Positions 1 through 64,000 of a stretch of 64,000 nucleotides of DNA are shown piece after piece. How positions within the stretch are numbered: position 1 is the stretch's first letter; every line of letters starts with the position of its first letter. A program made the position numbers and the translations under genes. The notes under the pieces are model-generated. The model was not told where the DNA came from and did no database searches. It saw nothing but the letters and a program-made list of their open reading frames with translations. This stretch comes from Mesorhizobium sp. M1E.F.Ca.ET.045.02.1.1 (lineage in GTDB: Bacteria; Pseudomonadota; Alphaproteobacteria; Rhizobiales; Rhizobiaceae): assembly GCF_003952485.1 (NCBI RefSeq), contig NZ_CP034447.1, positions 4,726,501 to 4,790,500 of the forward strand, written 5' to 3'.

Positions 1-43
1 CGCCGTCTCGCTCTACGGCAGCCAGGTCACGGACCAGTGGTAA
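1..43 (+). CDS. hmuT: 3' end of a gene upstream of hmuU, probably the haemin-binding protein HmuT (partial)
   Basis: Only the last 13 codons are visible, reading AVSLYGSQVTDQW and then TAA at 41-43. The stop overlaps the hmuU start as TAATG, so the two are translationally coupled. The name rests on position: in rhizobial haem operons the periplasmic haemin-binding protein gene hmuT directly precedes hmuU and hmuV. The fragment itself is too short to identify by sequence. Confidence 0.6.
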   Translation, partial: AVSLYGSQVTDQW

Positions 44-1146
44 TGGCCGATCAGTCGATCGCTGGCGCGGCAGGCAAGGTGGCGACGGCAGCCAATGGCG
101 ACCGCTCGGCACGGGCAAGGGCCGTCATCCTGCTTTTGTCGCTCGCGCTTGCGCTGTCCATATTCCTGTCGCTGACCTCGGGCGCCTCCGACGCGTCCGC
201 CGTCCGCGTCATTCGTGACTGGCTTACCGGAGCCGTGCCAGCCGATGCGGGGCTCGCCGCACGCGACCAGCTGATCGTCTATGACATCCGCATGCCGCGT
301 GTCCTGCTCGGCGTGCTGATCGGCGCCGCGCTCGCCGTTTCCGGCGCGGTGATGCAAGGTCTGTTCCGCAATCCGCTCGCCGATCCCGGGCTGATCGGCG
401 TCTCCGCCGGCTCGAGCCTTGGCGCGGTGGCGATCATCGTGCTCGGCACGACCTGGCTTGCACCTGTCACGCTCGCTCTCGGTACTCTCGCCTTGCCGCT
501 GGCGGCTTTCTTCGGCGGCCTTTCGGTGACGTTGCTGCTTTACGCCATCGCGACGCGGCACGGCCGGACGTCGGTCGCCACGATGCTTCTCGCCGGCCTG
601 GCGATCGCAGCCCTTACCATGGCGCTGACCGGCATCCTGATCTTCATGGCCGACGACCGGCAATTGCGCGACCTGACCTTCTGGCAGCTCGGCTCGCTTG
701 CCGGCGCGACCTGGCCGAAGATCGGCACCGTCGGGCCGGTGATCTTGCTGGCGCTGGCGACGATGCCTTTCCTGTCGCGCGGGCTCAACGCGCTGGCGCT
801 CGGGGAAGCGACCGCCGGCCATCTCGGCATTCCGGTGCAGCGTTTGAAATATACGGCCATCGTCGGGGTTTCGGCGGCGGTCGGCGCGTCGGTCGCCGTC
901 AGCGGCGGCATCGGCTTCATCGGCATCGTCGTGCCGCATCTCTTGCGCCTCGCCATCGGTCCGGACAACCGTTACCTTTTGCCGGCCTCGGCCGTGCTCG
1001 GCGCCTCACTGCTTCTCATCGCCGACGCGGTCGCCCGCACCGTCGTCGCTCCGGCCGAACTGCCGATCGGCATCGTCACGGCAGTCGCCGGTGCGCCGTT
1101 CTTCCTCTGGATCCTGCTGCGCAAGCGCGGCATCGTCGATTTGTGA
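43..1146 (+). CDS. hmuU: Haemin ABC transporter permease HmuU (FecCD family)
   Basis: Inner-membrane permease that passes haem from the periplasmic binding protein into the cytoplasm, driven by HmuV. The 367-residue product is almost entirely hydrophobic, with about 9-10 membrane segments. It carries the FecCD-family stretch SGAVMQGLFRNPLADPGLIG near residues 100-120 and the later IGFIGIVVPHLLRL coupling region near residues 285-300. The ATG at 43 overlaps the upstream stop; an in-frame GTG at 37 is an alternative. HmuV follows after 7 bases, so hmuTUV form one operon. The family also includes Fe-siderophore and B12 permeases; the haem assignment leans on the neighbours. RirA/iron control is likely, but the operon promoter lies outside the window. 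Confidence 0.88.
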   Translation: MADQSIAGAAGKVATAANGDRSARARAVILLLSLALALSIFLSLTSGASDASAVRVIRDWLTGAVPADAGLAARDQLIVYDIRMPRVLLGVLIGAALAVSGAVMQGLFRNPLADPGLIGVSAGSSLGAVAIIVLGTTWLAPVTLALGTLALPLAAFFGGLSVTLLLYAIATRHGRTSVATMLLAGLAIAALTMALTGILIFMADDRQLRDLTFWQLGSLAGATWPKIGTVGPVILLALATMPFLSRGLNALALGEATAGHLGIPVQRLKYTAIVGVSAAVGASVAVSGGIGFIGIVVPHLLRLAIGPDNRYLLPASAVLGASLLLIADAVARTVVAPAELPIGIVTAVAGAPFFLWILLRKRGIVDL

Positions 1147-1153
1147 GCTGTCC

Positions 1154-1942
1154 ATGATCGAAGCACGCGACATCTCCGTGGCGGTCGGCAACAAGCACAT
1201 CGTATCCCATGTCGATTTCGCGGCGCTGCCGGGCGAGGTGACGGCAATCGTCGGACCGAACGGGTCGGGCAAGACGACGCTGCTCAAGGCGCTGACGGGC
1301 GAGCTCGCCTATACCGGCGCTGTCACGCTCAACGGCCGCGATCTATCGACCATGAAGCCGGTCGAAGCGGCAACGCTGCGCGCCGTGCTGCCGCAGTCGA
1401 CCTCGCTGTCATTTCCCTTCACCGTGCGCGAGATCGTTCGTCTCGGCCTGATCGGCGGTCGTTCGGGCGTGCTGCCCGGCGAGGATGCGCGCCTGCCCGA
1501 GCGGGCGCTGGCGCGCGTCGATCTCGACGGCTTTGCCGGCCGTTTTTATCAGGAGCTTTCCGGGGGCGAGCAGCAGCGCGTACAACTCGCTCGCGTGCTG
1601 TGCCAGGTCTGGGCGCCGGTGCTGGAGGGCAGGCCGCGCTATCTCTTCCTCGACGAGCCGGTCTCCAGCCTCGACGTCAAGCACCAGTTGATCATCATGA
1701 ACATCGCGCGCGATTTCGCCCGCCGCGGCGGCGGCGTGGTGGCGATCCTGCACGACCTCAACCTGACGGCCATGTATGCCGACCAGATTTTCGTGCTGCA
1801 TCACGGCCAACTGGCGGCTGCCGGCACGCCAGCGAACGTGCTGAAAGACGAATTGATCGAGAAGGTGTTCGACTGCCGCCTCAAGGTTGGCGTGCTGCCT
1901 TCGGCGAACATGCCGTTCGTGCTGCCGCAATCGGCCGCTTAG
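1154..1942 (+). CDS. hmuV: Haemin ABC transporter ATP-binding protein HmuV
   Basis: Cytoplasmic ATPase that powers haem import through HmuU. Visible motifs are Walker A GPNGSGKTT (34-42), signature LSGGEQQR (135-142), Walker B YLFLDEP (163-169) and switch-loop His200 followed by DLN. At 262 residues it has the usual size of HmuV/FecE ATPases. The start MIEARDISV was chosen because it gives the standard N-terminus; a frame upstream extends into hmuU but has no family resemblance. The stop codon overlaps the 3' end of convergent rirA by 4 bases, so the two transcription units meet tail to tail with no room for a terminator between them. Confidence 0.9.
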   Translation: MIEARDISVAVGNKHIVSHVDFAALPGEVTAIVGPNGSGKTTLLKALTGELAYTGAVTLNGRDLSTMKPVEAATLRAVLPQSTSLSFPFTVREIVRLGLIGGRSGVLPGEDARLPERALARVDLDGFAGRFYQELSGGEQQRVQLARVLCQVWAPVLEGRPRYLFLDEPVSSLDVKHQLIIMNIARDFARRGGGVVAILHDLNLTAMYADQIFVLHHGQLAAAGTPANVLKDELIEKVFDCRLKVGVLPSANMPFVLPQSAA

Positions 1943-2400
1943 GCAGCCGGGGCGCGCTGCTCCAAGAGGTCGATGCCGAGCAGATGGCGCACGCTCGGGC
2001 GTGCGGCGATGAGATCGGCGATCGTGTAGCGGGAGAGCACGGCGAAGAAGGCGTTGAGCGCTTCGCGCAGCGCCGAATTCAGCGCGCAGCTATCGACCAG
2101 AGGGCATTCGGCGGCGTCGTTCTCGAAGCATTCGGCCATGGCAAAGCTCTCTTCGGTGACGCGCACGACATCGAACAGGCTGATCTGCTCCGCCGGGCGG
2201 CCGAGTCTCACGCCGCCGTTGCGGCCGCGCACCGTCTCGACCAGGCCGGCCTCGACTAGCGGCTGGAGGATCTTGAACAGGAACAGCTCCGAAACCGAAT
2301 AGGCGGCGGCGATCTCAGGGATACGGCTCAACCTGTCGGTGTTCGCGGCGCAATACATCAGGATGCGCATCGCGTAGTTGGTTTGGCGCGTGAGCCGCAT
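1939..2400 (-). CDS. rirA: Iron-responsive Rrf2-family transcriptional regulator RirA
   Basis: Rhizobial iron regulator; with its Fe-S cluster it represses iron-uptake genes under iron sufficiency (established for RirA in Rhizobium and relatives). The 153-residue product has the Rrf2 winged helix at the N-terminus (MRLTRQTNYAMRIL) and three cysteines at 91, 99 and 105, the spacing characteristic of the RirA cluster ligands; related Rrf2 regulators such as NsrR and IscR differ in spacing. It lies convergent to and overlapping hmuV. A TGA-N9-TCA sequence about 80 bases upstream of its start fits the iron-responsive operator consensus, suggesting autoregulation. Confidence in the family is very high; the name rests on the Cys pattern and location. 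Confidence 0.9.
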   Translation of the reverse strand: MRLTRQTNYAMRILMYCAANTDRLSRIPEIAAAYSVSELFLFKILQPLVEAGLVETVRGRNGGVRLGRPAEQISLFDVVRVTEESFAMAECFENDAAECPLVDSCALNSALREALNAFFAVLSRYTIADLIAARPSVRHLLGIDLLEQRAPAA

Positions 2401-2479
2401 GGTATCCTCGCGAAAACATTAGCTTGGACCGAATATGGCCCATAGTTTGGAACAATTCCAGACTGGAGGGGTACATAGC

Positions 2480-2494
2480 TGAATAATCTTGTCA
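2480..2494. promoter_or_regulatory. Candidate iron-responsive operator (IRO box), TGA-N9-TCA
   Basis: The sequence is TGAATAATCTTGTCA, matching TGA-N9-TCA, the core of the RirA-linked IRO motif. It sits 80 bases upstream of rirA and 118 bases upstream of the divergent DUF445 gene, in the only AT-rich part of this intergenic region. Control of rirA is more likely, but the site could serve both directions. A 6-base fixed core can occur by chance. Confidence 0.55.
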
Positions 2495-2611
2495 ACTTTT
2501 TGTGCACGTCGGCGCATATGGCAACCCAGTACGCCCCAATACGCTTTGAACGAGCGATTCGCCGGCGCAGGCACTAGATAAATTCGGGTGCAAATAGGGA
2601 ACGGCCTTTTC

Positions 2612-3907
2612 ATGTCACAATCAGCTCCAGCCCTCGCGCCGGTTCGATTCGACGCCGACGCGCAGGCAAAGCTCTCGGCGTTGCGGCGGATCAAGTTCAT
2701 CGCCGCCGCGGCGCTTGGCCTATGCATCCTTGTCTTTGGGCTCGCCACGTCTTTCCAGGGCAGCCATCCATGGCTCGGTTTCGTCGCCGCCTTTGCCGAG
2801 GCGGCGACAATCGGCGGCCTGGCCGACTGGTATGCCGTCGTGGCGCTCTTCAAGCGGCCGCTTGGCCTGCCGATCCCGCACACCGCCATCATCCCGGAGA
2901 ACCAGCACCGCATCGCCGACAATCTCGGCCGTTTCATCGAAGCCAATTTCCTCGCGCCGGAGCCGGTGCGGGAAAAACTCGCCGAGGTCGATTTTGCCGG
3001 TCTCGTCGCCGACTGGCTTGCCGATACCGAACGCGCAGCGGGGTTGTCGCGATTCGTCGCGCGGCTGGTGCCGCAGACGCTTGCCGCGGTGGAGCAGTCC
3101 GGGTTGCGCGACTTCGTCACCAGCCGCTTGCTGGAGCAGATAGAAAAGGTGCCGCTGGCGCCTTTAGCCGCGGAGCTGCTGTCGGCGCTCATCGACGACC
3201 GCCGCCATCAAAGGCTGTTCGACGAGTTCATCAGGGTGGTCGGGCGTTTCCTGAATGACGAGAAGGCCCTGGCGGCGATGCGCGAAAAGATCCGCGAGGA
3301 ATTACCGTCGCTGTTCAACCTGTTCCGCGCCGATGCCTATCTGTTGAAGAAGATCGTCGCTTCCGCGGGGTCGCTGCTCGAGGAGGTGCGGGCCGATCCC
3401 GATCATCCGATGCGCGCCGAATTCGACCGTTTCGCGTTTGCGTTCATCGAACGGCTGCGGACGTCCAAGCAATATGCAAGGCGTGCCGAGAAGCTGAAGC
3501 GCGATTTCCTTGGCCGTCCGGAAGTCAGGGCGCTGGCCGGAGACACGTGGGCCAGTCTGCGCCTGTTCATCGAGCAGGACGCCAACGCGCCGAATTCGGC
3601 GATCCGCGAGCATCTTGCCAATATGTTCGTCGAGGTCGGCCGGCATCTGGCCGACGATGCGCAGATCAGGGCCGACATGAACCAGGGCTTCGTCGTCGCG
3701 CTCGCTTCGTTCGTCGAGAGCCAGAAGAGCGGTGTGTCGAAATTCATCGCCGACCAGGTCAAGCGCTGGGATCTGGCCCAGTTGACGCGGCTGATCGAGA
3801 TGAACATCGGCAAGGACCTGCAATATATCCGCTTCAACGGCATGGTGATCGGCGGCTTGGCCGGTTTGGTGCTTTACACGGCGGAGCGGCTGTTTCTCGT
3901 CAATTGA
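2612..3907 (+). CDS. DUF445 family membrane protein
   Basis: A 431-residue protein of the DUF445 (YjiN-like) family. It has an N-terminal membrane segment (about residues 30-50, FIAAAALGLCILVFGLATSF), a conserved glycine-rich entry near AATIGGLADWYAVVALFKRPLGLPIPHTAIIP, a long helical, charged central region and a C-terminal hydrophobic segment (FNGMVIGGLAGLVLYTAERL). Orientation suggests two membrane anchors with a large soluble helical part. No biochemical role is established for the family. The ATG at 2612 is preferred; an in-frame GTG at 2588 would add 8 residues. It stands alone, divergent from rirA and followed after 67 bases by the phasin gene. Confidence 0.85.
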   Translation: MSQSAPALAPVRFDADAQAKLSALRRIKFIAAAALGLCILVFGLATSFQGSHPWLGFVAAFAEAATIGGLADWYAVVALFKRPLGLPIPHTAIIPENQHRIADNLGRFIEANFLAPEPVREKLAEVDFAGLVADWLADTERAAGLSRFVARLVPQTLAAVEQSGLRDFVTSRLLEQIEKVPLAPLAAELLSALIDDRRHQRLFDEFIRVVGRFLNDEKALAAMREKIREELPSLFNLFRADAYLLKKIVASAGSLLEEVRADPDHPMRAEFDRFAFAFIERLRTSKQYARRAEKLKRDFLGRPEVRALAGDTWASLRLFIEQDANAPNSAIREHLANMFVEVGRHLADDAQIRADMNQGFVVALASFVESQKSGVSKFIADQVKRWDLAQLTRLIEMNIGKDLQYIRFNGMVIGGLAGLVLYTAERLFLVN

Positions 3908-3974
3908 CGCGGGCCGGCCGTGCACTATTCTCTCCTTAGGGCGCCGCAAGCGCGGCTGATCGGGAGGCGATGAT

Positions 3975-4403
3975 ATGGCGAAACGACCGGAATCCGACTC
4001 TTTCCTGGATATGTTCAGCAAATTCGGCCGCGACCTGAAGCTGCCGAATGTCGACGTTCAGGCAATCCTCGATCACCACCGCAAGAATCTCGAGGCTCTT
4101 GAAAAGTCGGCCAGGGCAGGTGCTGCCGGCGCGTCCTCGGTTTTGTCGCGGCAGCGCGAGATGGTGCAGGACGCGCTCAGCGAAATCACCCGGATGGCGC
4201 AGAACTACCAGGTTCCGGGCCATCCGCAGGAGTTGATGACGAAGCAGGTGGAATTCGCCAGGAAATCCTTCGAGACGACGCTGAAGAATGCCGGCGAGGT
4301 GGCCGAGATCGTCAAGAAGTCGGGCACCGAATCGATCGAAATCCTGCGCGACAGGATCAAGGATGCAATGGCGGAAATCCGCGCCGGCTATGACAAGAAG
4401 TGA
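3975..4403 (+). CDS. Phasin family protein
   Basis: A 142-residue, mostly helical, charged protein without membrane segments, typical of phasins that coat polyhydroxyalkanoate granules. The middle and C-terminal parts (residues about 30-135) show the phasin pattern of long amphipathic helices, for example VEFARKSFETTLKNAGEVAE. The start is preceded by GGGAGG at 3961-3966. The next gene encodes a MaoC-type hydratase, which fits a storage-polymer or fatty-acid context. Phasin families are sequence-diverse, so the granule role is inferred from family membership. Confidence 0.82.
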   Translation: MAKRPESDSFLDMFSKFGRDLKLPNVDVQAILDHHRKNLEALEKSARAGAAGASSVLSRQREMVQDALSEITRMAQNYQVPGHPQELMTKQVEFARKSFETTLKNAGEVAEIVKKSGTESIEILRDRIKDAMAEIRAGYDKK

Positions 4404-4608
4404 ACATCTGGCATACCTGTTCCAGTTTTCCGCATCGATTCAGGCAGTTGAACAACCGACGGGCGCGGCTACACGGTCTCTGCCTGCCGTAAAACCGTCA
4501 ACTCTATGAGCGAAATCCCATCTGGGAACGAAATCGGGGCGCCGCGAATTGACAGGAGCCGCCGGTTCGTGGTCGGGAGACGGGCAGGGAGCCACCGGGA
4601 AAGCAGGA

Positions 4609-5106
4609 ATGACGGAAAATCGGCCGAGAACGCCGCCGACCTTCGAGCAGTTGCGCACAATGGCCGGCCAGGAGGTCGGCGTGTCGGACTGGACGACGGT
4701 CGACCAGCAGCGCATCGACCAGTTCGCCGAATGCACGGGCGACCATCAGTGGATCCATGTCGATCCCGAACGCGCCAAACGGCAGAGCCCGTTCCGCACG
4801 ACGATCGCGCATGGCTACCTGACGCTGTCGATCATCGGGGCGCTGGCGCTGGAGATGGGCATCGTGCCGGAAAACACGCAAGCCGCTTTCAACTATGGCT
4901 TCGACAAGGTGCGCTTCCTTGCGCCGGTGAAATCCGGCGCGCGCATCAGGCTGCGCACGACGCTGCTTTCCATGGAGGACCGCGGCCCCGGCCAGTATCT
5001 GATGAAGGCCGCGAACACCGTCGAGATCGAAGGCGAGCAGAAGCCAGCGCTGACCGCCGAGACGCTGGTGATGATGTATGAGCGCCGCAAGCGGGCAGCA
5101 ACCTAA
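4609..5106 (+). CDS. MaoC-type (R)-specific enoyl-CoA hydratase
   Basis: Hot-dog fold hydratase of 165 residues. The catalytic signature of the MaoC/PhaJ family is seen as DQFAECTGDHQWIHVDPERA (about residues 35-55) followed by IAHGYLTLS; the Asp and His of the hydratase motif are present. Such enzymes hydrate trans-2-enoyl-CoA to (R)-3-hydroxyacyl-CoA, a route from fatty-acid oxidation to polyhydroxyalkanoate precursors, and the adjacent phasin fits that. The start at 4609 is chosen because the family N-terminus begins here; an open frame extends back to 4549. Its 3' end overlaps convergent gene 5103-6532 by 4 bases. Substrate range cannot be told from sequence. Confidence 0.85.
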   Translation: MTENRPRTPPTFEQLRTMAGQEVGVSDWTTVDQQRIDQFAECTGDHQWIHVDPERAKRQSPFRTTIAHGYLTLSIIGALALEMGIVPENTQAAFNYGFDKVRFLAPVKSGARIRLRTTLLSMEDRGPGQYLMKAANTVEIEGEQKPALTAETLVMMYERRKRAAT

Positions 5107-6532
5107 GCAGCGCTGTCCAGGGGCGCATTTCCTCCCTTTGCCATCGCTTTTTCGAGCGCCCTGAAAATGCGTTCATCCCCGCATTGGGCGACGTTGAAGC
5201 GCATGAACCGGCCGGCGGTATGCGACAGGCTGAAGGCATTGCCGGGCGCCAGCACGACATTTTCCGCCAGGGCGTGACGAGCGATGTCGGCGGCGTCGAT
5301 GCCGTCGGGCAGGCGGCACCATAGGAACATGCCTGTGGGCTGGTCGATCCAGGGCGTGATGCCCATCGCTGTCAGCTTGCCGGCGGTTTCGGCCATGGCG
5401 CTGGCCAGGCGGGCGCGCAGTTGTTCGACATGCTTGCGGTAACTGCCGTCCTTCAGCAGGGTCAGCACCAGTTCGGAGGAGAGCCGCCCGCCGCCGAAAG
5501 AGGTGGCGATCTTGAGGTCGATCAGCCCTTCCATCCAGTCACGTGGCGCGGCGATGAAGCCGCAACGCACCGAAGCCGAAAGCGTCTTGGAGAAGGAGCC
5601 GATCTGGACGACGCGGCCGAGGCCGTCAAAGGCCGCCAGCCGTGGTGCCGGCGTGTGCTCGAAATCGGCGAAGATATCGTCTTCGATGATGGCGAGGTCC
5701 GACTGATCGGCGAGCTTGAGAAGCCGGTGCGCAACGACCGGCGAGAGCGCCGCGCCGGTCGGATTGTGAAGCGCGGAGTTGGTGATGTAGAGGCGCGGCC
5801 GGTGCTCGGCGAGCGCTTGCGCGAAAAGATCGATGTCGGGCCCCGAAGGCGTCATGGGGACACCGACCACCTTGGCCCGATGGGCGCGCAGAAGCGCATG
5901 GAAATTGAAATAGCATGGATCGTCGACCAGTACCGTGTCGCCCGGCTCGAGCAGGAAGCGGCACAACAGGTCGATCGCCTGTGTTCCGGATTCGGTGAGC
6001 ATGATCTGGTCGGGCGAAGCCTCGACACCGTGCGCCGAGAGGCGGCGGGCAGCAACTGCCGCAGCGCCGGCAGTCCGAGCGGCGTGCCGTAATCGGCGAG
6101 CGCTGCATCGTCGGTTCGGGCGGCGCCGCGCAAAGCCCGGCGCAAGGAGGCCTGCGGCATCCAGGAGGCCGGCAGCCAGCCGCAGCCGGGTTTCAGCGTC
6201 TCGCCGCCCGCCTCCAGCGACTGCCGCGAGACCCAGAGCGGATCGACGGCGCGGTCGAGGCGCGGGCCGATCTCGGCCAGCGACAGCGGCGCGAGCGGGC
6301 CGGCGGCATAGAAGCCGGAACCGGGCCGCGAGCGGATCATGCCTTCCGCCGCGAGCCTTTCGTAGGCCTCGACCACCGTCGACTTCGACACCTGCATGAT
6401 GCCGGCGAAGGCGCGGATCGACGGCAGGCGCGCGCCAGGCGTCAGGACGCGCGCCGCGATCCGCTGCCGGATGGCCGACATGACCGTTTCGACGAGCGTT
6501 CGGCCGCCTGCATTCGGGTCAGGCCTGTCCAT
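5103..6532 (-). pseudogene. MocR/PdxR-type regulator (GntR HTH + aminotransferase-like domain), single frameshift
   Basis: The N-terminal part (starting MDRPDPNAGG at 6532) is a GntR winged helix, with LPSIRAFAGIMQVSKSTVVEAYERLAAEG. The C-terminal part (ending at 5103) is a fold-type I aminotransferase-like domain that keeps the PLP lysine region GSFSKTLSASVRCGF and the Asp-Pro-Cys-Tyr segment. The two parts are in different frames. The reading breaks at about 6050, after LPALRQLL, where one C (plus strand) appears to be missing; restoring it gives a continuous LARRLSAHGVEASPDQIMLTES. Everything else is intact, so this is either a very recent mutation or a sequencing error. It is divergent from an EamA exporter at 6632, which it probably controls, as MocR-type regulators often do with neighbours. 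Confidence 0.8.
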
Positions 6533-6631
6533 CTGTACTTCCCCGCAGACCATTACAGTTTTGCGAAATTGTACTCCATTGTCTCTGGTAACACCATGCG
6601 CCGCCCCGATACGGAAGCGCAAACGGAGCGG

Positions 6632-7498
6632 ATGATGGACAAGAGTTTCAACGGCTGGCTCAGCGGCTTCATCGGCGTGCTGATCTTCAGCGGGTCGCTG
6701 CCGGCGACGCGTATGGCGGTGCTGGATTTCGACCCGACCTTCCTGACGTCGGCCCGGGCGGCGATCGCCGGCCTGCTCGGGATCGCGATGCTGCTCCTGT
6801 TCCGCGAGAAGCGCCCGGAGCGAGGGGACCTGGTTTCGCTCGTCGTCGTCGCGCTTGGAGTCGTGGTCGGCTTCCCGTTGCTCACGGCGCTGGAGCTCAA
6901 ACATGTCACCGCCGCGCATTCCATCATCTTCGTCGGCCTGCTGCCGCTGGCGACCGCAATCTTCGGCGTGCTGCGCGGCGGCGACCCTCCGCGCCCGGCT
7001 TTCTGGCTGTTCTCATGCCTGGGCAGCGCGCTCGTCGCGGGTTTTGCCCTGACGCAAGGCGTGACCGCGTCACCGGTCGGCGACGGGTTAATGCTTGCCG
7101 CCGTCGTTGCCTGCGGGTTGGGCTACGCCGAAGGAGCGGCGCTGTCGCGCAAGCTCGGCGGCTGGCAGGTGATCTGCTGGGCGCTGGCGCTGTCGCTGCC
7201 GGTCATGCTGGCGTTGACTTTTGCGACGCTGCCGCCGTCCTTCGCCGGCGTCGGCTCCGGCGCCTGGATCGGCCTCGCTTATGTCTCGCTGTTCAGCATG
7301 GTGATCGGCTTCGTGTTCTGGTATCGCGGCCTGGCGCAGGGCGGCATCGCCGCCGTCGGGCAGTTGCAATTGCTGCAGCCCTTCTTCGGCTTGGCGCTGG
7401 CGGCGACGCTGCTGCACGAACAGGTGAGCCCGCTGATGGTGGTCGTCACGCTTGGCGTGGTGGCCTGCGTGTTCGGGGCGAAGAAGTTTGCGCGGTAG
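6632..7498 (+). CDS. EamA (DMT superfamily) transporter, probable metabolite exporter
   Basis: A 288-residue inner-membrane protein with about ten hydrophobic segments in two EamA repeats, the usual architecture of drug/metabolite exporters. The second half has the conserved YVSLFSMVIGFVFWYRGLAQGG and LQLLQPFFGLALAATLLHEQ segments. The start was set at the ATG at 6632 (with a second ATG directly after it), giving an N-terminus that begins just before the first membrane helix, with GGAG at 6624-6627 in range; starts at 6569 (TTG) and 6596 are also open. It is divergent from the MocR-type gene, with about 100 bases between starts. Substrate unknown; amino acids are common for this family. Confidence 0.85.
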   Translation: MMDKSFNGWLSGFIGVLIFSGSLPATRMAVLDFDPTFLTSARAAIAGLLGIAMLLLFREKRPERGDLVSLVVVALGVVVGFPLLTALELKHVTAAHSIIFVGLLPLATAIFGVLRGGDPPRPAFWLFSCLGSALVAGFALTQGVTASPVGDGLMLAAVVACGLGYAEGAALSRKLGGWQVICWALALSLPVMLALTFATLPPSFAGVGSGAWIGLAYVSLFSMVIGFVFWYRGLAQGGIAAVGQLQLLQPFFGLALAATLLHEQVSPLMVVVTLGVVACVFGAKKFAR

Positions 7499-7507
7499 AA
7501 GGTCTAC

Positions 7508-8548
<1,041 letters not shown>

Positions 8549-8604
8549 GGGAGTGCTTTCATATGTTCAATTCAAAAGACAGTGCGGGTTTGGGCGGTCC
8601 GTAA

Positions 8605-9084
8605 CTAAGTTGGCGATGGCGGTTGGTCGAGCAGTGGCTGCCGCTTGCGGAACCACTCGTCGGCTTCGGCGTCCCAGGGCCAAATGCCCGAGGTATTCGG
8701 ATACACGAGTTGCATGACGCGGAAATCCGGACCGTCGTAGAACCAGATGTCCCAACCGAAATGTTCGGGATATTGGTCCGGATGGACGGAGCCGAACTGA
8801 CAGTCGAAGCCGCCGCCCAGGAAACCTGACGCTCGCTGTCCGATGCTGAACGTTTCGCCGTTTCGCACCCGCCGGCAATACTCGTTGATGATACTTTGGG
8901 AAAGCTCCGGTTTCAGCCCGATGATGACCAATTCGGGAGCCTTGAAATTGTGCTCTATCCCCACCGAGTAGGCGAAAGGCGGAAGCTCGTCTTCTGCCAA
9001 GACATACAGGATGTGGCAGCCATACGCTTCAATGTCGGCGAGCGTCTTTGCTTCGTCCGGGTCTGTGGCTTCTCTATTCGGCAT
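8605..9084 (-). CDS. DUF4262 domain-containing protein
   Basis: A 159-residue soluble protein. The family pattern is seen in IEAYGCHILYVLAEDELPPFAYSVGIEHNFKAPELVIIGL near the N-terminus and the aromatic-rich FGWDIWFYDG later on. No function is established. The start overlaps the 3' end of the downstream-numbered isomerase gene (9074-9724) by 11 bases, so the three genes from 10427 to 8605 can be one transcript. Whether it has any role in the ring-cleavage pathway of its neighbours is unknown; it may only be co-transcribed. Confidence 0.75.
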   Translation of the reverse strand: MPNREATDPDEAKTLADIEAYGCHILYVLAEDELPPFAYSVGIEHNFKAPELVIIGLKPELSQSIINEYCRRVRNGETFSIGQRASGFLGGGFDCQFGSVHPDQYPEHFGWDIWFYDGPDFRVMQLVYPNTSGIWPWDAEADEWFRKRQPLLDQPPSPT

Positions 9085-9724
9085 CGATCTGGTTCTGCGG
9101 TGCCGCCTTCTGGAACGCCGGCAGCGCCATGCAGGCGGCGTGGATGCGCGAGATCACCGGGTAGGGCGTCATGTCGACGCCGAAGCGGGCGTTGTTGGTG
9201 ACCTGGGCGGCGAGGCAGATATCGGCCAGTCCGGGCGTCTCGCCATGGCAGAAGGTGCCGGTCTGAGGCGACGAAGCCAAAATCTTCTCGAGCGGCTGGA
9301 AGCCTTCGTTCACCCAGTGCCGGAACCAGTTCACGACATCCTCGTCGCCGGCGCCGAACAGGGTGCGCAGCGAGGTGAGCACGCGCAGATTGTTCACCGG
9401 ATGGATGTCGCAGGCGATCATCTGCGCCAGCATCCTGACCCGCGCCCGGCCCAGCGCATCCTTCGGCAGCAGCGGCGGCTCTGGCGCGATCTCGTCGAGA
9501 TATTCGATGATCGCCAGTGATTGCGTCAGCAGCGTTCCGTCGTCCAGCACCAGCGCCGGCACCAGGCCTTGCGGATTGACCGCGAGATAGGCCGGCTCGA
9601 GATGCTCGCCATGGCGCAGGTGATGCGGCACATAGGTGTAGCTCAGCCCCTTCATCTCCAGCGCGATCCGCACCCGGTAGGAGGTGGAGGAGCGATAGTA
9701 GTTGTGGAGGACGAGGTCGCTCAT
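9074..9724 (-). CDS. maiA: Maleylacetoacetate / maleylpyruvate isomerase (zeta-class GST)
   Basis: A 216-residue zeta-class glutathione transferase. The glutathione-site motif SSTSYRVRIALEMKG is at the N-terminus, followed by NPQGLVPALVLDDG and QSLAIIEYLDE, then the isomerase-type ACDIHPVNNLRVL. These enzymes isomerise the cis ring-cleavage product to fumarylacetoacetate (tyrosine route) or fumarylpyruvate (gentisate route). Its upstream partner, a fumarylpyruvate-type hydrolase starting 4 bases away, makes the gentisate version (NagL-like) quite possible. The start MSDLVLHNYY was chosen on family length; an open frame extends 36 bases upstream. Function certain at family level, pathway less so. 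Confidence 0.85.
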   Translation of the reverse strand: MSDLVLHNYYRSSTSYRVRIALEMKGLSYTYVPHHLRHGEHLEPAYLAVNPQGLVPALVLDDGTLLTQSLAIIEYLDEIAPEPPLLPKDALGRARVRMLAQMIACDIHPVNNLRVLTSLRTLFGAGDEDVVNWFRHWVNEGFQPLEKILASSPQTGTFCHGETPGLADICLAAQVTNNARFGVDMTPYPVISRIHAACMALPAFQKAAPQNQIDAE

Positions 9725-9728
9725 CGGA

Positions 9729-10427
9729 TCACGGTCTCGGCTGGCCGATGGCCACCTCAATGGCGCCTATGCCGTCGACGCCGCCGGTGATCTTGTCGCC
9801 TGCTTGAACCGCGCCGACGCCAGCCGGCGTGCCGGTGAAGATCAGGTCGCCGGGCCGGAGCTCGACCGCCTCGCTGCAGATCGAGACGACATCGGCGACC
9901 GGCCAGATCAGCTCGGCGAGGTCGCCGTCCTGTTTTACCTCACCGTTGACGGCGAGCCAGATACGGCCCTTGTCGGGATGGCCTGACTTCGAGACCGGGA
10001 CCAGCGGACCGCAGGGCGCGGAGCGGTCGAAAGCCTTCGACCAGTCCCAGGGGCGGGCGGCTTTCTTCGCCTGGTCCTGCAGGTCGCGGCGGGTCAGGTC
10101 GACGCCGACGCCGTAGCCCCAGACATGGGCGAGCGCCTCGCCGCGGGGAATGCGGAAGCCGGCTTTGCCGATCGCCACGACCAGCTCGATCTCGTGGTGG
10201 AGGTTGGCGGTCAATGGCGGGTAGGGGATCTCGGCGCCGCTGTCGACCACCGCGTCGGCCGGCTTGGTGAAGAAGAAGGGCGGGTCGCGCTCGTCATTGC
10301 CGAGCTCGCGCGCGTGTGCCGCGTAATTGCGCCCGACGCAGAAGATGCGACGCACGGCAAATCGCTCCCCCGAGCCGGCAATGGCGACTGAGGCGATCGC
10401 TGGCGGCGGGAGGACGAAGTCTGTCAT
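9729..10427 (-). CDS. Fumarylacetoacetate hydrolase family protein, fumarylpyruvate hydrolase-like
   Basis: A 232-residue single-domain FAH-family hydrolase. It shows the opening CVGRNYAAHARELG, the metal-binding HHEIELVVAIG (His-x-Glu-x-Glu type), the Asp in GVGVDLTRRDLQ and the late GDLIFTGTPAGVG. The segment ERDPPFFFTKPADAVV resembles fumarylpyruvate hydrolases, which split fumarylpyruvate to fumarate and pyruvate. It is the first gene of a 3-gene minus-strand group with the isomerase (4 bases apart) and DUF4262. No ring-cleavage dioxygenase is present here, so the substrate must come from genes elsewhere. Confidence 0.85.
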   Translation of the reverse strand: MTDFVLPPPAIASVAIAGSGERFAVRRIFCVGRNYAAHARELGNDERDPPFFFTKPADAVVDSGAEIPYPPLTANLHHEIELVVAIGKAGFRIPRGEALAHVWGYGVGVDLTRRDLQDQAKKAARPWDWSKAFDRSAPCGPLVPVSKSGHPDKGRIWLAVNGEVKQDGDLAELIWPVADVVSICSEAVELRPGDLIFTGTPAGVGAVQAGDKITGGVDGIGAIEVAIGQPRP

Positions 10428-10633
10428 CGGCTGGGTTCTGCCTTAGTGTGAATCTGCCTGCACATTCGGCCGATTTCGGCGAGCAGGCAAGGCACGGCGA
10501 TCATGAAACCGTTGGCCCTGTTATTTTGCCGACAAGGCGACTTTCGGGCGATGTACTATTTGGCAATAATCTGACCATGGTGACGGGACTATCCTGTGCC
10601 GACCGAAATCGAACCGATGCCTGAATCCGAGCA

Positions 10634-11317
10634 ATGACCCCCGTCAGCGATCGCGCCCGCTTTCTGATCATCGATGACCACCCGCTGTTTCGCGAGGCGC
10701 TGCATAGCGCCGTGCAGATGGCCTATCCTGACGTCGATACGGTCGAGGCGCGCTCGATCGCGGAGGCGATCGATCTCCTCGCCGATGCAAAACCGTTCGA
10801 CCTGGCGCTGCTCGACTTGAGCATGCCCGACGTGCACGGCTTCGAAGGGCTGCTGCAGCTCAGGACCCGCTATCCGCGCCTGCCGGTGGTGATCGTGTCG
10901 GGCTATGAGGAGCCGAAGATCATTTCCGAGGCGCTGTCCTATGGTGCCGCGGGTTTCATCCCGAAATCGGCGAGGAAAAGCGATCTCGCCGCGGCCATCC
11001 GCTCGGTGATGGACGGCGCGGTCTATGTGCCGGAAAACTATGGCGGACAGCCGGCGGACCCCGACAGCACCGACCGCGCCGACATGGTGCAGCGGCTGGC
11101 GACGCTGACGCCGCAGCAACTGAGGGTTTTGCAGATGCTGCGCCAGGGTATGCTGAACAAGCAGATCGCCTATGAGCTGCAGGTGGGCGAGACTACGGTT
11201 AAGGCGCATGTCTCGGAGATTTTGCGCAAGCTCAATGTCTACAGCCGCACGCAGGCAGTGATCGAGGTGTCGAAGCTGGACAATACGGAGCTGTTCAGGG
11301 ATCAGACTGGGTTTTGA
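10634..11317 (+). CDS. LuxR/NarL-type response regulator
   Basis: A 227-residue two-domain regulator. The receiver (residues about 8-125) has the acidic pair in LIIDDHPLFREAL, the phospho-acceptor Asp in LALLDLSMPDVHGFEG and the Lys in GFIPKSARKSDL. The C-terminal NarL-type HTH is LTPQQLRVLQMLRQGMLNKQIAYELQVGETTVKAHVSEILRKL. It converges with the hybrid kinase gene, 9 bases between stops. The same trio (FIST protein, hybrid kinase, LuxR regulator) occurs around nosP/nahK and erbR/agmR in Pseudomonas, so the kinase is a reasonable partner. Upstream, 10428-10633 holds nothing I recognise. Confidence 0.88.
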   Translation: MTPVSDRARFLIIDDHPLFREALHSAVQMAYPDVDTVEARSIAEAIDLLADAKPFDLALLDLSMPDVHGFEGLLQLRTRYPRLPVVIVSGYEEPKIISEALSYGAAGFIPKSARKSDLAAAIRSVMDGAVYVPENYGGQPADPDSTDRADMVQRLATLTPQQLRVLQMLRQGMLNKQIAYELQVGETTVKAHVSEILRKLNVYSRTQAVIEVSKLDNTELFRDQTGF

Positions 11318-11326
11318 GCGTAATTT

Positions 11327-12673
11327 CTAAGCCAGCAGATGCGCCAATAGCGCGCGCAGCTGTGCCGGCTTCAGCGGCTTGCGCATCAATTCGATGCCGG
11401 CGGCGCGGGCGGCTTTGGCGACGAGCTCCGAGCCATCGGCGGTGACGATCAGCGCCGGCACGGGCCGGCCCAGATAGTCGCGCACTTCGGCGATGGTGGC
11501 GGTGCCGAGATCGCCACCGTCGAGATGCTGGTCGGCGATGACGATGTCGGGCACCCAGTCGGTGTCGCCGATGAGGTCGAGCGCATCGTCGGTCGAGGTC
11601 GCGGCGCGCACCAGGCACTGCCAGCGCTCGAGCAGCGAGGTCATGGCGCTCAGCACGTCGGTGTCGTTCTCGACCAGCAGCACCCTGGTGCCGAACAGGC
11701 CGTAGCCGCGCGGCCGGTCCATGTCGGCGGCGGTCGAGGCCGGCTCGGCTGGCGCCATGCCGATCGGCACGTCGATGTGGAAGATCGTTCCGCGTCCGAC
11801 TTTCGAGGAAAAGGTGACGGGGTGGCCAAGTGCTGCCGCCATGCGACGCACGATGGCGAGGCCGAGGCCCAGCCCGCCCGTCAGTCCGCCATCGGCAAGC
11901 GTGGAGATGCCGCGGTGGAACTCCTCGAACACTGCCTCGCGCTGGTCGTCGGGGATGCCGCAGCCGGTGTCGGCGACATCGATGCGGATGGTATCGCCGC
12001 GATGCCTGGTGCCCACCAGCACGCCGCCCGAGCGGGTATAGCGCAGTGCATTTGAGAGGATGTTCTGCAGGATGCGGCGCAGCAGCGTGCGGTCGGAGCG
12101 CACGACGACATTGACCGGCCGGAATTTTAGCGACAGGCCTTTTTTTTCGGCTTCGGGAAGAAAGTCCGAGCGCAGCGAGGAGAACAACGCCTCCAGGCTG
12201 ACATCGCTGATTTCGGGCTGGACCACGCCGGCGTCGAGCTTGGAGATGTCGAGCAGCGTGCGCAGCAGGTCTTCCATCGTCTCCAGCGAGCGCTCGACCT
12301 GGCGCACCAGCTTCTTGCCTTCCTCGCTGGTCTGTACTTCGGCGAGCGCCGAGACCGACAGATGCGCGGCGTTGAGCGGTTGCAGCACGTCGTGGCTGGC
12401 GGCGGCGAGGAACCTGGTCTTGGAAAGATTCGCCTGCTCGGCGTTTTCCTTAGCAGCGCTGAGCTCGATGTTCGACCGCTCGAGCCGGTGCAGCGTCGCG
12501 TGCAACTCCTCGGTGCGGGTGCGCACCCGGTTCTCCAGCGAAATCGCCGTCTGGAACAAAGAGAAGGCGTTGACCTGCTGGTCCATCGAGCGTTCGACGC
12601 GGCTGACCAGGGCGGCGTTGATCTTCTTCAGCTTCTCGAGGTCGTCGATATCGCGAAGCGGCATGGCAGTCAC
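11327..12673 (-). CDS. Hybrid histidine kinase with C-terminal receiver, NahK-like
   Basis: A 448-residue cytoplasmic kinase with no membrane segment or recognised sensor domain. It has an N-terminal coiled coil (residues about 10-85), HisKA with the phospho-His in FLAAASHDVLQPLNAAHL, HATPase with N-box LQNILSNALRYT and G-box DVADTGCGIPDD plus GGLGLGLAIVRR, and a receiver with phospho-Asp in DIVIADQHLDGG. Its start overlaps the FIST gene stop by 4 bases (ATGA), so the two are co-translated; the FIST protein is the likely signal input. In Pseudomonas and Shewanella-type systems NosP inhibits NahK on binding nitric oxide. This protein is shorter than NahK because it lacks PAS domains, so the wiring is inference. 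Confidence 0.85.
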   Translation of the reverse strand: MTAMPLRDIDDLEKLKKINAALVSRVERSMDQQVNAFSLFQTAISLENRVRTRTEELHATLHRLERSNIELSAAKENAEQANLSKTRFLAAASHDVLQPLNAAHLSVSALAEVQTSEEGKKLVRQVERSLETMEDLLRTLLDISKLDAGVVQPEISDVSLEALFSSLRSDFLPEAEKKGLSLKFRPVNVVVRSDRTLLRRILQNILSNALRYTRSGGVLVGTRHRGDTIRIDVADTGCGIPDDQREAVFEEFHRGISTLADGGLTGGLGLGLAIVRRMAAALGHPVTFSSKVGRGTIFHIDVPIGMAPAEPASTAADMDRPRGYGLFGTRVLLVENDTDVLSAMTSLLERWQCLVRAATSTDDALDLIGDTDWVPDIVIADQHLDGGDLGTATIAEVRDYLGRPVPALIVTADGSELVAKAARAAGIELMRKPLKPAQLRALLAHLLA

Positions 12674-13926
12674 TCGGCGGCCCGACGCTCACCAAAGGCG
12701 ATGCCGGTGAAGGTCTGATTGAGATGCATCGAGCGGTACTGCTCGCCATAGGTGCCGAAGCCGATGACGTTGTTGGTCCGGTAGAGCTCGGAAATATCGC
12801 GGAAGACCTGGCGGTTGCGCGCGTCGAGCCGGCGCAGCACGCAGTCGAAGCCGAGCACCATGTCGATGCCGCCGAGCTTGCGCTCGACGTCCTGCAGGGC
12901 GGCGCGTGTCGCTTCGACCATGTTCTTCGGCTGAGCGATGGACAGAACGACGCCGTCGTCGATGGCGCAGAAGAATGACAGCGAGCCGTCGGCATGCATG
13001 CGCTGGATCGAGCGGCAGTAATATTCGCCGCCCACCTTCACCACGACAGGGTGCGAGGCAAAGCTTAAGGGTGTCAGCATCTCCGGCACGATGCCGACGG
13101 AGGCGGCATATTCCTCCGCGGCGTTGGTGGCGTTGAATTCGCGCACGATGCGGTGATCGGGATCAGATTGAGTGACCACCAGCTTCTCGTCGGTGGGAAT
13201 GAAATTGTCGGTCTTGAAGACGTGGAAGGGGATCTCGGTCGCGATCAGCACGACGATGGCGCTGTCGGAAGCGACCTTGCCGTTCGAGATAAGACTGGTG
13301 GTCTCGAATTTCAGGTTGTCGCCGGCCGAACCGCCGATCAGCGGAATGTCGTCCAGCCCCCAGTGGATGGCCGAGGTCACCGCTTCCTCGGCATAGGACA
13401 GCCCGTCGATAAAGCAGAGCGCGAAAGTGTCCTTGGCCCGCCCTTGCCCGACACGGTCGCGAAGCGAACGTCTCAGCGCCGCCACCTCGCCGGTGATCCT
13501 GTCCATGCTCGACGAAGAGAGGTTGTCGACCATGATGCTTGCCGTCGAAAAGGACGCGGTAGGAAGCAGCAGTGCAAGGACATGGCCTTCCTCGAGGCCC
13601 TGAGGGGTGATTTCACCGGCGGTCGAGCAGCCGGCATAGTCAAGCGAGGGTGCATATGTCTTGAGCGCTTCCGACAGGGCGGCCGCATCGACGAGGCTCT
13701 GGGAAAAGAAAAGCAGCGCAAAGCCGGCGTCCATGGCCACGGCTTCCGCCGCGACCATCCGGGCGAAGGCGGTTGCGTCGGGCTCATCCGTGGTGAGCGC
13801 CGAGAGGCCGCAAGCATAGTGCGTCCGTGAGTTGGCCAGCGACTTCCTCCCTGCATTTCCTCCGACGCTTTTTTGTATGCGTTCAGCCCGCTTGCGTCGA
13901 AAGGCATTGTTGTCTTCAACCGCCAT
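12670..13926 (-). CDS. FIST domain sensor protein, NosP-like
   Basis: A 418-residue protein with FIST N and FIST C domains. Seen are SQSLVDAAALSEALKTYAPSLDYAGCSTAGEI (FIST N), IPLIGGSAGDNLKFETT and the C-domain VLGFDCVLRRLDA...NNVIGFGTYGEQYRSMHLNQTFTG. FIST proteins are ligand sensors; NosP members bind haem and nitric oxide and control a co-transcribed kinase. The ATG at 13926 is the most likely start; the frame is open to 14034. It overlaps the kinase start by 4 bases, so operon membership is firm. Haem binding is not proven by the sequence. Confidence 0.82.
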   Translation of the reverse strand: MAVEDNNAFRRKRAERIQKSVGGNAGRKSLANSRTHYACGLSALTTDEPDATAFARMVAAEAVAMDAGFALLFFSQSLVDAAALSEALKTYAPSLDYAGCSTAGEITPQGLEEGHVLALLLPTASFSTASIMVDNLSSSSMDRITGEVAALRRSLRDRVGQGRAKDTFALCFIDGLSYAEEAVTSAIHWGLDDIPLIGGSAGDNLKFETTSLISNGKVASDSAIVVLIATEIPFHVFKTDNFIPTDEKLVVTQSDPDHRIVREFNATNAAEEYAASVGIVPEMLTPLSFASHPVVVKVGGEYYCRSIQRMHADGSLSFFCAIDDGVVLSIAQPKNMVEATRAALQDVERKLGGIDMVLGFDCVLRRLDARNRQVFRDISELYRTNNVIGFGTYGEQYRSMHLNQTFTGIAFGERRAAE

Positions 13927-14120
13927 TTTGGCAATGGCGGGCCTCGTGCTGCATGACCGAAAGTACAATATGCGGAGTTTCGGACGAACTGCATTCTCGC
14001 AGCGTGGCGCTTTGGGGCACTTCTTCCGGTGCATTATACGGTATAGGAATAGCGGATAGCCCGGGGCAGCCGGGCAATAACCCGCGCCGGGACTACCAAG
14101 GTAATACCTAGGGAGGATTC

Positions 14121-14621
<501 letters not shown>

Positions 14622-14627
14622 GGCCCG

Positions 14628-14725
14628 AGCGAGTAGCGAATAGGGAGTAGCGAGTAGCCGGTCTCTGTTTGGGCGGCCTCCACTCCAATCGTTCCCTACT
14701 CGCTATTCGCTACTCACTACTCGCT
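14628..14725. repeat. Imperfect 30-bp inverted repeat made of TAGCGAR heptamers, between coxS and coxL
   Basis: The left arm at 14628-14657 and the right arm at about 14696-14725 pair at 26 of 30 positions around a 38-base loop. Each arm is built from the 7-base unit TAGCGAR (R is A or G) repeated about four times with a few changes. It ends 9 bases before the GGGAGGA ribosome site of coxL. A second version lies between coxL and coxM. In RNA it would fold into a long stem. Confidence 0.85.
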
Positions 14726-14747
14726 GTTTACGGGAGGAATTTCCGCA

Positions 14748-17096
14748 ATGGGTATCGAAGGTGTCGGCGCTCGCGTGGCGCGCAAGGAAGACAAGAGGTT
14801 CATCACCGGCGGCGGCCGTTATGTCGACGATATGGTGGTTCCCGGCATGAAGCATGCCGCGTTCGTGCGCAGCCCGCACGCGCACGCGCAGATCAAGAAG
14901 ATCGATGTGAAGAAAGCTCAAGGCATGCCCGGCGTCATCGGCGTGCTGACCGGCAAGGAACTCAAGGCCGACGGCATCGGCAACCTGATCTGCGGCTGGA
15001 TGATCCATTCCAAGGACGGCTCGCCGATGAAGATGGGCGCCTGGTCGCCGCTCGCCGTCGACAAGGTGCGCTATGTCGGCGACGCCGTCGTCATCGTCAT
15101 TGCCGACACCAAGGGCCAGGCGCGCGATGCGGCGGAGGCGGTCGAGATCACCTACAAGGAACTGAAGGCTGTGGTCGATGCCACCAAGGCGCTTCAGCCG
15201 GGCGCGCCGCAGATCCATGCCGAGGCCGAGAACAATCTGATCTTCGACTGGGAGATCGGCGACGGCAAGGCAACCGATGCCGCGATCAAGTCGGCGGCAC
15301 ATGTCACGCGCATGAAGATCGTCAACAACCGGCTGGTGCCGAATGCGATGGAGCCAAGGGCAGCGCTTGGCCACTACGACAAGGCCGAGGACCACTACAC
15401 CTGCTGGACGACGTCGCAGAATCCGCATGTCGCGCGGCTGGTGATGAGCGCCTTCTACAATGTCGCGCCGGAGAACAAGCTGCGCGTCATTGCGCCGGAT
15501 GTCGGCGGCGGCTTCGGCTCCAAGATCTACATCTATCCGGAGGAGATCGTCTGCCTCTGGGCGTCGAAGAAGACCGGCGTGCCCGTCAAATGGGTCGCCG
15601 ACCGCACCGAAAGCTTCCTCGCCGACGCGCATGGCCGCGATCATGTCTCGATGGTGGAAATGGCGTTCGACAAGGACAACCGGATCACCGGGCTCAAAGT
15701 CGACACGATAGCCAATCTCGGCGCCTATATGTCGCTGTTCTCGTCCTGCGTGCCGACCTATCTCTACGCCACGCTGCTGTCGGGCCAGTACGATATCCCG
15801 GCCATCCACGCCAATGTGCGCACCGTCTACACCAACACCGCCCCCGTCGATGCCTATCGCGGGGCAGGGCGGCCGGAAGCCACATACCTTCTGGAACGCA
15901 CGATGGAGACGGCCGCGCGCGAGCTCGGCGTGACGCCCGCCGAGCTGAGGCGCAAGAACTTCATCACCTCCTTCCCGCACCAGACGCCGGTAATCCTCAG
16001 CTACGACGCGGGCGACTATAACGCTTCGCTCGACGCCGCGATGAAGGCGGCCGACTATGCCGGCTTCACCAAGCGAAAGGCGGATGCCGCCAAGCGCGGC
16101 AAGCTGCGCGGCATCGGCATGAGCTGCTACATCGAGGCCTGCGGCCTCGCGCCGTCGGCGGCGGTCGGTTCGCTCGGCGCCGGCGTCGGCCTTTGGGAAT
16201 CGGCGGAAGTGCGCGTCAACGCCGTCGGCACCATCGAGGTGCTGACCGGCTCGCACAGCCATGGCCAAGGCCATGAGACGACCTTCGCGCAGCTGGTCAA
16301 CCAGCGTTTCGGCGTGCCGATCGATTCGGTTTCGATCGTCCACGGCGATACCGACAAGGTGCAGATGGGCATGGGCACCTACGGTTCGCGTTCCGGCGCC
16401 GTCGGCATGTCCGCCATCGCCAAGGCGCTCGACAAGGTCGAGGCCAAGGCGAAGAAGATCGCTGCCCATCTGCTCGAGGCCGACGAGGGCGACATCGTCA
16501 TCGAGAATGGCGAGGTCAAGGTTGCCGGCACCGACAAGAGCCTGCCCTGGTTCCAGGTGGCGCTTGCCGCCTACACCGCCCACAATCTGCCGGCAGGCAT
16601 GGAGCCCGGCTTGAAGGAAACCGCGTTCTACGATCCCTCGAACTTCACCTTCCCGGCAGGCTGCTACATCTGCGAGGTCGAGATCGATCCGGAGACCGGC
16701 CTGACGGAGATCGTCCAGTTCGTCGCGGCGGACGATTTCGGCAACATCATCAATCCGATGATCGTCGAAGGGCAGGTGCATGGCGGTATCGCGCAAGGCG
16801 TCGGCCAGGCGCTGCTGGAAGGCGCGCATTATGACGCGAACGGGCAACTGCTGACGGCGAGCTACATGGACTACACCATGCCGCGCGCCGACGATCTGCC
16901 GTCGTTCAAGGTCTCGACCTCGAACACGCCGTGCCCAGGCAATCCGCTCGGCATCAAGGGTTGCGGCGAGGCCGGCGCGATCGGTTCGCCGCCGGCGGTG
17001 ATCAACGCCATCACCGATGCGCTCGGCGTCGTCGATATCGCCATGCCGGCGTCGCCGTCGACCGTATGGTCGGCGATCCGCGCCAAGAAGCACTGA
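14748..17096 (+). CDS. coxL: Form II CO-dehydrogenase-like molybdopterin subunit (xanthine dehydrogenase family)
   Basis: Catalytic molybdenum subunit of 782 residues. The active-site loop reads AYRGAGR at 369-375. True CO dehydrogenases (form I) carry the AYxCSFR loop with the Cu-binding Cys, so this is a form II enzyme, whose real substrate is usually unknown. Other family marks are the N-terminal [17 protein letters not shown], the molybdopterin segment [10 protein letters not shown] (about 250-260), [12 protein letters not shown] and the C-terminal [14 protein letters not shown] with the expected catalytic Glu. GGGAGGA lies upstream at 14731-14737. Together with CoxS and CoxM it should be a cytoplasmic (SLM)2 complex that hydroxylates a small organic substrate or aldehyde. 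No coxD/E/F/G maturation genes are in view. Confidence 0.9.
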
Positions 17097-17101
17097 AATG
17101 A

Positions 17102-17197
17102 AGCGAATATGGAATAGGGAGTAGCGAATAGGGGAAAGCGCGATGCGAAGGGATTGGTCCTATTCGCTATTCGCTACTCGCTATTCGCTCTTTCCCC
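17102..17197. repeat. Second TAGCGAR-heptamer palindrome, between coxL and coxM
   Basis: The arms at about 17102-17134 and 17159-17197 are imperfect inverted copies made of the same 7-base units as at 14628-14725 (TAGCGAATAGCGAGTAGCGAA on one strand). The loop is about 25 bases. It ends 6 bases before GGGAGGAAGA, the ribosome site of coxM. Confidence 0.82.
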
Positions 17198-17213
17198 GAA
17201 GGGAGGAAGACAA

Positions 17214-18011
17214 ATGTACTCGGTCAACTACCATCGCGCCGCCTCTGTCGCTGAGGCCGCCAAGCTGTTGAAGAGCGGCGATGCCAAGCTTCTGTCCGGC
17301 GGCATGACGCTGATCCCCGCCATGAAGACGCGGCTCGCGGCGCCTTCCGATCTGGTCGACGTGTCGCGGCTGAAGGACCTGCAGGGCGTCAAGGTGTCCG
17401 GCAAGACGGTCACCATCGGAGCGGCGACGACGCATTACGACGTTTCCAATGACGAGAAGCTGAAGAAGGCCTGTCCGGCGCTTGCCCATATGGCTTCGCT
17501 GATCGGCGATCCGGCGGTGCGTCACAAGGGCACGATCGGCGGCTCGATCGCCAACAACGATCCGGCGGCCGACTATCCGGCGGCGCTGCTGGCGCTGGGA
17601 GCGACCATCGTCACCAACAAGCGCCAGATCGCGGCCGACAAGTTCTTCAAGGGCCTGTTCGAGACGGGGCTGAAGGAGGGCGAGATCATCACGGCGGTGA
17701 CCTTCACCGCGCCTGCCAAGGCGGCCTACCAAAAGTTCCGCAACCCGGCCTCGCGCTATGCGATCGTCGGCGTGTTCGTGACCAAGGGCAAGGATGGGGT
17801 CAGGGCCGCGGTGACCGGCGCCGGCGACGACGGCGTCTTCCGCTCCAAGGAAATCGAGGCGGCGCTGGCGAAGAAATTCGACGCCTCGGCGCTCGACGGC
17901 CTGAAAGTGCCGGCAAAGGGGCTGATGAGCGATATCCATGCCTCTGCCGACTACCGCGCCAATCTGATCGCGGTGATGGCGAAGCGCGCGGTGGCCGCTG
18001 CCAACGCTTGA
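17214..18011 (+). CDS. coxM: CO-dehydrogenase-like FAD-binding medium subunit
   Basis: FAD subunit of the molybdenum hydroxylase, 265 residues. It has the two flavin motifs of the family: LLSGGMTLIPAMKTRL (about 31-46) and GTIGGSIANNDPAADYP (about 106-122). The C-terminal CO_deh_flav domain includes FRNPASRYAIVGVFV. The start MYSVNYHR follows a strong GGGAGGAAGA; a longer open frame runs through the palindrome and is not credible. Last gene of the coxSLM operon, followed by a terminator at 18039. Confidence 0.9.
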   Translation: MYSVNYHRAASVAEAAKLLKSGDAKLLSGGMTLIPAMKTRLAAPSDLVDVSRLKDLQGVKVSGKTVTIGAATTHYDVSNDEKLKKACPALAHMASLIGDPAVRHKGTIGGSIANNDPAADYPAALLALGATIVTNKRQIAADKFFKGLFETGLKEGEIITAVTFTAPAKAAYQKFRNPASRYAIVGVFVTKGKDGVRAAVTGAGDDGVFRSKEIEAALAKKFDASALDGLKVPAKGLMSDIHASADYRANLIAVMAKRAVAAANA

Positions 18012-18038
18012 ACGCTGCTGCCTGGATGAAAAGGAGAG

Positions 18039-18060
18039 GGGCCGTCGCGGCCCTTTTTCT
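18039..18060 (+). terminator. Intrinsic terminator of the coxSLM operon
   Basis: The stem is GGGCC at 18039-18043 with GGCCC at 18049-18053 and loop GTCGC, followed by CTTTTTCTTTT-type T-tract from 18054. It lies 28 bases after the coxM stop. Confidence 0.7.
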
Positions 18061-18216
18061 TTTGTATTTGCAGCTACTTGGCAGGAGCTACCTGAGAATT
18101 CATGCCTTCGCACTTGCACAAGATTATCCCGCATTGCAAAATAAGCGCGGCGGGAAACGAAGCGGTTCCCGGGCGCGGCTATCCGTGCCGGGGCCTCCGA
18201 GTTGCGAAGGGACGGC

Positions 18217-19247
18217 ATGACCGACATCTCCGCGACGGCCGGCGCCCTGCCACGGGCCGCAGCCGACAAAGCGGCACGAACCAGGCTGGCCTATCTCGAC
18301 GGCTGGCGCGGCCTGTCGATTGCGCTGGTGCTGATCGGCCACTTCTTCCCGGTTCCGGGAATCAATCTCGGGGTCCTCGGCGTCGAGTTCTTCTTCGTGC
18401 TCAGCGGTCGGCTGATGGGCGAGATACTGTTCATCGAACGCTTTCCGCTGAAGAAATTCTTCAAGCGCCGCTTCTCGCGCATCTATCCGGCGCTGCTGGT
18501 ATTCGTGGCCACCGCAATGATCGGGCTCGCCGGCACGTTCATTGCCTTCAAGTGGAAGGCGGCGCTGACGGCGCTGACCTTCACCTATAACTATGCCGGC
18601 ATTCTCGTTAACCGCGCCGGTGCGCTCGACCTTCTTCGCCACATTCTGGTCGCTCGCCATCGGGGCATTCTTATGTCATCCTGGCGCTGATCAGCGTGGT
18701 GGTGTCAGGGCGCGCCAATGTCGTGCGGCTGCTTGTGGCATTGTCATTGCTGGCAATGGCCAACGGCGCCATCTCATACTGGGTTCTCGGCATGGACTAC
18801 GAGACCAGCTACTGGCGCACCGACGTGCACATCGCTTCGATCCTGCTGTCGGCCGCGATCTGCCTGCTCAAGGCCGACGGACGGTTGCCGGCCTTCGTGA
18901 GGAACCAGCATGTGGCGCTGGCGGCGGCCGCGGGCGCGGTGCTGCTGTTCCTCGATCCGGTGCCGACGCCTGTGCATTACATTCTCGGCGTGCCGCTGCT
19001 GGCGCTTGCGGTCAACGCGCTCGACTTCGCCGGCGGTTACCTGACCGGATTGCTGTCGTCGCGGCCGATGGTGATGCTCGGGCTGTGGTCCTATTCGCTC
19101 TATCTCTGGCAGCAGCCCTTCTACAAATTCGTCTATGACCGGGACAGCGCGCCGATCCCAATGCTGGCCGCGGTCTTCGCCTGCGCGCTGGCGAGCTACT
19201 ACATCGTCGAAAAACCGGCGCGAGGCTGGCTCAACCGCAATTGGTGA
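18217..19247 (+). pseudogene. Acyltransferase_3 family membrane protein, two frameshifts
   Basis: The N-terminal half (from MTDISATAGA at 18217) is a clear OafA-type acyltransferase: AYLDGWRGLSIALVLIGHFFPV with the catalytic His, FFFVLSGRLMGEILF and KKFFKRRFSRIYPALL. The reading then moves through all three frames: NRAGALD in the first, FWSLAI in the second (about 18620-18650), and YVILALISVV onward in the third (from about 18672). Restoring the family motif FWSLAIEEHSYV needs an indel near 18620 and about two missing bases near 18655. The C-terminal half (membrane helices to 19247) is open. Either decayed or misassembled. Intact members O-acylate surface polysaccharides. Confidence 0.8.
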
Positions 19248-19254
19248 ATGTGGG

Positions 19255-19740
19255 TCAGACCTGGCTGCCCTTCCGCGCGGCGAGATAGCGCCGAAGCCCC
19301 GCTTCGCCGCGCGGCGTGGTCCAGCGGTGGTTCCAGGCGAATGCCGGCCTGAGCAACGGCGCCAGGAGTTTGAGGATCGGCCTCTCCACCGTGACCTGCC
19401 AGATCAAGTCGACGTGCGTACCGGTTCCAGACGGCGACAATTCGGCCCGCCACAGGCCGTCGAAATCGCCGAAGGTCTTCACCACCACCAGACGGCCTGG
19501 CTCGAGCTCGGCGGCCTCGATGACGAAGTTCAACTCGTAGGGCAGGGCGCCTCGCGCCCTGGCTCTGGCCCGCGAGCCGACAACACCCTTGCCCTTCCTG
19601 TCGAGGGGCTTGACTTCCTTGTAGGCGTCGCCCCACCAGAGCGGCAGCAACTCGGCGTCGGACAATACGTCCCACACTTCCTGCGGCGTCCCCTCCGGGA
19701 TGTCCCAGCTTTCGTCGAAGCGGAAGACGTTGCTTGGCAT
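19255..19740 (-). CDS. SRPBCC / polyketide cyclase family protein
   Basis: A 161-residue START-like domain protein. The N-terminus [33 protein letters not shown] and the later [32 protein letters not shown] fit the helix-grip fold of lipid- or hydrophobe-binding SRPBCC proteins. No catalytic residues can be assigned. Convergent with the acyltransferase pseudogene, 7 bases between ends. Substrate unknown. Confidence 0.75.
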
Positions 19741-19807
19741 GATGCCGCACCCCCAGCCTGCGGAGCACTCACATTAGCTGCAGCTTGTTTTGGTGGCCAG
19801 TGGCCGT

Positions 19808-20320
19808 TCAGCCGGTGATGGGTTTGGCGTAATAACGCACCGACTTCTTGCCGCCATGAATCACGGCATCGCCGACCTCGGCAAAGCCAAGCGCGGCGTG
19901 GAAGGCATCCGAGGCGGGGTTCGGCGGATCGGCATTGACCTCGCAGGTGACGATCGTGTGGCCGGCGCGCCGGGCATGGTCGAACAGATCCTCGTAGAGG
20001 CGCCGGGCATGGCCGCGGCCGCGCGCCTCGGCCGCTACAACCACCCGGTCGACATAGACGAAGCGCGGATAACGCTCGCGAAACCAGAGAAAATTCGGGC
20101 TGTCGTAGCGGGCGTTCTGATCGAAGCACATGATGAAGGCTTCGAGAGCACCGATGCGGCGCGTGTAGAAAGCCTGGCCGATAAGGAACGACAACCGCTC
20201 CGGCTCCAGCCAGGACAATTCGGCCGCATGTTCGTTGTTGAGGGCAAGGATGGCGGCCTCGGCAGCAGGCGAGACGCGTTCGATCGGCAGCCGATCCTTC
20301 GACATCGTTTCTTCCGGCAT
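19808..20320 (-). CDS. GNAT family N-acetyltransferase
   Basis: A 170-residue GNAT enzyme. The acetyl-CoA site is VDRVVVAAEARGRGHARRLYEDLFDHARRAG (about residues 90-120), matching the R/Q-x-x-G-x-G/A loop, followed by the strand IVTCEVNADPPN and the C-terminal GFAEVGDAVIHGGKKSVRYYAKPI. Its start overlaps the cutC stop (ATGA), so it is co-translated with cutC. Acceptor substrate unknown. Confidence 0.85.
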   Translation of the reverse strand: MPEETMSKDRLPIERVSPAAEAAILALNNEHAAELSWLEPERLSFLIGQAFYTRRIGALEAFIMCFDQNARYDSPNFLWFRERYPRFVYVDRVVVAAEARGRGHARRLYEDLFDHARRAGHTIVTCEVNADPPNPASDAFHAALGFAEVGDAVIHGGKKSVRYYAKPITG

Positions 20321-21075
20321 CAGGCCCTCGCGGCCGCGATGGTGGCCGCCACCTGGGTCTGGTCGGTCACCGTGGTGCGATATTCACGGTCGAGGTCGGT
20401 GCCACCCATGCCGACATGCGGGTTGCGGTAGCGCATGGCGCTCGGCACGTCGGCAAGCGCGGCGAAATGCATTTCGCTCAGCGCCGTTCGCCTCAGGACT
20501 TCACCGATATTGTCGGGCGCCAGCGCGCCGCAGCCAAGGATGATGATGCGCCCGCCCGCCTGGCGAACAAGCTGCGCGAGCAGATCGGCGCCTTCCAGCG
20601 CTGTGTCACGCTGGCCGCTGGTCAGCACGCGGCCGACCTTGCAGCGGATCAGCGCTTCGAGCGCCTCGGCTGGGTCCCGCGTCATGTCGAAGGCGCGATG
20701 GCAGGTGACGTTGAGCGGGCCGGCTGCCTGCGTCAGCTCGCTCATGCGCAGCTCGTCGACGGCGCCGTCAGCGGTCAGGCAGCCGACCACGACGCCGGCT
20801 ACGCCGAGATCGCGCAGGGCGCCGACATCGGCAAGCATCGACCGATATTCGGCCTCGCTGTAGAGGAAATCGCCGCCGCGCGGACGCACGATGACATGAA
20901 AAGGGATGGTCGCGCGTTCGAGTGCGGCGCGCACCGTGCCGAGGCTCGGCGTGATGCCGCCTTCGACGAGGCTGGCGCAGAGCTCGACCCGGTCGGCGCC
21001 GGCGGCCTGAGCGGCGAGCAGGCCGTCAATGCCCTCGACGCAGATTTCGATCAGGGGTTTTGGGGCGTCGGTCAC
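20320..21075 (-). CDS. cutC: CutC family protein (TIM barrel)
   Basis: A CutC-family protein, historically linked to copper homeostasis though its real activity is disputed. The product has LIEICVEGIDGLLAAQAAGADRVELCASLVEGGITPSLG near the N-terminus, then IVRPRGGDFLYSEAE, NVTCHRAFDMTRDP, GRVLTSGQRDTALEG and ILGCGALAPDNI, all family hallmarks. A GTG at 21075 gives the usual N-terminus; a TTG at 21096 adds seven residues. It overlaps the GNAT gene by 4 bases, and this pairing may be a conserved two-gene operon. Confidence 0.88.
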   Translation of the reverse strand: MTDAPKPLIEICVEGIDGLLAAQAAGADRVELCASLVEGGITPSLGTVRAALERATIPFHVIVRPRGGDFLYSEAEYRSMLADVGALRDLGVAGVVVGCLTADGAVDELRMSELTQAAGPLNVTCHRAFDMTRDPAEALEALIRCKVGRVLTSGQRDTALEGADLLAQLVRQAGGRIIILGCGALAPDNIGEVLRRTALSEMHFAALADVPSAMRYRNPHVGMGGTDLDREYRTTVTDQTQVAATIAAARA

Positions 21076-21244
21076 CAGTATCCATCCAGCCTGCAAGAGA
21101 GACCAGCCCTAGCATCGCGGCGATTGCCGCGGAAGCCGCTTCGATCGGTCCAGCGCGGGCTGTCGTCGAATTTGACGCAGAGCAATGCGGCATCGCGCCG
21201 CCGGCTATACGGATTGGCTTTTCTTCAACCTTGGGGACTTGGAA

Positions 21245-21612
21245 ATGACATCTCATGAAACGGCCAGACGCAGCGTGCCAGGCACGATCGTCTCCATTTC
21301 GTCCATGGGAGCCGCCGCGACGGAAAGGGCTTCCGCCGCAAACTTGAACGAAAGCCCGATCATGACGGGCTTCCGGCGCTGGGAGGCGCTCAGGGATTCG
21401 ATCTCCTTCGATATTTCCGACAATGATCTGAAACGCGTCTACCACGACATGTCCAAGATCGTGGAAGGCATGCTCGCAACTCCCGCCACAACCCCCAGGA
21501 GTTCGCGGCGCAGTTCATGGCCGTTTGCAGCGGTGATGAGATCGAATACCGGCAGGCTGCCCGCAAGCTTCACGCATACGCGCAAGCCCTCGTCGGCGTG
21601 GTGGTGCAATGA
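21245..21612 (+). pseudogene. Small hypothetical protein with an apparent frameshift
   Basis: The first 77 or so codons, from MTSHETARRS, read as a plausible soluble protein (GFRRWEALRDSISFDISDNDLKRVYHDMSKIVEGMLA). The following bases look like protein in the next frame: HNPQEFAAQFMAVCSGDEIE and then YRQAARKLHAYAQALVGVVVQ, ending TGA at 21610-21612. The switch falls near 21475-21490. The open frame without the shift runs into low-complexity sequence. Family not recognised. It may be one gene of about 122 codons with a single indel. Confidence 0.5.
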
Positions 21613-21654
21613 GCAACTACCGCCAGCGGTACCAGTCCGCGTCAATGCGTTCGG

Positions 21655-22086
21655 TCAGTTCTGCAAGATCGTGTTCTTGGCGCCTTGTTCGACCTGGTCG
21701 ATCACCAGGAGCTTGACCGGGTCGGCGCCGATATTGGTGGCCTGGTGCCATTGGCCGATCATCTCGACGATGAAGTCGCCGGTTTTGTAGGTGTTGCTGG
21801 CGCCGGTCTCGACATTGGTGACCTTAAGCGTTCCGGCCTCGACATAGGCGTAGCGCGGGAAGGGGTGCTTGTGCACCGGCAAGGTCGCGCCCGGCGCGAT
21901 CTGATAGGCCGAAACCTGAACCTCGACATTCTTCTGCGGCAGCGTGATCGGCTGGCCGGAGGCCGTGGTCGTCTTGGACGCAAGCGGGGTTACGACAACC
22001 GGTGTTCCGCTGCTGTCCAGGGCGTTGGCGCCAGTCGCGTAAAGGGCGGCCGTCAACAGCAGCGCCGATGCCAGAGTGTTTCGCAC
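21655..22086 (-). CDS. Secreted cupin-domain protein
   Basis: The GTG at 22086 follows GGGAGGA 6 bases upstream and opens a signal peptide (VRNTLASALLLTAALYATGANA). The mature part is a single cupin barrel: GATLPVHKHPFPRYAYVEAGTLKV holds two of the metal-binding His and the Glu, and GDFIVEMIGQWHQATN the late His. The 143-residue product is probably periplasmic. Such small cupins bind a metal and a small ligand; no reaction can be assigned. A longer frame to 22164 lacks a signal and a ribosome site. Confidence 0.8.
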   Translation of the reverse strand: MRNTLASALLLTAALYATGANALDSSGTPVVVTPLASKTTTASGQPITLPQKNVEVQVSAYQIAPGATLPVHKHPFPRYAYVEAGTLKVTNVETGASNTYKTGDFIVEMIGQWHQATNIGADPVKLLVIDQVEQGAKNTILQN

Positions 22087-22266
22087 GATTTCCTCCCGAA
22101 AATGGTCGGCAAGATCGCGCAGGAGCCATCCGTGCGCAAGGACGGCACGTTGGAAACCTGGCATGGGCTTTGGAAAACTTGGCTCCCCGGGCTGAACGAA
22201 ACGGCGAATTATGAGCTGCCGATCCCCTTCAGATCTGCGCCGACGAGCATTTTTGAGCGGCGCGTA

Positions 22267-22497
22267 CTAGCGGCCGATTTCCGTGATTTTTTGCCGGTGA
22301 GATCTGACCGCCTCCAGCAGTTCGCGCTCGTTGGTGTGAGCGTTTCGAAAAATGGCCACAACCATCACCGCCAGAATTTCAGCGCCCAGGCCCAAAGGAT
22401 CGAGCTCTTCATCCGCGCAGACCTGATTGAACACGCGTTCGCAAACATCCAGATCGAGAGGGCTAAGACAGGTGCGATTGAAACGCCGACGCAGCAT
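22267..22497 (-). CDS. Small hypothetical protein
   Basis: A 76-residue protein, MLRRRFNRTCLSPLDLDVCE at the N-terminus, then ERVFNQVCADEELDPLGLGAEILAVMVVAIF and a charged C-terminus (LLEAVRSHRQKITEIGR). Helical and soluble in appearance. The style (xxxVFxxVCxxxxLDP) resembles small proteins I have seen in rhizobia, but no function is known to me. Coding potential is moderate. Confidence 0.6.
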   Translation of the reverse strand: MLRRRFNRTCLSPLDLDVCERVFNQVCADEELDPLGLGAEILAVMVVAIFRNAHTNERELLEAVRSHRQKITEIGR

Positions 22498-22589
22498 TTG
22501 AGTGCCTTTCAGGGCCCGCCGTTCGTACTTTGCGGCGGGCCTTTGCTGTGGCCTAAGCGATAATAACGCTCATAGTAGCGGGGCAAAGA

Positions 22590-22892
22590 TTACTCTGCGC
22601 CTCGTGATTGCGTTGTCAATAACCCCAAAATCTGCGCACACTCGCGGGATCTATATTGTCCGGAGGTCATCAGTTGATAATAATCTTGCCGCTTGTTTTC
22701 CGGTATGCAAAAGCCGCGGCGAAAGTCCGCCGCCTCTTTTGGTGTTCTGGTGCAACCGAGCTTGCTGGCGCTGACTTTCAAGCTCGCCAGCGAGCATCCG
22801 AGCTTCGCTGCAATATCTTTCAATGGCTCGTTGTTAACGTATCCATCAAGAATTATCTTGCGGCGAGCTTCTCCTTTGAGCTTTTCGTTCAT
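22590..22892 (-). CDS. Small helix-turn-helix-like hypothetical protein
   Basis: A 100-residue basic protein. Residues about 20-45 (LKDIAAKLGCSLASLKVSASKLG) look like a helix-turn-helix of the sigma-70 region 4 or resolvase type. The rest is helical and charged. It lies in a locally lower-GC stretch (about 22.5-23 kb) with codon use unlike the flanking core genes, which suggests acquired DNA. A DNA-binding role is inference only. Confidence 0.6.
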   Translation of the reverse strand: MNEKLKGEARRKIILDGYVNNEPLKDIAAKLGCSLASLKVSASKLGCTRTPKEAADFRRGFCIPENKRQDYYQLMTSGQYRSRECAQILGLLTTQSRGAE

Positions 22893-23076
22893 TTCGTGGT
22901 CTCCTCAACATCGCTTTCACGATGCTGGAATCTATACGCACCAGTTTGAAGAGTGTCGTTATCTTCGCATCCAGAAACTTATCTCCGGATGCATTTCTTG
23001 CTGTAATCCAGCGTGATCGCCGATGCGGTCGACAGGCTTGCCAGATACCCGGGATACACCACATGATTGCGAGGGC

Positions 23077-24249
23077 ATGGGCATACCGGAATCGGATATG
23101 GCACCACGCGCGATAGACGCTAAGAGGCAAGACGAAGCGCATGCTGGGCAAGCGCCGGAGCGTGAGCGACGCCGTTGGCCACGCGACGTTCAACCTGAGG
23201 CCGCCCCACCACTCGCGCCGGTGCTGGAGCCGTTGTCCTTCTCAACGCTCAAACTGGCACCAGAGGATCAATTCACCGCTTGGCAAGCGCATGTGGCGCC
23301 GCTTGTCGAGGTCAAGTTGCCGGATAACAAATCGCGGGACGACGGCTTTCCTGCCGACCACACGGCTTGGAATCTTGGTGGCATGCTGATCGTTGAGCAG
23401 CGCGCGCCGGCGCACAGCTATATGCGTTCCGCCGCGAAGCTTCGGTCCAGCTCGATCGACCACTGGTATGTCGTCTTGCCACATACTGGCCGGTCATGGA
23501 CGGAGGTCGATCGCCGCGTCGCGGAGGGTCAGCCGGGCCAGTTGGAGATCAGATCGCTTGGCTACCCGTTTCGCGGAAGGACAACGGAATCCGAAAGTGT
23601 CTTTCTCTATTTGCCGCGTGATTTGTTCGCCGATGCGGCGGGGACCCTCGACGTAAACAACAATTCAATTCTGTCGGGCAACTTTGCTAACCTTCTGATC
23701 GACTACATCAACAGCATCGTAACAAGACTGCGCAATCTCACATCGGAAGATCTGCCCCGCATCGTACACGCAACACGCAGCATGATCATTGCCTGCCTCG
23801 CGCCTCCGGCCGAACATGCCGCGGCGGCCGAACAACTGGCGAGCGTCGCGCTGATGGAGCGAGCGCGTCGATACGTCCAAAACAATCTGGATGCGGCTCG
23901 TCTGACACCGGATTCGATGTGCCGGGCGCTCGGCGTCTCGCGATCTCGCCTCTATCAGTTGTTCGAACCGAGTGGTGGTGTTCTCCATTACATTCAAAGT
24001 CGCCGACTTTTGGCGGCCCATCTTGCGCTTAGCGATCCGGCGGACAGCCGGCGCATTGTTGAAATTGCGGAAGCCTTCGGGTTCAGTTCGGCGGCAAACT
24101 TCAGCCGGGCGTTCAGCAAGGAATTCGGTTACAGCCCCCGGGAAGGCCGCAGGACCATGGTATTGCCGCACCCGGCTCACTCTGTTTCGCCTGGCGAGCA
24201 CGAGAAGGCCTCCTCCTTTGAGGATTGGCTCAAGGCGCTTGGACGCTGA
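23077..24249 (+). CDS. AraC family transcriptional regulator
   Basis: The C-terminal part has the two helix-turn-helices of the family: LTPDSMCRALGVSRSRLYQLFEPSGGVLHYIQSRRL and IVEIAEAFGFSSAANFSRAFSKEFGYSPREGR. The N-terminal 220 residues are an AraC-binding-like ligand domain (DHWYVVLPHTGRSW, GQLEIRSLGYPF) similar to that of regulators such as FeaR-type proteins. The start is uncertain; MGIPESDMAPR at 23077 or the ATG at 23098 are both possible. No neighbouring target gene is evident, as it is followed by the duplicated hairpin region. Confidence 0.85.
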   Translation: MGIPESDMAPRAIDAKRQDEAHAGQAPERERRRWPRDVQPEAAPPLAPVLEPLSFSTLKLAPEDQFTAWQAHVAPLVEVKLPDNKSRDDGFPADHTAWNLGGMLIVEQRAPAHSYMRSAAKLRSSSIDHWYVVLPHTGRSWTEVDRRVAEGQPGQLEIRSLGYPFRGRTTESESVFLYLPRDLFADAAGTLDVNNNSILSGNFANLLIDYINSIVTRLRNLTSEDLPRIVHATRSMIIACLAPPAEHAAAAEQLASVALMERARRYVQNNLDAARLTPDSMCRALGVSRSRLYQLFEPSGGVLHYIQSRRLLAAHLALSDPADSRRIVEIAEAFGFSSAANFSRAFSKEFGYSPREGRRTMVLPHPAHSVSPGEHEKASSFEDWLKALGR

Positions 24250-24484
24250 GCAGGCCGTCGGCGTCGGTCGAGATCGGCGACGTTTTCATCAGAATGCGGC
24301 CCGGAGTTCTGCTGCGTGCCGGGTGGCAATCCCGTAACTGGGCACGGCGACTGCGTGGGCTGACGGCACCCCAAATAGCACAAGCCCTGGGAGAGATGCC
24401 GCGCCGATATCGAGATATGTACGCCGGGATAAGTATTTGGATGGGCAGCTAACGACAATGCGACCTCATTCGTAGATGTTTGCG

Positions 24485-24655
24485 ATGACTTAGCGGGGGC
24501 TCGGCACAGGCGGCAGGTTTCCAAGTTGGGGGGAATATCGCACCGCCTGTGCCGATCGCGCCACCGCTGTCCGTCAAAGATGGTGGCGTAATCGAGGTTA
24601 GCGTGCCGGGGCGGCCGGCTGGCGTTCATTCCGTCGCAGAATGGCTTAGTGGGGG
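24485..24655. repeat. Direct repeat copy 1, with 12-bp perfect hairpin
   Basis: This unit (ATGACTTAGCGGGGG at the left, CATTCCGTCGCAGA at the right) matches 24660-24823 over most of its length. It contains CGGCACAGGCGG (24502-24513) and its exact complement CCGCCTGTGCCG (24543-24554). The right half resembles the start of the LigD-like frame of copy 2. A third ATGGCTTAGTGGGGG lies at the junction, 24641-24655. No gene is seen from 24250 to 24765 apart from these repeats. Confidence 0.8.
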
Positions 24656-24659
24656 CCCG

Positions 24660-24823
24660 ATGGCTTAGTGGGGGGCTCGGCACAGGCGGCAGGTGTCCGA
24701 GTTGGGGGACATCGGATCGCCTGTGCCGCTCGCGCCACCGCTATCCGTCAAAGATGGTGGCGTAGTTGGGTAAGCGTGACAAGGTGGACGGCGACCGGCT
24801 GGAATTCATTCCGCCGCAGATGC
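24660..24823. repeat. Direct repeat copy 2, leading into the LigD remnant
   Basis: Second copy of the unit at 24485-24655, with hairpin arms CGGCACAGGCG (24678-24688) and CGCCTGTGCCG (24718-24728). Its right end runs into the first codons of the LigD-like frame, so the duplication took the ligase 5' end with its upstream sequence. The copies differ by scattered substitutions, so the duplication is not very recent. Confidence 0.8.
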
Positions 24824-25385
24824 CAACTCTTGTCGAGCGGCCGCCCCAAGATGAGGGGTGGGTTCACGAGGCCGAACTCGACGGCTACCGGACGCAGATC
24901 ATCATCGATACGGGCGGCGTGCGTCTCTACAACAAGAACGGCCGTGACTGGACGACAAAATACTGGCCCATCGCGCTGGCGGTCGAACTGCCATGCCGGG
25001 CCGCCATCCTCGACGGCGAGGTGATTGTGTCAGGCGTGCGGGGTGCGCCCGATTCCCCTGGGCTGGAAGCCGCGATCTGGAACGAGCCGAACCGGCTGGT
25101 GTTCGTCGCATTCGACATCCTCCATCTCGACGGTCGCAATCTTGCCTCCTTGCCCTTGCTGCAGCGCAAGCGGGCGCTGCGGCAATTGGTTCAGCCTGGC
25201 GCCGGCAAGATCCAATACTGTGAGCATTTTGAGGGCGACGCGCTGGCGCTCTTTCGCGCCATCGCGAAAATCGGGCTCAATGGCGTCATTTCGAAACGCG
25301 CCGACAGCCGCTACGAGAGCGGACCGTCTAAAACATGGCTGGAGACCGAATATTCGAGAAAGCCGATTTCGAATTGCTAGGGTAG
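24766..25385 (+). pseudogene. Degenerate ATP-dependent DNA ligase (LigD ligase-domain) remnant
   Basis: The product aligns with the adenylation domain of LigD-type ligases: LEFIPPQMPTLVERPP, DGYRTQIIID, LDGEVIV, FDILHLDG and GVISKRADSRYESGPSKTWL. The nucleotidyl-lysine motif, normally E-x-K-x-DGYR, reads EAELDGYR here, so the lysine that takes AMP is Glu. Motif V, normally WLKxK, reads WLETE. The reading stops at 25380; one frame over it continues EKADFELLG and stops at 25385, so there is a frameshift near 25355 and no OB-fold. It cannot be an active ligase. No Ku or LigD partner genes are nearby. Confidence 0.85.
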
Positions 25386-25662
25386 TCCCGCGCGGGCAGC
25401 GAGCGCCGCTGCGCTCCCCGTGGGCCGCAATATTTCGACTCACGTCTGGCGCTGCGCCAATTATCTGCGAATTGCTAATTTAGTAAAGTTTAATTAATGT
25501 TCATCGTGTCGATAAACGGCCGTCAGTCGCAGCTGAGCACGCATCGCGACTACGCCGCACACCGCGCTTGTTAAGCATGCGAGTTGAAAGTTTGCCAAGC
25601 TTGACAGTTATGCTATTTTTTGACTGAGGGAGACATATTGGCGAGGCCTATGGAGGTGGCAC

Positions 25663-27420
25663 TTGCATCCAAAGGCATCCGGCGCCGGCACGGAGAGTGA
25701 GGGGCCTTCCTCCAGCGCTCCAAGTACTGACGAAGCGCTTCTCGCTCACCTCTTGTCGAACACAGCCGATCTCGTGTCGTTCTATGACCGCGACTTCCGC
25801 CTGACGCACTACGCAACCAGACTCAAAGGCGTGTACGGCGGTGTGGTGACGCCGGGCGCCGCCATTTGGGAGGTCTACCCGAGCTTCCTCGATGCGAGGT
25901 GTCGCGACGAATTTCTCCGGGTGTTCCAGGGCGGCTCTCCGACAAGCATCGACTTGCCGCGATCATCGGGCGAGGCACCCCGGTCCGTTTTCGTCTTCGG
26001 CACTGCAAAAGGTGTAGGAATCATCGAATCGAGAGGGCAGGGCGGGCGGAGCGCAGCGGAGGAACAGGAGCATGTAGTTCTGCTCCACCAGGCGACGCAC
26101 GACGTGCTGACCGGCCTGCAGAATCGGCGGCGGTTCGGCGAGCGGCTGCAGCAGGCACTGGCTGCCGTCGGCGGACCAAAGCCGAAAGCCGCGCTGCTGC
26201 AAATCGACCTTGACGATTTCAAAGCGGTCAACGACACGCTCGGCCATGGCGCGGGCGACACGCTTCTTCAACTCGCGGCAGGCCGAATCCGCGACGCGCT
26301 GCAGGAGGGCGAATCCGCGTACCGCTATGCCGGCGATGAGTTCGCCGTCATCCAATTGGCAAAGGAGCAGCCCGCGGAAGCGGAGCGCCTTGCCGGATCG
26401 CTCGTCGATGCGTTCAAGGAGCCGTTCGTCATCAACGACATCCCCGTGTTCGTTGGCTCCAGTATCGGAATTGCGTTCGCGCCGGAGCACGGGACCGATG
26501 GCGAGCAGCTGATGAAAGCCGCCGACATTGCCCTTTATGCAGCCAAGACGGATGGACGCGGCTGCGCTCGAATCTTCAACCGTGCGATGCTGCTCTTGCT
26601 CGAGCAACGCGAGAATCTGAGGCGTAGTCTTCGAACCGCGCTGAAGCGCGGAGAGCTCTATCTGGAATATCAGCCGCTCATTCGGCCTCCTTCGTCGGTG
26701 GTCGGTTTCGAAGCTTTATTGCGGTGGCGGCACCCCGAGATCGGAATCATTCCTCCCAGCGTGTTCATACCGATCGCCGAAGCCGACGGTCTGATGGACG
26801 AGATTGGACGATGGGTGCTCGATGAAGCCTGTCGCCAGGCATTGACGTGGCCTTCCTCGCTGACAGTCGCGGTCAACCTGTCGCCGGCTCAGTTCCTTAG
26901 CGGTTCGCTGACGGACACGGTCGCTGAGATCATCGATGAAGTTGGAATCCGGGCCGAACGACTTGAACTTGAGATAACCGAGACGGTTCTTCTCGAGAAG
27001 ACGATCGACAATATCGATACACTAAATACTCTCAATGTCTTGGGAATACGCATTTCGCTGGACGATTTTGGAACGCATTATTCATCTTTAAGCTACCTGA
27101 AGAATTTCCCCTTCGATACGTTGAAGATAGACCAGTACTTTATTACTGACCTAGAGACTGATTCCAAAGGCCAAACGATCGTGCGATCGATCATAAATCT
27201 GGCGCACGGCCTGGGAATGAGCGTCACTGCCGAGGGCGTCGAGACGTCGGCGCAGGCACGGTGGCTGATCAAGGAAAACTGCGATTGCCTGCAGGGAAAT
27301 TTCCTGGGACAGCCGCTCGGAATCGAGGCAATTGGCGATTTCATCAATCGGGTCCCGCGGAGGGTGGGACGAGCAATGGAGGAACAAACGGGGCGGGCTA
27401 GCGCCTTGCGCCCTATGTGA
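25663..27420 (+). CDS. PAS-like / GGDEF / EAL cyclic-di-GMP enzyme
   Basis: A 585-residue cytoplasmic protein with three parts. Residues about 20-115 resemble a PAS domain. The GGDEF domain (about 140-305) has RYAGDEFAVI, where the first Gly of the motif is Ala, which is often still active. The EAL domain (about 325-565) has FEALLRW, VNLSPAQF, LEITETVLL, DDFGTHYSSLSYL, LKIDQYFI and AEGVET, so the phosphodiesterase residues all appear present. It begins with TTG after GGAGG at 25651-25655. It may make or destroy cyclic di-GMP. It precedes the kinase/STAS/phosphatase and glucan-synthase genes, whose synthase family is controlled by cyclic di-GMP. Confidence 0.88.
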   Translation: MHPKASGAGTESEGPSSSAPSTDEALLAHLLSNTADLVSFYDRDFRLTHYATRLKGVYGGVVTPGAAIWEVYPSFLDARCRDEFLRVFQGGSPTSIDLPRSSGEAPRSVFVFGTAKGVGIIESRGQGGRSAAEEQEHVVLLHQATHDVLTGLQNRRRFGERLQQALAAVGGPKPKAALLQIDLDDFKAVNDTLGHGAGDTLLQLAAGRIRDALQEGESAYRYAGDEFAVIQLAKEQPAEAERLAGSLVDAFKEPFVINDIPVFVGSSIGIAFAPEHGTDGEQLMKAADIALYAAKTDGRGCARIFNRAMLLLLEQRENLRRSLRTALKRGELYLEYQPLIRPPSSVVGFEALLRWRHPEIGIIPPSVFIPIAEADGLMDEIGRWVLDEACRQALTWPSSLTVAVNLSPAQFLSGSLTDTVAEIIDEVGIRAERLELEITETVLLEKTIDNIDTLNTLNVLGIRISLDDFGTHYSSLSYLKNFPFDTLKIDQYFITDLETDSKGQTIVRSIINLAHGLGMSVTAEGVETSAQARWLIKENCDCLQGNFLGQPLGIEAIGDFINRVPRRVGRAMEEQTGRASALRPM

Positions 27421-27530
27421 AGAGAGGAAACGATCGAGGCAGGTACTACGCAATTCTTCGAGTTAGTCCGTGACTTGCGCATCACGGTCGATCGTCTCGG
27501 AGGCCATCGCCCGCCGGGGCACAAATTCTG

Positions 27531-28073
27531 ATGGAACAAGCGAGGTTGCCGATGAGATCTGTTCATCATGATCTGGCTGGCGAGCCGACTTTTGAGCCCA
27601 TGATCCAGATCGACATGGAAATGAAGGCTTTTGTCTCCGCTTGGAGGCATTGCGATTATGTCTCGACCTACATGGCCCGCATGATCAGTCAAACCAGGTC
27701 GGATTCGGTACGGCACTCAAATCTCTTTTCCTCTGCCTTCAACGAATTACTGGAAGTCGTCTTTCGCACGCGCCATGCCGACGGCGAACTGGCATGCAGG
27801 GTGTCTCGCCATGGCGCGACGGATAGGATTGAGCTGACATTTCCTTGCGTGCCGGAGGAGCGCCAATTCTACGAAGAGGCCGTGGCGCAAGTCGCAGGAT
27901 CCGAAGCCAGGGAGCGATACCTTAACTCGGTATCTGGGGATCTCGCGCCCAGCCGGGAGGTCGTACTCCTGGAACTGGCTGTCGACTACGGCGCGACACT
28001 CAGGGTCGAGGAAGCCGACGGCGACGCGATCAAGCTTGTCGTGGATCTTCTGCTTGAGGGCCAACAGAGGTGA
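27531..28073 (+). CDS. Degenerate HATPase-like regulator, paralogue of the gene at 31614
   Basis: A 180-residue protein with the same layout as the product of 31614-32174. Around residue 61, RHSNLFSSAFNELLEVVF aligns with [18 protein letters not shown] of the paralogue, and near the end VVLLELAVDYGATL aligns with [14 protein letters not shown]. The second Asn of the N-box is Val here, and the G-box GLGL is missing, so ATP binding is doubtful. I take it as a member of the slr1658-type (SiaB-like) regulators that has become a binding partner rather than a kinase. It overlaps the next gene by 4 bases (GTGA). Confidence 0.7.
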   Translation: MEQARLPMRSVHHDLAGEPTFEPMIQIDMEMKAFVSAWRHCDYVSTYMARMISQTRSDSVRHSNLFSSAFNELLEVVFRTRHADGELACRVSRHGATDRIELTFPCVPEERQFYEEAVAQVAGSEARERYLNSVSGDLAPSREVVLLELAVDYGATLRVEEADGDAIKLVVDLLLEGQQR

Positions 28074-29248
28074 GCCCCTACGACCTCCTCCCGCGTTTCA
28101 AGGCGCGCTACGACGCGAACAATCAGGAGTTCGCCATATCGGGGGTAGTCCGGCCCCAGGCGATCGATGAGCTTGGGCCCAGCATAGCCTTGCTCCGCGA
28201 TGCGATCGACCGTGTGCGCGGCGTCCTCTACGTCAATGTCAGACGCCTGACGCAGATGAACAACGCGGCGTTTCACGCCTTTTCGAGGATCATCATCGAC
28301 GCCTGCCGCGCTCGACCCGATCTGAGATTCGTCGTCATCACGTCAAGCGTCGTCGGATGGACATCACGAAAATTCGGTCGCTTGAGTAGGATCGAACCGA
28401 ACATCACCGTCGAGGAGTATGACAGTGCATTCTATCCGGGACAGGGCTTCCTAGAGGAAGGCGGGTTCGTTCCAATCCTCCGCACCCAGACAAAGATGAC
28501 CTGGCGCCATGAGCGCGCAATCTTGCCGCGACATGGCATGAGGCCTGGGATCGTTATGGCCGACATCTGCTGTGGGATCGGCGATTTCGCCGTGCTCGTG
28601 CAGAAGGAGTTCCAGCCATCTCGGATCGTCGCCCTAGACCACTCCATATCAAGCCTCGCCTATGCCCGACGCGTGATGCGGGAGTTCGATCTCCGGGGCA
28701 TCGAATATACCTATGGCGATGCATCGGAGATGCTGCTCGACGAAGCGCAGTTCGACTTGGTGACCTGCCGGCATTCCCTTCAAATCTTCAATCGACCTGA
28801 ACTCATCCTCAAGGAACTCTACCGCATATGCAGACCGGGCGGACGGGTCTACATCACCAACGAGAAGAATTCGCATTGCCTCGGCGAGCCGCGCGCCGAA
28901 AGCATTCGTTGGACATACAACGAGGTGGCGAAGCTGTTCGCGCATTTCGAGATGGATGTCGAGCTTGGGCCCAAGAGTCGGCGATACCTGATCGAAGCCG
29001 GATTCGAAGACATACGTGTCGAGACCTTCATGGTCACTAACCTGGACGGCGATCCGCAGGACTTCGCGGATGTCATTGCAGCCTGGGCGGATGTCTATGC
29101 GGGCGAGATGGCGACCAGGCGCGGCGACGGACCGGAATTCGTTGCGCGGTTCCGGCAGGGCTTCCAGGACCATATATTCGCTGCGCTCCACCCTAAGGGT
29201 TACGCGGGTTGGCCGATTTGGGTCGCTTCGGGGCGACGACCGCAATGA
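28070..29248 (+). CDS. STAS-like domain fused to SAM-dependent methyltransferase
   Basis: A 392-residue fusion. Residues 1-125 match the small STAS-like protein encoded at 32174-32530: LYVNVRRLTQMNNAAFHAFSRIIIDACR aligns with [28 protein letters not shown]. The Ser-Ser-Gly of the partner (the phospho-acceptor in such proteins) is Asn-Ala-Ala here (residues 65-67). Residues about 150-390 are a class I methyltransferase with motif I MADICCGIGDFAV, ALDHS, FDLVTCRHSLQIF and ELYRICRPGGRVYI. It starts with GTG overlapping the upstream stop and overlaps the phosphatase start by ATGA, so translation of the set is coupled. Methyl acceptor unknown. Confidence 0.78.
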   Translation: MSPYDLLPRFKARYDANNQEFAISGVVRPQAIDELGPSIALLRDAIDRVRGVLYVNVRRLTQMNNAAFHAFSRIIIDACRARPDLRFVVITSSVVGWTSRKFGRLSRIEPNITVEEYDSAFYPGQGFLEEGGFVPILRTQTKMTWRHERAILPRHGMRPGIVMADICCGIGDFAVLVQKEFQPSRIVALDHSISSLAYARRVMREFDLRGIEYTYGDASEMLLDEAQFDLVTCRHSLQIFNRPELILKELYRICRPGGRVYITNEKNSHCLGEPRAESIRWTYNEVAKLFAHFEMDVELGPKSRRYLIEAGFEDIRVETFMVTNLDGDPQDFADVIAAWADVYAGEMATRRGDGPEFVARFRQGFQDHIFAALHPKGYAGWPIWVASGRRPQ

Positions 29249-31611
29249 AAGCCGACAGCGGGCATACACCGCGCTTCGGCCTGCGCTCCTTTCGGGCGAA
29301 ATTCGTATTGGTCGTTGGCGGCGCGGTGCTGTTCGATCTCCTGATGAGCGGTGGTCTGGCGCTTTGGAACGTTCAAAAGCTGTCGCACGATGCCACATCG
29401 GAAGTCGGCGAGGGCCTGACGACCGCAAACCAGGAATACATTCGTTCCTATGCCGAGTCGACGGCATTGAGTGTCGACCTGCTGCTCGATCGGGTTCATG
29501 GGGACGTCAAGGCGCTGGCCGGCGTGCTGCAGGCCCAGATCGACGATCCGAAGAGGCAGCAACAGGTCGGAGCGACGCTGGCGCGTGAAGCGCCCGGCTC
29601 CGTCAAGATCGTCTACGACGCGCAGGGCGATTGGGCGCAGAATCTGCCGGGCGCGCCTTCCGTGGTAAGCGTCTGGGGCTACCTGCTGGGCGCCGACCAC
29701 AGTCCGCTGCCGGGCGTTCAGCAGGAAATAGAAGACAGTACCGTGATCGATCTCGTCGCGCCGACTCTCATGGCCAGCGGATCGTCCAAACTGCAGATGT
29801 ACTATATTGGTCCAAAAGAACGGCCGATCTTCAGGACGGTGCCGTATACGAACCAGGCACAGACCTTCGACCGACTCTATCCAGGTCACAACAAGGCGGA
29901 GTTCTGGGAGTTCTTCTTTCCGGGAATCTATGGCTCATGGCAGCAGTGGGCGAGAGACCCGGCCTCGCGTCCGGTCCCCGACGATATTACCCAGACGGCG
30001 CCCTACACCGATGCCATCACCGGAAAGCTGATCGTCAGCTTTTTCCACCCGCTGTGGACGCGCGATCATACCGGTATCGCCGGCGTAGCGGGTGCAGATA
30101 TCACGCTCGACCAGCTCGCGGAAGTCGTCGAGCGCGTGAAGATCGCCGAAACCGGGTTCGGCTTCCTCACGATGTCGACTGGCAACGTGGTGGCGATCAA
30201 TCCGTCGAGCCAGGCGATCATCGGCCTGACGTCGTCGAGCGATGCGGGCACGCAGGGCGTCACCGGCCTGGAGAGGTCGCTGCGGGCAAGCACGCAGCCG
30301 GCTATCGCATCGCTGCCGCTCGACCAGAACAATGACGGGGTCATCCAGCACATCATGCTCGACAACAACGGCGAGCGGGTACCCTATATCGTCGTCCTCA
30401 AGAGGTTGAAGCCGATCAATCTGTGGAGTTCGGGGCCTGTCAAGTCCGAGACGATGTCGGTCGGGATCGTCGTTCCCGAACGGGAGATCTATGCGTCCCT
30501 GTTCACCGCGCAGCAGAGTATTTCGCGCGCAACCAACCGTATCCTGCTCTTTCAGATCGCCGCGATCGTCGTTTCGCTTCTGATCGTCTTTGCGGCGGTG
30601 CTCGGAATCTCGAAGCGCATCACCGCGGGCCTCAGGGCGCTCGCCAGTGCCGCGCAGAGGCTCCAGTCCAAAGACTATTCAGTGCGCGTGAGCATTCCAA
30701 CACGCGACGAGGTTGGAGCGGCAGGGATCGCCTTCAACCGCATGGCTGAGCAGATCAGCTTTCACACGGAAAACCTCGAGCAACTCGTCGACGAACGGAC
30801 CAGGGAGCTCGGCGACGCAAATCAGGAGATTTCCGCACTCAACGAAAAGCTGCGGGACGAGAACGTCCGCCTCGGCGCAGAGCTCGCGGTTGCCAGGCAG
30901 ATCCAGATGATGGTCCTGCCGAAACCATTCGAACTCGAAGCGATTCCGGGGCTGGAGATCGCGGCCTACATGCGGCCGGCCGACGAGGTCGGCGGGGACT
31001 ACTACGACGTCCTGCAGAACGGATCACGGGTCAAGATCGGCATCGGCGACGTGACCGGTCATGGTCTCGAGAGCGGCGTGCTGATGCTGATGGTCCAATC
31101 CGTTGCACGCGCCTTGCAGGAGGCCAACGAAGGGGATCCGCACCAGTTTCTGGTTCGGCTGAACAGCGCGATCTTCAAGAACATCGAGCGGACGAACACC
31201 AACAAGCATCTTTCGCTGGCCTTTCTTGACTTTGAGGATGGACGGGTGACGCTTTCCGGCCAGCACGAGGACGTTCTCGTCGTGCGCGCGGATGGGGACG
31301 TCGAACGCATCGATACGCTTGACCTGGGGCTGCCGGTTGGCCTGGAGAATGACATCTCGCAGTTTATCGACACGCGTGACATCGTGTTCGGGAGCGGCGA
31401 CGTGATCGTGTTGCACACCGACGGAGTGACCGAGGCGGAGGACGAAGACAGAAGACTGTTCGGGTTCGATCGGCTCTGCAAGAGCGTGCAAAAGCGTCAC
31501 GGCAGGAGCGCCGAGGAAATCAAGACCGGAATCGTCGAGGATCTGATGACCCATATCGGAATCCAGAAGATCCACGACGACATCACACTCGTGATCATAA
31601 GGCACACATAG
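29245..31611 (+). CDS. Membrane-bound SpoIIE/PP2C phosphatase with periplasmic sensor and HAMP
   Basis: A 788-residue SiaA/RsbU-type protein. It has a membrane helix near residues 15-40, a large periplasmic dCache-like sensor (about 45-430), a second membrane helix (ILLFQIAAIVVSLLIVFAAV), HAMP, a coiled coil (ENLEQLVDERTRELGDANQE) and PP2C. The metal-binding residues are present: VGGDYYDV (about 583), GDVTGHGLESG, HTDGVTEAEDED (about 723) and DDITLVII. Such phosphatases dephosphorylate a small STAS-like partner to release a target. The likely substrate is the 32174-32530 product. Start ATG at 29245 overlaps the methyltransferase stop. Confidence 0.88.
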   Translation: MKADSGHTPRFGLRSFRAKFVLVVGGAVLFDLLMSGGLALWNVQKLSHDATSEVGEGLTTANQEYIRSYAESTALSVDLLLDRVHGDVKALAGVLQAQIDDPKRQQQVGATLAREAPGSVKIVYDAQGDWAQNLPGAPSVVSVWGYLLGADHSPLPGVQQEIEDSTVIDLVAPTLMASGSSKLQMYYIGPKERPIFRTVPYTNQAQTFDRLYPGHNKAEFWEFFFPGIYGSWQQWARDPASRPVPDDITQTAPYTDAITGKLIVSFFHPLWTRDHTGIAGVAGADITLDQLAEVVERVKIAETGFGFLTMSTGNVVAINPSSQAIIGLTSSSDAGTQGVTGLERSLRASTQPAIASLPLDQNNDGVIQHIMLDNNGERVPYIVVLKRLKPINLWSSGPVKSETMSVGIVVPEREIYASLFTAQQSISRATNRILLFQIAAIVVSLLIVFAAVLGISKRITAGLRALASAAQRLQSKDYSVRVSIPTRDEVGAAGIAFNRMAEQISFHTENLEQLVDERTRELGDANQEISALNEKLRDENVRLGAELAVARQIQMMVLPKPFELEAIPGLEIAAYMRPADEVGGDYYDVLQNGSRVKIGIGDVTGHGLESGVLMLMVQSVARALQEANEGDPHQFLVRLNSAIFKNIERTNTNKHLSLAFLDFEDGRVTLSGQHEDVLVVRADGDVERIDTLDLGLPVGLENDISQFIDTRDIVFGSGDVIVLHTDGVTEAEDEDRRLFGFDRLCKSVQKRHGRSAEEIKTGIVEDLMTHIGIQKIHDDITLVIIRHT

Positions 31612-31613
31612 AA

Positions 31614-32174
31614 ATGACAGCGCTGTTCGGTACCCCTGACATTGCAATCGGGATGAAGGAGAGCGTCAGTCGTGTGCGGCTGTTCGACGGGCCTCTCGAC
31701 TTGAGTTGGCGTCATTGTGCTACGACCTCGGACTTCATCGCCGATCTTTTCGCATTGCGCTTCCAGTCGTCCCGCAATGACTACATGGAGGTGCGGCACA
31801 GCATCGGATATCTGACCAACGAACTCATCGAAAATGCCGTCAAGTTTCGCGCACCGGGCGAGATCGTGATCGAGGCGTCGATGGATTCGGAGAGCTTCAA
31901 GCTCAAGGTGTCGAATGACGTCGATGGGGAAAACGCGTCCGAGTTCCAAAGCCTGCTGGCGGACATCACGGTTGGCGACCCCAAGGATCTGCTGATACAG
32001 CGAATTGAAGCGAATGCCGCGAACCCCGACGCGGGGCGCTCCGGGCTCGGATTGCTGACGTTGATGAGCGACTATGGCGCGCGCCTGGCCTGGATATTCA
32101 GCTCCGCCGACGAAAACGATCGGATCTGCCTGGAGACTTATGCCTCCATACCGATCTCGCAAACTCACAACTAA
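31614..32174 (+). CDS. HATPase-like protein kinase of a partner-switching module (slr1658/SiaB-type)
   Basis: A 186-residue soluble protein with a GHKL-type ATP site: N-box [11 protein letters not shown] (68-78) and a G-box-like [18 protein letters not shown] (143-160). It starts 2 bases after the phosphatase stop, and its stop overlaps the STAS gene start (TAATG). In partner-switching systems such a protein phosphorylates the STAS partner, opposing the PP2C phosphatase. It has a degenerate paralogue at 27531. Family naming (slr1658 or SiaB-like) is from memory of related modules and should be checked by profile search. Confidence 0.75.
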
Positions 32175-32530
32175 TGAAACGAAGCCAGATTATGGAAATC
32201 AAGACGGACGACTACCGCGTGTGGACTGAGGGAAGCGATATATTTTTCGACGGTGCAATGCGGCTTGCCAGTTCCGAGGCCGGTGCGCCGATCACGGCTT
32301 TGGCGACCAGTGTTCTTGCCTCAAATCCCGCTTCCATCACGCTCAATTTGAAGGACCTTCACTTTCTCAACTCGTCCGGTATCAACCTGCTGGCGAAATT
32401 TACCATCGAGGTGCGCAAGCATCCCGATGTTCGACTCGTCGTGCGTGGAACGCCCGACATCCCTTGGCAATCGAAATCATTGCCGAATCTGAAGAAGCTG
32501 CATCCCGCCTTGGTGCTTTTGATGGACTAA
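32174..32530 (+). CDS. STAS-like phospho-acceptor protein of the partner-switching module (slr1659-type)
   Basis: A 118-residue protein with a STAS-like fold pattern. [25 protein letters not shown] (55-79) has the strand-loop-helix of anti-sigma-factor antagonists, in which a Ser at the NSSG position (67 or 68) is the phosphorylation site. It is co-translated with the kinase. By analogy with SiaC and SpoIIAA, the unphosphorylated form would bind and activate or sequester a target; here the nearest target is the glucan synthase or a GGDEF protein. A domain with the Ser changed is fused to the methyltransferase at 28070. Confidence 0.75.
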
Positions 32531-32939
32531 CCGAGTTGTCCGTCAGTCAACCTCTTCACCGGGGCTCAGTACGAAGACCCGCTGGCAAGAACGCTCGGCG
32601 ATAGCTACCCCGGCGAGCAGTGCCGCAGGATCGGACCTAAGGGCGCAGGGGGTCTCCTGTTCACCGCAACGACCTGATCGAGATCCGGAATGATCGCCCC
32701 GAGCACCAGAAGGCCCACAGCGGGGCGGCAGCTGCCGCCTTTTCGCGCAAGCTCGCCGATAGGCCACCGACCGTCCGCGAACCCTGTTCGCAAGGGCGTG
32801 TCTGCGTAGGCCAAGCCTCCCTCTGTCGCCAATCCCTCATTGAACGGGAGTGTTATTGTTAACGGTTGCGCGCTAAGGTAGCGATCGGGCGAGGGGTGCC
32901 GTCACCAATGACGACTGTTAGATCGTTTTGTGGGCGCCC
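32531..32939. other. Intergenic region between the partner-switching operon and the glucan synthase genes
   Basis: About 400 bases without a convincing gene. Two short minus-strand frames (32543-32767 and 32605-32832) overlap each other in different frames and look like no family. The last 60 bases before 32940 are AT-richer and may hold the promoter of the bgsB-like gene. No clear terminator was seen after 32530. Confidence 0.6.
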
Positions 32940-34169
32940 ATGTTTTGGAACAAACGCTTTGTCCGAGTTGCAGTAGGGTTCCTGCTGCTGGTTGCCGCAG
33001 TTCTTGCTCTCTTGCCTGGACTCACGGGATATACCAGCCTCGACGGCACCATCAATGCGCGTTTCGCCGAGATCTCGGCCCCGATCGAGGGCACCGTGCT
33101 GCAGACGCCGCCGAAAACCGGCACGCACCTGCCAGAAAATGCAGTACTGCTGACGATCCGGAACGAGCGGGTGAATCGCGCCGTCGAAACATCGCTGGCC
33201 GCGGAACTTGAGACCACGCGGAACAGGGTGCAGGCGCTCGAAAATCAGCGCAGCGAGTTGGAGGCGCTGCGTGCCAGATTGGGCCGACGCTTCGATGCCT
33301 ATAGCAAGGCGATGATCAACAGCATCGAACAGCAGATTGCGATTTCACGTCAACGCATCACGATGCTGGCGGCCCGGCGATCGGCGAGTGCGGCGGAACT
33401 CCAGCGCAATTCCGCGCTGATAGCGAGGGGCGTCGTTTCGCAGAGCAGTGTCGACGAGGCGCAAGCGACAGAGATCGCGGCCTCGGCGGAGGTCGAAGTC
33501 GAACACCTGACCCTGAAACGGCTGGAGCGGCAGCTGGAGGCGATGCGGCAAGGCGTTTTTCTCGAGGACGGGCAAAACGACGTTCCTTACTCGCACCAGC
33601 GGCAGGACGAGTTGGCGATCCAGATCGCCGATCTCGATGCGCGTGCCGCAGAAAGCCGCACCCGTCAGGGCGAGATTTCCAAGCAGCTGGCAGAGGAGGC
33701 GCGACGGGTCGACAGCCTTGAACGCGCGGTCATGACAATGCCCTTCAACGGCGTAATCTGGCGTAACAACGTCGTTGCGGGAGCCAACGTCGTCGCCGGA
33801 AACGAACTGCTGCGCGTGCTCGATTGCCGCGACCTTTTCGTGGATATTCTGGTTCCCGAGGTCGATTTCGACCAGATCTATCCGCGCCGAGCCGCGGACG
33901 TCCGCATCCTCGGGACTGATAATGTCATTGACGGTGAGGTCACTTCGGTTCGTGGCAATTCGGCGGTGGTAGAGGAGCCGACACTCGCGGCGATGCCTCC
34001 AAGCGGCAGAGGGCGCAACGCCCGGATCAGGGTGGCGCTCGCAAACTCGTCTCTCAACACCGACTACAGCAATTTCTGCCATGTCGGGCGGTCGGTCCAG
34101 GTCCGCTTCCACACGCGCAGCTTCACGATGGCCCAGTGGCTGACGAGGCTATGGTTCAGTATCTGGTAG
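32940..34169 (+). CDS. bgsB: HlyD-type membrane-fusion protein, BgsB-like
   Basis: A 409-residue periplasmic adaptor. It has one N-terminal membrane helix (VRVAVGFLLLVAAVLALLPGL), a biotinyl-lipoyl-like half (ISAPIEGTVLQ), a long coiled-coil hairpin (about residues 80-260), the second lipoyl half (MPFNGVIWRNNVVAGANVVAG) and a beta-barrel end. Sinorhizobium mixed-linkage beta-glucan synthesis uses BgsB, a membrane-fusion-like protein next to the GT2 synthase BgsA; the same pair arrangement is seen here. The ATG at 32940 is preferred; a GTG at 32928 is in frame. Its 3' end overlaps the synthase gene. Confidence 0.72.
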   Translation: MFWNKRFVRVAVGFLLLVAAVLALLPGLTGYTSLDGTINARFAEISAPIEGTVLQTPPKTGTHLPENAVLLTIRNERVNRAVETSLAAELETTRNRVQALENQRSELEALRARLGRRFDAYSKAMINSIEQQIAISRQRITMLAARRSASAAELQRNSALIARGVVSQSSVDEAQATEIAASAEVEVEHLTLKRLERQLEAMRQGVFLEDGQNDVPYSHQRQDELAIQIADLDARAAESRTRQGEISKQLAEEARRVDSLERAVMTMPFNGVIWRNNVVAGANVVAGNELLRVLDCRDLFVDILVPEVDFDQIYPRRAADVRILGTDNVIDGEVTSVRGNSAVVEEPTLAAMPPSGRGRNARIRVALANSSLNTDYSNFCHVGRSVQVRFHTRSFTMAQWLTRLWFSIW

Positions 34170-36151
34170 CGCTGGCGCCGACCTTTCTGGTCGCGGCATT
34201 CTTCCTCATCTTCGTCCAAGGCTGGTCGCGGTACCAGACCTGGGCGCGCACCGTCACCTGCGCAATCGTTTTCGCGGTCGCTGTCCGGTATCTGTGGTGG
34301 CGTCTCACCGATACCGTGCTGCCCTATCCCGATGATGGCCTCGATTTCTATTGGGTGTGGTTTCTCTATGGCATCGAACTGCTCGCATTCTTCGACATAA
34401 CGCTCTTCCTCATCATCATGAGCCGGTATGTCGACCGCAGCGCCCAAGCGGATGCGCTCGCAAGCGATTTCTTCCGCCGGCCTCGGCAAGAGCTTCCGAC
34501 GGTCGACGTCTTCATCCCGACCTACAACGAACCATTGGACGTGCTCGAGCGAACCATCATTGGCGCGCTCGGCCTCCACTATCCCGGGGAAAAGCTGAAA
34601 GTATACGTCCTGGACGACCAGCGCCGGGATTGGCTTCGGCGGTTCTGCGAAGAAAAGGGCGCAATCCACGTTACCCGACCGGATAATGCCCACGCCAAGG
34701 CCGGCAACATGAACAACGGCCTTACGGTGAGCGATGGCGAGTTCGTTGCAGTGTTCGACGCGGATTTCGTGGCACACCGGAACTTTCTTCGACGCACACT
34801 GCCTTTCTTCACCGATCCCAGCATCGGCATCGTGCAGACGCCGCAGCATTTCTTCAACAGGGATCCCGTCCAGATCAACCTCGGACTGGAGCGGTCCTGG
34901 CCTGACGAACAGCGCCTTTTTTTCGATGAGATGGCGGCCAGCAGGGATGCCTGGGACATAAGCTTCTGCTGTGGTTCGTGCTCGATCACGCGTCGCGCGG
35001 CACTGGAGGCAATAGGCGGCTTTCCGACGGAATCGATCACCGAGGATCTGCTGACGACCCTGACGATGCTGAACAAGGGATACAAGACGCGCTACCTCAA
35101 CGAGCGGCTTTCCATCGGGCTCGCCGCGGAAAACCTGAAGGGCTATTTCGTGCAGCGCCAACGCTGGTGCCAGGGCGGGATCCAGACGCTTTTCGTGCAC
35201 AACGGACCCCTTCGCGGTCCGGGTCTCAGCCTGTTCCAGCGCATCATGTTCCTGCCTGTGAGCTGGCTCGTGCAGTATTTCGTGCGCCTGGCGATCCTCA
35301 TCGTCCCTGCCATGTATTTCTGGACGGGGTATCCTCCGCTCTTCTTCACGGAAGCAGGCGATCTGGTCAGCCACCAGCTGCCTGTTCTCGTCGCCTATTT
35401 CCTGCTGATGCACTGGATCACGCCGACGCGCTATCTGCCGGTGGTTTCGAGCGCTGTCGGCGCCTTCTCCACCTTCCGGATGCTGCCGACGGTGATTTCG
35501 AGCCTGATCCGGCCATTTGGGCGGCCGTTTCGGGTGACACCCAAGGGAAGCTCGAATGTCGACAACAAATTCGACGGCTACACCTTTGCCTGCCTGGCAA
35601 TATTGATTGCGGCCACTGCGCTCGGACTTGTGATCAACATCATTCCGGAATGGGCGCGCATTCCTCCGGGGGAATTCTCGCCAGTCGCAATCTATTGGGC
35701 ACTGGTGAACCTTGTGGTGCTCACGATTGCGGCGCTGATCTGTTTCGAGAAGACGAATCCCGCCTCCGAGAGCCTCCGTGCGGACGAGCCGGCGCGGTTT
35801 GGCGGCATCGCCGGGCGGGCTGTCAGCCTCACGCTCGGCAAAGCCGTGGTCGAAATCCCCATCGGAACCGACGTCGAGACCGGCAAGGTCGTCGAAGTAG
35901 CGCTGCACGGCGTCGAGCCCTTCGAAGCGGAACTCAGGGTTGTCACCAGGCGCGCACAGGGGAGACGCCGGGATACCAGCCCGTTCAAATATGGCCATCT
36001 CCATTACGATCTGACTGGAGCGGCGCGCGACCAGATGATCGTTAAGCTCTACACCGGCGACTACTCGCAGGATATCGAGGAGCTTCGGCGGCGGACCGTG
36101 GCCGCCGGCCTGTTCTCACGGACGTTCGGGCCGGACTATCAACGCGCATAG
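34136..36151 (+). CDS. bgsA: GT2 processive beta-glucan synthase, BgsA-like (cellulose-synthase superfamily)
   Basis: A 671-residue inner-membrane glycosyltransferase. It has N-terminal membrane helices, the catalytic core with VYVLDDQRRDW (Asp near 159), VFDADF (near 207), TEDLLT (near 300) and QRQRW (near 340), then about four more helices and a cytoplasmic C-terminus (residues about 545-671). That tail is in the PilZ position, but I see no standard RxxxR plus D/NxSxxG motif. BgsA of Sinorhizobium makes a mixed-linkage (1,3)(1,4)-beta-glucan and binds cyclic di-GMP through an atypical tail, which fits. Cellulose or curdlan synthase are alternatives; no bcsB, bcsZ or bcsC is present. GTG 34136 or ATG 34151 are possible starts, both inside the upstream gene. 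Confidence 0.78.
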   Translation: MADEAMVQYLVALAPTFLVAAFFLIFVQGWSRYQTWARTVTCAIVFAVAVRYLWWRLTDTVLPYPDDGLDFYWVWFLYGIELLAFFDITLFLIIMSRYVDRSAQADALASDFFRRPRQELPTVDVFIPTYNEPLDVLERTIIGALGLHYPGEKLKVYVLDDQRRDWLRRFCEEKGAIHVTRPDNAHAKAGNMNNGLTVSDGEFVAVFDADFVAHRNFLRRTLPFFTDPSIGIVQTPQHFFNRDPVQINLGLERSWPDEQRLFFDEMAASRDAWDISFCCGSCSITRRAALEAIGGFPTESITEDLLTTLTMLNKGYKTRYLNERLSIGLAAENLKGYFVQRQRWCQGGIQTLFVHNGPLRGPGLSLFQRIMFLPVSWLVQYFVRLAILIVPAMYFWTGYPPLFFTEAGDLVSHQLPVLVAYFLLMHWITPTRYLPVVSSAVGAFSTFRMLPTVISSLIRPFGRPFRVTPKGSSNVDNKFDGYTFACLAILIAATALGLVINIIPEWARIPPGEFSPVAIYWALVNLVVLTIAALICFEKTNPASESLRADEPARFGGIAGRAVSLTLGKAVVEIPIGTDVETGKVVEVALHGVEPFEAELRVVTRRAQGRRRDTSPFKYGHLHYDLTGAARDQMIVKLYTGDYSQDIEELRRRTVAAGLFSRTFGPDYQRA

Positions 36152-36707
36152 CCAAATCTCTCTGGCAATCATGCTCAGGGCCACGGCCGAGGGAAAAGCC
36201 GACATAGCTCATGCACCGCACGCGTCAGCGTCAGAGGTCGCTCCCGAGCTAACGCTTCTGGAGGGCCATGATCGTTTCGGCGATGCGGCGGCGGCTTCAG
36301 CTCTCCGACGTCAGCTCGTCCCGGACCAGCTGCGAGACTGTTGGCTGGTTTCGCTTCAGGTAGCGTGCGTTGATCGTCGCCTGGACGATTTCCTCCCGCT
36401 TCTCGTGCAGGCGATACAACCCTAGTCAGTTGTACCGGTGTGCCGACGCCGATCGTGCCAATGTCCCGACCTTGCCAAGGCCCGTTGCACCGGACCATCT
36501 GGTGCTTGAGGCGAAATCGTAAGCAAAATATTAGCTATTCTGCAGATAAGATAAGAGAATCCGCAAGGGGCAATAGATCCTTGATCTTGATAGCTCTGTG
36601 GGAAGCAGTTAACTTAGGACCGCTCGCAGATAGACTGAACGTATGCATGGAATATTGGTCTGCATAGGAGCGATCCCGATTGCCGCTGGCGAGCCAAGGG
36701 AGCAACG
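36152..36707. other. Intergenic region with a possible gene remnant on the minus strand
   Basis: No intact gene. On the minus strand, around 36300-36420, one frame reads LYRLHEKREEIVQATINARY and then LKRNQPTVSQLVRDELTSES before a stop, which looks like a protein C-terminus; another frame just upstream (about 36425-36490) reads WQGRDIGTIGVGTPVQLTR. They may be pieces of one decayed gene. About 36500-36680 is AT-rich and probably holds the promoter of the next operon. Confidence 0.4.
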
Positions 36708-37631
36708 ATGGGAGCTGATGCTCCGCATGCATCGGCAATGGTGAATGCGCCGCAGGCGCGGCGCTGGATGCGTTTCCTGTGGGTCCTTGCGCCACCAATG
36801 CTCTTGATCGCTGCCGCAGCGATTGTTCGATTGAGCCTTGGACCGGTCTTGGAGAGGCTGCCGGCAGACTACACCGGTAGCGTCATACTCGAATCGGACA
36901 GCCGCTTTCGGCAGACGCCGGATGCGGCCTTCTCCGCGTTCCACCAGAACGGCCGTCGTGTCGACCAAGTGCTGAGCGCCACCGGCGACGTTGCCATCGT
37001 CCAGAGCCATATCGATTGGACGACCGACACCGGTGAGGTCAACTATCAAACCACGGGCCTTTATGGCGTCGATCGCAAGACCCGCCGGAATGTGGCGGGT
37101 TACGGCGACCTTAGCCGCAGCGGGCAATTCATGTTCCCGCCGCAGCTGAGAGACGTCGCTGATGAGGTCTGGGACCCCTATTATGGCGGTCCACGACACT
37201 TGGCTTTCGATCGCAATGAGGTGGTCGATGGTCTGGCGCTCGCAGTGTACCGCTTCACGATTGCGGACCTCGATGAGACCAAGACCTATGATTATCTTCC
37301 CGACGTACCCGAGCGCTTCGGGGTCGGGACTGACGGCGAAGGCTTTCTGTGGGTCGAGCCCGTCTCAGGTACCCTCGTCGACATGACGGATAATGGCCAC
37401 AGCTTTTTCGTCGATCCAGCCACGGGGAAGTCGATAGGCGACTTTAGTGTCTGGCAGGCTAGATATTCCGCGCAGTCCAAGGCGGACCTGTTCGGCATGG
37501 CGACTTCGGTCCGACGGCGCATATTGGCGGCGAAGATCTGGCTGCCCGCTGCCCTTCTAGCGCTGGCTCTCGCCTGGTTGGGGATCGGTTTGCTGCGGCT
37601 TCGCCGCCGCGCGCGACCGAGTGCGGAATGA
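36708..37631 (+). CDS. DUF3068 (PorA family) membrane-anchored protein
   Basis: A 307-residue protein with one membrane helix at each end (about 20-42 and 275-297) and a large external domain. The segments LPADYTGSVILESDSRFRQT, DWTTDTGEVNYQTTGLYGVDRKTRRNV and VPERFGVGTDGEGFLWVEPVSGTLVDM match DUF3068, a family I know mainly from actinobacteria, where it is linked to the cell envelope. The ATG at 36708 follows GGGAGCAAC. Its stop overlaps the histidine kinase start by 4 bases, so it may be the envelope sensor or input of that operon. Function unknown. Confidence 0.75.
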   Translation: MGADAPHASAMVNAPQARRWMRFLWVLAPPMLLIAAAAIVRLSLGPVLERLPADYTGSVILESDSRFRQTPDAAFSAFHQNGRRVDQVLSATGDVAIVQSHIDWTTDTGEVNYQTTGLYGVDRKTRRNVAGYGDLSRSGQFMFPPQLRDVADEVWDPYYGGPRHLAFDRNEVVDGLALAVYRFTIADLDETKTYDYLPDVPERFGVGTDGEGFLWVEPVSGTLVDMTDNGHSFFVDPATGKSIGDFSVWQARYSAQSKADLFGMATSVRRRILAAKIWLPAALLALALAWLGIGLLRLRRRARPSAE

Positions 37632-39604
37632 GCATGCGACCGCATGCAGATCCGCAAGAGCCCTTGCCGCTCTTGCGGCTTGGGATTTCACAAAAGCTTA
37701 CCCTGCTTTTTGCGCTCTTCGCTGCAATTCTTCTCGGCGCGACCGGATGGCTGGCGTTCAACCAGGGCAGGGCGGCGCTTGAGAGCAGCGTAGTTGCCGA
37801 GGTCCAATCGCGTGCACTGGAAAAACAGGCCGCGATCGGGTCATGGCTTGACGGGCAGCTGAGCGAGCTGCGAGGGCTCAGCGAATCGCCCCACATTGTC
37901 GAAGACTTCAGCAAGCTTGCCGGTCTTCCTGCGGATGCGACGCCTGACGATTGGGCTGACTTCCGCGAAGATCTTGCAGCGCGCACCGGAGGGGGCGAGG
38001 ACTTTGTGGCACTTTTCGTGATGGAACCGAAATCGGGCCGAGTCCTGACGGCAACGGATCCTACCGATCGCGGCCGCCAGGGCGCGGGTGAGCCTTATTT
38101 CACCAATGGCAAGAACCGCGCCGGCCTCTACCTGGTGCCGGACCGTTCAAGGAACCTCACCCTGTTGTCGCCGTTCTTGTCCGCGCCGCTTCGTGCCGGG
38201 AACGGCGCACTTGTTGCCGTTCTGGTCGCCCGTCTCGGAACGGAGAGTTTGGCTGGTACCGTCGATCGACGAGCGGGGCTCCGCGCGACCGACGAAGCAT
38301 ACTTGATCGACACGCATAAGCAGTTTGTCAACAGACCGCGCCTGCTGACCGACGCCGACGCGAGCACCATTACCTCGGACCGAAGCGTGGCGGCCCGGCT
38401 CTGTCTTGACCACAATGATGGGCTGGATCTCTCCAATGACTACCGCGGCGTTCCGGCGATCACCGTTTATCGCTGGATGCCGAAGTTTGGTTTGTGTCTC
38501 ATCACAAAACTCGACAAGGCCGAAGCATTCGCCCCTGTTTATCAACTCGGCCAGAGCCTCGCGATCGCTGGTGGCCTGCTTTTGCTCGTCGCATCGGCAG
38601 CGTCGGGATTGTTGTCGCGAACCATCACCAACCCCATCCGCCGCATCGAGGCGGGCGCCAGACGAGTCGAGGCTGGCGAGCGGGATGTGGTGTTGCCTGA
38701 ATCGTCGAGCGACGAGCTCGGTCGTTTGGCGCGTGCCTTCAATCGAATGACGACCGCGCTCAAAAGCCGGGAATCCGAGCTGCACGCGCATGCTGCCACC
38801 CTGGAGCAGCGTGTCGCGGAAAAGACACGCGAGCTCGACCTGAGGGCAAGCGAGTTGGCCCGGTCGAACATCGAGCTGGAGCGCTTCGCCTATGTCGCCT
38901 CGCATGACTTGCAGGAGCCGCTGCGAATGGTGGCAAGTTATACCCAACTGCTTGGCAGACGTTACAAGGGACGGTTGGATGCCGATGCCGACGAGTTCAT
39001 CCATTTTGCCGTGGACGGCGCTGCGCGGATGCAGGCATTGATCAACGACCTGCTGGTCTACTCACGTGTCAGCACGCAGGGCAGCGCGTTCGAGGCGATC
39101 GATTGCAACCTTGTGGTCGAGCGCGCCTTGACGAACCTCAAGGCGGCGCTGATCGAGAGCGGCGCAATCATCCGAAAGTCCGAACTGCCGAAAATCGATG
39201 CCGATCGATTCCAGTTGGTCCAACTGTTCCAAAACCTGATCGGCAACGCCATCAAGTTCCGTGGCGAGCGCGTCCCGGAAATTGACATCGCGGCGCGGCG
39301 AGACAGCGGGGAATGGTTATTCTCGATCGCGGACAATGGTATCGGGATTGATGCCAAGTACATCGAGCAGCTTTTCGCCGTTTTCAAGCGCTTGCACACA
39401 CGGGCCGAATATCCGGGGAACGGCATCGGTCTCGCCATTTGCAAGAAAGTCGTCGAACGCCACGGCGGCCGAATTTGGGTCGAATCCGAGGTCAACCATG
39501 GCTCGACCTTCTTCTTCACGCTTCCCTGCCGGGATATAGAGGACACTAGCCAAGCACGGAAGTTGGCTCCAACATCTTCGGCACCTCAAATGGATACGGT
39601 ATGA
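37628..39604 (+). CDS. Membrane sensor histidine kinase (Cache-like sensor, HAMP, HisKA, HATPase)
   Basis: A 658-residue kinase. Membrane helix near 22-42, extracytoplasmic Cache-like domain (about 45-305), second helix (about 310-333), HAMP ([20 protein letters not shown]), a coiled coil, HisKA with [19 protein letters not shown], and HATPase with N-box [12 protein letters not shown]1 [11 protein letters not shown] and G2 [11 protein letters not shown]. The phytochrome-type HisKA fits a partner of the Rcp1-like regulator that follows with a 4-base overlap (ATGA). Signal unknown. No receiver domain in the protein itself. Confidence 0.88.
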
Positions 39605-40047
39605 ACATCAACTCGACTGAACGCGCCATCAACATCCTCCTCGTCGAAGACAATCCAGGCGACGCTCGGCTCACGATCGAGGCGTTGCGAGACGCAAAGG
39701 TGCGCAATGAACTCAACGTCGCGCAAGACGGAGTCGAGGCCATGTCAATGCTACGGCGGGAAGGGCGCTACGCCGACGCGCCACGTCCTGACCTGATCCT
39801 GCTTGATCTCAATCTGCCCCGAATGGACGGCCGCCAGGTTCTCGCCGAAATCAAGGCGGACGAAAACTTGCGGCGTATCCCGGTTGCGGTGCTGACCACT
39901 TCGCAGGCCGAGAAAGATATCCTGACCAGCTACAACCTGCATGCCAACTGTTACATCACCAAGCCCGTCGACCTGGATGAATTCGTACGCGTGGTACGGG
40001 GCATCGAGAACTTCTGGCTCTCGATTGTGAAGCTACCGCCGGAGTAA
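39601..40047 (+). CDS. Rcp1-like single-domain response regulator
   Basis: A 148-residue receiver without output domain. Acidic pair in [19 protein letters not shown], phospho-Asp in [18 protein letters not shown], Thr in [10 protein letters not shown] and Lys in [10 protein letters not shown] are all present. Rcp1-like regulators pair with phytochrome-type kinases such as the one encoded directly upstream. It is followed after 6 bases by a REC-GGDEF gene with a similar receiver, so signal may flow kinase to Rcp1-like to REC-GGDEF, or in parallel. Confidence 0.88.
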
Positions 40048-40053
40048 TGCGAG

Positions 40054-40959
40054 TTGAGCGAAAGCCCGTTAAACATACTCCTCGTTGAAGACAATCCCGG
40101 TGATGCTCGGCTGATCCGGGAACTGCTCGCGGAAGGCAGTGGCACGAGCTTCGTGATCTCTGAAGTGAATCGGTTGGCCCATGGCCTCGAGCAGTTCGCC
40201 GACCAGAGCTTCGATCTCGTATTGCTCGATTTGTCTCTCCCCGACAGCACGGGTTTGGACACGCTTCGGCGGTTTCAGGCGACAGCCCCCGACGTCCCGG
40301 TCATCGTGCTGACCGGCCTCAACGACGAAGGATCGGCGATTCAAGCGGTTCGCGACGGCGCTCAGGACTATCTCGTCAAGGGGCAAATCGACGGGCAGCA
40401 AATTGTGCGCGCCATTCGCTATGCCCGGGAGCGCCATAGGATGGTGCTGCAGATAAGGGACTTGTCGCTCGTCGACGACCTTACCGGCCTTCACAACCGC
40501 CGTGGCTTCGCAGTGCTCGCCAGAGAGGTGGTGAAGCGCGCCGCCAGGACCAGAACGGGGTTGGTGGTGACCTTCGTCGATCTGGACGGCATGAAGCACA
40601 TCAACGATTATTTTGGCCATGAGGCGGGTGACCGGGCGTTGATCAGGACCGCGGAGGTTTTGCGTTCCGTCTTCCGGGAGTCCGATGTGATCGCCAGAAT
40701 CGGTGGCGACGAGTTTATCGCGATGGCAGATGGCGTCGACGGGACAGCCGTCGAACTTCTCCGTCGCCGCCTCACGAGCGCCGTGGAAGATCACAATAGC
40801 GAATCGGCGGGGGAGCCGGCGCTGGCCCTCAGTTTGGGCTTCGCCCACCACAATCCAACAACGGAAACGTTGAAATCTATCGACGATTTGATCGCTGAGG
40901 CGGACGAGGCGATGTACGTGGATAAAGATAGCCGTCGGACCAAGGCAGCCCGCCGATAG
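40054..40959 (+). CDS. REC-GGDEF diguanylate cyclase
   Basis: A 301-residue response regulator. The receiver (about 7-125) has [15 protein letters not shown], phospho-Asp in LVLLDLSLPDSTGL and Lys in DYLVKGQIDG. The GGDEF domain has DDLTGLHNRRGF, VDLDGMKHINDYFGHEAGD and the intact RIGGDEFIAM, so it should make cyclic di-GMP. Last gene of the 36708-40959 operon. It starts with TTG. The final 79 bases are copied as a relic at 42919-42993. Its product is a candidate activator of the BgsA-like synthase. Confidence 0.88.
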   Translation: MSESPLNILLVEDNPGDARLIRELLAEGSGTSFVISEVNRLAHGLEQFADQSFDLVLLDLSLPDSTGLDTLRRFQATAPDVPVIVLTGLNDEGSAIQAVRDGAQDYLVKGQIDGQQIVRAIRYARERHRMVLQIRDLSLVDDLTGLHNRRGFAVLAREVVKRAARTRTGLVVTFVDLDGMKHINDYFGHEAGDRALIRTAEVLRSVFRESDVIARIGGDEFIAMADGVDGTAVELLRRRLTSAVEDHNSESAGEPALALSLGFAHHNPTTETLKSIDDLIAEADEAMYVDKDSRRTKAARR

Positions 40960-41100
40960 CCGAGGAAATAGGGCTGGACGGCGGACCCTGCGGCCGGCTG
41001 CTTCGTCAAGCGGATGCTAATATTTTCGCAAGTACATGGAACAGACGTTCGCCATTGCTGGTTGTGGCTGGCAGCGGTCATGTCCGCTTCTGGGTCGAGA

Positions 41101-41137
41101 GCCCGTCGCCACATGGTCCCGGCGACGGGCTTTTATT
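41101..41137 (+). terminator. Intrinsic terminator
   Basis: A perfect 10-bp stem, GCCCGTCGCC at 41101-41110 with GGCGACGGGC at 41121-41130, and TTTTATT following. It lies 140 bases after the REC-GGDEF stop and probably ends that operon. The rest of 40960-41479 holds two repeat structures (41138-41230 and 41316-41362) and no gene I can support. Confidence 0.8.
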
Positions 41138-41230
41138 AAAGCGCGTCACGCTGAAATGAATTCAGGCGACGCGCTTTAAGTCTTTGTTTTGATGCATGTC
41201 GTTCTCCCAAAACCGCTGCGCACTTTTGGG
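41138..41230. repeat. Interspersed palindromic element
   Basis: AAAGCGCGTC (41138-41147) pairs with GACGCGCTTT (41168-41177), and CCCAAAA (41206-41212) with TTTTGGG (41224-41230). The text GCATGTCGTTCTCCCAAAAC with CGCTGCGCACTTT resembles a dispersed intergenic element I recall from many Rhizobiales genomes. Only one copy is seen in this window. Confidence 0.65.
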
Positions 41231-41315
41231 CGAGATAATCCTAAAAATTAGCAGTGCCGGGCGTTGAAAGCCGGTGCATAGTGGATGTCTGCCCCGTCCA
41301 CACCGGGGTAACGGG

Positions 41316-41362
41316 CCCGGCCTGTACGCCCTAGTCACCCCTCGACTCCCCGACAGGCCGGG
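41316..41362. other. Unassigned hairpin upstream of the DUF3606-like and DUF768 genes
   Basis: CCCGGCCTGT (41316-41325) and ACAGGCCGGG (41353-41362) are a perfect 10-bp inverted repeat around a 27-base pyrimidine-rich loop. It lies 118 bases before the small gene at 41480. Could be part of a structured leader RNA or an operator; no known riboswitch class is recognised. Confidence 0.4.
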
Positions 41363-41479
41363 TACCTGTGTCCCCCAATGTGCCTGGTGTCGTCACCTCC
41401 GGCTTAATGCTGCGGAATCTTACGTGTGACCTGAACGGCTCGCCCTCTTGATCGTTGAATAGGTTAAGAGGTCGATTTC

Positions 41480-41662
41480 ATGAGCAACAAGAACGGCAAT
41501 GCAGGCACAGGCGAAGGCGTCCTTTTGCTGCTGGCGGATAGGTTGGTCAGAGAGGCGGGTATCACTCAAGAACAGGCTCATGAGCTGATCAAGTTGATTG
41601 GAACTGACTGGAGTTCTCTGCTTCGGGAGGCCCACATTCTCAAAGAGCGGCATCGATTATGA
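41480..41662 (+). CDS. Small DUF3606-like protein
   Basis: A 60-residue protein. LVREAGITQEQAHELIKLIGTDWSSLLREAHIL resembles the C-terminal part of DUF3606 proteins, which are small and of unknown function. Its end overlaps the DUF768 gene by 4 bases (ATGA), so the two are co-translated. Family match is moderate. Confidence 0.65.
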   Translation: MSNKNGNAGTGEGVLLLLADRLVREAGITQEQAHELIKLIGTDWSSLLREAHILKERHRL

Positions 41663-41886
41663 GCGAACGCGGGGCAGAGTTCTTTGGAAAGTGGATCACC
41701 GACAACGTGATGCGCGGCAACGTAGGCGCGGACATCATTTCTGTAGCGGAGCTGACGACCAAGCTGTTCACCGATGCGAAGGCCGCAGGTATTTCCGAGG
41801 ACGAGATTGAAGAGGAAATCGGCAGTGCCTATGAGGCGATCCGGGCTGCGATTAACGGCTCCAGAGACATCGAAGAATCCGATTGA
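41659..41886 (+). CDS. DUF768 domain-containing protein
   Basis: A 75-residue acidic protein: MSERGAEFFGKWITDNV, then ADIISVAELTTKLFTDAKAAGISEDEIEEEIGSAYEAI. This is the typical form of DUF768, a small family found mostly in Mesorhizobium, often in many copies. Function unknown. It overlaps the DUF3606-like gene and supports the genus assignment. Confidence 0.8.
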   Translation: MSERGAEFFGKWITDNVMRGNVGADIISVAELTTKLFTDAKAAGISEDEIEEEIGSAYEAIRAAINGSRDIEESD

Positions 41887-41974
41887 CCCCTTGGCAATCG
41901 GCAAGCGATGAGGAATATAATCCTTCCCGGTGCGGCGACCCTATTCACGAAGATCGCCGCTGTTCGACTAAGAC

Positions 41975-42142
41975 ATGATCCTTCATTGCCCAATCTGCAA
42001 TCGGGCGATGGTCAGGAAGGGTTACTGGATCAAGAGCGTCAAGGCATTCACCTGCGACGGATGCCATAACGAGATGTGGCTTACCTACGGGCAGAAAATT
42101 GCAATCTTCGAGCGACACCGGCAGGCGGCTGCCAAGCGCTAG
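41975..42142 (+). CDS. 55-residue CxxC/CxxC mini-protein (zinc-ribbon-like)
   Basis: MILHCPICNRAMVRKGYWIK begins this short frame, with Cys pairs CPIC (5-8) and CDGC (27-30) at zinc-ribbon spacing, then a basic helix (FERHRQAAAKR). 168 bases, ending TAG at 42140-42142. The regular Cys spacing argues for real coding. Possible roles are nucleic-acid binding or a small adaptor; unknown. Confidence 0.6.
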   Translation: MILHCPICNRAMVRKGYWIKSVKAFTCDGCHNEMWLTYGQKIAIFERHRQAAAKR

Positions 42143-42293
42143 CGGCCCGGCAAGGCTGGCGGGGTAGGCCAGCGCACGCCGGACCTGACCGGCGGGGCTC
42201 GCATCGCTCCGGCTGAATGGAGATTATCAACCCTTGCCAATGTCTCCGCCATACAAACGAAGGAAACGTTTGCCAAGTTGACCAACGTTTGCG

Positions 42294-42325
42294 GCCCGGC
42301 GGCTTCGGGCTTCCGGGCCTTTTTG
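42294..42325 (+). terminator. Intrinsic terminator
   Basis: GCCCGG (42294-42299) and CCGGGC (42313-42318) form a stem with a 13-base loop, followed by CTTTTTG. Upstream, AACGTTTGC occurs twice (42265-42273 and 42284-42292). No gene is seen between 42143 and 42457. Confidence 0.6.
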
Positions 42326-42457
42326 TTCGCGTGCCTCAATGGTTATGCAACTGCCTCGTCATTCCAATCGATGATGAAGCCATCATTGCCCGATGCTACT
42401 TAAGGGGTGGCAACCCGGTTTTGCGGCCCAAGAGCCAGTTGGCTTCAGCGGTTAGAT

Positions 42458-42661
42458 ATGAGCAAGACCACTCTCATTACTATCGCGATCCTCGCGATCA
42501 GCGTCGGCTATGCCGAAGCCGGGGGCCGCAAGATTCCACCGGTTTGCACGGCGTCAAGTCCGCTCTTCGAGGTCCTGGATGGCAAGTGTTTTCTCGTCAA
42601 AGGTTCGATGATCTATGGCGACATCGCCGATCTTTCCCAGATAATCCACTTGGGGTGGTAG
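42458..42661 (+). CDS. Small secreted hypothetical protein
   Basis: The ATG at 42458 opens MSKTTLITIAILAISVGYAEA, a signal peptide, followed by a mature part of about 46 residues with two cysteines (PPVCTASSPLFEVLDGKCFLV) that may pair. 67 residues in all. Likely periplasmic. Family not recognised. Confidence 0.6.
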   Translation: MSKTTLITIAILAISVGYAEAGGRKIPPVCTASSPLFEVLDGKCFLVKGSMIYGDIADLSQIIHLGW

Positions 42662-42746
42662 GACGTGGCACCATCCCTGCCTAGACGCTAGTCACATAAG
42701 CCGGCAACAAGTGACAGTTGGCCCGGCTGCTTGGGTGGCCGGGCTG

Positions 42747-42893
42747 TCAGTGACGGATGGCGATCCAGACGAGAAATCCTGCCAAGATGACAGCGAGCGC
42801 TACAATGCAGCGCATGACCCCGCGTTGTAGCGAGGCTTCGAGCCCAAATTGCTTTATCGCCCTTCGCAGATCGGAGCGGAAATCCTCTTGCAT
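42747..42893 (-). CDS. Possible 48-residue membrane mini-protein
   Basis: MQEDFRSDLRRAIKQFGLEA is followed by a hydrophobic segment, VMRCIVALAVILAGFLVWIA, ending at 42747. A charged amphipathic N-terminus with a single membrane helix is a common form of real small membrane proteins. The frame continues upstream across the GGDEF relic, which is not credible coding. Evidence is limited to composition. Confidence 0.5.
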   Translation of the reverse strand: MQEDFRSDLRRAIKQFGLEASLQRGVMRCIVALAVILAGFLVWIAIRH

Positions 42894-42918
42894 TTGGCGA
42901 CGGATTTTTTGCCGCAAT

Positions 42919-42993
42919 CGACGATTTGGTAGCAGCGGACGGGCGATGTACGTGGATAAGGATAGCCGTCGGACCAAGGCGGCCCAACGATAA
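42919..42993 (+). pseudogene. Relic of the 3' end of a GGDEF gene, copy of 40881-40959
   Basis: From CGACGATTTG to the stop, this stretch repeats the last codons of the REC-GGDEF gene at 40881-40959, with a 4-base loss and a few substitutions. The last part still reads AMYVDKDSRRTKAAQR and TAA. It shows that a homologous GGDEF gene, or a copy of it, once lay here, or that recombination carried its tail about 2 kb downstream. Confidence 0.85.
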
Positions 42994-43184
42994 CCGCCTC
43001 CTTCCTCAGCCATGGGTGATGCCAGGCATCGCCACGCCCCCCGTCCTTGATACACCGGATTCATCCCCTAGTTAGTTCCGCGGGCGCCGAGGTCGCGAGT
43101 TTTGCCTGGGGACACCGGCGGTTGCGCCGTTCTGACCGCATGCCGCGGAAGGATGGCCGGGCCGACGCACCTTTGGAGGTTACC

Positions 43185-43847
43185 GTGCGCCAATCCCCAG
43201 GATCCAGCTTGGCATGTTTCGTATTCGCTTGCTCAGTCGCGGTAGCTTACGCAGGAGCCGCAGCCGGCGGCCAGCATGGCGGAGGGCATGATGGTGGCGG
43301 CCATCACGGTCAGGACGGCGGTCATGACCCTGGCAGCCAAAACGACGACGGCCACAACGGCGGCCCGCCCAAAGGACCTGGCGGCGATCCCGGCGACCCC
43401 AGCAGCGATCCACCGTCGGCCCCACCGTCGGAGGGAGACGGGATCAGCACCATTACAATGGGGACAGTGTCACCAACTACGGCCGCCAAAGCCGCCACGG
43501 TCGCCCCGTCTTCAGACGGCGGACAGTCACTCGACCTGCCGCCCGCCCTGCAGCCTTCCGAAGACATCGCTATTCCACCAGCGGTCTATCCAATCGAAGC
43601 GCTGCCGGGCGTCCCGGATAACGTCGTTCGGGCCTGCCATGACGCAATCGAGCAGGCCGCCGCCCAGTTTGGCGCAACCAGTGTGCGCGTCAGCAGCGCA
43701 GGTCCCCTAAATCGGTTGGGCCCAGATACGATCTCGGCCCCCGTTCAGGTCAGCATCGACTATGCACATCAAGGCAGTGGGGAGACGCGTCAGGCGCAAG
43801 TCGGGTGCGAATTGAACGCGAAAGGCAGCGTGATCGGGCTGACATAG
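43185..43847 (+). CDS. Secreted Gly/His-rich protein of unknown function
   Basis: The GTG at 43185 follows GGAGG at 43176-43180 and opens a signal peptide (SLACFVFACSVAVAYAGAAA). Next comes a low-complexity G/H/D/P-rich linker (about residues 30-85), which could bind metal, then a C-terminal domain of about 75 residues (VVRACHDAIEQAAAQFGATSVRV onward) with two Cys. 220 residues. Probably periplasmic or surface-exposed. Family not recognised. Confidence 0.65.
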   Translation: MRQSPGSSLACFVFACSVAVAYAGAAAGGQHGGGHDGGGHHGQDGGHDPGSQNDDGHNGGPPKGPGGDPGDPSSDPPSAPPSEGDGISTITMGTVSPTTAAKAATVAPSSDGGQSLDLPPALQPSEDIAIPPAVYPIEALPGVPDNVVRACHDAIEQAAAQFGATSVRVSSAGPLNRLGPDTISAPVQVSIDYAHQGSGETRQAQVGCELNAKGSVIGLT

Positions 43848-43921
43848 CGCACAGCACGGAACGCCTCGCCGACGCTCTCAAGGATCAGAGCCTTCAACGC
43901 GAGCTTCCCAGTCATTTGGGC

Positions 43922-45715
43922 TCAATCCAACGTCGAGTGTGTTGGCCGGAGGGAAAAGGGAAGCGCGATAGAACGCACGCGGATCACGCGCGACGACTTT
44001 CGAACCTTGCTGCGCGCAGTCTTCTGACTGACGGCCTTCATCTCGCCTGTGCCGGCCGATGCGCGGCCAGAGTGCGGCTTCAGTGGCGGCTCAATCTGCG
44101 CGCTGCGGCGCTCAGCCCTGAGCTTGTCATTGTCGGCGCGCGCGGCGGCCAGGTCGCGGGCCAGAGCAACAGTGGCTTCACGTTGCTTGTCCAGAGCCTC
44201 CTTCAGCCCGGAGACCTGTCCCATAAGTGCTCGGGCTGCGTCGCGCTCGAGGCGAGCTTTGTTAAGGTCCTCTTGGGTCGAGGCTGCTGAAGCGCGCTCC
44301 CGGTCCAAAGCCTGCGCCGTCTCGGCTGCGGCCTGCTCCGCACGCTCTCTCGCTGAGATAGCCTTGGCTCGCTCCTGTTCGGCCGCGTCGCGCTCAAGGC
44401 GAACTTTGTTGAGGTCCTCACGGGCGGCGACTGCTGAAGCGTGTTCCCGTGCCAGCGCCTGCGCCGTCTCGCTTGCGGTCTGCTCGACCCGTTCTCGCGC
44501 TGTGGCTGCGCCGGTCCGTTCCCGCTCGGCCGTATCCGCGATCGCAGCCTTGGACAGCTCCATTTCGGCGATGTCGCCACGAAGATCTTTCGACTTGCGA
44601 CGCTCCTCCTCAAGCATGCCGCTCGCTTGCGCCAGCGAATCCTCGGCTTTGCCGCGATCCTCGGCAGCTTTGGCCCCAAGCTGTTCAATTTGCGCCCGCG
44701 CTTGCGACAGGTCGCGCATCATCCGTTCGGTTCGCTGGCGTTCAAGGCGGGCAGCGGGCATCTGTACAACGACATGGTTCAGGGTTTCGCCGAGCAGCGC
44801 GCGGGCGTCTTGCGTAATCCACCGCAATGCGTCGAGTGTGCGGGCTGCCGCGAGCTCGTTGCGCAAACGCTTCTCGCTGGCGTCGCCGGCGGCTGCCATG
44901 CTTGTCTTCAGCGCGTCAATCTGCTTGCGCGACTCCAGGAGCGCACTCTGCAGAGAGGCACTCCTGGCGCGCTCCTCTTCCATCGCCCGATGCTCCTGAC
45001 CGGCCAATTCCCTTGCAGCGGCCGCCTGAGCAAGAGCTGCCTCGACCTGTGGCTTGGCGGCCGTCAGATCCAGGCTAGGCAACTCGACACTCGTGGGCCC
45101 GCGGGTTGATCCACTGATATCCAATGCAGCACTCGCCGGAGGCTCGACGGGACGTGAAAGATCGGGGTGGCTATCAGCCTGCGAAACAGCGGGGGCGCTT
45201 TCGACAGAGCTTTGTCTCGTCACTGCATAACCAAGCGGCACGGCCAGACAGATTGCGGCGACGCCCAAGCGTAACGCGAGACTCGTCGGGCTGTGAACGC
45301 GGGGAGGCGAGGCAATGGCGATGCCGGTCGCCGGAGCAAAAGCATTGGGCAGGGCCCCGGATGAGCTTTCGCCAGCCTCGGATGTTGTTTCGAAATACTC
45401 GTTTCGCACCCCGGATTGACGATCGTTGAGATCCTGAGGTCGGACATCCGGGACCGGGGTCGAGGGCACGGCAGCCTGAGAAGATGCAGGCGCGGCTGCA
45501 AGGTCGACCGGGCGGTCCCAAGCCCAGGAAGCCTCTTCGAGCGGAACAACCCTGCTTTCGCTCAGGTAGGGATCTGGTTTCAGATGATGCCGTTGCACCG
45601 CAACAAGGATGCGCCGGAGCACAAGACAGACGCCTATCAAGGCAAAGATCGTCAACCCCCCTAGGAGAGCGAGATCAGTGTTGTCTGCGTAAATTCCGGC
45701 AAGATGGTCTGGCAT
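43922..45715 (-). CDS. Large coiled-coil membrane protein with internal repeats
   Basis: A 597-residue protein. Membrane helix at 16-38 (LALLGGLTIFALIGVCLVLRR), a Pro/Ser-rich linker, a second helix at about 147-164, then a coiled coil from about 220 to 525. Residues about 404-445 and 454-494 are near-identical copies (RAEQAAAETAQAL type), a 50-residue period. The end is basic. It resembles large uncharacterised proteins of rhizobia with Ala/Glu/Arg-rich coiled coils; the architecture suggests a structural or scaffold role at the inner membrane. No enzymatic motif seen. Confidence 0.72.
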   Translation of the reverse strand: MPDHLAGIYADNTDLALLGGLTIFALIGVCLVLRRILVAVQRHHLKPDPYLSESRVVPLEEASWAWDRPVDLAAAPASSQAAVPSTPVPDVRPQDLNDRQSGVRNEYFETTSEAGESSSGALPNAFAPATGIAIASPPRVHSPTSLALRLGVAAICLAVPLGYAVTRQSSVESAPAVSQADSHPDLSRPVEPPASAALDISGSTRGPTSVELPSLDLTAAKPQVEAALAQAAAARELAGQEHRAMEEERARSASLQSALLESRKQIDALKTSMAAAGDASEKRLRNELAAARTLDALRWITQDARALLGETLNHVVVQMPAARLERQRTERMMRDLSQARAQIEQLGAKAAEDRGKAEDSLAQASGMLEEERRKSKDLRGDIAEMELSKAAIADTAERERTGAATARERVEQTASETAQALAREHASAVAAREDLNKVRLERDAAEQERAKAISARERAEQAAAETAQALDRERASAASTQEDLNKARLERDAARALMGQVSGLKEALDKQREATVALARDLAAARADNDKLRAERRSAQIEPPLKPHSGRASAGTGEMKAVSQKTARSKVRKSSRVIRVRSIALPFSLRPTHSTLD

Positions 45716-46127
45716 CGCCGTGCCTTGCGGTCTTCGGTGTAATCTTAAGCTCGAGAGGCGGTGTGTGGGTCCTCGCGTTGGTGCTGGCTAAAAGCCTCTG
45801 CCTGCCCTCGAAGCCGTCACTGCTTCAGGGCCCTCCAGTGCCGTGCGAATTTGTCGTTGCATGGCGGGGCGCCGGTTGCGCGAACAGGCATGCCGGCGCA
45901 GATGATTTTCGCCTGAAACGAAACCTGAAGATGCCGTGGCCGCTGGTTGTCGGCCGCCGAGAGCGCGCCGAACTCCGAAAAGCCGGCTCGCACCGCTCCG
46001 TCCTCAACGTCCCGAGAGTTCTCCCACGGTGCGCGCCATGCCGCCATTTCGGAGTGTGCACGGTCCATCGTCAGCCCTAAGCTAGGTCACAGACGTCCGT
46101 GGTCAACCATACCGGTAGCCGTGCGAG
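45716..46127. other. Region without a supported gene
   Basis: Open frames exist on both strands (45484-46080 plus; 45817-46068 minus), but none has a recognisable family, a good ribosome site or consistent composition. A plus-strand terminator follows at 46128, so a short plus-strand transcript, coding or not, may end there. Confidence 0.4.
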
Positions 46128-46158
46128 GCCCGTCTCTCGAAAGGGAGTCGGGCTTTTT
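46128..46158 (+). terminator. Intrinsic terminator
   Basis: An 11-bp stem with one mismatch, GCCCGTCTCTC (46128-46138) and GGGAGTCGGGC (46143-46153), closed by a GAAA tetraloop and followed by TTTTT. Which transcript it ends is unclear. Confidence 0.7.
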
Positions 46159-46254
46159 CGTGTACTCGCGCAGACTTTTTTCGGCGGGTGCGTCCTATGG
46201 TGTGATTCGGCGGTACGGTAACTGACTTCGCAGCCGTCAGAACGGGAGCCCCAG

Positions 46255-46518
46255 ATGCATGCGCACGCCTCAGAGTTGCCCCTACATGGTGGACTAGTAG
46301 AAATCGCGACCCAGACTGCTGAGCGTCACCGACACGTCAGTTTTGTCAGTGAGCGATTGCGCAAGTACCACCCGGTCGCAGACGGCTTAGCCATGTGTCC
46401 GATCTGTCACATTTTAGGGAACAAGCCATCGACACTCGAGGCCCTTGAGGACAAATCCGATGACGCGAACCGATATGGCTGCAGACAGTGCGGCGGGCGA
46501 TTCCAGTTGGGGCGGTAA
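46255..46518 (+). CDS. Small CxxC-pair hypothetical protein
   Basis: 87 residues with CPIC near residue 48 and CRQC near residue 77, then GGRFQLGR. The Cys pairs at zinc-ribbon spacing and GGGAG ahead of the ATG support coding. It resembles the mini-protein at 41975 in its CPIC motif but not in sequence elsewhere. Function unknown. Confidence 0.6.
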   Translation: MHAHASELPLHGGLVEIATQTAERHRHVSFVSERLRKYHPVADGLAMCPICHILGNKPSTLEALEDKSDDANRYGCRQCGGRFQLGR

Positions 46519-46613
46519 CGGCCTAATCGGCGGAGTTCTTCACGAGCGTCAAGGGAGAGAAAGCGGGGAAGGTTCCCGACTATCGCGAAAAACGTAATGA
46601 AATCAATGGCAAT

Positions 46614-46688
46614 TGGCTCCCCGGGCCGGATTCGAACCAGCGACCAACCGGTTAACAGCCGGTTGCTCTACCACTGAGCTACCGGGGA
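46614..46688 (-). tRNA. tRNA-Asn (GUU)
   Basis: Cloverleaf read on the minus strand: acceptor TCCCCGG pairs with CCGGGGA, D-arm AGCTCAGTGGTAGAGC, anticodon loop CTGTTAA with anticodon GTT, T-arm GGTTCGAATCC, and an encoded CCA. 75 bases with CCA. Confidence 0.95.
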
Positions 46689-46905
46689 ACGGAGGCTCTG
46701 ACGTGAGTGGCGCAGCCTATAGCAAACACCTTTCGGCTTTGCAAAGCAGCAATTCGCAATTTTTCTCCAGTTTTTTGTGCGGCCATTTGTGGCATCGTTT
46801 CGGCATGCCCACATATGAGCGGCTTCACACTGGCACGGAACAAAGCGGTCGGGTTGTCGCTTTGGTAGCGATGGCTTCGGTTGCGCGGGATGGGATCTGG
46901 TTTGA

Positions 46906-47166
46906 ATGACGGCAACTGACGACGATAACGCCCCGGCGCGGAAGATCACGATCTTCGGCCGCGAATTCACCATGCCGCGCTCGCGAGGGTCGCGGATCGC
47001 GATCGGCGTGCTGCTCATCGCCGGCGGCATCCTCGGCTTCCTGCCCGTTCTCGGTTTCTGGATGATTCCGCTGGGCTTGCTGGTCCTGTCCTACGAATTC
47101 GCGATGGTGCGTCGCCACAGGCGGCGCTTCGTCGTCTGGTGGCAGCGCCGGCGTCGGCCGGACTGA
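46906..47166 (+). CDS. Small two-helix membrane protein
   Basis: 86 residues with two close hydrophobic segments, SRIAIGVLLIAGGILGFLPV and LGFWMIPLGLLVLSYEFAMV, and a strongly basic C-terminus (RRHRRRFVVWWQRRRRPD). The FLPVLGFWMIPLGLLVLS core recalls the PGPGW type of small membrane protein. Between two tRNA genes. Function unknown. Confidence 0.7.
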   Translation: MTATDDDNAPARKITIFGREFTMPRSRGSRIAIGVLLIAGGILGFLPVLGFWMIPLGLLVLSYEFAMVRRHRRRFVVWWQRRRRPD

Positions 47167-47337
47167 GTGCTCGCCAGAGGGACCGGCAAGTTCCGAAAGC
47201 ACCGCGAGATCGGCCGCAAGCGATTGGCAACCACTGTCTCCGATGACGCATGGGAAAGCGCCGGGAATAACTTGCGGCGCTTGACGACCTTTCACCGTCA
47301 ACATAATGAGTTCGCTCGGAACGCCGGGAGCATGGAA

Positions 47338-47411
47338 GGCCTCGTGGCGGAGTGGTTACGCAGAGGACTGCAAATCCTTGCACCCCGGTTCGATTCCGGG
47401 CGAGGCCTCCA
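47338..47411 (+). tRNA. tRNA-Cys (GCA)
   Basis: Acceptor GGCCTCG pairs with CGAGGCC, anticodon loop ACTGCAAAT with anticodon GCA, T-arm GGTTCGATTCC, and encoded CCA. 74 bases with CCA. Confidence 0.95.
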
Positions 47412-47537
47412 AATGCCCGGGCTCCAGCGCCGTCGCGCCGGAGCGTCAGGTTCCAGTCGAATTGGCTCGCGAACTTGGCCCGAGAATCGGATGGGGCGCG
47501 GGAAGCGGATTGACGCGGAAAGCGGGTTGGTTGGAAC

Positions 47538-48212
47538 ATGAACGCTGATTTCTCCGAACGCCGCGTGAAGATGGTCGATGGCCAGGTCCGCACCACCGAC
47601 GTGACCAGCGCGCCGCTCATCGAAGCCATGCTTTCCGTGCCGCGCGAAGCCTTTGTCGGTAACGGCCAGCGCGACCTCGCCTATATCGACGAGGACATCC
47701 GTGTTTCCGAAGGCGCCAACGGCAGCGGCGCCCGCTACCTGATGGAACCTTCGCCGCTCGCAAAGCTTTTGCAACTGGCCGAGATCGGCGACGGCGATTG
47801 CGTGCTCGATGTCGGCTGCGGCACCGGCTATTCGGCCGCCCTGCTTTCCCGAATCGCAAAATCGGTGGTTGCATTGGAAAGCGATGCAGCGCTGGCGGAA
47901 ACCGCGAAGTCGACGCTCTCGACGCTGGATTGCCAGAACGTGACGGTGGTGATCGGGCCTTTGCCGCAGGGTCATGCCGCCAAGGCGCCCTATGACGTCA
48001 TCTTCATTGACGGCAGCGTCGAGGAGGTGCCTGCGGCATTGCTCGATCAACTCGCCGAGAACGGCCGCCTGGTTGTGGTCGAGGGGCAGGGCAACTCTGG
48101 CGTGGCCCGCCTATTTTTCAAGGCAGGGGGGGTTGTAACCGGAAGACGTGCATTTAATGCGGCAATTAAGCCACTACCGGGCTTCGAACGTGCCCATGCG
48201 TTCGAATTTTAA
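47538..48212 (+). CDS. pcm: Protein-L-isoaspartate O-methyltransferase family protein
   Basis: A 224-residue PCMT-family methyltransferase. It has the N-terminal MVDGQVRTTDVTSAPLIEAM, the SAM-binding VLDVGCGTGYSAALLSR (about 92-108) and YDVIFIDGSVEEVP. This family repairs isoaspartyl residues; the version next to tolC in Rhizobiales is common but its substrate is not proven, since the usual AYxDxPL active-site region is only loosely kept (RDLAYIDEDIRV). Followed by tolC after 185 bases. Confidence 0.85.
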   Translation: MNADFSERRVKMVDGQVRTTDVTSAPLIEAMLSVPREAFVGNGQRDLAYIDEDIRVSEGANGSGARYLMEPSPLAKLLQLAEIGDGDCVLDVGCGTGYSAALLSRIAKSVVALESDAALAETAKSTLSTLDCQNVTVVIGPLPQGHAAKAPYDVIFIDGSVEEVPAALLDQLAENGRLVVVEGQGNSGVARLFFKAGGVVTGRRAFNAAIKPLPGFERAHAFEF

Positions 48213-48397
48213 GCGGTTTTGCCTTGCGGCGAAGACGCTGTCATGATCGCTTGCGCTTGAACAATCGTTGCTGATTTGCTCGACCGGGGATTTTCGGGGG
48301 GCAGTCAGCGGGGGAACGATACCAACGCGGCGCTGGCTGATCCGAAAGGAGAGGCTGCGTGGCGTGGTTCCCATGCAAAACGAATGAGGGATAATAC

Positions 48398-49777
48398 GTG
48401 CCGCCCCTACACAAGACTTTTCTGACAGCCATGCTCATTTCGGCGACAGCGCTCTCGCCGCTGGCCGCATCGGCGGAAACCATCACCGGCGCCCTCGCCA
48501 AAGCTTATCAATACAACTCCCAGCTGAACTCCGCCCGGGCCGGCGTGCGCGTCACCGATGAAGGCGTCGCCATCGCCAAGTCGGGCTGGCGGCCGACCGT
48601 CACCGGTTCGGGCAGCATCGACTACACCAACACGCACGGGCAGGGCATCAGCAGGAGAATAACGACGGGCAGCTTCGGCGTCCAAATCAACCAGACGCTG
48701 TTCGATGGATTTCAGACCAAGAACAATGTCGCCGCCGCCGAATCGCAGGTGAGGGCTTCGGTCGAAAGCCTGCGCAACACCGAAGAGAATATCCTGTTCA
48801 ACGCGGCAAGCGCCTATATGGACGTGATCCGCGATCGCCAGATCGCGGTGCTGACCGAACAGAACCTGCAGTTCCTGACCGAGCAGGCGCGCGCCGCACG
48901 ATCGCGCTTCGAGGTCGGCGAGGGAACCCGCACCGACGTCGCCCAGGCCGATGCCTCGCGCGCCACGGCAGTGGCCCAGCTCAGCGCCGCCCGCGCGACG
49001 GCTCTTGCCAGTGCCGCTACCTATCACCAGATCGTCGGCGACGAGCCGGGCAAGCTCAAGGCGGCCGCGCCGGTTGGCAAGCTGTTGCCGGGAAGCATCG
49101 ATTCGGCCTTCACCATCGCCGCCGCCGAGCATCCGGCCATCCTCGCCACCGAACATCTCGTCGACGCCGCGGCGTTTTCGGTGAAATCGGCGGAAGGCGC
49201 GCTGCTGCCGCAGGTCTCGGCTTCCGCCGGCATTTCGGACAACTACAGCCACTCCGTTCCTGACATCACAGGCACCAACGGCACTTCGACTTCCGCCAAT
49301 ATCGGCGCCACGCTGACCATTCCGATCTATTCCGGCGGCCGGACCTCGGCGATCGTGCGGCAGAACAAGGAATCGCTCAGCCAGGCGCGCATCGAAGTCG
49401 ACGTCAGCCGTGACCAGGTGCGCCAGGCTGTGGCCTCGGCGTGGACACAATACACCGCTGCCCGCCAAAGCGTGGATGCCAACAGGCAGGTGATCGCCGC
49501 CGCGCAACTGGCGCTCAACGGCGTCATCGAGGAGCGCAATGTCGGCCAGCGGACCACGCTCGACGTGCTCAACGCCCAGAACGCCGTCATCACCGCCAAG
49601 ATCAACCAGGCGAACTCCGAGCATGACGTCGTGGTGGCGAGCTATGCCATCCTCTCCGCTGTCGGGCGGCTGTCGGTTGAGCGTCTCGGCCTGGCGGTCA
49701 CGAAATACAAGCCGGAAGAGCACTACAACGCCGTCAAGGACAAGTGGATCGGGCTGCGCACGCCGGACGGCCGCTGA
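48398..49777 (+). CDS. tolC: TolC family outer-membrane efflux channel
   Basis: A 459-residue outer-membrane protein with signal peptide (MLISATALSPLAASA) and two OEP repeats. The helical marks are KAYQYNSQLNSARAGVRVTDEGV, VRASVESLRNTEENILFNAAS, ARSRFEVGEGTRTDVAQADA in repeat one and ERNVGQRTTLDVLNAQNAVI in repeat two. It is the exit duct for type I secretion and RND or MFS efflux; BepC of Brucella is a close type. The start is GTG with GAGGG upstream; an internal ATG (MLISATAL) is possible. A strong terminator follows at 49794. Confidence 0.9.
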   Translation: MPPLHKTFLTAMLISATALSPLAASAETITGALAKAYQYNSQLNSARAGVRVTDEGVAIAKSGWRPTVTGSGSIDYTNTHGQGISRRITTGSFGVQINQTLFDGFQTKNNVAAAESQVRASVESLRNTEENILFNAASAYMDVIRDRQIAVLTEQNLQFLTEQARAARSRFEVGEGTRTDVAQADASRATAVAQLSAARATALASAATYHQIVGDEPGKLKAAAPVGKLLPGSIDSAFTIAAAEHPAILATEHLVDAAAFSVKSAEGALLPQVSASAGISDNYSHSVPDITGTNGTSTSANIGATLTIPIYSGGRTSAIVRQNKESLSQARIEVDVSRDQVRQAVASAWTQYTAARQSVDANRQVIAAAQLALNGVIEERNVGQRTTLDVLNAQNAVITAKINQANSEHDVVVASYAILSAVGRLSVERLGLAVTKYKPEEHYNAVKDKWIGLRTPDGR

Positions 49778-49793
49778 TTTTCGTGTAAGCTTC

Positions 49794-49833
49794 AAAAAGC
49801 GCCGCGCGTCCGATGGATGCGCGGCGCTTTTTT
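49794..49833 (+). terminator. Intrinsic terminator after tolC
   Basis: AAAAAGCGCCGCGC (49794-49807) pairs exactly with GCGCGGCGCTTTTT (49819-49832), and the T run forms the tail. Because the stem has an A-run at its base it could work on both strands. Confidence 0.85.
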
Positions 49834-50014
49834 GTTGGAGAAGCAGCCGGCCGGCTGCTGGCGGCGGAATCAGCTAATCTGTTGAAATCCAACGTCTCCC
49901 CAGATTGGGGATTCTCGGATGACGATCGGTCGGTTACGCTGTCGTCGTTGATTCGAATTCCGGCCCGACCGGAATGGAGATCTTGAACTGGTCACAAGGG
50001 CGGCGGATGTGACG

Positions 50015-50848
50015 ATGGCGACGGCAAGCAGCGCACAGCGCGAACCTTCCATGGAAGAGATACTGGCTTCCATCCGAAGGATCATCGAGGACAGCGACAC
50101 CGGCCGCAAGCAGCCGGCGGCTGACAGCGCCGACTTGCGCCAGGACCTCCAGCCGGCGCCGCCGTCAGCCGAAGTCGATGCTTTCCGTTCCGAGCTGAAT
50201 GCGGAATCCGCCCCGAGGAAGCCGGTGACGCTGGCCGAGGTGCAGGCCCAACTCGCGGCCTCCGATCCGGCGATCGCGCGCGCCGAGGCGCGCCCCGAGC
50301 CGGTAAAGACGGCGCCTGCGCCCACCACCTCGGGCCCCGCCACACTGGCCCCCAACTCTCTGGCCGAAGTCGGGGCGAGGGTCGCCGCGGAGCCCGACGC
50401 GCCGGCTGCCGCGGCAAGCGCGCCGCAAAGCGCCGATACGATCGTCGCCGATTGGCGGCGCGAGATCGCCGCCGTTGGCGGAAGCTCGGTCAAGGCCAAG
50501 GTGGCCGCGCGCCCGGCAGAAGCGGCGCCCGAAGTCGAGCTCGACGAGGAGGATCTTGCCGCGCCAACTGTCGAAACCGCGGCGCCCGGCAAGGTTTCGA
50601 CGCCATCGTCAGCCGACTCGCCGTCGGCGCGGCCGGCGATCCTCTCCGAGCATGCGGGCCGGCAGGTCGCGGCGGCGTTCGGCGAGCTTTCCGACGCCTT
50701 CGCCAGCCGCAGCAAGAAGACCTTCGACGAGATGGCCGAGGAGATGCTGCGTCCGATGCTGCAGGACTGGCTCGACAACAATCTGCCGACGCTGGTCGAA
50801 CGGCTGGTGCGCGAGGAAATCGAGCGCGTGGCGCGCGGCGCGCAGTGA
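50015..50848 (+). CDS. popZ: Polar organising protein PopZ (DUF2497)
   Basis: A 277-residue scaffold protein. The N-terminal helix SMEEILASIRRIIEDSD and the C-terminal part (AFGELSDAFASRSKKTFDEMAEEMLRPMLQDWLDNNLPTLVERLVREEIERVARG) match PopZ, with a Pro/Ala/Glu-rich disordered centre (about residues 30-200). PopZ forms a polar hub that anchors the chromosome origin and cell-cycle proteins in Alphaproteobacteria. The ATG at 50015 is used; GTG at 50009 is also open. Located between tolC and valS as in other Rhizobiales. A weak hairpin (50878-50891, with T-rich tail) follows. Confidence 0.9.
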   Translation: MATASSAQREPSMEEILASIRRIIEDSDTGRKQPAADSADLRQDLQPAPPSAEVDAFRSELNAESAPRKPVTLAEVQAQLAASDPAIARAEARPEPVKTAPAPTTSGPATLAPNSLAEVGARVAAEPDAPAAAASAPQSADTIVADWRREIAAVGGSSVKAKVAARPAEAAPEVELDEEDLAAPTVETAAPGKVSTPSSADSPSARPAILSEHAGRQVAAAFGELSDAFASRSKKTFDEMAEEMLRPMLQDWLDNNLPTLVERLVREEIERVARGAQ

Positions 50849-51065
50849 TTTCATCCGCGCGTTCAAGGTAAAATGCACCGCCGTCGGGCGGCGCTTTCGT
50901 TTCCGGAAAATGCGGCCGCGGGATCGTTGGCGATGACGCATGGGATTGCCGTCGATCGCGGCAAGCCTATCTCGGCGAGACGGACTATCTTCCTCGCGGT
51001 TGACTCGGCCAAGAGCTTCCGATTTACACCGGACGCTTATTCCCGACAGCTCGGACCATTCCTCC

Positions 51066-53849
51066 ATGCTTGATAAAACCTACGACGCCAAGACCGTCGA
51101 GCCGAAGATCGCCAAAATCTGGGAAGAGGCCGACGCGTTTCGCGCCGGCGCCGGCGCGGAGGAAGGGGCGGAAGCCTTCACCATCGTCATCCCGCCGCCG
51201 AACGTCACCGGCTCGCTGCATATGGGCCATGCGCTCAACAACACGCTGCAGGATATCCTGGTGCGCTTCGAACGCATGCGCGGCAAGAACGTGCTGTGGC
51301 AGCCCGGCATGGATCATGCCGGCATCGCTACGCAGATGGTGGTCGAGCGCCAGCTCATGGAAAGGCAGATCCATCGCCGCGACCTGACGCGCGAGGAGTT
51401 CATCGAAAAGGTCTGGGAGTGGAAAGCCGAATCCGGCGGCGCGATCTTCAACCAGCTGAAGCGGCTGGGCGCCTCGGCCGACTGGAGCCGGGAGCGCTTC
51501 ACCATGGACGAGGGCCTGTCCAAGGCGGTGCTGGAGGTCTTCGTCACCCTCTACAAGGAAGGGTTGATCTACAAGGACAAGCGCCTTGTGAACTGGGATC
51601 CGAAGCTGTTGACCGCCATTTCCGATCTCGAGGTCGAGCAGCACGAGGTCAACGGCAATCTCTGGCATTTCCGCTATCCGGTCGAAGGCGCGGTGTTCGA
51701 CCCCGAGAATCCGAAGACATTCATCACCGTCGCCACGACGCGTCCCGAAACCATGCTCGGCGACACCGCGGTGGCCGTGCATCCCGATGACGAACGGTTT
51801 CGCAACCTGGTCGGCAAGAAGGTCATCCTGCCGATCGTCGGCCGGCGGATTCCTATTGTCGCCGATGAATATTCGGACCCGGAGAAGGGCTCAGGCGCGG
51901 TCAAGATCACGCCGGCGCACGACTTCAACGACTTCGAGGTCGGCAAGCGCCACAAGCTGCCGGCGATCAACATCCTGACCGTCGAAGCCGCCGTCAAGCT
52001 CAAGGACAATGAGGACTACCTCGCTGGTCTAGAGGTGACGCCGGAGCGCCACGCCGTCTGGGACGAGCTCGACGGGCTCGACCGCTTCGTCGCGCGCAAG
52101 AAGATCGTCGAGCTGATGGAAGCCGGCGGCTTCCTCGACAAGGTCGAGCCGCATCACCACACGGTGCCGCATGGCGACCGCGGCGGCGTGCCGATCGAGC
52201 CGTTCCTGACCGACCAGTGGTACGTCAACGCGGCAGAACTCGCCAAGCCGGCGGTCGCCTCCGTGCGCGAAGGTCGTACCAACTTCGTGCCGAAGAATTG
52301 GGAAAAGACCTATTTCGACTGGATGGAGAACATCCAGCCCTGGTGCATCTCGCGCCAGCTCTGGTGGGGCCACCAGATCCCTGCCTGGTACGGGCCGGAC
52401 GGTCGCGTCTTCGTCGAGAAGACCGAGGAAGAGGCGCTTGCCGCGGCGATCGAATACTATCTGGCGCTGGAAGGTCCGTGGAAGGCCTGGGTCGAGGACA
52501 AGCTGGAGAATTTCCAGCCGGGCGAGATCCTGACGCGCGACGAGGACGTTCTCGATACCTGGTTCTCCTCGGCGCTGTGGCCGTTCTCGACGCTTGGCTG
52601 GCCCGACGAGACGCAGGAGCTGAAGACCTACTATCAGACCGATGTGCTGGTCACCGGCTTCGACATCATCTTCTTCTGGGTTGCCCGCATGATGATGATG
52701 GGTCTGCACTTCATGGACGAGGAGCCGTTCCACACCGTCTATGTGCACGCGCTCGTGCGCGACAAGAACGGGCAGAAGATGTCGAAGTCGAAAGGCAACG
52801 TCATCGACCCGCTCGATCTGATCGACGAGTATGGCGCCGACGCGCTGCGCTTCACCCTGACCGTGATGGCGGCGCAGGGGCGCGACGTGAAGCTCGACCC
52901 GGCGCGCATCGCCGGCTACCGCAATTTCGGCACCAAGCTCTGGAACGCGACGCGCTTTGCCGAGATGAACGAAGTCGCCAGGAACGACGATTTCTGGCTG
53001 AACGACGCCAAGCTCGCGGTCAACCGCTGGATCCTGACGGAGCTGACGCGGGCGGCGCGCGCGGTCACCGAGGGCATCACCACCTACCGCTTCAACGAGG
53101 CGGCGGGTGCCGCCTACCGCTTCGTGTGGAACCTGTTCTGCGACTGGTATCTGGAACTGTTGAAGCCGGTGTTCATGGGTACGGACGAAGCCGCCAAGGC
53201 TGAGAGCCGTGCCTGCGTCGCCTTCGTGCTCGATGAGATCTACAAGCTCTTGCATCCGATGATGCCGTTCATGACCGAGGAGCTCTGGGCACAGACGGCG
53301 GGCGAAGGCAAGGAGCGCGGTTCGCTGCTTTGCCACGCCGCCTGGCCGTCGCCGGATTTCGAGGATGACGACGCGGCCGCCGACATCAACTGGCTGGTCG
53401 ATCTCGTCTCGGGCATCCGCTCGGTGCGCTCGGAAATGAACGTGCCGCCGGCAGCGATCGCGCCCTTGGCGGTGATCGGCGCCAATGCAACGACGCGCGA
53501 GAGGCTCGAACGCCACGACCAGGCGATCAAGCGCCTGGCGCGCATCGGCAGCATATCGCTGGCGGAGACGCCGCCCAAGGGCTCGGCACAGATCGTCCTC
53601 AACGAGGCAACCATCTCTCTGCCGCTCGGCAGCCTGATCGACCTTGCGGCCGAAGCCGCGCGGCTGCAGAAGGAACTGGCCAAGGTGACCGAGGAGATCG
53701 CCCGCCTGCACAAGAAGCTGTCGAACGAGAAGTTCGTCGCCAACGCGCCGGAGGAAGTGGTCGAGGCCGAGCGCGAAAAGCTTGCCGAATATCGCGAGGC
53801 GCAGGAGAAGCTTTCGGTCGCTTTGACCAGGGTTCGCGACGCCGGCTGA
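51066..53849 (+). CDS. valS: Valyl-tRNA synthetase
   Basis: A 927-residue class Ia synthetase that charges tRNA-Val and edits mischarged Thr. HIGH motif in PPPNVTGSLHMGHALNNT (HMGH), KMSKS in NGQKMSKSKGNVIDP, editing domain with VATTRPETMLGDTAVAVHPDD, and C-terminal coiled coil (AAEAARLQKELAKVTEEIARL). The start MLDKTYDAKT gives the standard N-terminus; an upstream open frame to 50940 is not credible. Full length and intact. Terminator at 53951. Confidence 0.95.
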   Translation: MLDKTYDAKTVEPKIAKIWEEADAFRAGAGAEEGAEAFTIVIPPPNVTGSLHMGHALNNTLQDILVRFERMRGKNVLWQPGMDHAGIATQMVVERQLMERQIHRRDLTREEFIEKVWEWKAESGGAIFNQLKRLGASADWSRERFTMDEGLSKAVLEVFVTLYKEGLIYKDKRLVNWDPKLLTAISDLEVEQHEVNGNLWHFRYPVEGAVFDPENPKTFITVATTRPETMLGDTAVAVHPDDERFRNLVGKKVILPIVGRRIPIVADEYSDPEKGSGAVKITPAHDFNDFEVGKRHKLPAINILTVEAAVKLKDNEDYLAGLEVTPERHAVWDELDGLDRFVARKKIVELMEAGGFLDKVEPHHHTVPHGDRGGVPIEPFLTDQWYVNAAELAKPAVASVREGRTNFVPKNWEKTYFDWMENIQPWCISRQLWWGHQIPAWYGPDGRVFVEKTEEEALAAAIEYYLALEGPWKAWVEDKLENFQPGEILTRDEDVLDTWFSSALWPFSTLGWPDETQELKTYYQTDVLVTGFDIIFFWVARMMMMGLHFMDEEPFHTVYVHALVRDKNGQKMSKSKGNVIDPLDLIDEYGADALRFTLTVMAAQGRDVKLDPARIAGYRNFGTKLWNATRFAEMNEVARNDDFWLNDAKLAVNRWILTELTRAARAVTEGITTYRFNEAAGAAYRFVWNLFCDWYLELLKPVFMGTDEAAKAESRACVAFVLDEIYKLLHPMMPFMTEELWAQTAGEGKERGSLLCHAAWPSPDFEDDDAAADINWLVDLVSGIRSVRSEMNVPPAAIAPLAVIGANATTRERLERHDQAIKRLARIGSISLAETPPKGSAQIVLNEATISLPLGSLIDLAAEAARLQKELAKVTEEIARLHKKLSNEKFVANAPEEVVEAEREKLAEYREAQEKLSVALTRVRDAG

Positions 53850-53950
53850 ACGGCAAGATTCGCTCCCGCTGGAGAGCGACTTTCCGAAGCGTCATCTGCC
53901 TGCGAGATAGGCATGCCGTTGCGTTAATTTTGACGTAAACGGAAACTTTA

Positions 53951-53989
53951 GGCCCTATTGTTGCCATAATGTAACAATGGGGCCTTTTT
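53951..53989 (+). terminator. Intrinsic terminator after valS
   Basis: GGCCCTATTGTT (53951-53962) pairs with AACAATGGGGCC (53973-53984), with one T-G wobble, followed by TTTTT. The rest of 53850-54210 shows no gene; the region up to 54210 is AT-richer and likely holds the promoter of the porin gene. Confidence 0.8.
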
Positions 53990-54210
53990 CCCCTAAAATG
54001 GCCTGTTTTTGAGCTGCATTGAAAGGTTTTTGCAGCTTTTTTCTGCCAATCGATACCTATTGGCCGCGATTAGGCTCGATTTCGCGGCCGGGTACAATGG
54101 CGAAAATGCGAGCTGTCAAGGGCGTACGTGTACAGCCCCTGAATTCGTTGTTGCGCCATTTACCCGAATTGGTTCTAGCTTGATCCCGCGTATTTTCGGG
54201 GAGGGAATCC

Positions 54211-55440
54211 ATGAACATTTTGCGGCTCAAAGCACTGCTGGGGGCAGGGTGCTTTTCGCTGACTCTTATCGGTGCGGCAATGCATCCGGCGCATGCCGGC
54301 GGCCTGGAGCGCGGCGGCTACGACATCGATCTGCTGTTCGATCCAGCGCCTTTCGCCACGGAAGCGGAAGCGACTTTCGTGATGCCGGATCGCAAGTACA
54401 AGAATGCGCGCGGTCCCGGAGGGGCCGACCTCGGTTTCGGAACCACGGCTGACGGAGCCGAGGATTATTGGGTGCCGCGCATCGGCGGCAAGGTCCAGGT
54501 TGTCCAGGGTGTCGACTGTATGGTCGATTACTCACAGCCTTGGGGCGCGCACACTGCGCCCGGCGTGTGGAACGGCGCGTTCTCCAACATGGAGACCGAC
54601 ATCAAGAGCGACAACTACGCTGCAACCTGCTCTTACAAAATGGATGCGGGCAAGGGCCAGCTCCGCTTTATTGGCGGTGTTTTCTATCAGAAGGTTTATG
54701 GCTTCAAGGAAGACTTGGTGTCACCGCTGGTGCCCAACTTCGGTGGAACTGGTCGTGTGGACCTGACGAGCAACGGCTGGGGCTGGCGCGCCGGCATCGC
54801 CTATGAAATCCCTGACATCGCGCTGCGCGCGAGCCTCGTCTACAATTCGAAGGTCAAGCTCGACAACATCTCGGGCACGCTGGACTTGACGAATGTTGGC
54901 TTGGGTACGATCCCGATCTACGGCTCGACGCAATACATGCCGGATGTGGTGGAATTGAAATTACAGTCGGGCGTCGCGCCGGGCTGGCTCGCCTTCGGTT
55001 CGATCAAGTGGGTCAACTGGAGCGTGCTGCAGAGCGTGCCGATCTGCCCTGTGGGTGTTCCCGCCGCGCTTTGCTTCACGAATTCTCCAGCAGAGGTGAC
55101 CTCGCTTGACCTGATGTATCGGGACGGCTGGACGGTTTCAGGCGGCATCGGCCACAAGTTCAACGATCAGTGGAGCGCCGCTGGTCAGCTTTCTTGGGAT
55201 CGCGGCACCTCGCATGGTTATGGTGCCCAGACCGATACCTGGACGCTGGGCGGCGGCGTCGCCTACACGCCGAAGCCGAATATCGAGGTTCGGCTGGCTG
55301 GTGCGATTGGCGTGATGACCAGCGGCCATTCAGGGATATTGATTGGCGAGAACGGCAAAGTCGTCGGGGCGGATGCCAGCTACGACTTCGGCAACGATCT
55401 GGTCACCGCGATTTCGGGCGGCGTAAAGATCAAGTTCTAA
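54211..55440 (+). CDS. OmpP1/FadL-type outer-membrane transport protein
   Basis: A 409-residue outer-membrane beta-barrel. Signal peptide MNILRLKALLGAGCFSLTLIG ending near AHA|GGLERGGYDID. Alternating hydrophobic strands continue to the C-terminal aromatic residue (ISGGVKIKF), the barrel-assembly signature. The FadL family imports long-chain fatty acids and other hydrophobic compounds. Start has GGGAGG upstream (54199-54204). Four cysteines occur in the barrel, which is a little unusual. A terminator follows closely. Confidence 0.82.
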   Translation: MNILRLKALLGAGCFSLTLIGAAMHPAHAGGLERGGYDIDLLFDPAPFATEAEATFVMPDRKYKNARGPGGADLGFGTTADGAEDYWVPRIGGKVQVVQGVDCMVDYSQPWGAHTAPGVWNGAFSNMETDIKSDNYAATCSYKMDAGKGQLRFIGGVFYQKVYGFKEDLVSPLVPNFGGTGRVDLTSNGWGWRAGIAYEIPDIALRASLVYNSKVKLDNISGTLDLTNVGLGTIPIYGSTQYMPDVVELKLQSGVAPGWLAFGSIKWVNWSVLQSVPICPVGVPAALCFTNSPAEVTSLDLMYRDGWTVSGGIGHKFNDQWSAAGQLSWDRGTSHGYGAQTDTWTLGGGVAYTPKPNIEVRLAGAIGVMTSGHSGILIGENGKVVGADASYDFGNDLVTAISGGVKIKF

Positions 55441-55460
55441 GTCGCCACGAAGGATTGGGA

Positions 55461-55488
55461 AAAAAGCCGGGCAATGCCCGGCCTTTTT
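55461..55488 (+). terminator. Intrinsic terminator after the FadL-type gene
   Basis: GCCGGGC (55466-55472) and GCCCGGC (55476-55482) with a short loop, an A-run before and CTTTTT after. 26 bases beyond the stop codon. Confidence 0.8.
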
Positions 55489-55733
55489 CGTTGTGCAATC
55501 AACGGCCTGGCCCGATCGGCCGACGTTATGTTGCATATGCGGGTCACAAACCGCGCCCTTCACAATTGTGACGTTTTAGCAACAGTTTATGAACAACCCC
55601 TGCGCTAGAAGTCAGGTCGGGGGAACTGCCCATTTCCCGCCATAAACCCGGAGCAACTCGAATAGGTCTCGGGATGCGTGCCAGGTTGGCCCGGCGATGA
55701 GGCAGGCCGCATTGAGGGGCGGCAAGGACGAGT

Positions 55734-57458
55734 ATGGACGCCAGGGTGATCTCCAAGGCCAAGCTGCCCAGCCGCTACGTGACCGTTGGTCCGGCGCGCG
55801 CGCCGCATCGCTCGTACCTCTACGCCATGGGACTGTCGGCGGCCGAGATCGCGCAGCCGCTGGTCGGCGTCGCCAGTTGCTGGAACGAGGCCGCGCCCTG
55901 CAACATCTCGCTGATGCGCCAGGCGCAGGTGGTCAAGAAGGGCGTAGCGGCCGCCAACGGCACGCCGCGCGAATTCTGCACCATCACCGTCACCGACGGC
56001 ATCGCCATGGGCCATCAGGGCATGAAGTCGTCGCTGGTGTCGCGCGAGGTGATCGCCGATTCGGTCGAGCTCACCATGCGCGGCCATTGCTACGACGCGC
56101 TGGTCGGCTTGGCCGGCTGCGACAAGTCGCTGCCCGGCATGATGATGGCGATGGTCCGCCTCAACGTGCCGTCGATCTTCATCTATGGCGGCTCGATCCT
56201 GCCCGGCAGCTATCGCGGCCGGCAGATCACCGTGCAGGACGTGTTCGAGGCGGTCGGCCAGCATTCGGTCGGCACGATCTCCGATGCGGAACTGCTCGAG
56301 ATAGAGCAGGCGGCCTGTCCGTCGGCGGGTTCCTGCGGCGCCCAGTTCACCGCCAACACCATGGCGACCGTCGCCGAGGCGATCGGCCTGGCTTTGCCCT
56401 ATTCCTGCGGCGCGCCGGCGCCCTACGAGATGCGCGACCGCTTCAATTTCGCCTCCGGCGAGAAGGTCATGGAGCTGATCGCCAAGAACATCCGGCCGCG
56501 CGACATCATCACCCGCAAGGCGCTGGAGAATGCCGCGACGGTCGTGTCGGCCACCGGCGGCTCGACCAACGCGGCGCTGCATCTGCCGGCGATCGCGCAT
56601 GAGGCCGGCATCAAGTTCGACCTTTTCGACGTGGCGGCGATCTTCGAGAAGACGCCCTACATCGCCGATCTCAAGCCCGGCGGCAAATATGTCGCCAAGG
56701 ACATGTTCGAGGCCGGCGGCATTCCACTCCTGATGAAGACGCTGCTCGACCACGGCTACCTGCACGGCGATTGCATGACGGTCACTGGCCGCACTTTGGC
56801 CGAAAACATGGAGCATGTTGCCTGGAATGACAGCCAGGATGTTGTGCGTCCCGCCAATCGGCCAATCACCAAGACAGGCGGCGTTGTGGGCTTGAAGGGC
56901 AACCTTGCCCCCGAAGGCGCGATCGTGAAGGTCGCCGGCATGTCGGAGCTGAAATTCTCAGGCCCGGCGCGCTGCTTCGATTCGGAAGAGGAGTGCTTCG
57001 AAGCGGTCACGCAGCGCAACTATCACGAAGGCGAGGTTCTCGTCATCCGCTACGAGGGGCCGCGCGGCGGACCGGGCATGCGCGAGATGCTGTCGACGAC
57101 GGCGGCGCTCTACGGCCAGGGCATGGGCGGCAAGGTAGCGCTGATCACGGACGGACGCTTCTCCGGCGCCACGCGCGGCTTCTGTATCGGCCATGTCGGG
57201 CCGGAGGCGGCGGTCGGCGGGCCGATCGGGCTCGTCAAGGATGGCGACGTGATTTCGATCGACGCCGTGAAAGGCACGATCGAGGTGGCGCTGTCGGATG
57301 CCGAACTGGCGGCACGGGCAAAGAAATGGAAGGCGCGCAAGACCGACTATCAGTCCGGCGCGATCTGGAAATATGCGCAGACCGTAGGGTCGGCCCGCGA
57401 CGGCGCGGTCACCCATCCGGGCGGTGCGAAAGAAACACACTGCTATGCGGACATTTGA
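55734..57458 (+). CDS. ilvD: Dihydroxy-acid dehydratase (IlvD/Edd family)
   Basis: A 574-residue Fe-S dehydratase that converts dihydroxy-acids to 2-keto-acids in valine, isoleucine and pantothenate synthesis. Cluster-binding cysteines lie in [26 protein letters not shown] and [16 protein letters not shown]; the metal/active-site [14 protein letters not shown] and the C-terminal [20 protein letters not shown] are present. It is shorter than the other rhizobial IlvD type (about 610), so sugar-acid dehydratase activity in the same family is possible. Its last 14 bases overlap the exoR start. Confidence 0.85.
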
Positions 57459-58272
57459 GGTGTTGAGGTCATTTGTCTTGCCGGCACTGGTCGCTGTCGC
57501 GACCTTGGGCGCCGTCGGACAGGCCATGGCCTTCGACGACAAGGTGTTCGACGACAAGACCGGCGTGAAGCCGCAGTCGAGCCCGTGGGCCGTGTTCCAG
57601 TTCGGCTTTTCCGCCTACAAGAACGGCCACAAGGACCAGGCGGTCGAGGCCTATAAATACGCCGCCGAGAACGGCCAGATCGGCGCCACCTGGAAGCTTG
57701 CGCGCATGTATGCCGAAGGCGACGGCGTGGCGCGCGACGACTACGCGGCCTTCAAGTTCTTCTCGGAGATCGTCGACCAGGATGTCGAGCCGGGCTCGCC
57801 CGAGGAAAGCTATGTCTCGGACGCGCTTGTGGCGCTCGGCGACTATCTGCGCAAAGGCATTCCCGGCAGCCCGGTCGAGGAAAACGAGGTCGCGGCGCAG
57901 GAATATTACATGCGCGCCGCCGCCAACTACCGCAACCCGAACGCCCAGTTCGAGATCGGCCAGATGTTCCTGAAGGGCGAGGGCGGTGTGAAGGCCAGCG
58001 TCAAGCAGGCCGGACGCTGGCTGCAGCTCGCGGCCGAAAAGGGACATGCCGGCGCGCAGGCGACGCTCGGCAATCTCTTGTTCCAGAGCGGCAAGGTCGT
58101 GCGCGGCCTGGCGATGATGACGGCCGCACTTGAGCGGGCTCCGCCGGCCGATCAGCCCTGGATCCGCAGCATGCAGGAAGAAGCCTTCGCCGCCGCCGGC
58201 GAGGCGGACCGCCGCACGGCGATTTCACTCGCCGACGACATCCTGACCAAGGGCAACAACGGCGACCAGTAA
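57445..58272 (+). CDS. exoR: Periplasmic regulator ExoR (Sel1 repeats)
   Basis: A 275-residue secreted protein. Signal peptide [22 protein letters not shown], then Sel1-type helical repeats: [81 protein letters not shown]. ExoR binds the sensor ExoS in the periplasm and holds down ExoS/ChvI signalling, which controls succinoglycan, flagella and symbiosis; its proteolysis under acid stress releases the system. The start MRTFEVLRS at 57445 lies inside ilvD, so expression is probably coupled to it; a GTG at 57424 is also open. Confidence 0.9.
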
Positions 58273-58282
58273 GCGGCGCCAA

Positions 58283-58304
58283 ATCTCCCCCTTTGGGGGG
58301 AGAT
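58283..58304. repeat. Hairpin between convergent genes
   Basis: ATCTCCCCC (58283-58291) pairs with GGGGGAGAT (58296-58304). No T-run follows. Short palindromes of this composition occur between genes in Mesorhizobium as I recall it. It separates exoR from the convergent secreted-protein gene. Confidence 0.6.
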
Positions 58305-58314
58305 CGGCAGCTCC

Positions 58315-58614
58315 TCAGTTCTCGGTAGGTTCCGTCGGCACCACGCTTGGCGTCGGCGTCGATATCGAGGTTGGGTGCAATTTCGGCGCCTGGCTTTCGC
58401 CGGGGCACACGTCCTTGACCTTCGTCCAGGACGTGTTGTTGAGAACCATGTCGCAGCGCGCAAGGTGACTTTCGCCGGCAACAGTCAGGCAGGCTGTCTC
58501 GCCGACCTTGAACGATTTGCCGTTGGCAAGGCACGCTTGGGCGGCCAGCACCGGCGCCGGTGTGGCAAATGCCAGCGCAACGCCGATCGGGCAAAGAACA
58601 AATCGGATCGTCAT
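58315..58614 (-). CDS. Small secreted hypothetical protein
   Basis: A 99-residue protein with signal peptide (FVLCPIGVALAFATPAPVLA) and a mature part with four cysteines (QACLANGKSFKVGETACLTVAGESHLARCDMVLNN and VCPG), likely forming two disulphides, then a Pro/Thr/Ser-rich tail. Probably periplasmic. Function unknown to me. Confidence 0.7.
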   Translation of the reverse strand: MTIRFVLCPIGVALAFATPAPVLAAQACLANGKSFKVGETACLTVAGESHLARCDMVLNNTSWTKVKDVCPGESQAPKLHPTSISTPTPSVVPTEPTEN

Positions 58615-58694
58615 CGAACCCCCGCAACAGCCCGCATCAAACGCGCGATTTGTGGCAATATCAGGGTTCTGCGAGAGTTACCTGAATAGCTTCT

Positions 58695-59489
58695 TCAGGC
58701 CGGCTGCAAGGCGAGATCGATAGCCACCGGCACATGGTCGGAGGGTTTTTCCCAGGCGCGCACATGCTTTTCGACCGAGGCCGATGAAAAGCGGTTGGCG
58801 GCCTCGGGCGACAGCAGAAGATGATCGATGCGGATGCCGTTGTTCTTCTGCCAGGCGCCGGCCTGATAGTCCCAGAAGGTATAGACATCGGCAGAGTCGG
58901 TGACGGCGCGCACGGCCTCGGTGAAGCCGAGGTTCTTCAGGCGGCGGAAGGCCTGCCGCGTCTCCGGCTGGAACAGCGCGTCGCCGAGCCAGTTGTCGGG
59001 GAACCTGGCGTCGGCGCGCTCGGGGATGACGTTGTAGTCGCCGGCGAGCACCAGCGCTTCCTCGAGCCTCAGCCGTTCTTGCGCCCAGCGCTCCAGCCTC
59101 GCCATCCATGCCAGCTTGTAGGAAAACTTCCGCTCGTCATCGACCGGGTTGCCGTTCGGCAGATAGAGCGAGGCGACGCGCAGGGCGCCTTTGTCGGTCG
59201 AGAAAACGCCTTCGATAAAGCGCGCGTGGTCGTCGGCATCGTCGCCGGGCAAGCCGCGATTGACTTCGTCGAAGGGGAGCTTCGAGAGGATGGCGACGCC
59301 GTTGAAGCTCTTCTGGCCGTTGGTCTCGACATTGTAGCCCAGCGCCTCGATCTCGGCGCGCGGGAACTGATCGTCGAGGGTCTTGATCTCCTGCAGGCAC
59401 ACGATGTCCGGCGCGCTCTCGGTCAGCCAGTGGGTGAGGTTGCCGATGCGGGCGCGAACGCCGTTGATGTTCCAGGTGACGATCTTCAT
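58695..59489 (-). CDS. xthA: Exodeoxyribonuclease III
   Basis: A 264-residue AP endonuclease/3'-5' exonuclease of base-excision repair. MKIVTWNINGVRAR, CLQEIKTLDDQFP (catalytic Glu), LYLPNGNP, LAGDYNVIPE and the final SDHVPVAIDL (catalytic Asp-His) are all visible. The start at 59489 gives the standard N-terminus; the frame is open to 59528. It follows the VOC gene by 7 bases and may be co-transcribed with it and erpA. Confidence 0.93.
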   Translation of the reverse strand: MKIVTWNINGVRARIGNLTHWLTESAPDIVCLQEIKTLDDQFPRAEIEALGYNVETNGQKSFNGVAILSKLPFDEVNRGLPGDDADDHARFIEGVFSTDKGALRVASLYLPNGNPVDDERKFSYKLAWMARLERWAQERLRLEEALVLAGDYNVIPERADARFPDNWLGDALFQPETRQAFRRLKNLGFTEAVRAVTDSADVYTFWDYQAGAWQKNNGIRIDHLLLSPEAANRFSSASVEKHVRAWEKPSDHVPVAIDLALQPA

Positions 59490-59496
59490 GGGGACC

Positions 59497-59889
59497 TCAA
59501 TCTCGTTCCGGCGCAAGGCGCTCGACAAGGCCGATCGTATTGCCTGCGGGATCCTTTAGAAAGGCCATCCATTCGCTTTCCCCCGCTGGACCGAACCGGC
59601 CCTCGGTGTCGCGGTGCACGAGCGCGGGCGGCGCGGTGAAGGGAATACCGGCGGCCTTCGTCTCGGCATGGAAGGCCTCGAGACCGGCAATGTCGAGATA
59701 GACGGTGCCGGGCGGCACGCCGTCGGCGAAGAGGAGCCGCACATCGCCGGCCATGATGAAGGCAATGCCCGGCGGATCGTAGCGCGCATGCACGCTCATG
59801 CCGAGCACGCCCTGCCAGAAGGCCAGCGTCGCATCGAGATCGCGCCCGGCCGACAGCGCGACCTGGCGGACCGCGCCGATCGCAGGCAT
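59497..59889 (-). CDS. VOC family (glyoxalase-like) protein
   Basis: A 130-residue single VOC domain. VRQVALSAGRDLDATLAFWQGVLGM at the N-terminus and SEWMAFLKDPAGNTIGLVERL at the end are typical; the metal-site Glu in the last strand is present, while the first His position is Gln-Val-Ala. Dioxygenase, glyoxalase or drug-binding functions occur in the family; none can be chosen. Lies between erpA and xthA on one likely transcript. Confidence 0.8.
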   Translation of the reverse strand: MPAIGAVRQVALSAGRDLDATLAFWQGVLGMSVHARYDPPGIAFIMAGDVRLLFADGVPPGTVYLDIAGLEAFHAETKAAGIPFTAPPALVHRDTEGRFGPAGESEWMAFLKDPAGNTIGLVERLAPERD

Positions 59890-59897
59890 CGGATCGT

Positions 59898-60245
59898 TCA
59901 GACGGAAAAACTGGTGCCGCAGCCGCAGGAGGCGACGGCGTTCGGGTTCCTGATCTGGAAGGACTGGCCCATCAGGTCGTCGACGAAGTCGATCACCGAG
60001 CCGCCCATATAGACCAGCGAGAGGTCGTCGATCAGGATCGTCGCGCCGTCCTTCTCGATGGCGACGTCGTCGTCGTTGCGACTGTCGACGAGATCGAACT
60101 TGTAGGAGAAGCCGGAGCAGCCGCCGCCTTCGACGGAAACGCGCAAGGCGCTCTTGCCGGGTTCGCCAGCGACAATCTTGGCGATCCGCTTCGCGGCGGC
60201 GTCGGTCATCTCGACCTTCATGGCAGTCTTGGCATCCGCGCCCAT
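59898..60245 (-). CDS. erpA: Iron-sulphur cluster insertion protein ErpA (HesB/IscA family)
   Basis: A 115-residue A-type carrier that delivers Fe-S clusters to apo-proteins. The three conserved Cys are in [13 protein letters not shown] and the end [10 protein letters not shown]. The start [10 protein letters not shown] at 60245 is used; the ATG at 60218 (MKVEMTDAA) is the shorter, equally possible start. Divergent from dgt with 70 bases between starts. In Rhizobiales this gene often sits next to dgt and argS. Confidence 0.92.
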
Positions 60246-60315
60246 CGGCGTCACCTTGCTTTCGGTTTCCCATGATAGGTATGAAGCGGGCGGGGGCAAG
60301 TCAACTGGTGGGCGA

Positions 60316-61533
60316 ATGAGCAAGGACGCTCTCGGCGATATCGGATTCGGCTATCGGCCGCGCGCCGTCTATGCGAGCGATCCGGCGCGGTCGCGCGGCC
60401 GGCTGTTCGACGAGCCCGAAAGCCCGACCCGCACGCCGTTCCAGCGCGACCGCGACCGCATCATCCATTCCACCGCCTTTCGCCGGCTGAAACATAAGAC
60501 GCAGGTGTTCGTCGCGCATGAAGGCGACCACTATCGCACCAGGCTGACGCATTCGATCGAGGTGGCGCAGATCGCCCGCGCCTTGGCGCGGGCGCTGCGC
60601 GGCGACGAGGACCTCGCCGAAGCCGTCGCCCTGGTCCATGATTTCGGCCATACGCCCTTCGGCCATACCGGCGAGGAGGCGCTGAACGAGAAGATGGCTG
60701 CCTGGGGCGGGTTCGACCACAATGCGCAGTCGCTGCGCATCGTCACCAGGCTCGAGCGGCGTTACGCCGATTTCGACGGGCTGAACCTCACCTGGGAAAC
60801 GCTGGAGGGGCTGGTCAAGCACAATGGGCCGCTGACCGACGCAAGCGGGAAAGGGCTCAAGGGTCCCGTGCCGCAGGCGATCCGCGATTACTCCGAACTG
60901 CACGACCTCGAGCTCGACCGCTTCGCCGGCATCGAGGCGCAGTGCGCGGCGATCGCCGACGACATTGCCTACAACAGCCATGACATCGATGACGGCCTGC
61001 GCTCCGGCTTCCTGACGCTGGACATGCTGGAGGACGTCGGCCTGCCGGGCTCGATCCTGAAGGGCGTGCGCGCCCGCTACCCGCAGCTCGATGACGTGCG
61101 CACCGGCCACGAGCTGATGCGCCGGCAGATCACGTTGATGGTGGAGGATGTGATTGCTTCCGCCACCGCCAATATCGAGCGCCTCAAGCCGGAGAGCGCG
61201 GATGCGGTGAGGGCGGCGGGCGAGACGATGGTCACCTTCTCCGCAAGCATGGCTGCCGAAGAGAAGGAGTTGAAGGCCTTTCTCTACAAGCATCTCTATC
61301 GGCATGCCGAAGTGATGCGTGTGCGGGCCGACGCCGAACGGATCGTTCGCGACCTGTTCGATGTCTATTTCGCCGATCCGCGCGCCATGCCCGACGGATG
61401 GCGCGAAGGGCTCGACCGCGCTGAAGATCGCATCAAGGCGCGCAGCGTTGCGGACTTCCTGGCAGGCATGACCGACACCTATGCGCTCAAGGAGCACAGG
61501 CGATTGTTTGACCATACGCCCGATTTGAGCTAG
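60316..61533 (+). CDS. dgt: Deoxyguanosinetriphosphate triphosphohydrolase-like protein
   Basis: A 405-residue HD-domain dNTPase. [22 protein letters not shown], then [35 protein letters not shown] and [19 protein letters not shown] carry the metal-binding His/Asp set. These enzymes hydrolyse dNTPs to the nucleoside and tripolyphosphate. The ATG at 60316 is chosen on family length; the open frame reaches into erpA antisense. Followed by an interspersed palindrome and argS. Confidence 0.92.
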
Positions 61534-61536
61534 AGC

Positions 61537-61666
61537 CCGCTTCGAAACTCTACCCTGGCGGCCATCTGACGCGACTTTCTCCGCTTCCGGTGCTCACGGA
61601 CTTAAATGTCCGCTCCGGTTCTCGAAAGCCACGCCATCTGACTCATCGGGGCGAGTTTCGAAGCGG
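61537..61666. repeat. Palindromic intergenic element between dgt and argS
   Basis: CCGCTTCGAAACTC (61537-61550) and GAGTTTCGAAGCGG (61653-61666) are perfect 14-bp inverted arms. Within them GCCATCTGAC is repeated, and smaller palindromes occur around CCGGTGCTCACGGAC. The 130-bp unit can fold completely. It looks like a mobile or dispersed repeat rather than a terminator, as there is no T-run. Confidence 0.7.
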
Positions 61667-61710
61667 ACTCTTCCGGGCGGTCCGATAACCAATTTTCCAG
61701 AGCATACCCG

Positions 61711-63468
61711 ATGAATATCTTCGCCGATTTCAACGCGCGGATCGTAAAAGCCGTCGAAACCCTTGATCTGAAGGGCAAGGATGGCGCATCGCCGGATCTG
61801 TCGCGCATCGCGGTCGAGCCGCCGCGCGACGCCAGCCACGGCGACCTTGCCACCAATGCGGCGATGGTGCTGGCGAAACCCACCGGACAGAACCCGCGCG
61901 CTCTTGCCGAGAAGCTGGTCGAGGTGCTGCGCGCCGATGCCGATATCGCGTCCGCCGACGTCGCCGGGCCGGGCTTCGTCAATCTCAGGCTGAAGGACGG
62001 GTTCTGGCAGGCGCATCTGGCGGCGCTGCTCGGTGAGGGCCGCAACTATGGCCGCTCGAAGATCGGCGGCGGCCGCAAGGCCAATGTCGAATATGTCTCG
62101 GCCAATCCGACCGGTCCGATGCATGTCGGGCATTGCCGCGGCGCCGTCGTCGGCGACACTTTGGCCAATCTGATGGCCTTCGCCGGCTACGACGTGACCA
62201 AGGAATATGTCATCAACGACGCCGGCTCGCAGATCGACGTGCTGGGACGCTCGGCCATGCTGCGCTATCGCGAGGCGCTTGGCCAAGACATCGGCGAGAT
62301 CCCGCCGGGCCTCTATCCGGGTGACTATCTGGTCCCGGTCGGCCAGGCGCTGGCCAAAGAATTCGGCCGCAGCCTGCTGGAGATGCCGGAAGAGGAAGCG
62401 CTGGCGATCGCCAAGGACCGCACGGTCGACGCCATGATGGCGATGATCCGCGAGGACCTGGCGCTGCTCAACGTGCATCACGACGTGTTCTTCTCCGAGC
62501 GCACGCTGCATGCCGACAATGCCAAGAAGATCCGGGCGGCGATCGCCGACCTGACGCTCAAGGGCCATATCTACAAGGGCAAGCTGCCGCCGCCGAAGGG
62601 CGAGAAGCCGGACGACTGGGAAGACCGTGAGCAGACGCTGTTCCGCTCGACCGCCGTCGGCGACGATATGGACCGCGCGCTGGTCAAGTCCGACGGCTCG
62701 TTCACCTATTTCGCCGCCGACGTCGCCTATCTCAAGGACAAGGTCGAGCGCGGCTTCGTCGATCTGATCTATGTGCTCGGCGCCGACCATGGCGGCTACG
62801 TCAAGCGGCTGGAGGCACTGGCGCGCGCGGTCGCCGGCGATACGGTGAAGCTCACGGTCCTTCTCTGTCAACTGGTGAAGCTGTTTCGCGATGGCGAGCC
62901 CGTGCGCATGTCGAAACGGTCGGGTGATTTCGTCACGCTGCGCGACGTGGTGGAGGAGGTCGGCCGCGACCCGATCCGCTTCATGATGCTCTACCGCAAG
63001 AACGACGCGCCGCTCGATTTCGACTTCGCCAAGGTCACCGAGCAGTCCAAGGACAATCCGGTGTTCTACGTGCAATACGCCTCGGCGCGCTGCCACTCGG
63101 TGTTCCGGCAGGCGAGCGAGCAACTGGGCGAGGCGAATTTCGACCGCAACCGGCTCGTGGCCTCGGTTTCGTCGCTGACGGATGAGGGCGAGATGGGCCT
63201 GATCCGGAAGCTGGCTGAATATCCACGGCTGATCGAATCCGCCGCACTTGCGCTGGAGCCGCACCGGCTGGCATTCTACCTCTACGATCTGGCGTCGAGC
63301 TTCCACGCACACTGGAATCGGGGCACCGACAACCCAGACTTACGTTTTGTTAAGGTTAACGACCCACAATTGACGTATGCCAGACTAGGGCTGGTGCAGG
63401 CTGTTTCGGATGTTTTGACCTCCGGCCTGACGCTGATAGGAGCTGATGCGCCTACCGAAATGCGTTAG
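61711..63468 (+). CDS. argS: Arginyl-tRNA synthetase
   Basis: A 585-residue class Ia synthetase. The N-terminal Add-1 domain binds tRNA; the HIGH motif is in [19 protein letters not shown]; the KMSKS position reads [13 protein letters not shown]. The C-terminal DALR anticodon domain includes [14 protein letters not shown]. Full length and intact. Order dgt-argS-SPOR is standard in Rhizobiales. Confidence 0.95.
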
Positions 63469-63571
63469 GTTTGACTAAAAAACCTGTCACCTTTTGCCCA
63501 CATTGCGCTGGTAAGGGCCAACCCTGCGCGACGTCCATGGCGTCCGACTGTGTGCGAGTTCGGGAACAATA

Positions 63572-64000
63572 ATGGCAGACAGAACCCAGCTGAAAGCAGC
63601 CGCAAGCAACCACATCGCCGATGACGATCCGTTCGCGGAATTGACCCGCATCATGGGCTTCGATCCGCGTCAGCCGGTCAGGCCGCAGACGCCGGCGGCC
63701 GCGAAGGCCGCGCCCGTAAACCAGGCCGCGGAAGAGAGCGACTTCGACATCGACCTCGAAAAGGAATTGATGGGCGAATTCGACGCTGCCGAGGAAAGCG
63801 CGCCGGTCACGCAGCCGGCAGTCCAGCACCAGCCGGCCTACCAACTCACCGACGACGAGCTTGCCGCTTCCTTCGAACAGGACTTCGTCTTTGACGACGC
63901 GGCCGATCACGCCCACTTTGCCACGCCGCGTGCGCCGGAGCCGGCCGCCGATATTGCCTCCGACGATGATTTCGACCCCTTCGACGATGATTTCGACAAG
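63572..64000 (+). CDS. SPOR-type protein, N-terminal part (cut by window end)
   Basis: The ATG at 63572 opens MADRTQLKAAASNHIADDDP, then an acidic, Pro/Ala-rich disordered region (FAELTRIMGFDPRQPVRPQT, DFDIDLEKELMGEFDAAEE, DDELAASFEQDFVFDDAA). In Rhizobiales the gene after argS encodes a protein with such an acidic N-terminus, one membrane helix and a C-terminal SPOR peptidoglycan-binding domain. The helix and SPOR domain would lie beyond the window, so the call is from position and composition. The minus-strand frame over the same region is a shadow. Confidence 0.75.
   Translation, partial: MADRTQLKAAASNHIADDDPFAELTRIMGFDPRQPVRPQTPAAAKAAPVNQAAEESDFDIDLEKELMGEFDAAEESAPVTQPAVQHQPAYQLTDDELAASFEQDFVFDDAADHAHFATPRAPEPAADIASDDDFDPFDDDFDK

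Follow-up and report, generated by a model that had tools for sequence, protein, structure and literature searches.

A conserved six-gene unit of rhizobia, a proposed partner switch, and its linkage to CuxR- and BgsA-type proteins

Gene content and conservation of the unit

The analyzed DNA (hereafter the window) is a 64,000-nucleotide stretch of the genome of Mesorhizobium sp. M1E.F.Ca.ET.045.02.1.1. All genes named in the initial annotation of this region were recovered as open reading frames of the plus strand, and domain scans agreed with their assignments. The conserved unit comprises six genes (positions 25663-32530), which encode a GGDEF-EAL protein, a degenerate slr1658-type protein, a STAS-methyltransferase fusion, a membrane phosphatase, a slr1658-type kinase, and a slr1659-type STAS protein. 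In the window, the last five of them (27531-32530) overlap by 1-4 bases or leave a 2-base gap. Two conserved partners, the GGDEF-EAL gene and a cuxR homologue, lie outside the coordinates covered by the initial annotation.

For the comparative analysis, 80 named rhizobial loci (out of 229 matching genome loci) were compared together with their 8 kb flanks; since the flanks were of this length and several loci end at contig ends, all counts of neighbouring genes given below are lower bounds. The make-up of the unit and its linkage to CuxR and BgsA could be observed directly in these genomes. The complete six-gene set was present in 78 of the 80 loci, the exceptions being L222, in which the GGDEF-EAL gene was missing, and L189, in which the last three genes were missing. 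The median intergenic gaps of the five core genes were -4, -4, 3, and 0 (79-80 named loci). Over 80 aligned rows, the key residues of the kinase, the STAS protein, the phosphatase, and the GGDEF-EAL protein were invariant or nearly so, whereas the kinase and phosphosite residues were altered in the second kinase/STAS pair.

Beyond these loci, another family of the same class was found to carry the five core genes, with no GGDEF-EAL homologue found nearby (3/3 loci). Its fusion protein, phosphatase, and STAS protein each show about 60% identity, the kinase 45-47%, and the pseudokinase about 35%. A divergent 321-residue protein adjoining the unit in this family (L136 and L137) was considered as a SiaD-like cyclase and rejected, as its copy in L137 is a SpoIIE-type phosphatase. 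In a genome of another class (L139), a GGDEF enzyme adjoins slr1658, slr1659, and SpoIIE genes; it scored 147.7 bits with the SiaD model (cut-off 290).

Phosphatase, kinase, and STAS protein

The phosphatase-kinase-STAS trio recognized in the initial annotation was confirmed. The phosphatase (29245-31611, plus strand) is a membrane protein of dCache-HAMP-SpoIIE/PP2C architecture, with Pfam matches to SpoIIE (134 bits), HAMP (45.8 bits), and, below its own cut-off of 45, dCache_1 (27.8 bits). Five aspartates, which we take to be the metal site, are conserved in 80/80 rows. With the SiaA equivalog model NF038263 the protein reached 129.1 bits, the cut-off being 700.

The two following genes, both on the plus strand, encode an intact slr1658-type GHKL protein, the presumed kinase (31614-32174; NF047703, 184.8 bits), and an intact slr1659-type STAS protein (32174-32530; NF047705, 133.5 bits). 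Both exceed the curated cut-offs of 100 for the slr1658/slr1659 superfamily pair. In the kinase, Glu, Asn, and Ala of the presumed N-box were found in 80/80 rows and two glycines in 79/80 each. Its score with the SiaB family kinase model NF038262 was 16.3 bits, below the cut-off of 85. In the STAS protein, the motif N-S-S-G was present in 80/80 rows, and its first serine (Ser67) is, by analogy with SpoIIAA, the candidate phosphosite. A SiaC/DUF1987 model was absent among the Pfam and NCBIfam matches of this protein at E 0.1, in libraries not confirmed to contain such models.

The second pair: a presumed pseudokinase and a STAS-methyltransferase fusion

Directly upstream of the phosphatase gene, the initial annotation had placed an altered kinase/STAS pair. 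The pair itself is real, but its STAS member turned out to be a methyltransferase fusion with an altered phosphosite, and the partner is devoid of kinase motifs. The latter, a presumed pseudokinase (27531-28073, plus strand), is a degenerate slr1658-type protein reaching 46.7 bits with NF047703, below the cut-off of 100, and in profile-profile comparison with the intact kinase family it gave an hhalign probability of 94.4% (E 8.6e-8). The structures most similar to its predicted fold are one chain of 6kko, the SiaB-SiaC complex (a chain that, judged by its length, is presumably SiaB), and SpoIIAB. The N-box asparagine is replaced in 81/81 rows.

The fusion protein (28070-29248, plus strand) consists of a slr1659-like STAS domain (residues ca. 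10-117) and a class I SAM-dependent methyltransferase domain (ca. 133-392). The STAS part scored 37.7 bits, so that, like its partner, it falls below the cut-off of the respective slr1658/slr1659 model; because the list of folds nearest to the whole model was filled by methyltransferases, its STAS fold is drawn from profiles and secondary structure only. The methyltransferase part is of the UbiE type and very strongly conserved; both its fold and its SAM motif I place it in class I, and motif I is invariant. The usual phosphorylatable serine is gone from the fusion in 79/81 rows. Since it is kept in the remaining 2, and since a threonine occupies the residue after the lost serine in 42/81, some of the fusions might still be phosphorylated. 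A switch domain fused to a methyltransferase and paired with a pseudokinase seems to be a novel design for a partner switch, and in the literature searched we found no account of this combination.

The GGDEF-EAL enzyme and the downstream signalling genes

The GGDEF-EAL protein (25663-27420, plus strand; Pfam GGDEF 146 bits, EAL 243 bits) was found in 79/80 named loci. It fits the cyclase motif in the form AGDEF, and both AGDEF and EAL are present in 80/80 aligned rows. The sequence did not match a regular expression covering all EAL motifs, but taken singly the EAL residues examined are kept in 78-80 of the 80 rows. In NCBIfam it comes closest to phosphodiesterase models, none of which reaches its cut-off, so judging from its sequence the enzyme could mainly degrade c-di-GMP. 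The N-terminus was labelled PAS-like by eye; Pfam gave no PAS match.

Downstream, the initial annotation had included in the island a response regulator-GGDEF protein (RR-GGDEF; 40054-40959) encoded behind a HAMP-HisKA-HATPase sensor kinase (37628-39604) and a single-receiver, Rcp1-like regulator (39601-40047), all three on the plus strand and identified by domain scan. The conserved c-di-GMP enzyme is, however, the upstream GGDEF-EAL protein, and these three genes do not count among the conserved members of the module: RR-GGDEF was matched in only 2/101 relatives (E 1e-60). In the second of these cases (G018), RR-GGDEF lies on the same contig as the CuxR gene of that genome, so there may be a loose link to the unit. 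When RR-GGDEF was used as a query over the 80 named loci, 10 matches were obtained, of which 8 were the GGDEF-EAL gene itself and 2 were others (L147 and L169; 31% identity). Locus L145, which shares the bgsBA position of the window, stops before the place of these genes. The SiaD equivalog model NF038266 (cut-off 290) gave 96.6 bits with GGDEF-EAL and 117.6 bits with RR-GGDEF.

Linkage to CuxR and BgsBA

Outside the core unit, the gene of a CuxR-type AraC regulator (23023-24249, plus strand) is a conserved neighbour. Its product is homologous over nearly its whole length (residues 46-406 of 408 aligned; phmmer E 1.7e-123) to PDB entry 5nla, which we take to be CuxR. Of the 80 named loci, 56 have a CuxR homologue no more than 8 kb away from the fusion gene, and 52 of these are clear cases with at least 49% identity. 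Among the relatives, a close CuxR (at least 81% identity) was found in 17/18 genomes with a full-length fusion vs 0/83 others, a co-occurrence that is not decisive because close relatives can inherit such linkage; the distance between the two genes was about 3-10 kb in the 16 relatives carrying both on one contig. In S. meliloti, CuxR is reported to be a c-di-GMP-binding activator of surface polysaccharide (PMC10519070, PMC8546604).

On the other side of the unit, two overlapping plus-strand genes encode a variable pair of neighbours: a BgsB-type HlyD membrane-fusion protein (32928-34169, start codon uncertain; Pfam HlyD_3) and a GT2 protein of the BgsA type, the presumptive synthase of mixed-linkage glucan (34136-36151). 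On pSymB of S. meliloti, the former has a 50% identical counterpart encoded before the bgsA homologue, and the latter is 65% identical to the product of that homologue, taken as BgsA. This similarity, the TED (302) and QxxRW (QRQRW, 340) motifs, and the HlyD partner support the BgsBA identity proposed initially. The synthase retains the c-di-GMP-binding residues R599 and H615, as well as R605, Y633, G635, and R656, whereas D602 and D608 are not kept, and PilZ is without a match in Pfam. The residue numbers of the original paper had to be shifted by 5 on our translation, after which all 8 letters agree; the roles of these C-terminal residues in c-di-GMP response follow PMC5567048. A PorA/PgfA-like protein encoded downstream (36708-37631) had gone unmentioned in the initial annotation.

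The link between the trio and the synthase proposed initially was supported and stood up to the co-occurrence test set out with it. In 15/80 named loci, bgsBA is found at most 8 kb from the fusion gene. Its arrangement varies, being directly beside the unit in some species, and six different combinations were seen when side, strand, and genus are taken together; moreover, 14/15 BgsA-bearing genomes of the family carry the unit vs 31/297 overall (Fisher p 1e-14, relatedness ignored). The association is not obligate, however, as BgsA was not found in 54/78 named unit-bearing genomes at a match threshold of E 1e-180. In the 24 named genomes with both, the unit and BgsA fall within one locus in 14, and Ensifer aridi has two units, each with its own BgsA nearby and arranged differently. 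Around bgsBA of R. etli p42e, the unit was not found within 8 kb. The view of BgsBA as an accidental neighbour, suggested by adjacency only in the window's own genome among 101 relatives, rested on too local a comparison and was overturned once the wider family and the named loci were considered. Overall, CuxR was present in 56/80 named loci, BgsA in 15, both in 12, and either in 59; thus, CuxR is the more frequent receptor neighbour of the unit.

Comparison with known systems

The likeness to SiaA/SiaB/SiaC/SiaD of P. aeruginosa (PMC7278518), already pointed out in the initial annotation, is borne out: a membrane PP2C phosphatase, a GHKL-type kinase, a small phospho-switch protein, and a c-di-GMP enzyme are clustered together, and, as noted above, one chain of the SiaB-SiaC complex is the closest structural match to the predicted pseudokinase. 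The rhizobial unit differs from SiaABCD in its slr1659-type STAS protein, in its GGDEF-EAL enzyme, and in the additional pair with altered phosphotransfer residues and a methyltransferase, and its proteins remain below the cut-offs of the SiaA, SiaB, and SiaD models. With the slr1658/slr1659 superfamily regulators (NF047703 and NF047705) the intact kinase and STAS protein agree above the curated cut-offs, whereas the second pair is degenerate and stays below them; in the literature searched, one paper naming both slr1658 and slr1659 was found. In Vibrio fischeri, an unphosphorylated STAS switch, SypA, promotes symbiosis biofilm; the rhizobial unit shares the STAS switch, but SypE combines kinase and phosphatase roles in one protein, and the word methyltransferase is absent from the review describing this system (PMC8256260). 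Finally, the window resembles S. meliloti, its CuxR being about 54% identical to the pSymB homologue; in strain 1021, however, 53 kb separate the unit from the bgsA homologue, compared with about 3 kb for the cuxR homologue (the pSymB stretches carried no gene annotation in the record used), whereas the window has the two on either side of the unit. The fusion gene was matched in both S. meliloti 1021 and 2011, and in 1021 the unit occupies about 458.9-465.6 kb of pSymB.

Proposed mechanism and rival explanations

We propose, with about an even chance of being correct, that a SiaABCD-like membrane partner switch controls the co-encoded c-di-GMP enzyme and thereby c-di-GMP-dependent surface polysaccharides. 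The dCache-HAMP-SpoIIE phosphatase would sense an outside signal and dephosphorylate the STAS protein at Ser67, which the intact kinase would phosphorylate; the unphosphorylated STAS protein would engage GGDEF-EAL, as SiaC does SiaD, and shift local c-di-GMP, and CuxR and (where present) BgsA would act as receptors switching on polysaccharide genes and glucan synthesis. In this scheme we infer phosphorylation, the contact of the STAS protein with GGDEF-EAL, whether c-di-GMP rises or falls, and the whole role of the methyltransferase. To judge from its sequence, the second pair is devoid of the residues for ordinary phosphotransfer. Its pseudokinase is probably a binding partner of the STAS-methyltransferase that can also pass to the free STAS protein and back; methyltransferase activity would, owing to this exchange, be a second output of the same switch.

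A more elaborate version, possible but doubtful as a whole, is a two-branch switch under one phosphatase signal, in which a phosphorylation-dependent branch would set c-di-GMP for CuxR/BgsA, and the pseudokinase and STAS-methyltransferase branch, blind to ordinary phosphorylation, would serve as decoy and effector. Competition for shared partners would couple methylation to c-di-GMP, and the cryptic rhizobial polysaccharides would thereby have their natural input. Against the main mechanism proposed above speak the core without a nearby GGDEF-EAL gene in the other family, a GGDEF-EAL enzyme that possibly degrades c-di-GMP, the many unit-bearing genomes without BgsA, and fusions that may be phosphorylated; also, the genes could be neighbours because they share a polysaccharide region and not because one controls the other directly.

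Some of these observations are read differently if the real output is methylation, with the switch freeing or holding a STAS-methyltransferase that modifies a lipid, quinone, sugar, or protein, with GGDEF-EAL as a separate input or a neighbour. The strong conservation of the methyltransferase part and the other family, in which fusion, phosphatase, and STAS protein are all retained although GGDEF-EAL was not found nearby, argue for this doubtful reading, which would predict neither GGDEF-EAL in nearly every named locus nor c-di-GMP receptors clustering around the unit. Less likely still, the unit might serve as a switch for general stress or the cell surface and act on a target elsewhere, CuxR, BgsA, and GGDEF-EAL being merely co-inherited in a polysaccharide-rich region: the frequent lack of BgsA and, in Sinorhizobium, nearby UDP-sugar genes and unrelated genes would suit it, whereas the six combinations in which BgsA lies near the unit, and the restriction of close CuxR to relatives with a full-length fusion (an inheritable linkage, hence not decisive), would not. 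Direct control of BgsA or BgsB by the trio, with c-di-GMP not involved, was suggested by the title of the initial annotation and by adjacency in the window; it is very improbable given that most named unit-bearing genomes are without BgsA, that bgsBA of R. etli p42e has no unit within 8 kb, and that R. etli glucan is, according to PMC9495663, made under high c-di-GMP.

Significance

According to PMC8546604, S. meliloti makes two cryptic polymers, mixed-linkage glucan and a polysaccharide dependent on CuxR, that were discovered under artificially raised c-di-GMP, and a mutant deprived of 16/17 GGDEF genes showed no salient phenotype except lower acid tolerance. Because a c-di-GMP enzyme is encoded here beside an apparent sensor phosphatase, close to cuxR on the megaplasmid of S. 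meliloti 1021, to judge by the homologue there, and beside bgsBA in other species, the unit may be a candidate natural trigger of c-di-GMP-dependent surface sugars in rhizobia, a hypothesis testable in an ordinary laboratory symbiont.

Distribution and gene order of the unit

Among the 101 relatives, 18 genomes carry the full-length STAS-methyltransferase fusion, and G042 has a fragment of it on a cut contig. The same 18, G042, and G026 make up the 20 genomes in which the slr1659 family exceeded the cut-off. The surroundings were inspected for 19 of these, the twentieth being the window itself. In the 17 full cases, the five genes corresponding to window positions 27531-32530 occur in the same order, and in each the GGDEF-EAL gene lies upstream.

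A scan for relatives of the fusion, with one genome per species, yielded 229 loci, the best 80 of which (the named loci) were analyzed. They originate from Mesorhizobium, Phyllobacterium, Aminobacter, Rhizobium, Sinorhizobium/Ensifer, Neorhizobium, Pararhizobium, Labrys, and a few less closely named Rhizobiales. Neighbor counts in these loci are lower bounds, given the 8 kb flanks and contig ends, and since the loci are related by descent, they represent fewer independent associations than the counts. The pseudokinase is present in all 80 and the GGDEF-EAL protein in 79 (it was not found in locus L222). The phosphatase, kinase, and STAS genes were each identified in 79, and none of the three was found in L189 (Mesorhizobium sp. 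LNHC252B00), a locus that stops about 3 kb past the fusion gene; its fusion match is also about 200 bases longer than elsewhere, perhaps owing to an insertion. The GGDEF-EAL gene is located upstream and on the same strand as the core in 78 loci and is inverted in L214. Median gaps inside the five genes are -4, -4, 3, and 0 bases, and the median distance from GGDEF-EAL to pseudokinase is 131 bases. In Sinorhizobium medicae (L226, 8459-8977), the gene in the pseudokinase position is labeled UbiE methyltransferase (U8C40_32575), a label apparently taken from its neighbor.

The slr1658/slr1659 pair is rare beyond this close group, slr1659 exceeding the cut-off in 4 of 385 genomes of the class and 7 of 398 of the phylum (the genome of the window being counted in both). 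The same five genes, in the same order, were also found in G175, G386, and G463, three genomes from a different family of the class; fusion and phosphatase are about 60% identical there, and no GGDEF-EAL homolog was found near the five genes. In two loci of this family (L136, 3195-4160, and L137, 3613-4578), a second SpoIIE-type phosphatase gene, assigned with Pfam from the L137 copy, is divergent from the five genes. In G026 (L079, 9464-12395), a slr1658-slr1659 pair has no phosphatase homolog within the fetched stretch; it adjoins a MinD/ParA-like ATPase gene, and the opposite strand carries a Ser/Thr-kinase-like frame, read by eye.

Residue conservation in the two kinase/STAS pairs

Residues were counted in 80-81 aligned rows (the named loci and the window). 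In the intact kinase (31614..32174), Glu, Asn, and Ala of the N-box are present in 80/80 rows and two glycine positions in 79/80. Asn-Ser-Ser-Gly in the intact STAS protein (32174..32530), five Asp residues in the phosphatase, and AGDEF and EAL in the GGDEF-EAL protein are all kept in 80/80.

The upstream pair, described in the initial annotation as a second, altered kinase/STAS pair, indeed departs from this pattern, with the amendment that its STAS part (28070..29248) is fused to a methyltransferase. In the pseudokinase (27531..28073), the N-box Asn is substituted in 81/81 rows (Val in 73, Ile in 5, Met in 2, and Thr in 1). At the STAS site of the fusion, the first Ser position holds Asn in 79/81 rows and Ser in two, and in copies further afield it is Asn, Ser, or Met; the following position holds Thr (42), Ala (36), Leu (2), or Met (1). 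In the aligned rows, the methyltransferase part of the fusion shows no variation at motif I (Asp, Gly, Gly) or at the Asp after it. Judged by these residue patterns, the intact pair is made for phosphotransfer, and the upstream pair is altered yet conserved. The solved folds nearest to the predicted pseudokinase model (mean pLDDT 87.5) are SpoIIAB and one chain of 6kko, the SiaB-SiaC complex (Foldseek E 1.7e-4; from its length, this chain is presumably SiaB); moreover, the pseudokinase and kinase profiles match (94.4%, E 8.6e-8).

Link to BgsBA

The glucan synthase of the window (34136..36151) is 65% identical to a protein encoded on pSymB of S. meliloti 1021, which was taken as BgsA from homology and a BgsB-like neighbor; this stretch is unannotated in the record. 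It retains R599 and H615, together with 4/6 other positions checked, and as a query it also matches R. etli p42e. The consulted parts of the literature report R599 and H615 as the two c-di-GMP-binding residues of BgsA (PMC5567048), name SM_b20391 as BgsA, and place a bgsBA-like pair on p42e (PMC9495663).

The proposed association of the phosphatase-kinase-STAS trio with BgsBA was borne out by the survey. BgsBA lies at most 8 kb from the fusion gene in 15/80 named loci (14 genomes): upstream on the opposite strand in 10 (all Sinorhizobium/Ensifer), upstream on the same strand in two and downstream on the same strand in two (in each case one Mesorhizobium and one Rhizobium), and downstream on the opposite strand in one (Ensifer aridi). 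In the latter species, both of the two units are linked to a bgsA gene of their own, in differing arrangements; in Rhizobium sp. J15 (L219), the same-strand bgsA stops about 160 bases 5' of the GGDEF-EAL frame. BgsA was matched at E 1e-180 or better in 24/78 named unit-bearing genomes (7/49 plus 17/29), 14 of which are the linked ones, and was not matched at this threshold in 54. In an even draw of 297 family genomes, BgsA occurred in 15, the fusion in 31, and both in 14, the exception being G1032 (Fisher p 1e-14, uncorrected for relatedness). The two genes are 4-5 kb apart on one contig in four of these 14 genomes, at about 25, 55, and 63 kb in three, and on different contigs in seven. The relatives' stretches, two of which (L061 and L063) end at most 1.5 kb after the unit, showed no HlyD-GT2 pair adjacent to it; in G033, such a pair lies about 26 kb away.

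Link to CuxR

The AraC-type protein encoded at 23023-24249 matches PDB 5nla (E 1.7e-123), which we take to be CuxR. In the consulted parts of two sources, CuxR is a c-di-GMP-responsive activator of a polysaccharide cluster (PMC10519070, PMC8546604). A homolog occurs inside 56/80 named loci, in 52 at ≥49% identity and in four, from Aminobacter, at 32-38%. Position and strand were read for a family detected in 52 loci, which lies upstream on the same strand in 28 and downstream on the opposite strand in 24. CuxR and BgsA are both present in 12 of the 80 loci, and either in 59. Close homologs (≥81%) were detected in 17/18 relatives with the full-length fusion and in 0/83 others (G042 and G026 included); the eighteenth, G033, has a 49% homolog about 6 kb beyond the unit, and homologs of 45-52% occur in 5/83 of the others. 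The close matches in G003, G008, and G046 contain in-frame TGA codons (1, 1, and 2), which may precede the true start, or the copies may be broken. On pSymB of S. meliloti 1021, the unit lies at 458.9-465.6 kb, the cuxR homolog at 468.9-470.0 kb, and the bgsBA homologs at 402.4-405.6 kb; at about 401.0-401.5 kb (L225), a gene with a GGDEF domain is oriented divergently to the bgsB homolog.

Flanks of the unit in the window

A gene for a 204-aa ATP-dependent DNA ligase domain protein is located at 24766-25380. Members of its family occur in 16 loci (the window included), mostly downstream of the unit at a median of about 1.2 kb from the start of the kinase gene; the flanks are thus rearranged in the window. 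Between the glucan synthase and sensor kinase genes, positions 36708-37631 encode a PorA/PgfA-like protein (PF11271, 62.9 bits, above cut-off; NCBIfam PgfA below cut-off), of a family from actinobacterial envelopes. The G+C content of 20001-44000 is 0.59-0.61 vs. 0.62-0.65 in the remainder of the window, and this stretch may be acquired or rearranged.

Proposed function

The likeness to SiaABCD noted in the initial annotation holds: the phosphatase, kinase, and STAS proteins, with intact key residues, share the locus with a c-di-GMP enzyme in 78/80 cases. In that system, unphosphorylated SiaC binds and activates the cyclase SiaD (PMC7278518). In a genome of another class (L139, 4485-9140), slr1658, slr1659, and SpoIIE genes are likewise near a GGDEF enzyme gene, in the order GGDEF, slr1658, slr1659, a periplasmic binding-protein-like gene, and SpoIIE, so the slr1658/slr1659 pair has come together with c-di-GMP enzymes more than once. 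A fixed pathway from the switch to glucan is disfavored, because in the second family no c-di-GMP enzyme was found near the core, and 54/78 named unit-bearing genomes lack a BgsA match. We also consider it rather unlikely that the switch has one phosphorylation-dependent branch and one phosphorylation-blind branch formed by the pseudokinase and the fusion; the Thr at the next position of the fusion, which may be a phosphosite in some members of the family, slightly lowers this probability.

The GGDEF-EAL protein contains the cyclase motif that was applied to enzymes of S. fredii, some motif-bearing proteins being inactive in assay according to the consulted part of the source (PMC8546604), and its best family matches are phosphodiesterases, below cut-off. 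Within the open-licence literature (titles, abstract openings, and selected passages), no published account was found of the unit, of a pseudokinase paired with a STAS-methyltransferase fusion, or of the function of the S. meliloti copy; key glucan and CuxR papers outside it may treat the region.

The SiaABCD-like layout and the L139 case favor control of the GGDEF-EAL protein by the STAS protein. By this analogy, the STAS protein would act on the GGDEF-EAL enzyme, so that local c-di-GMP would go up or down. The pseudokinase and the fusion might, as the least supported step, provide a further output, tied to the switch by competition for partners, and CuxR and BgsA would be the readers of the local c-di-GMP signal.
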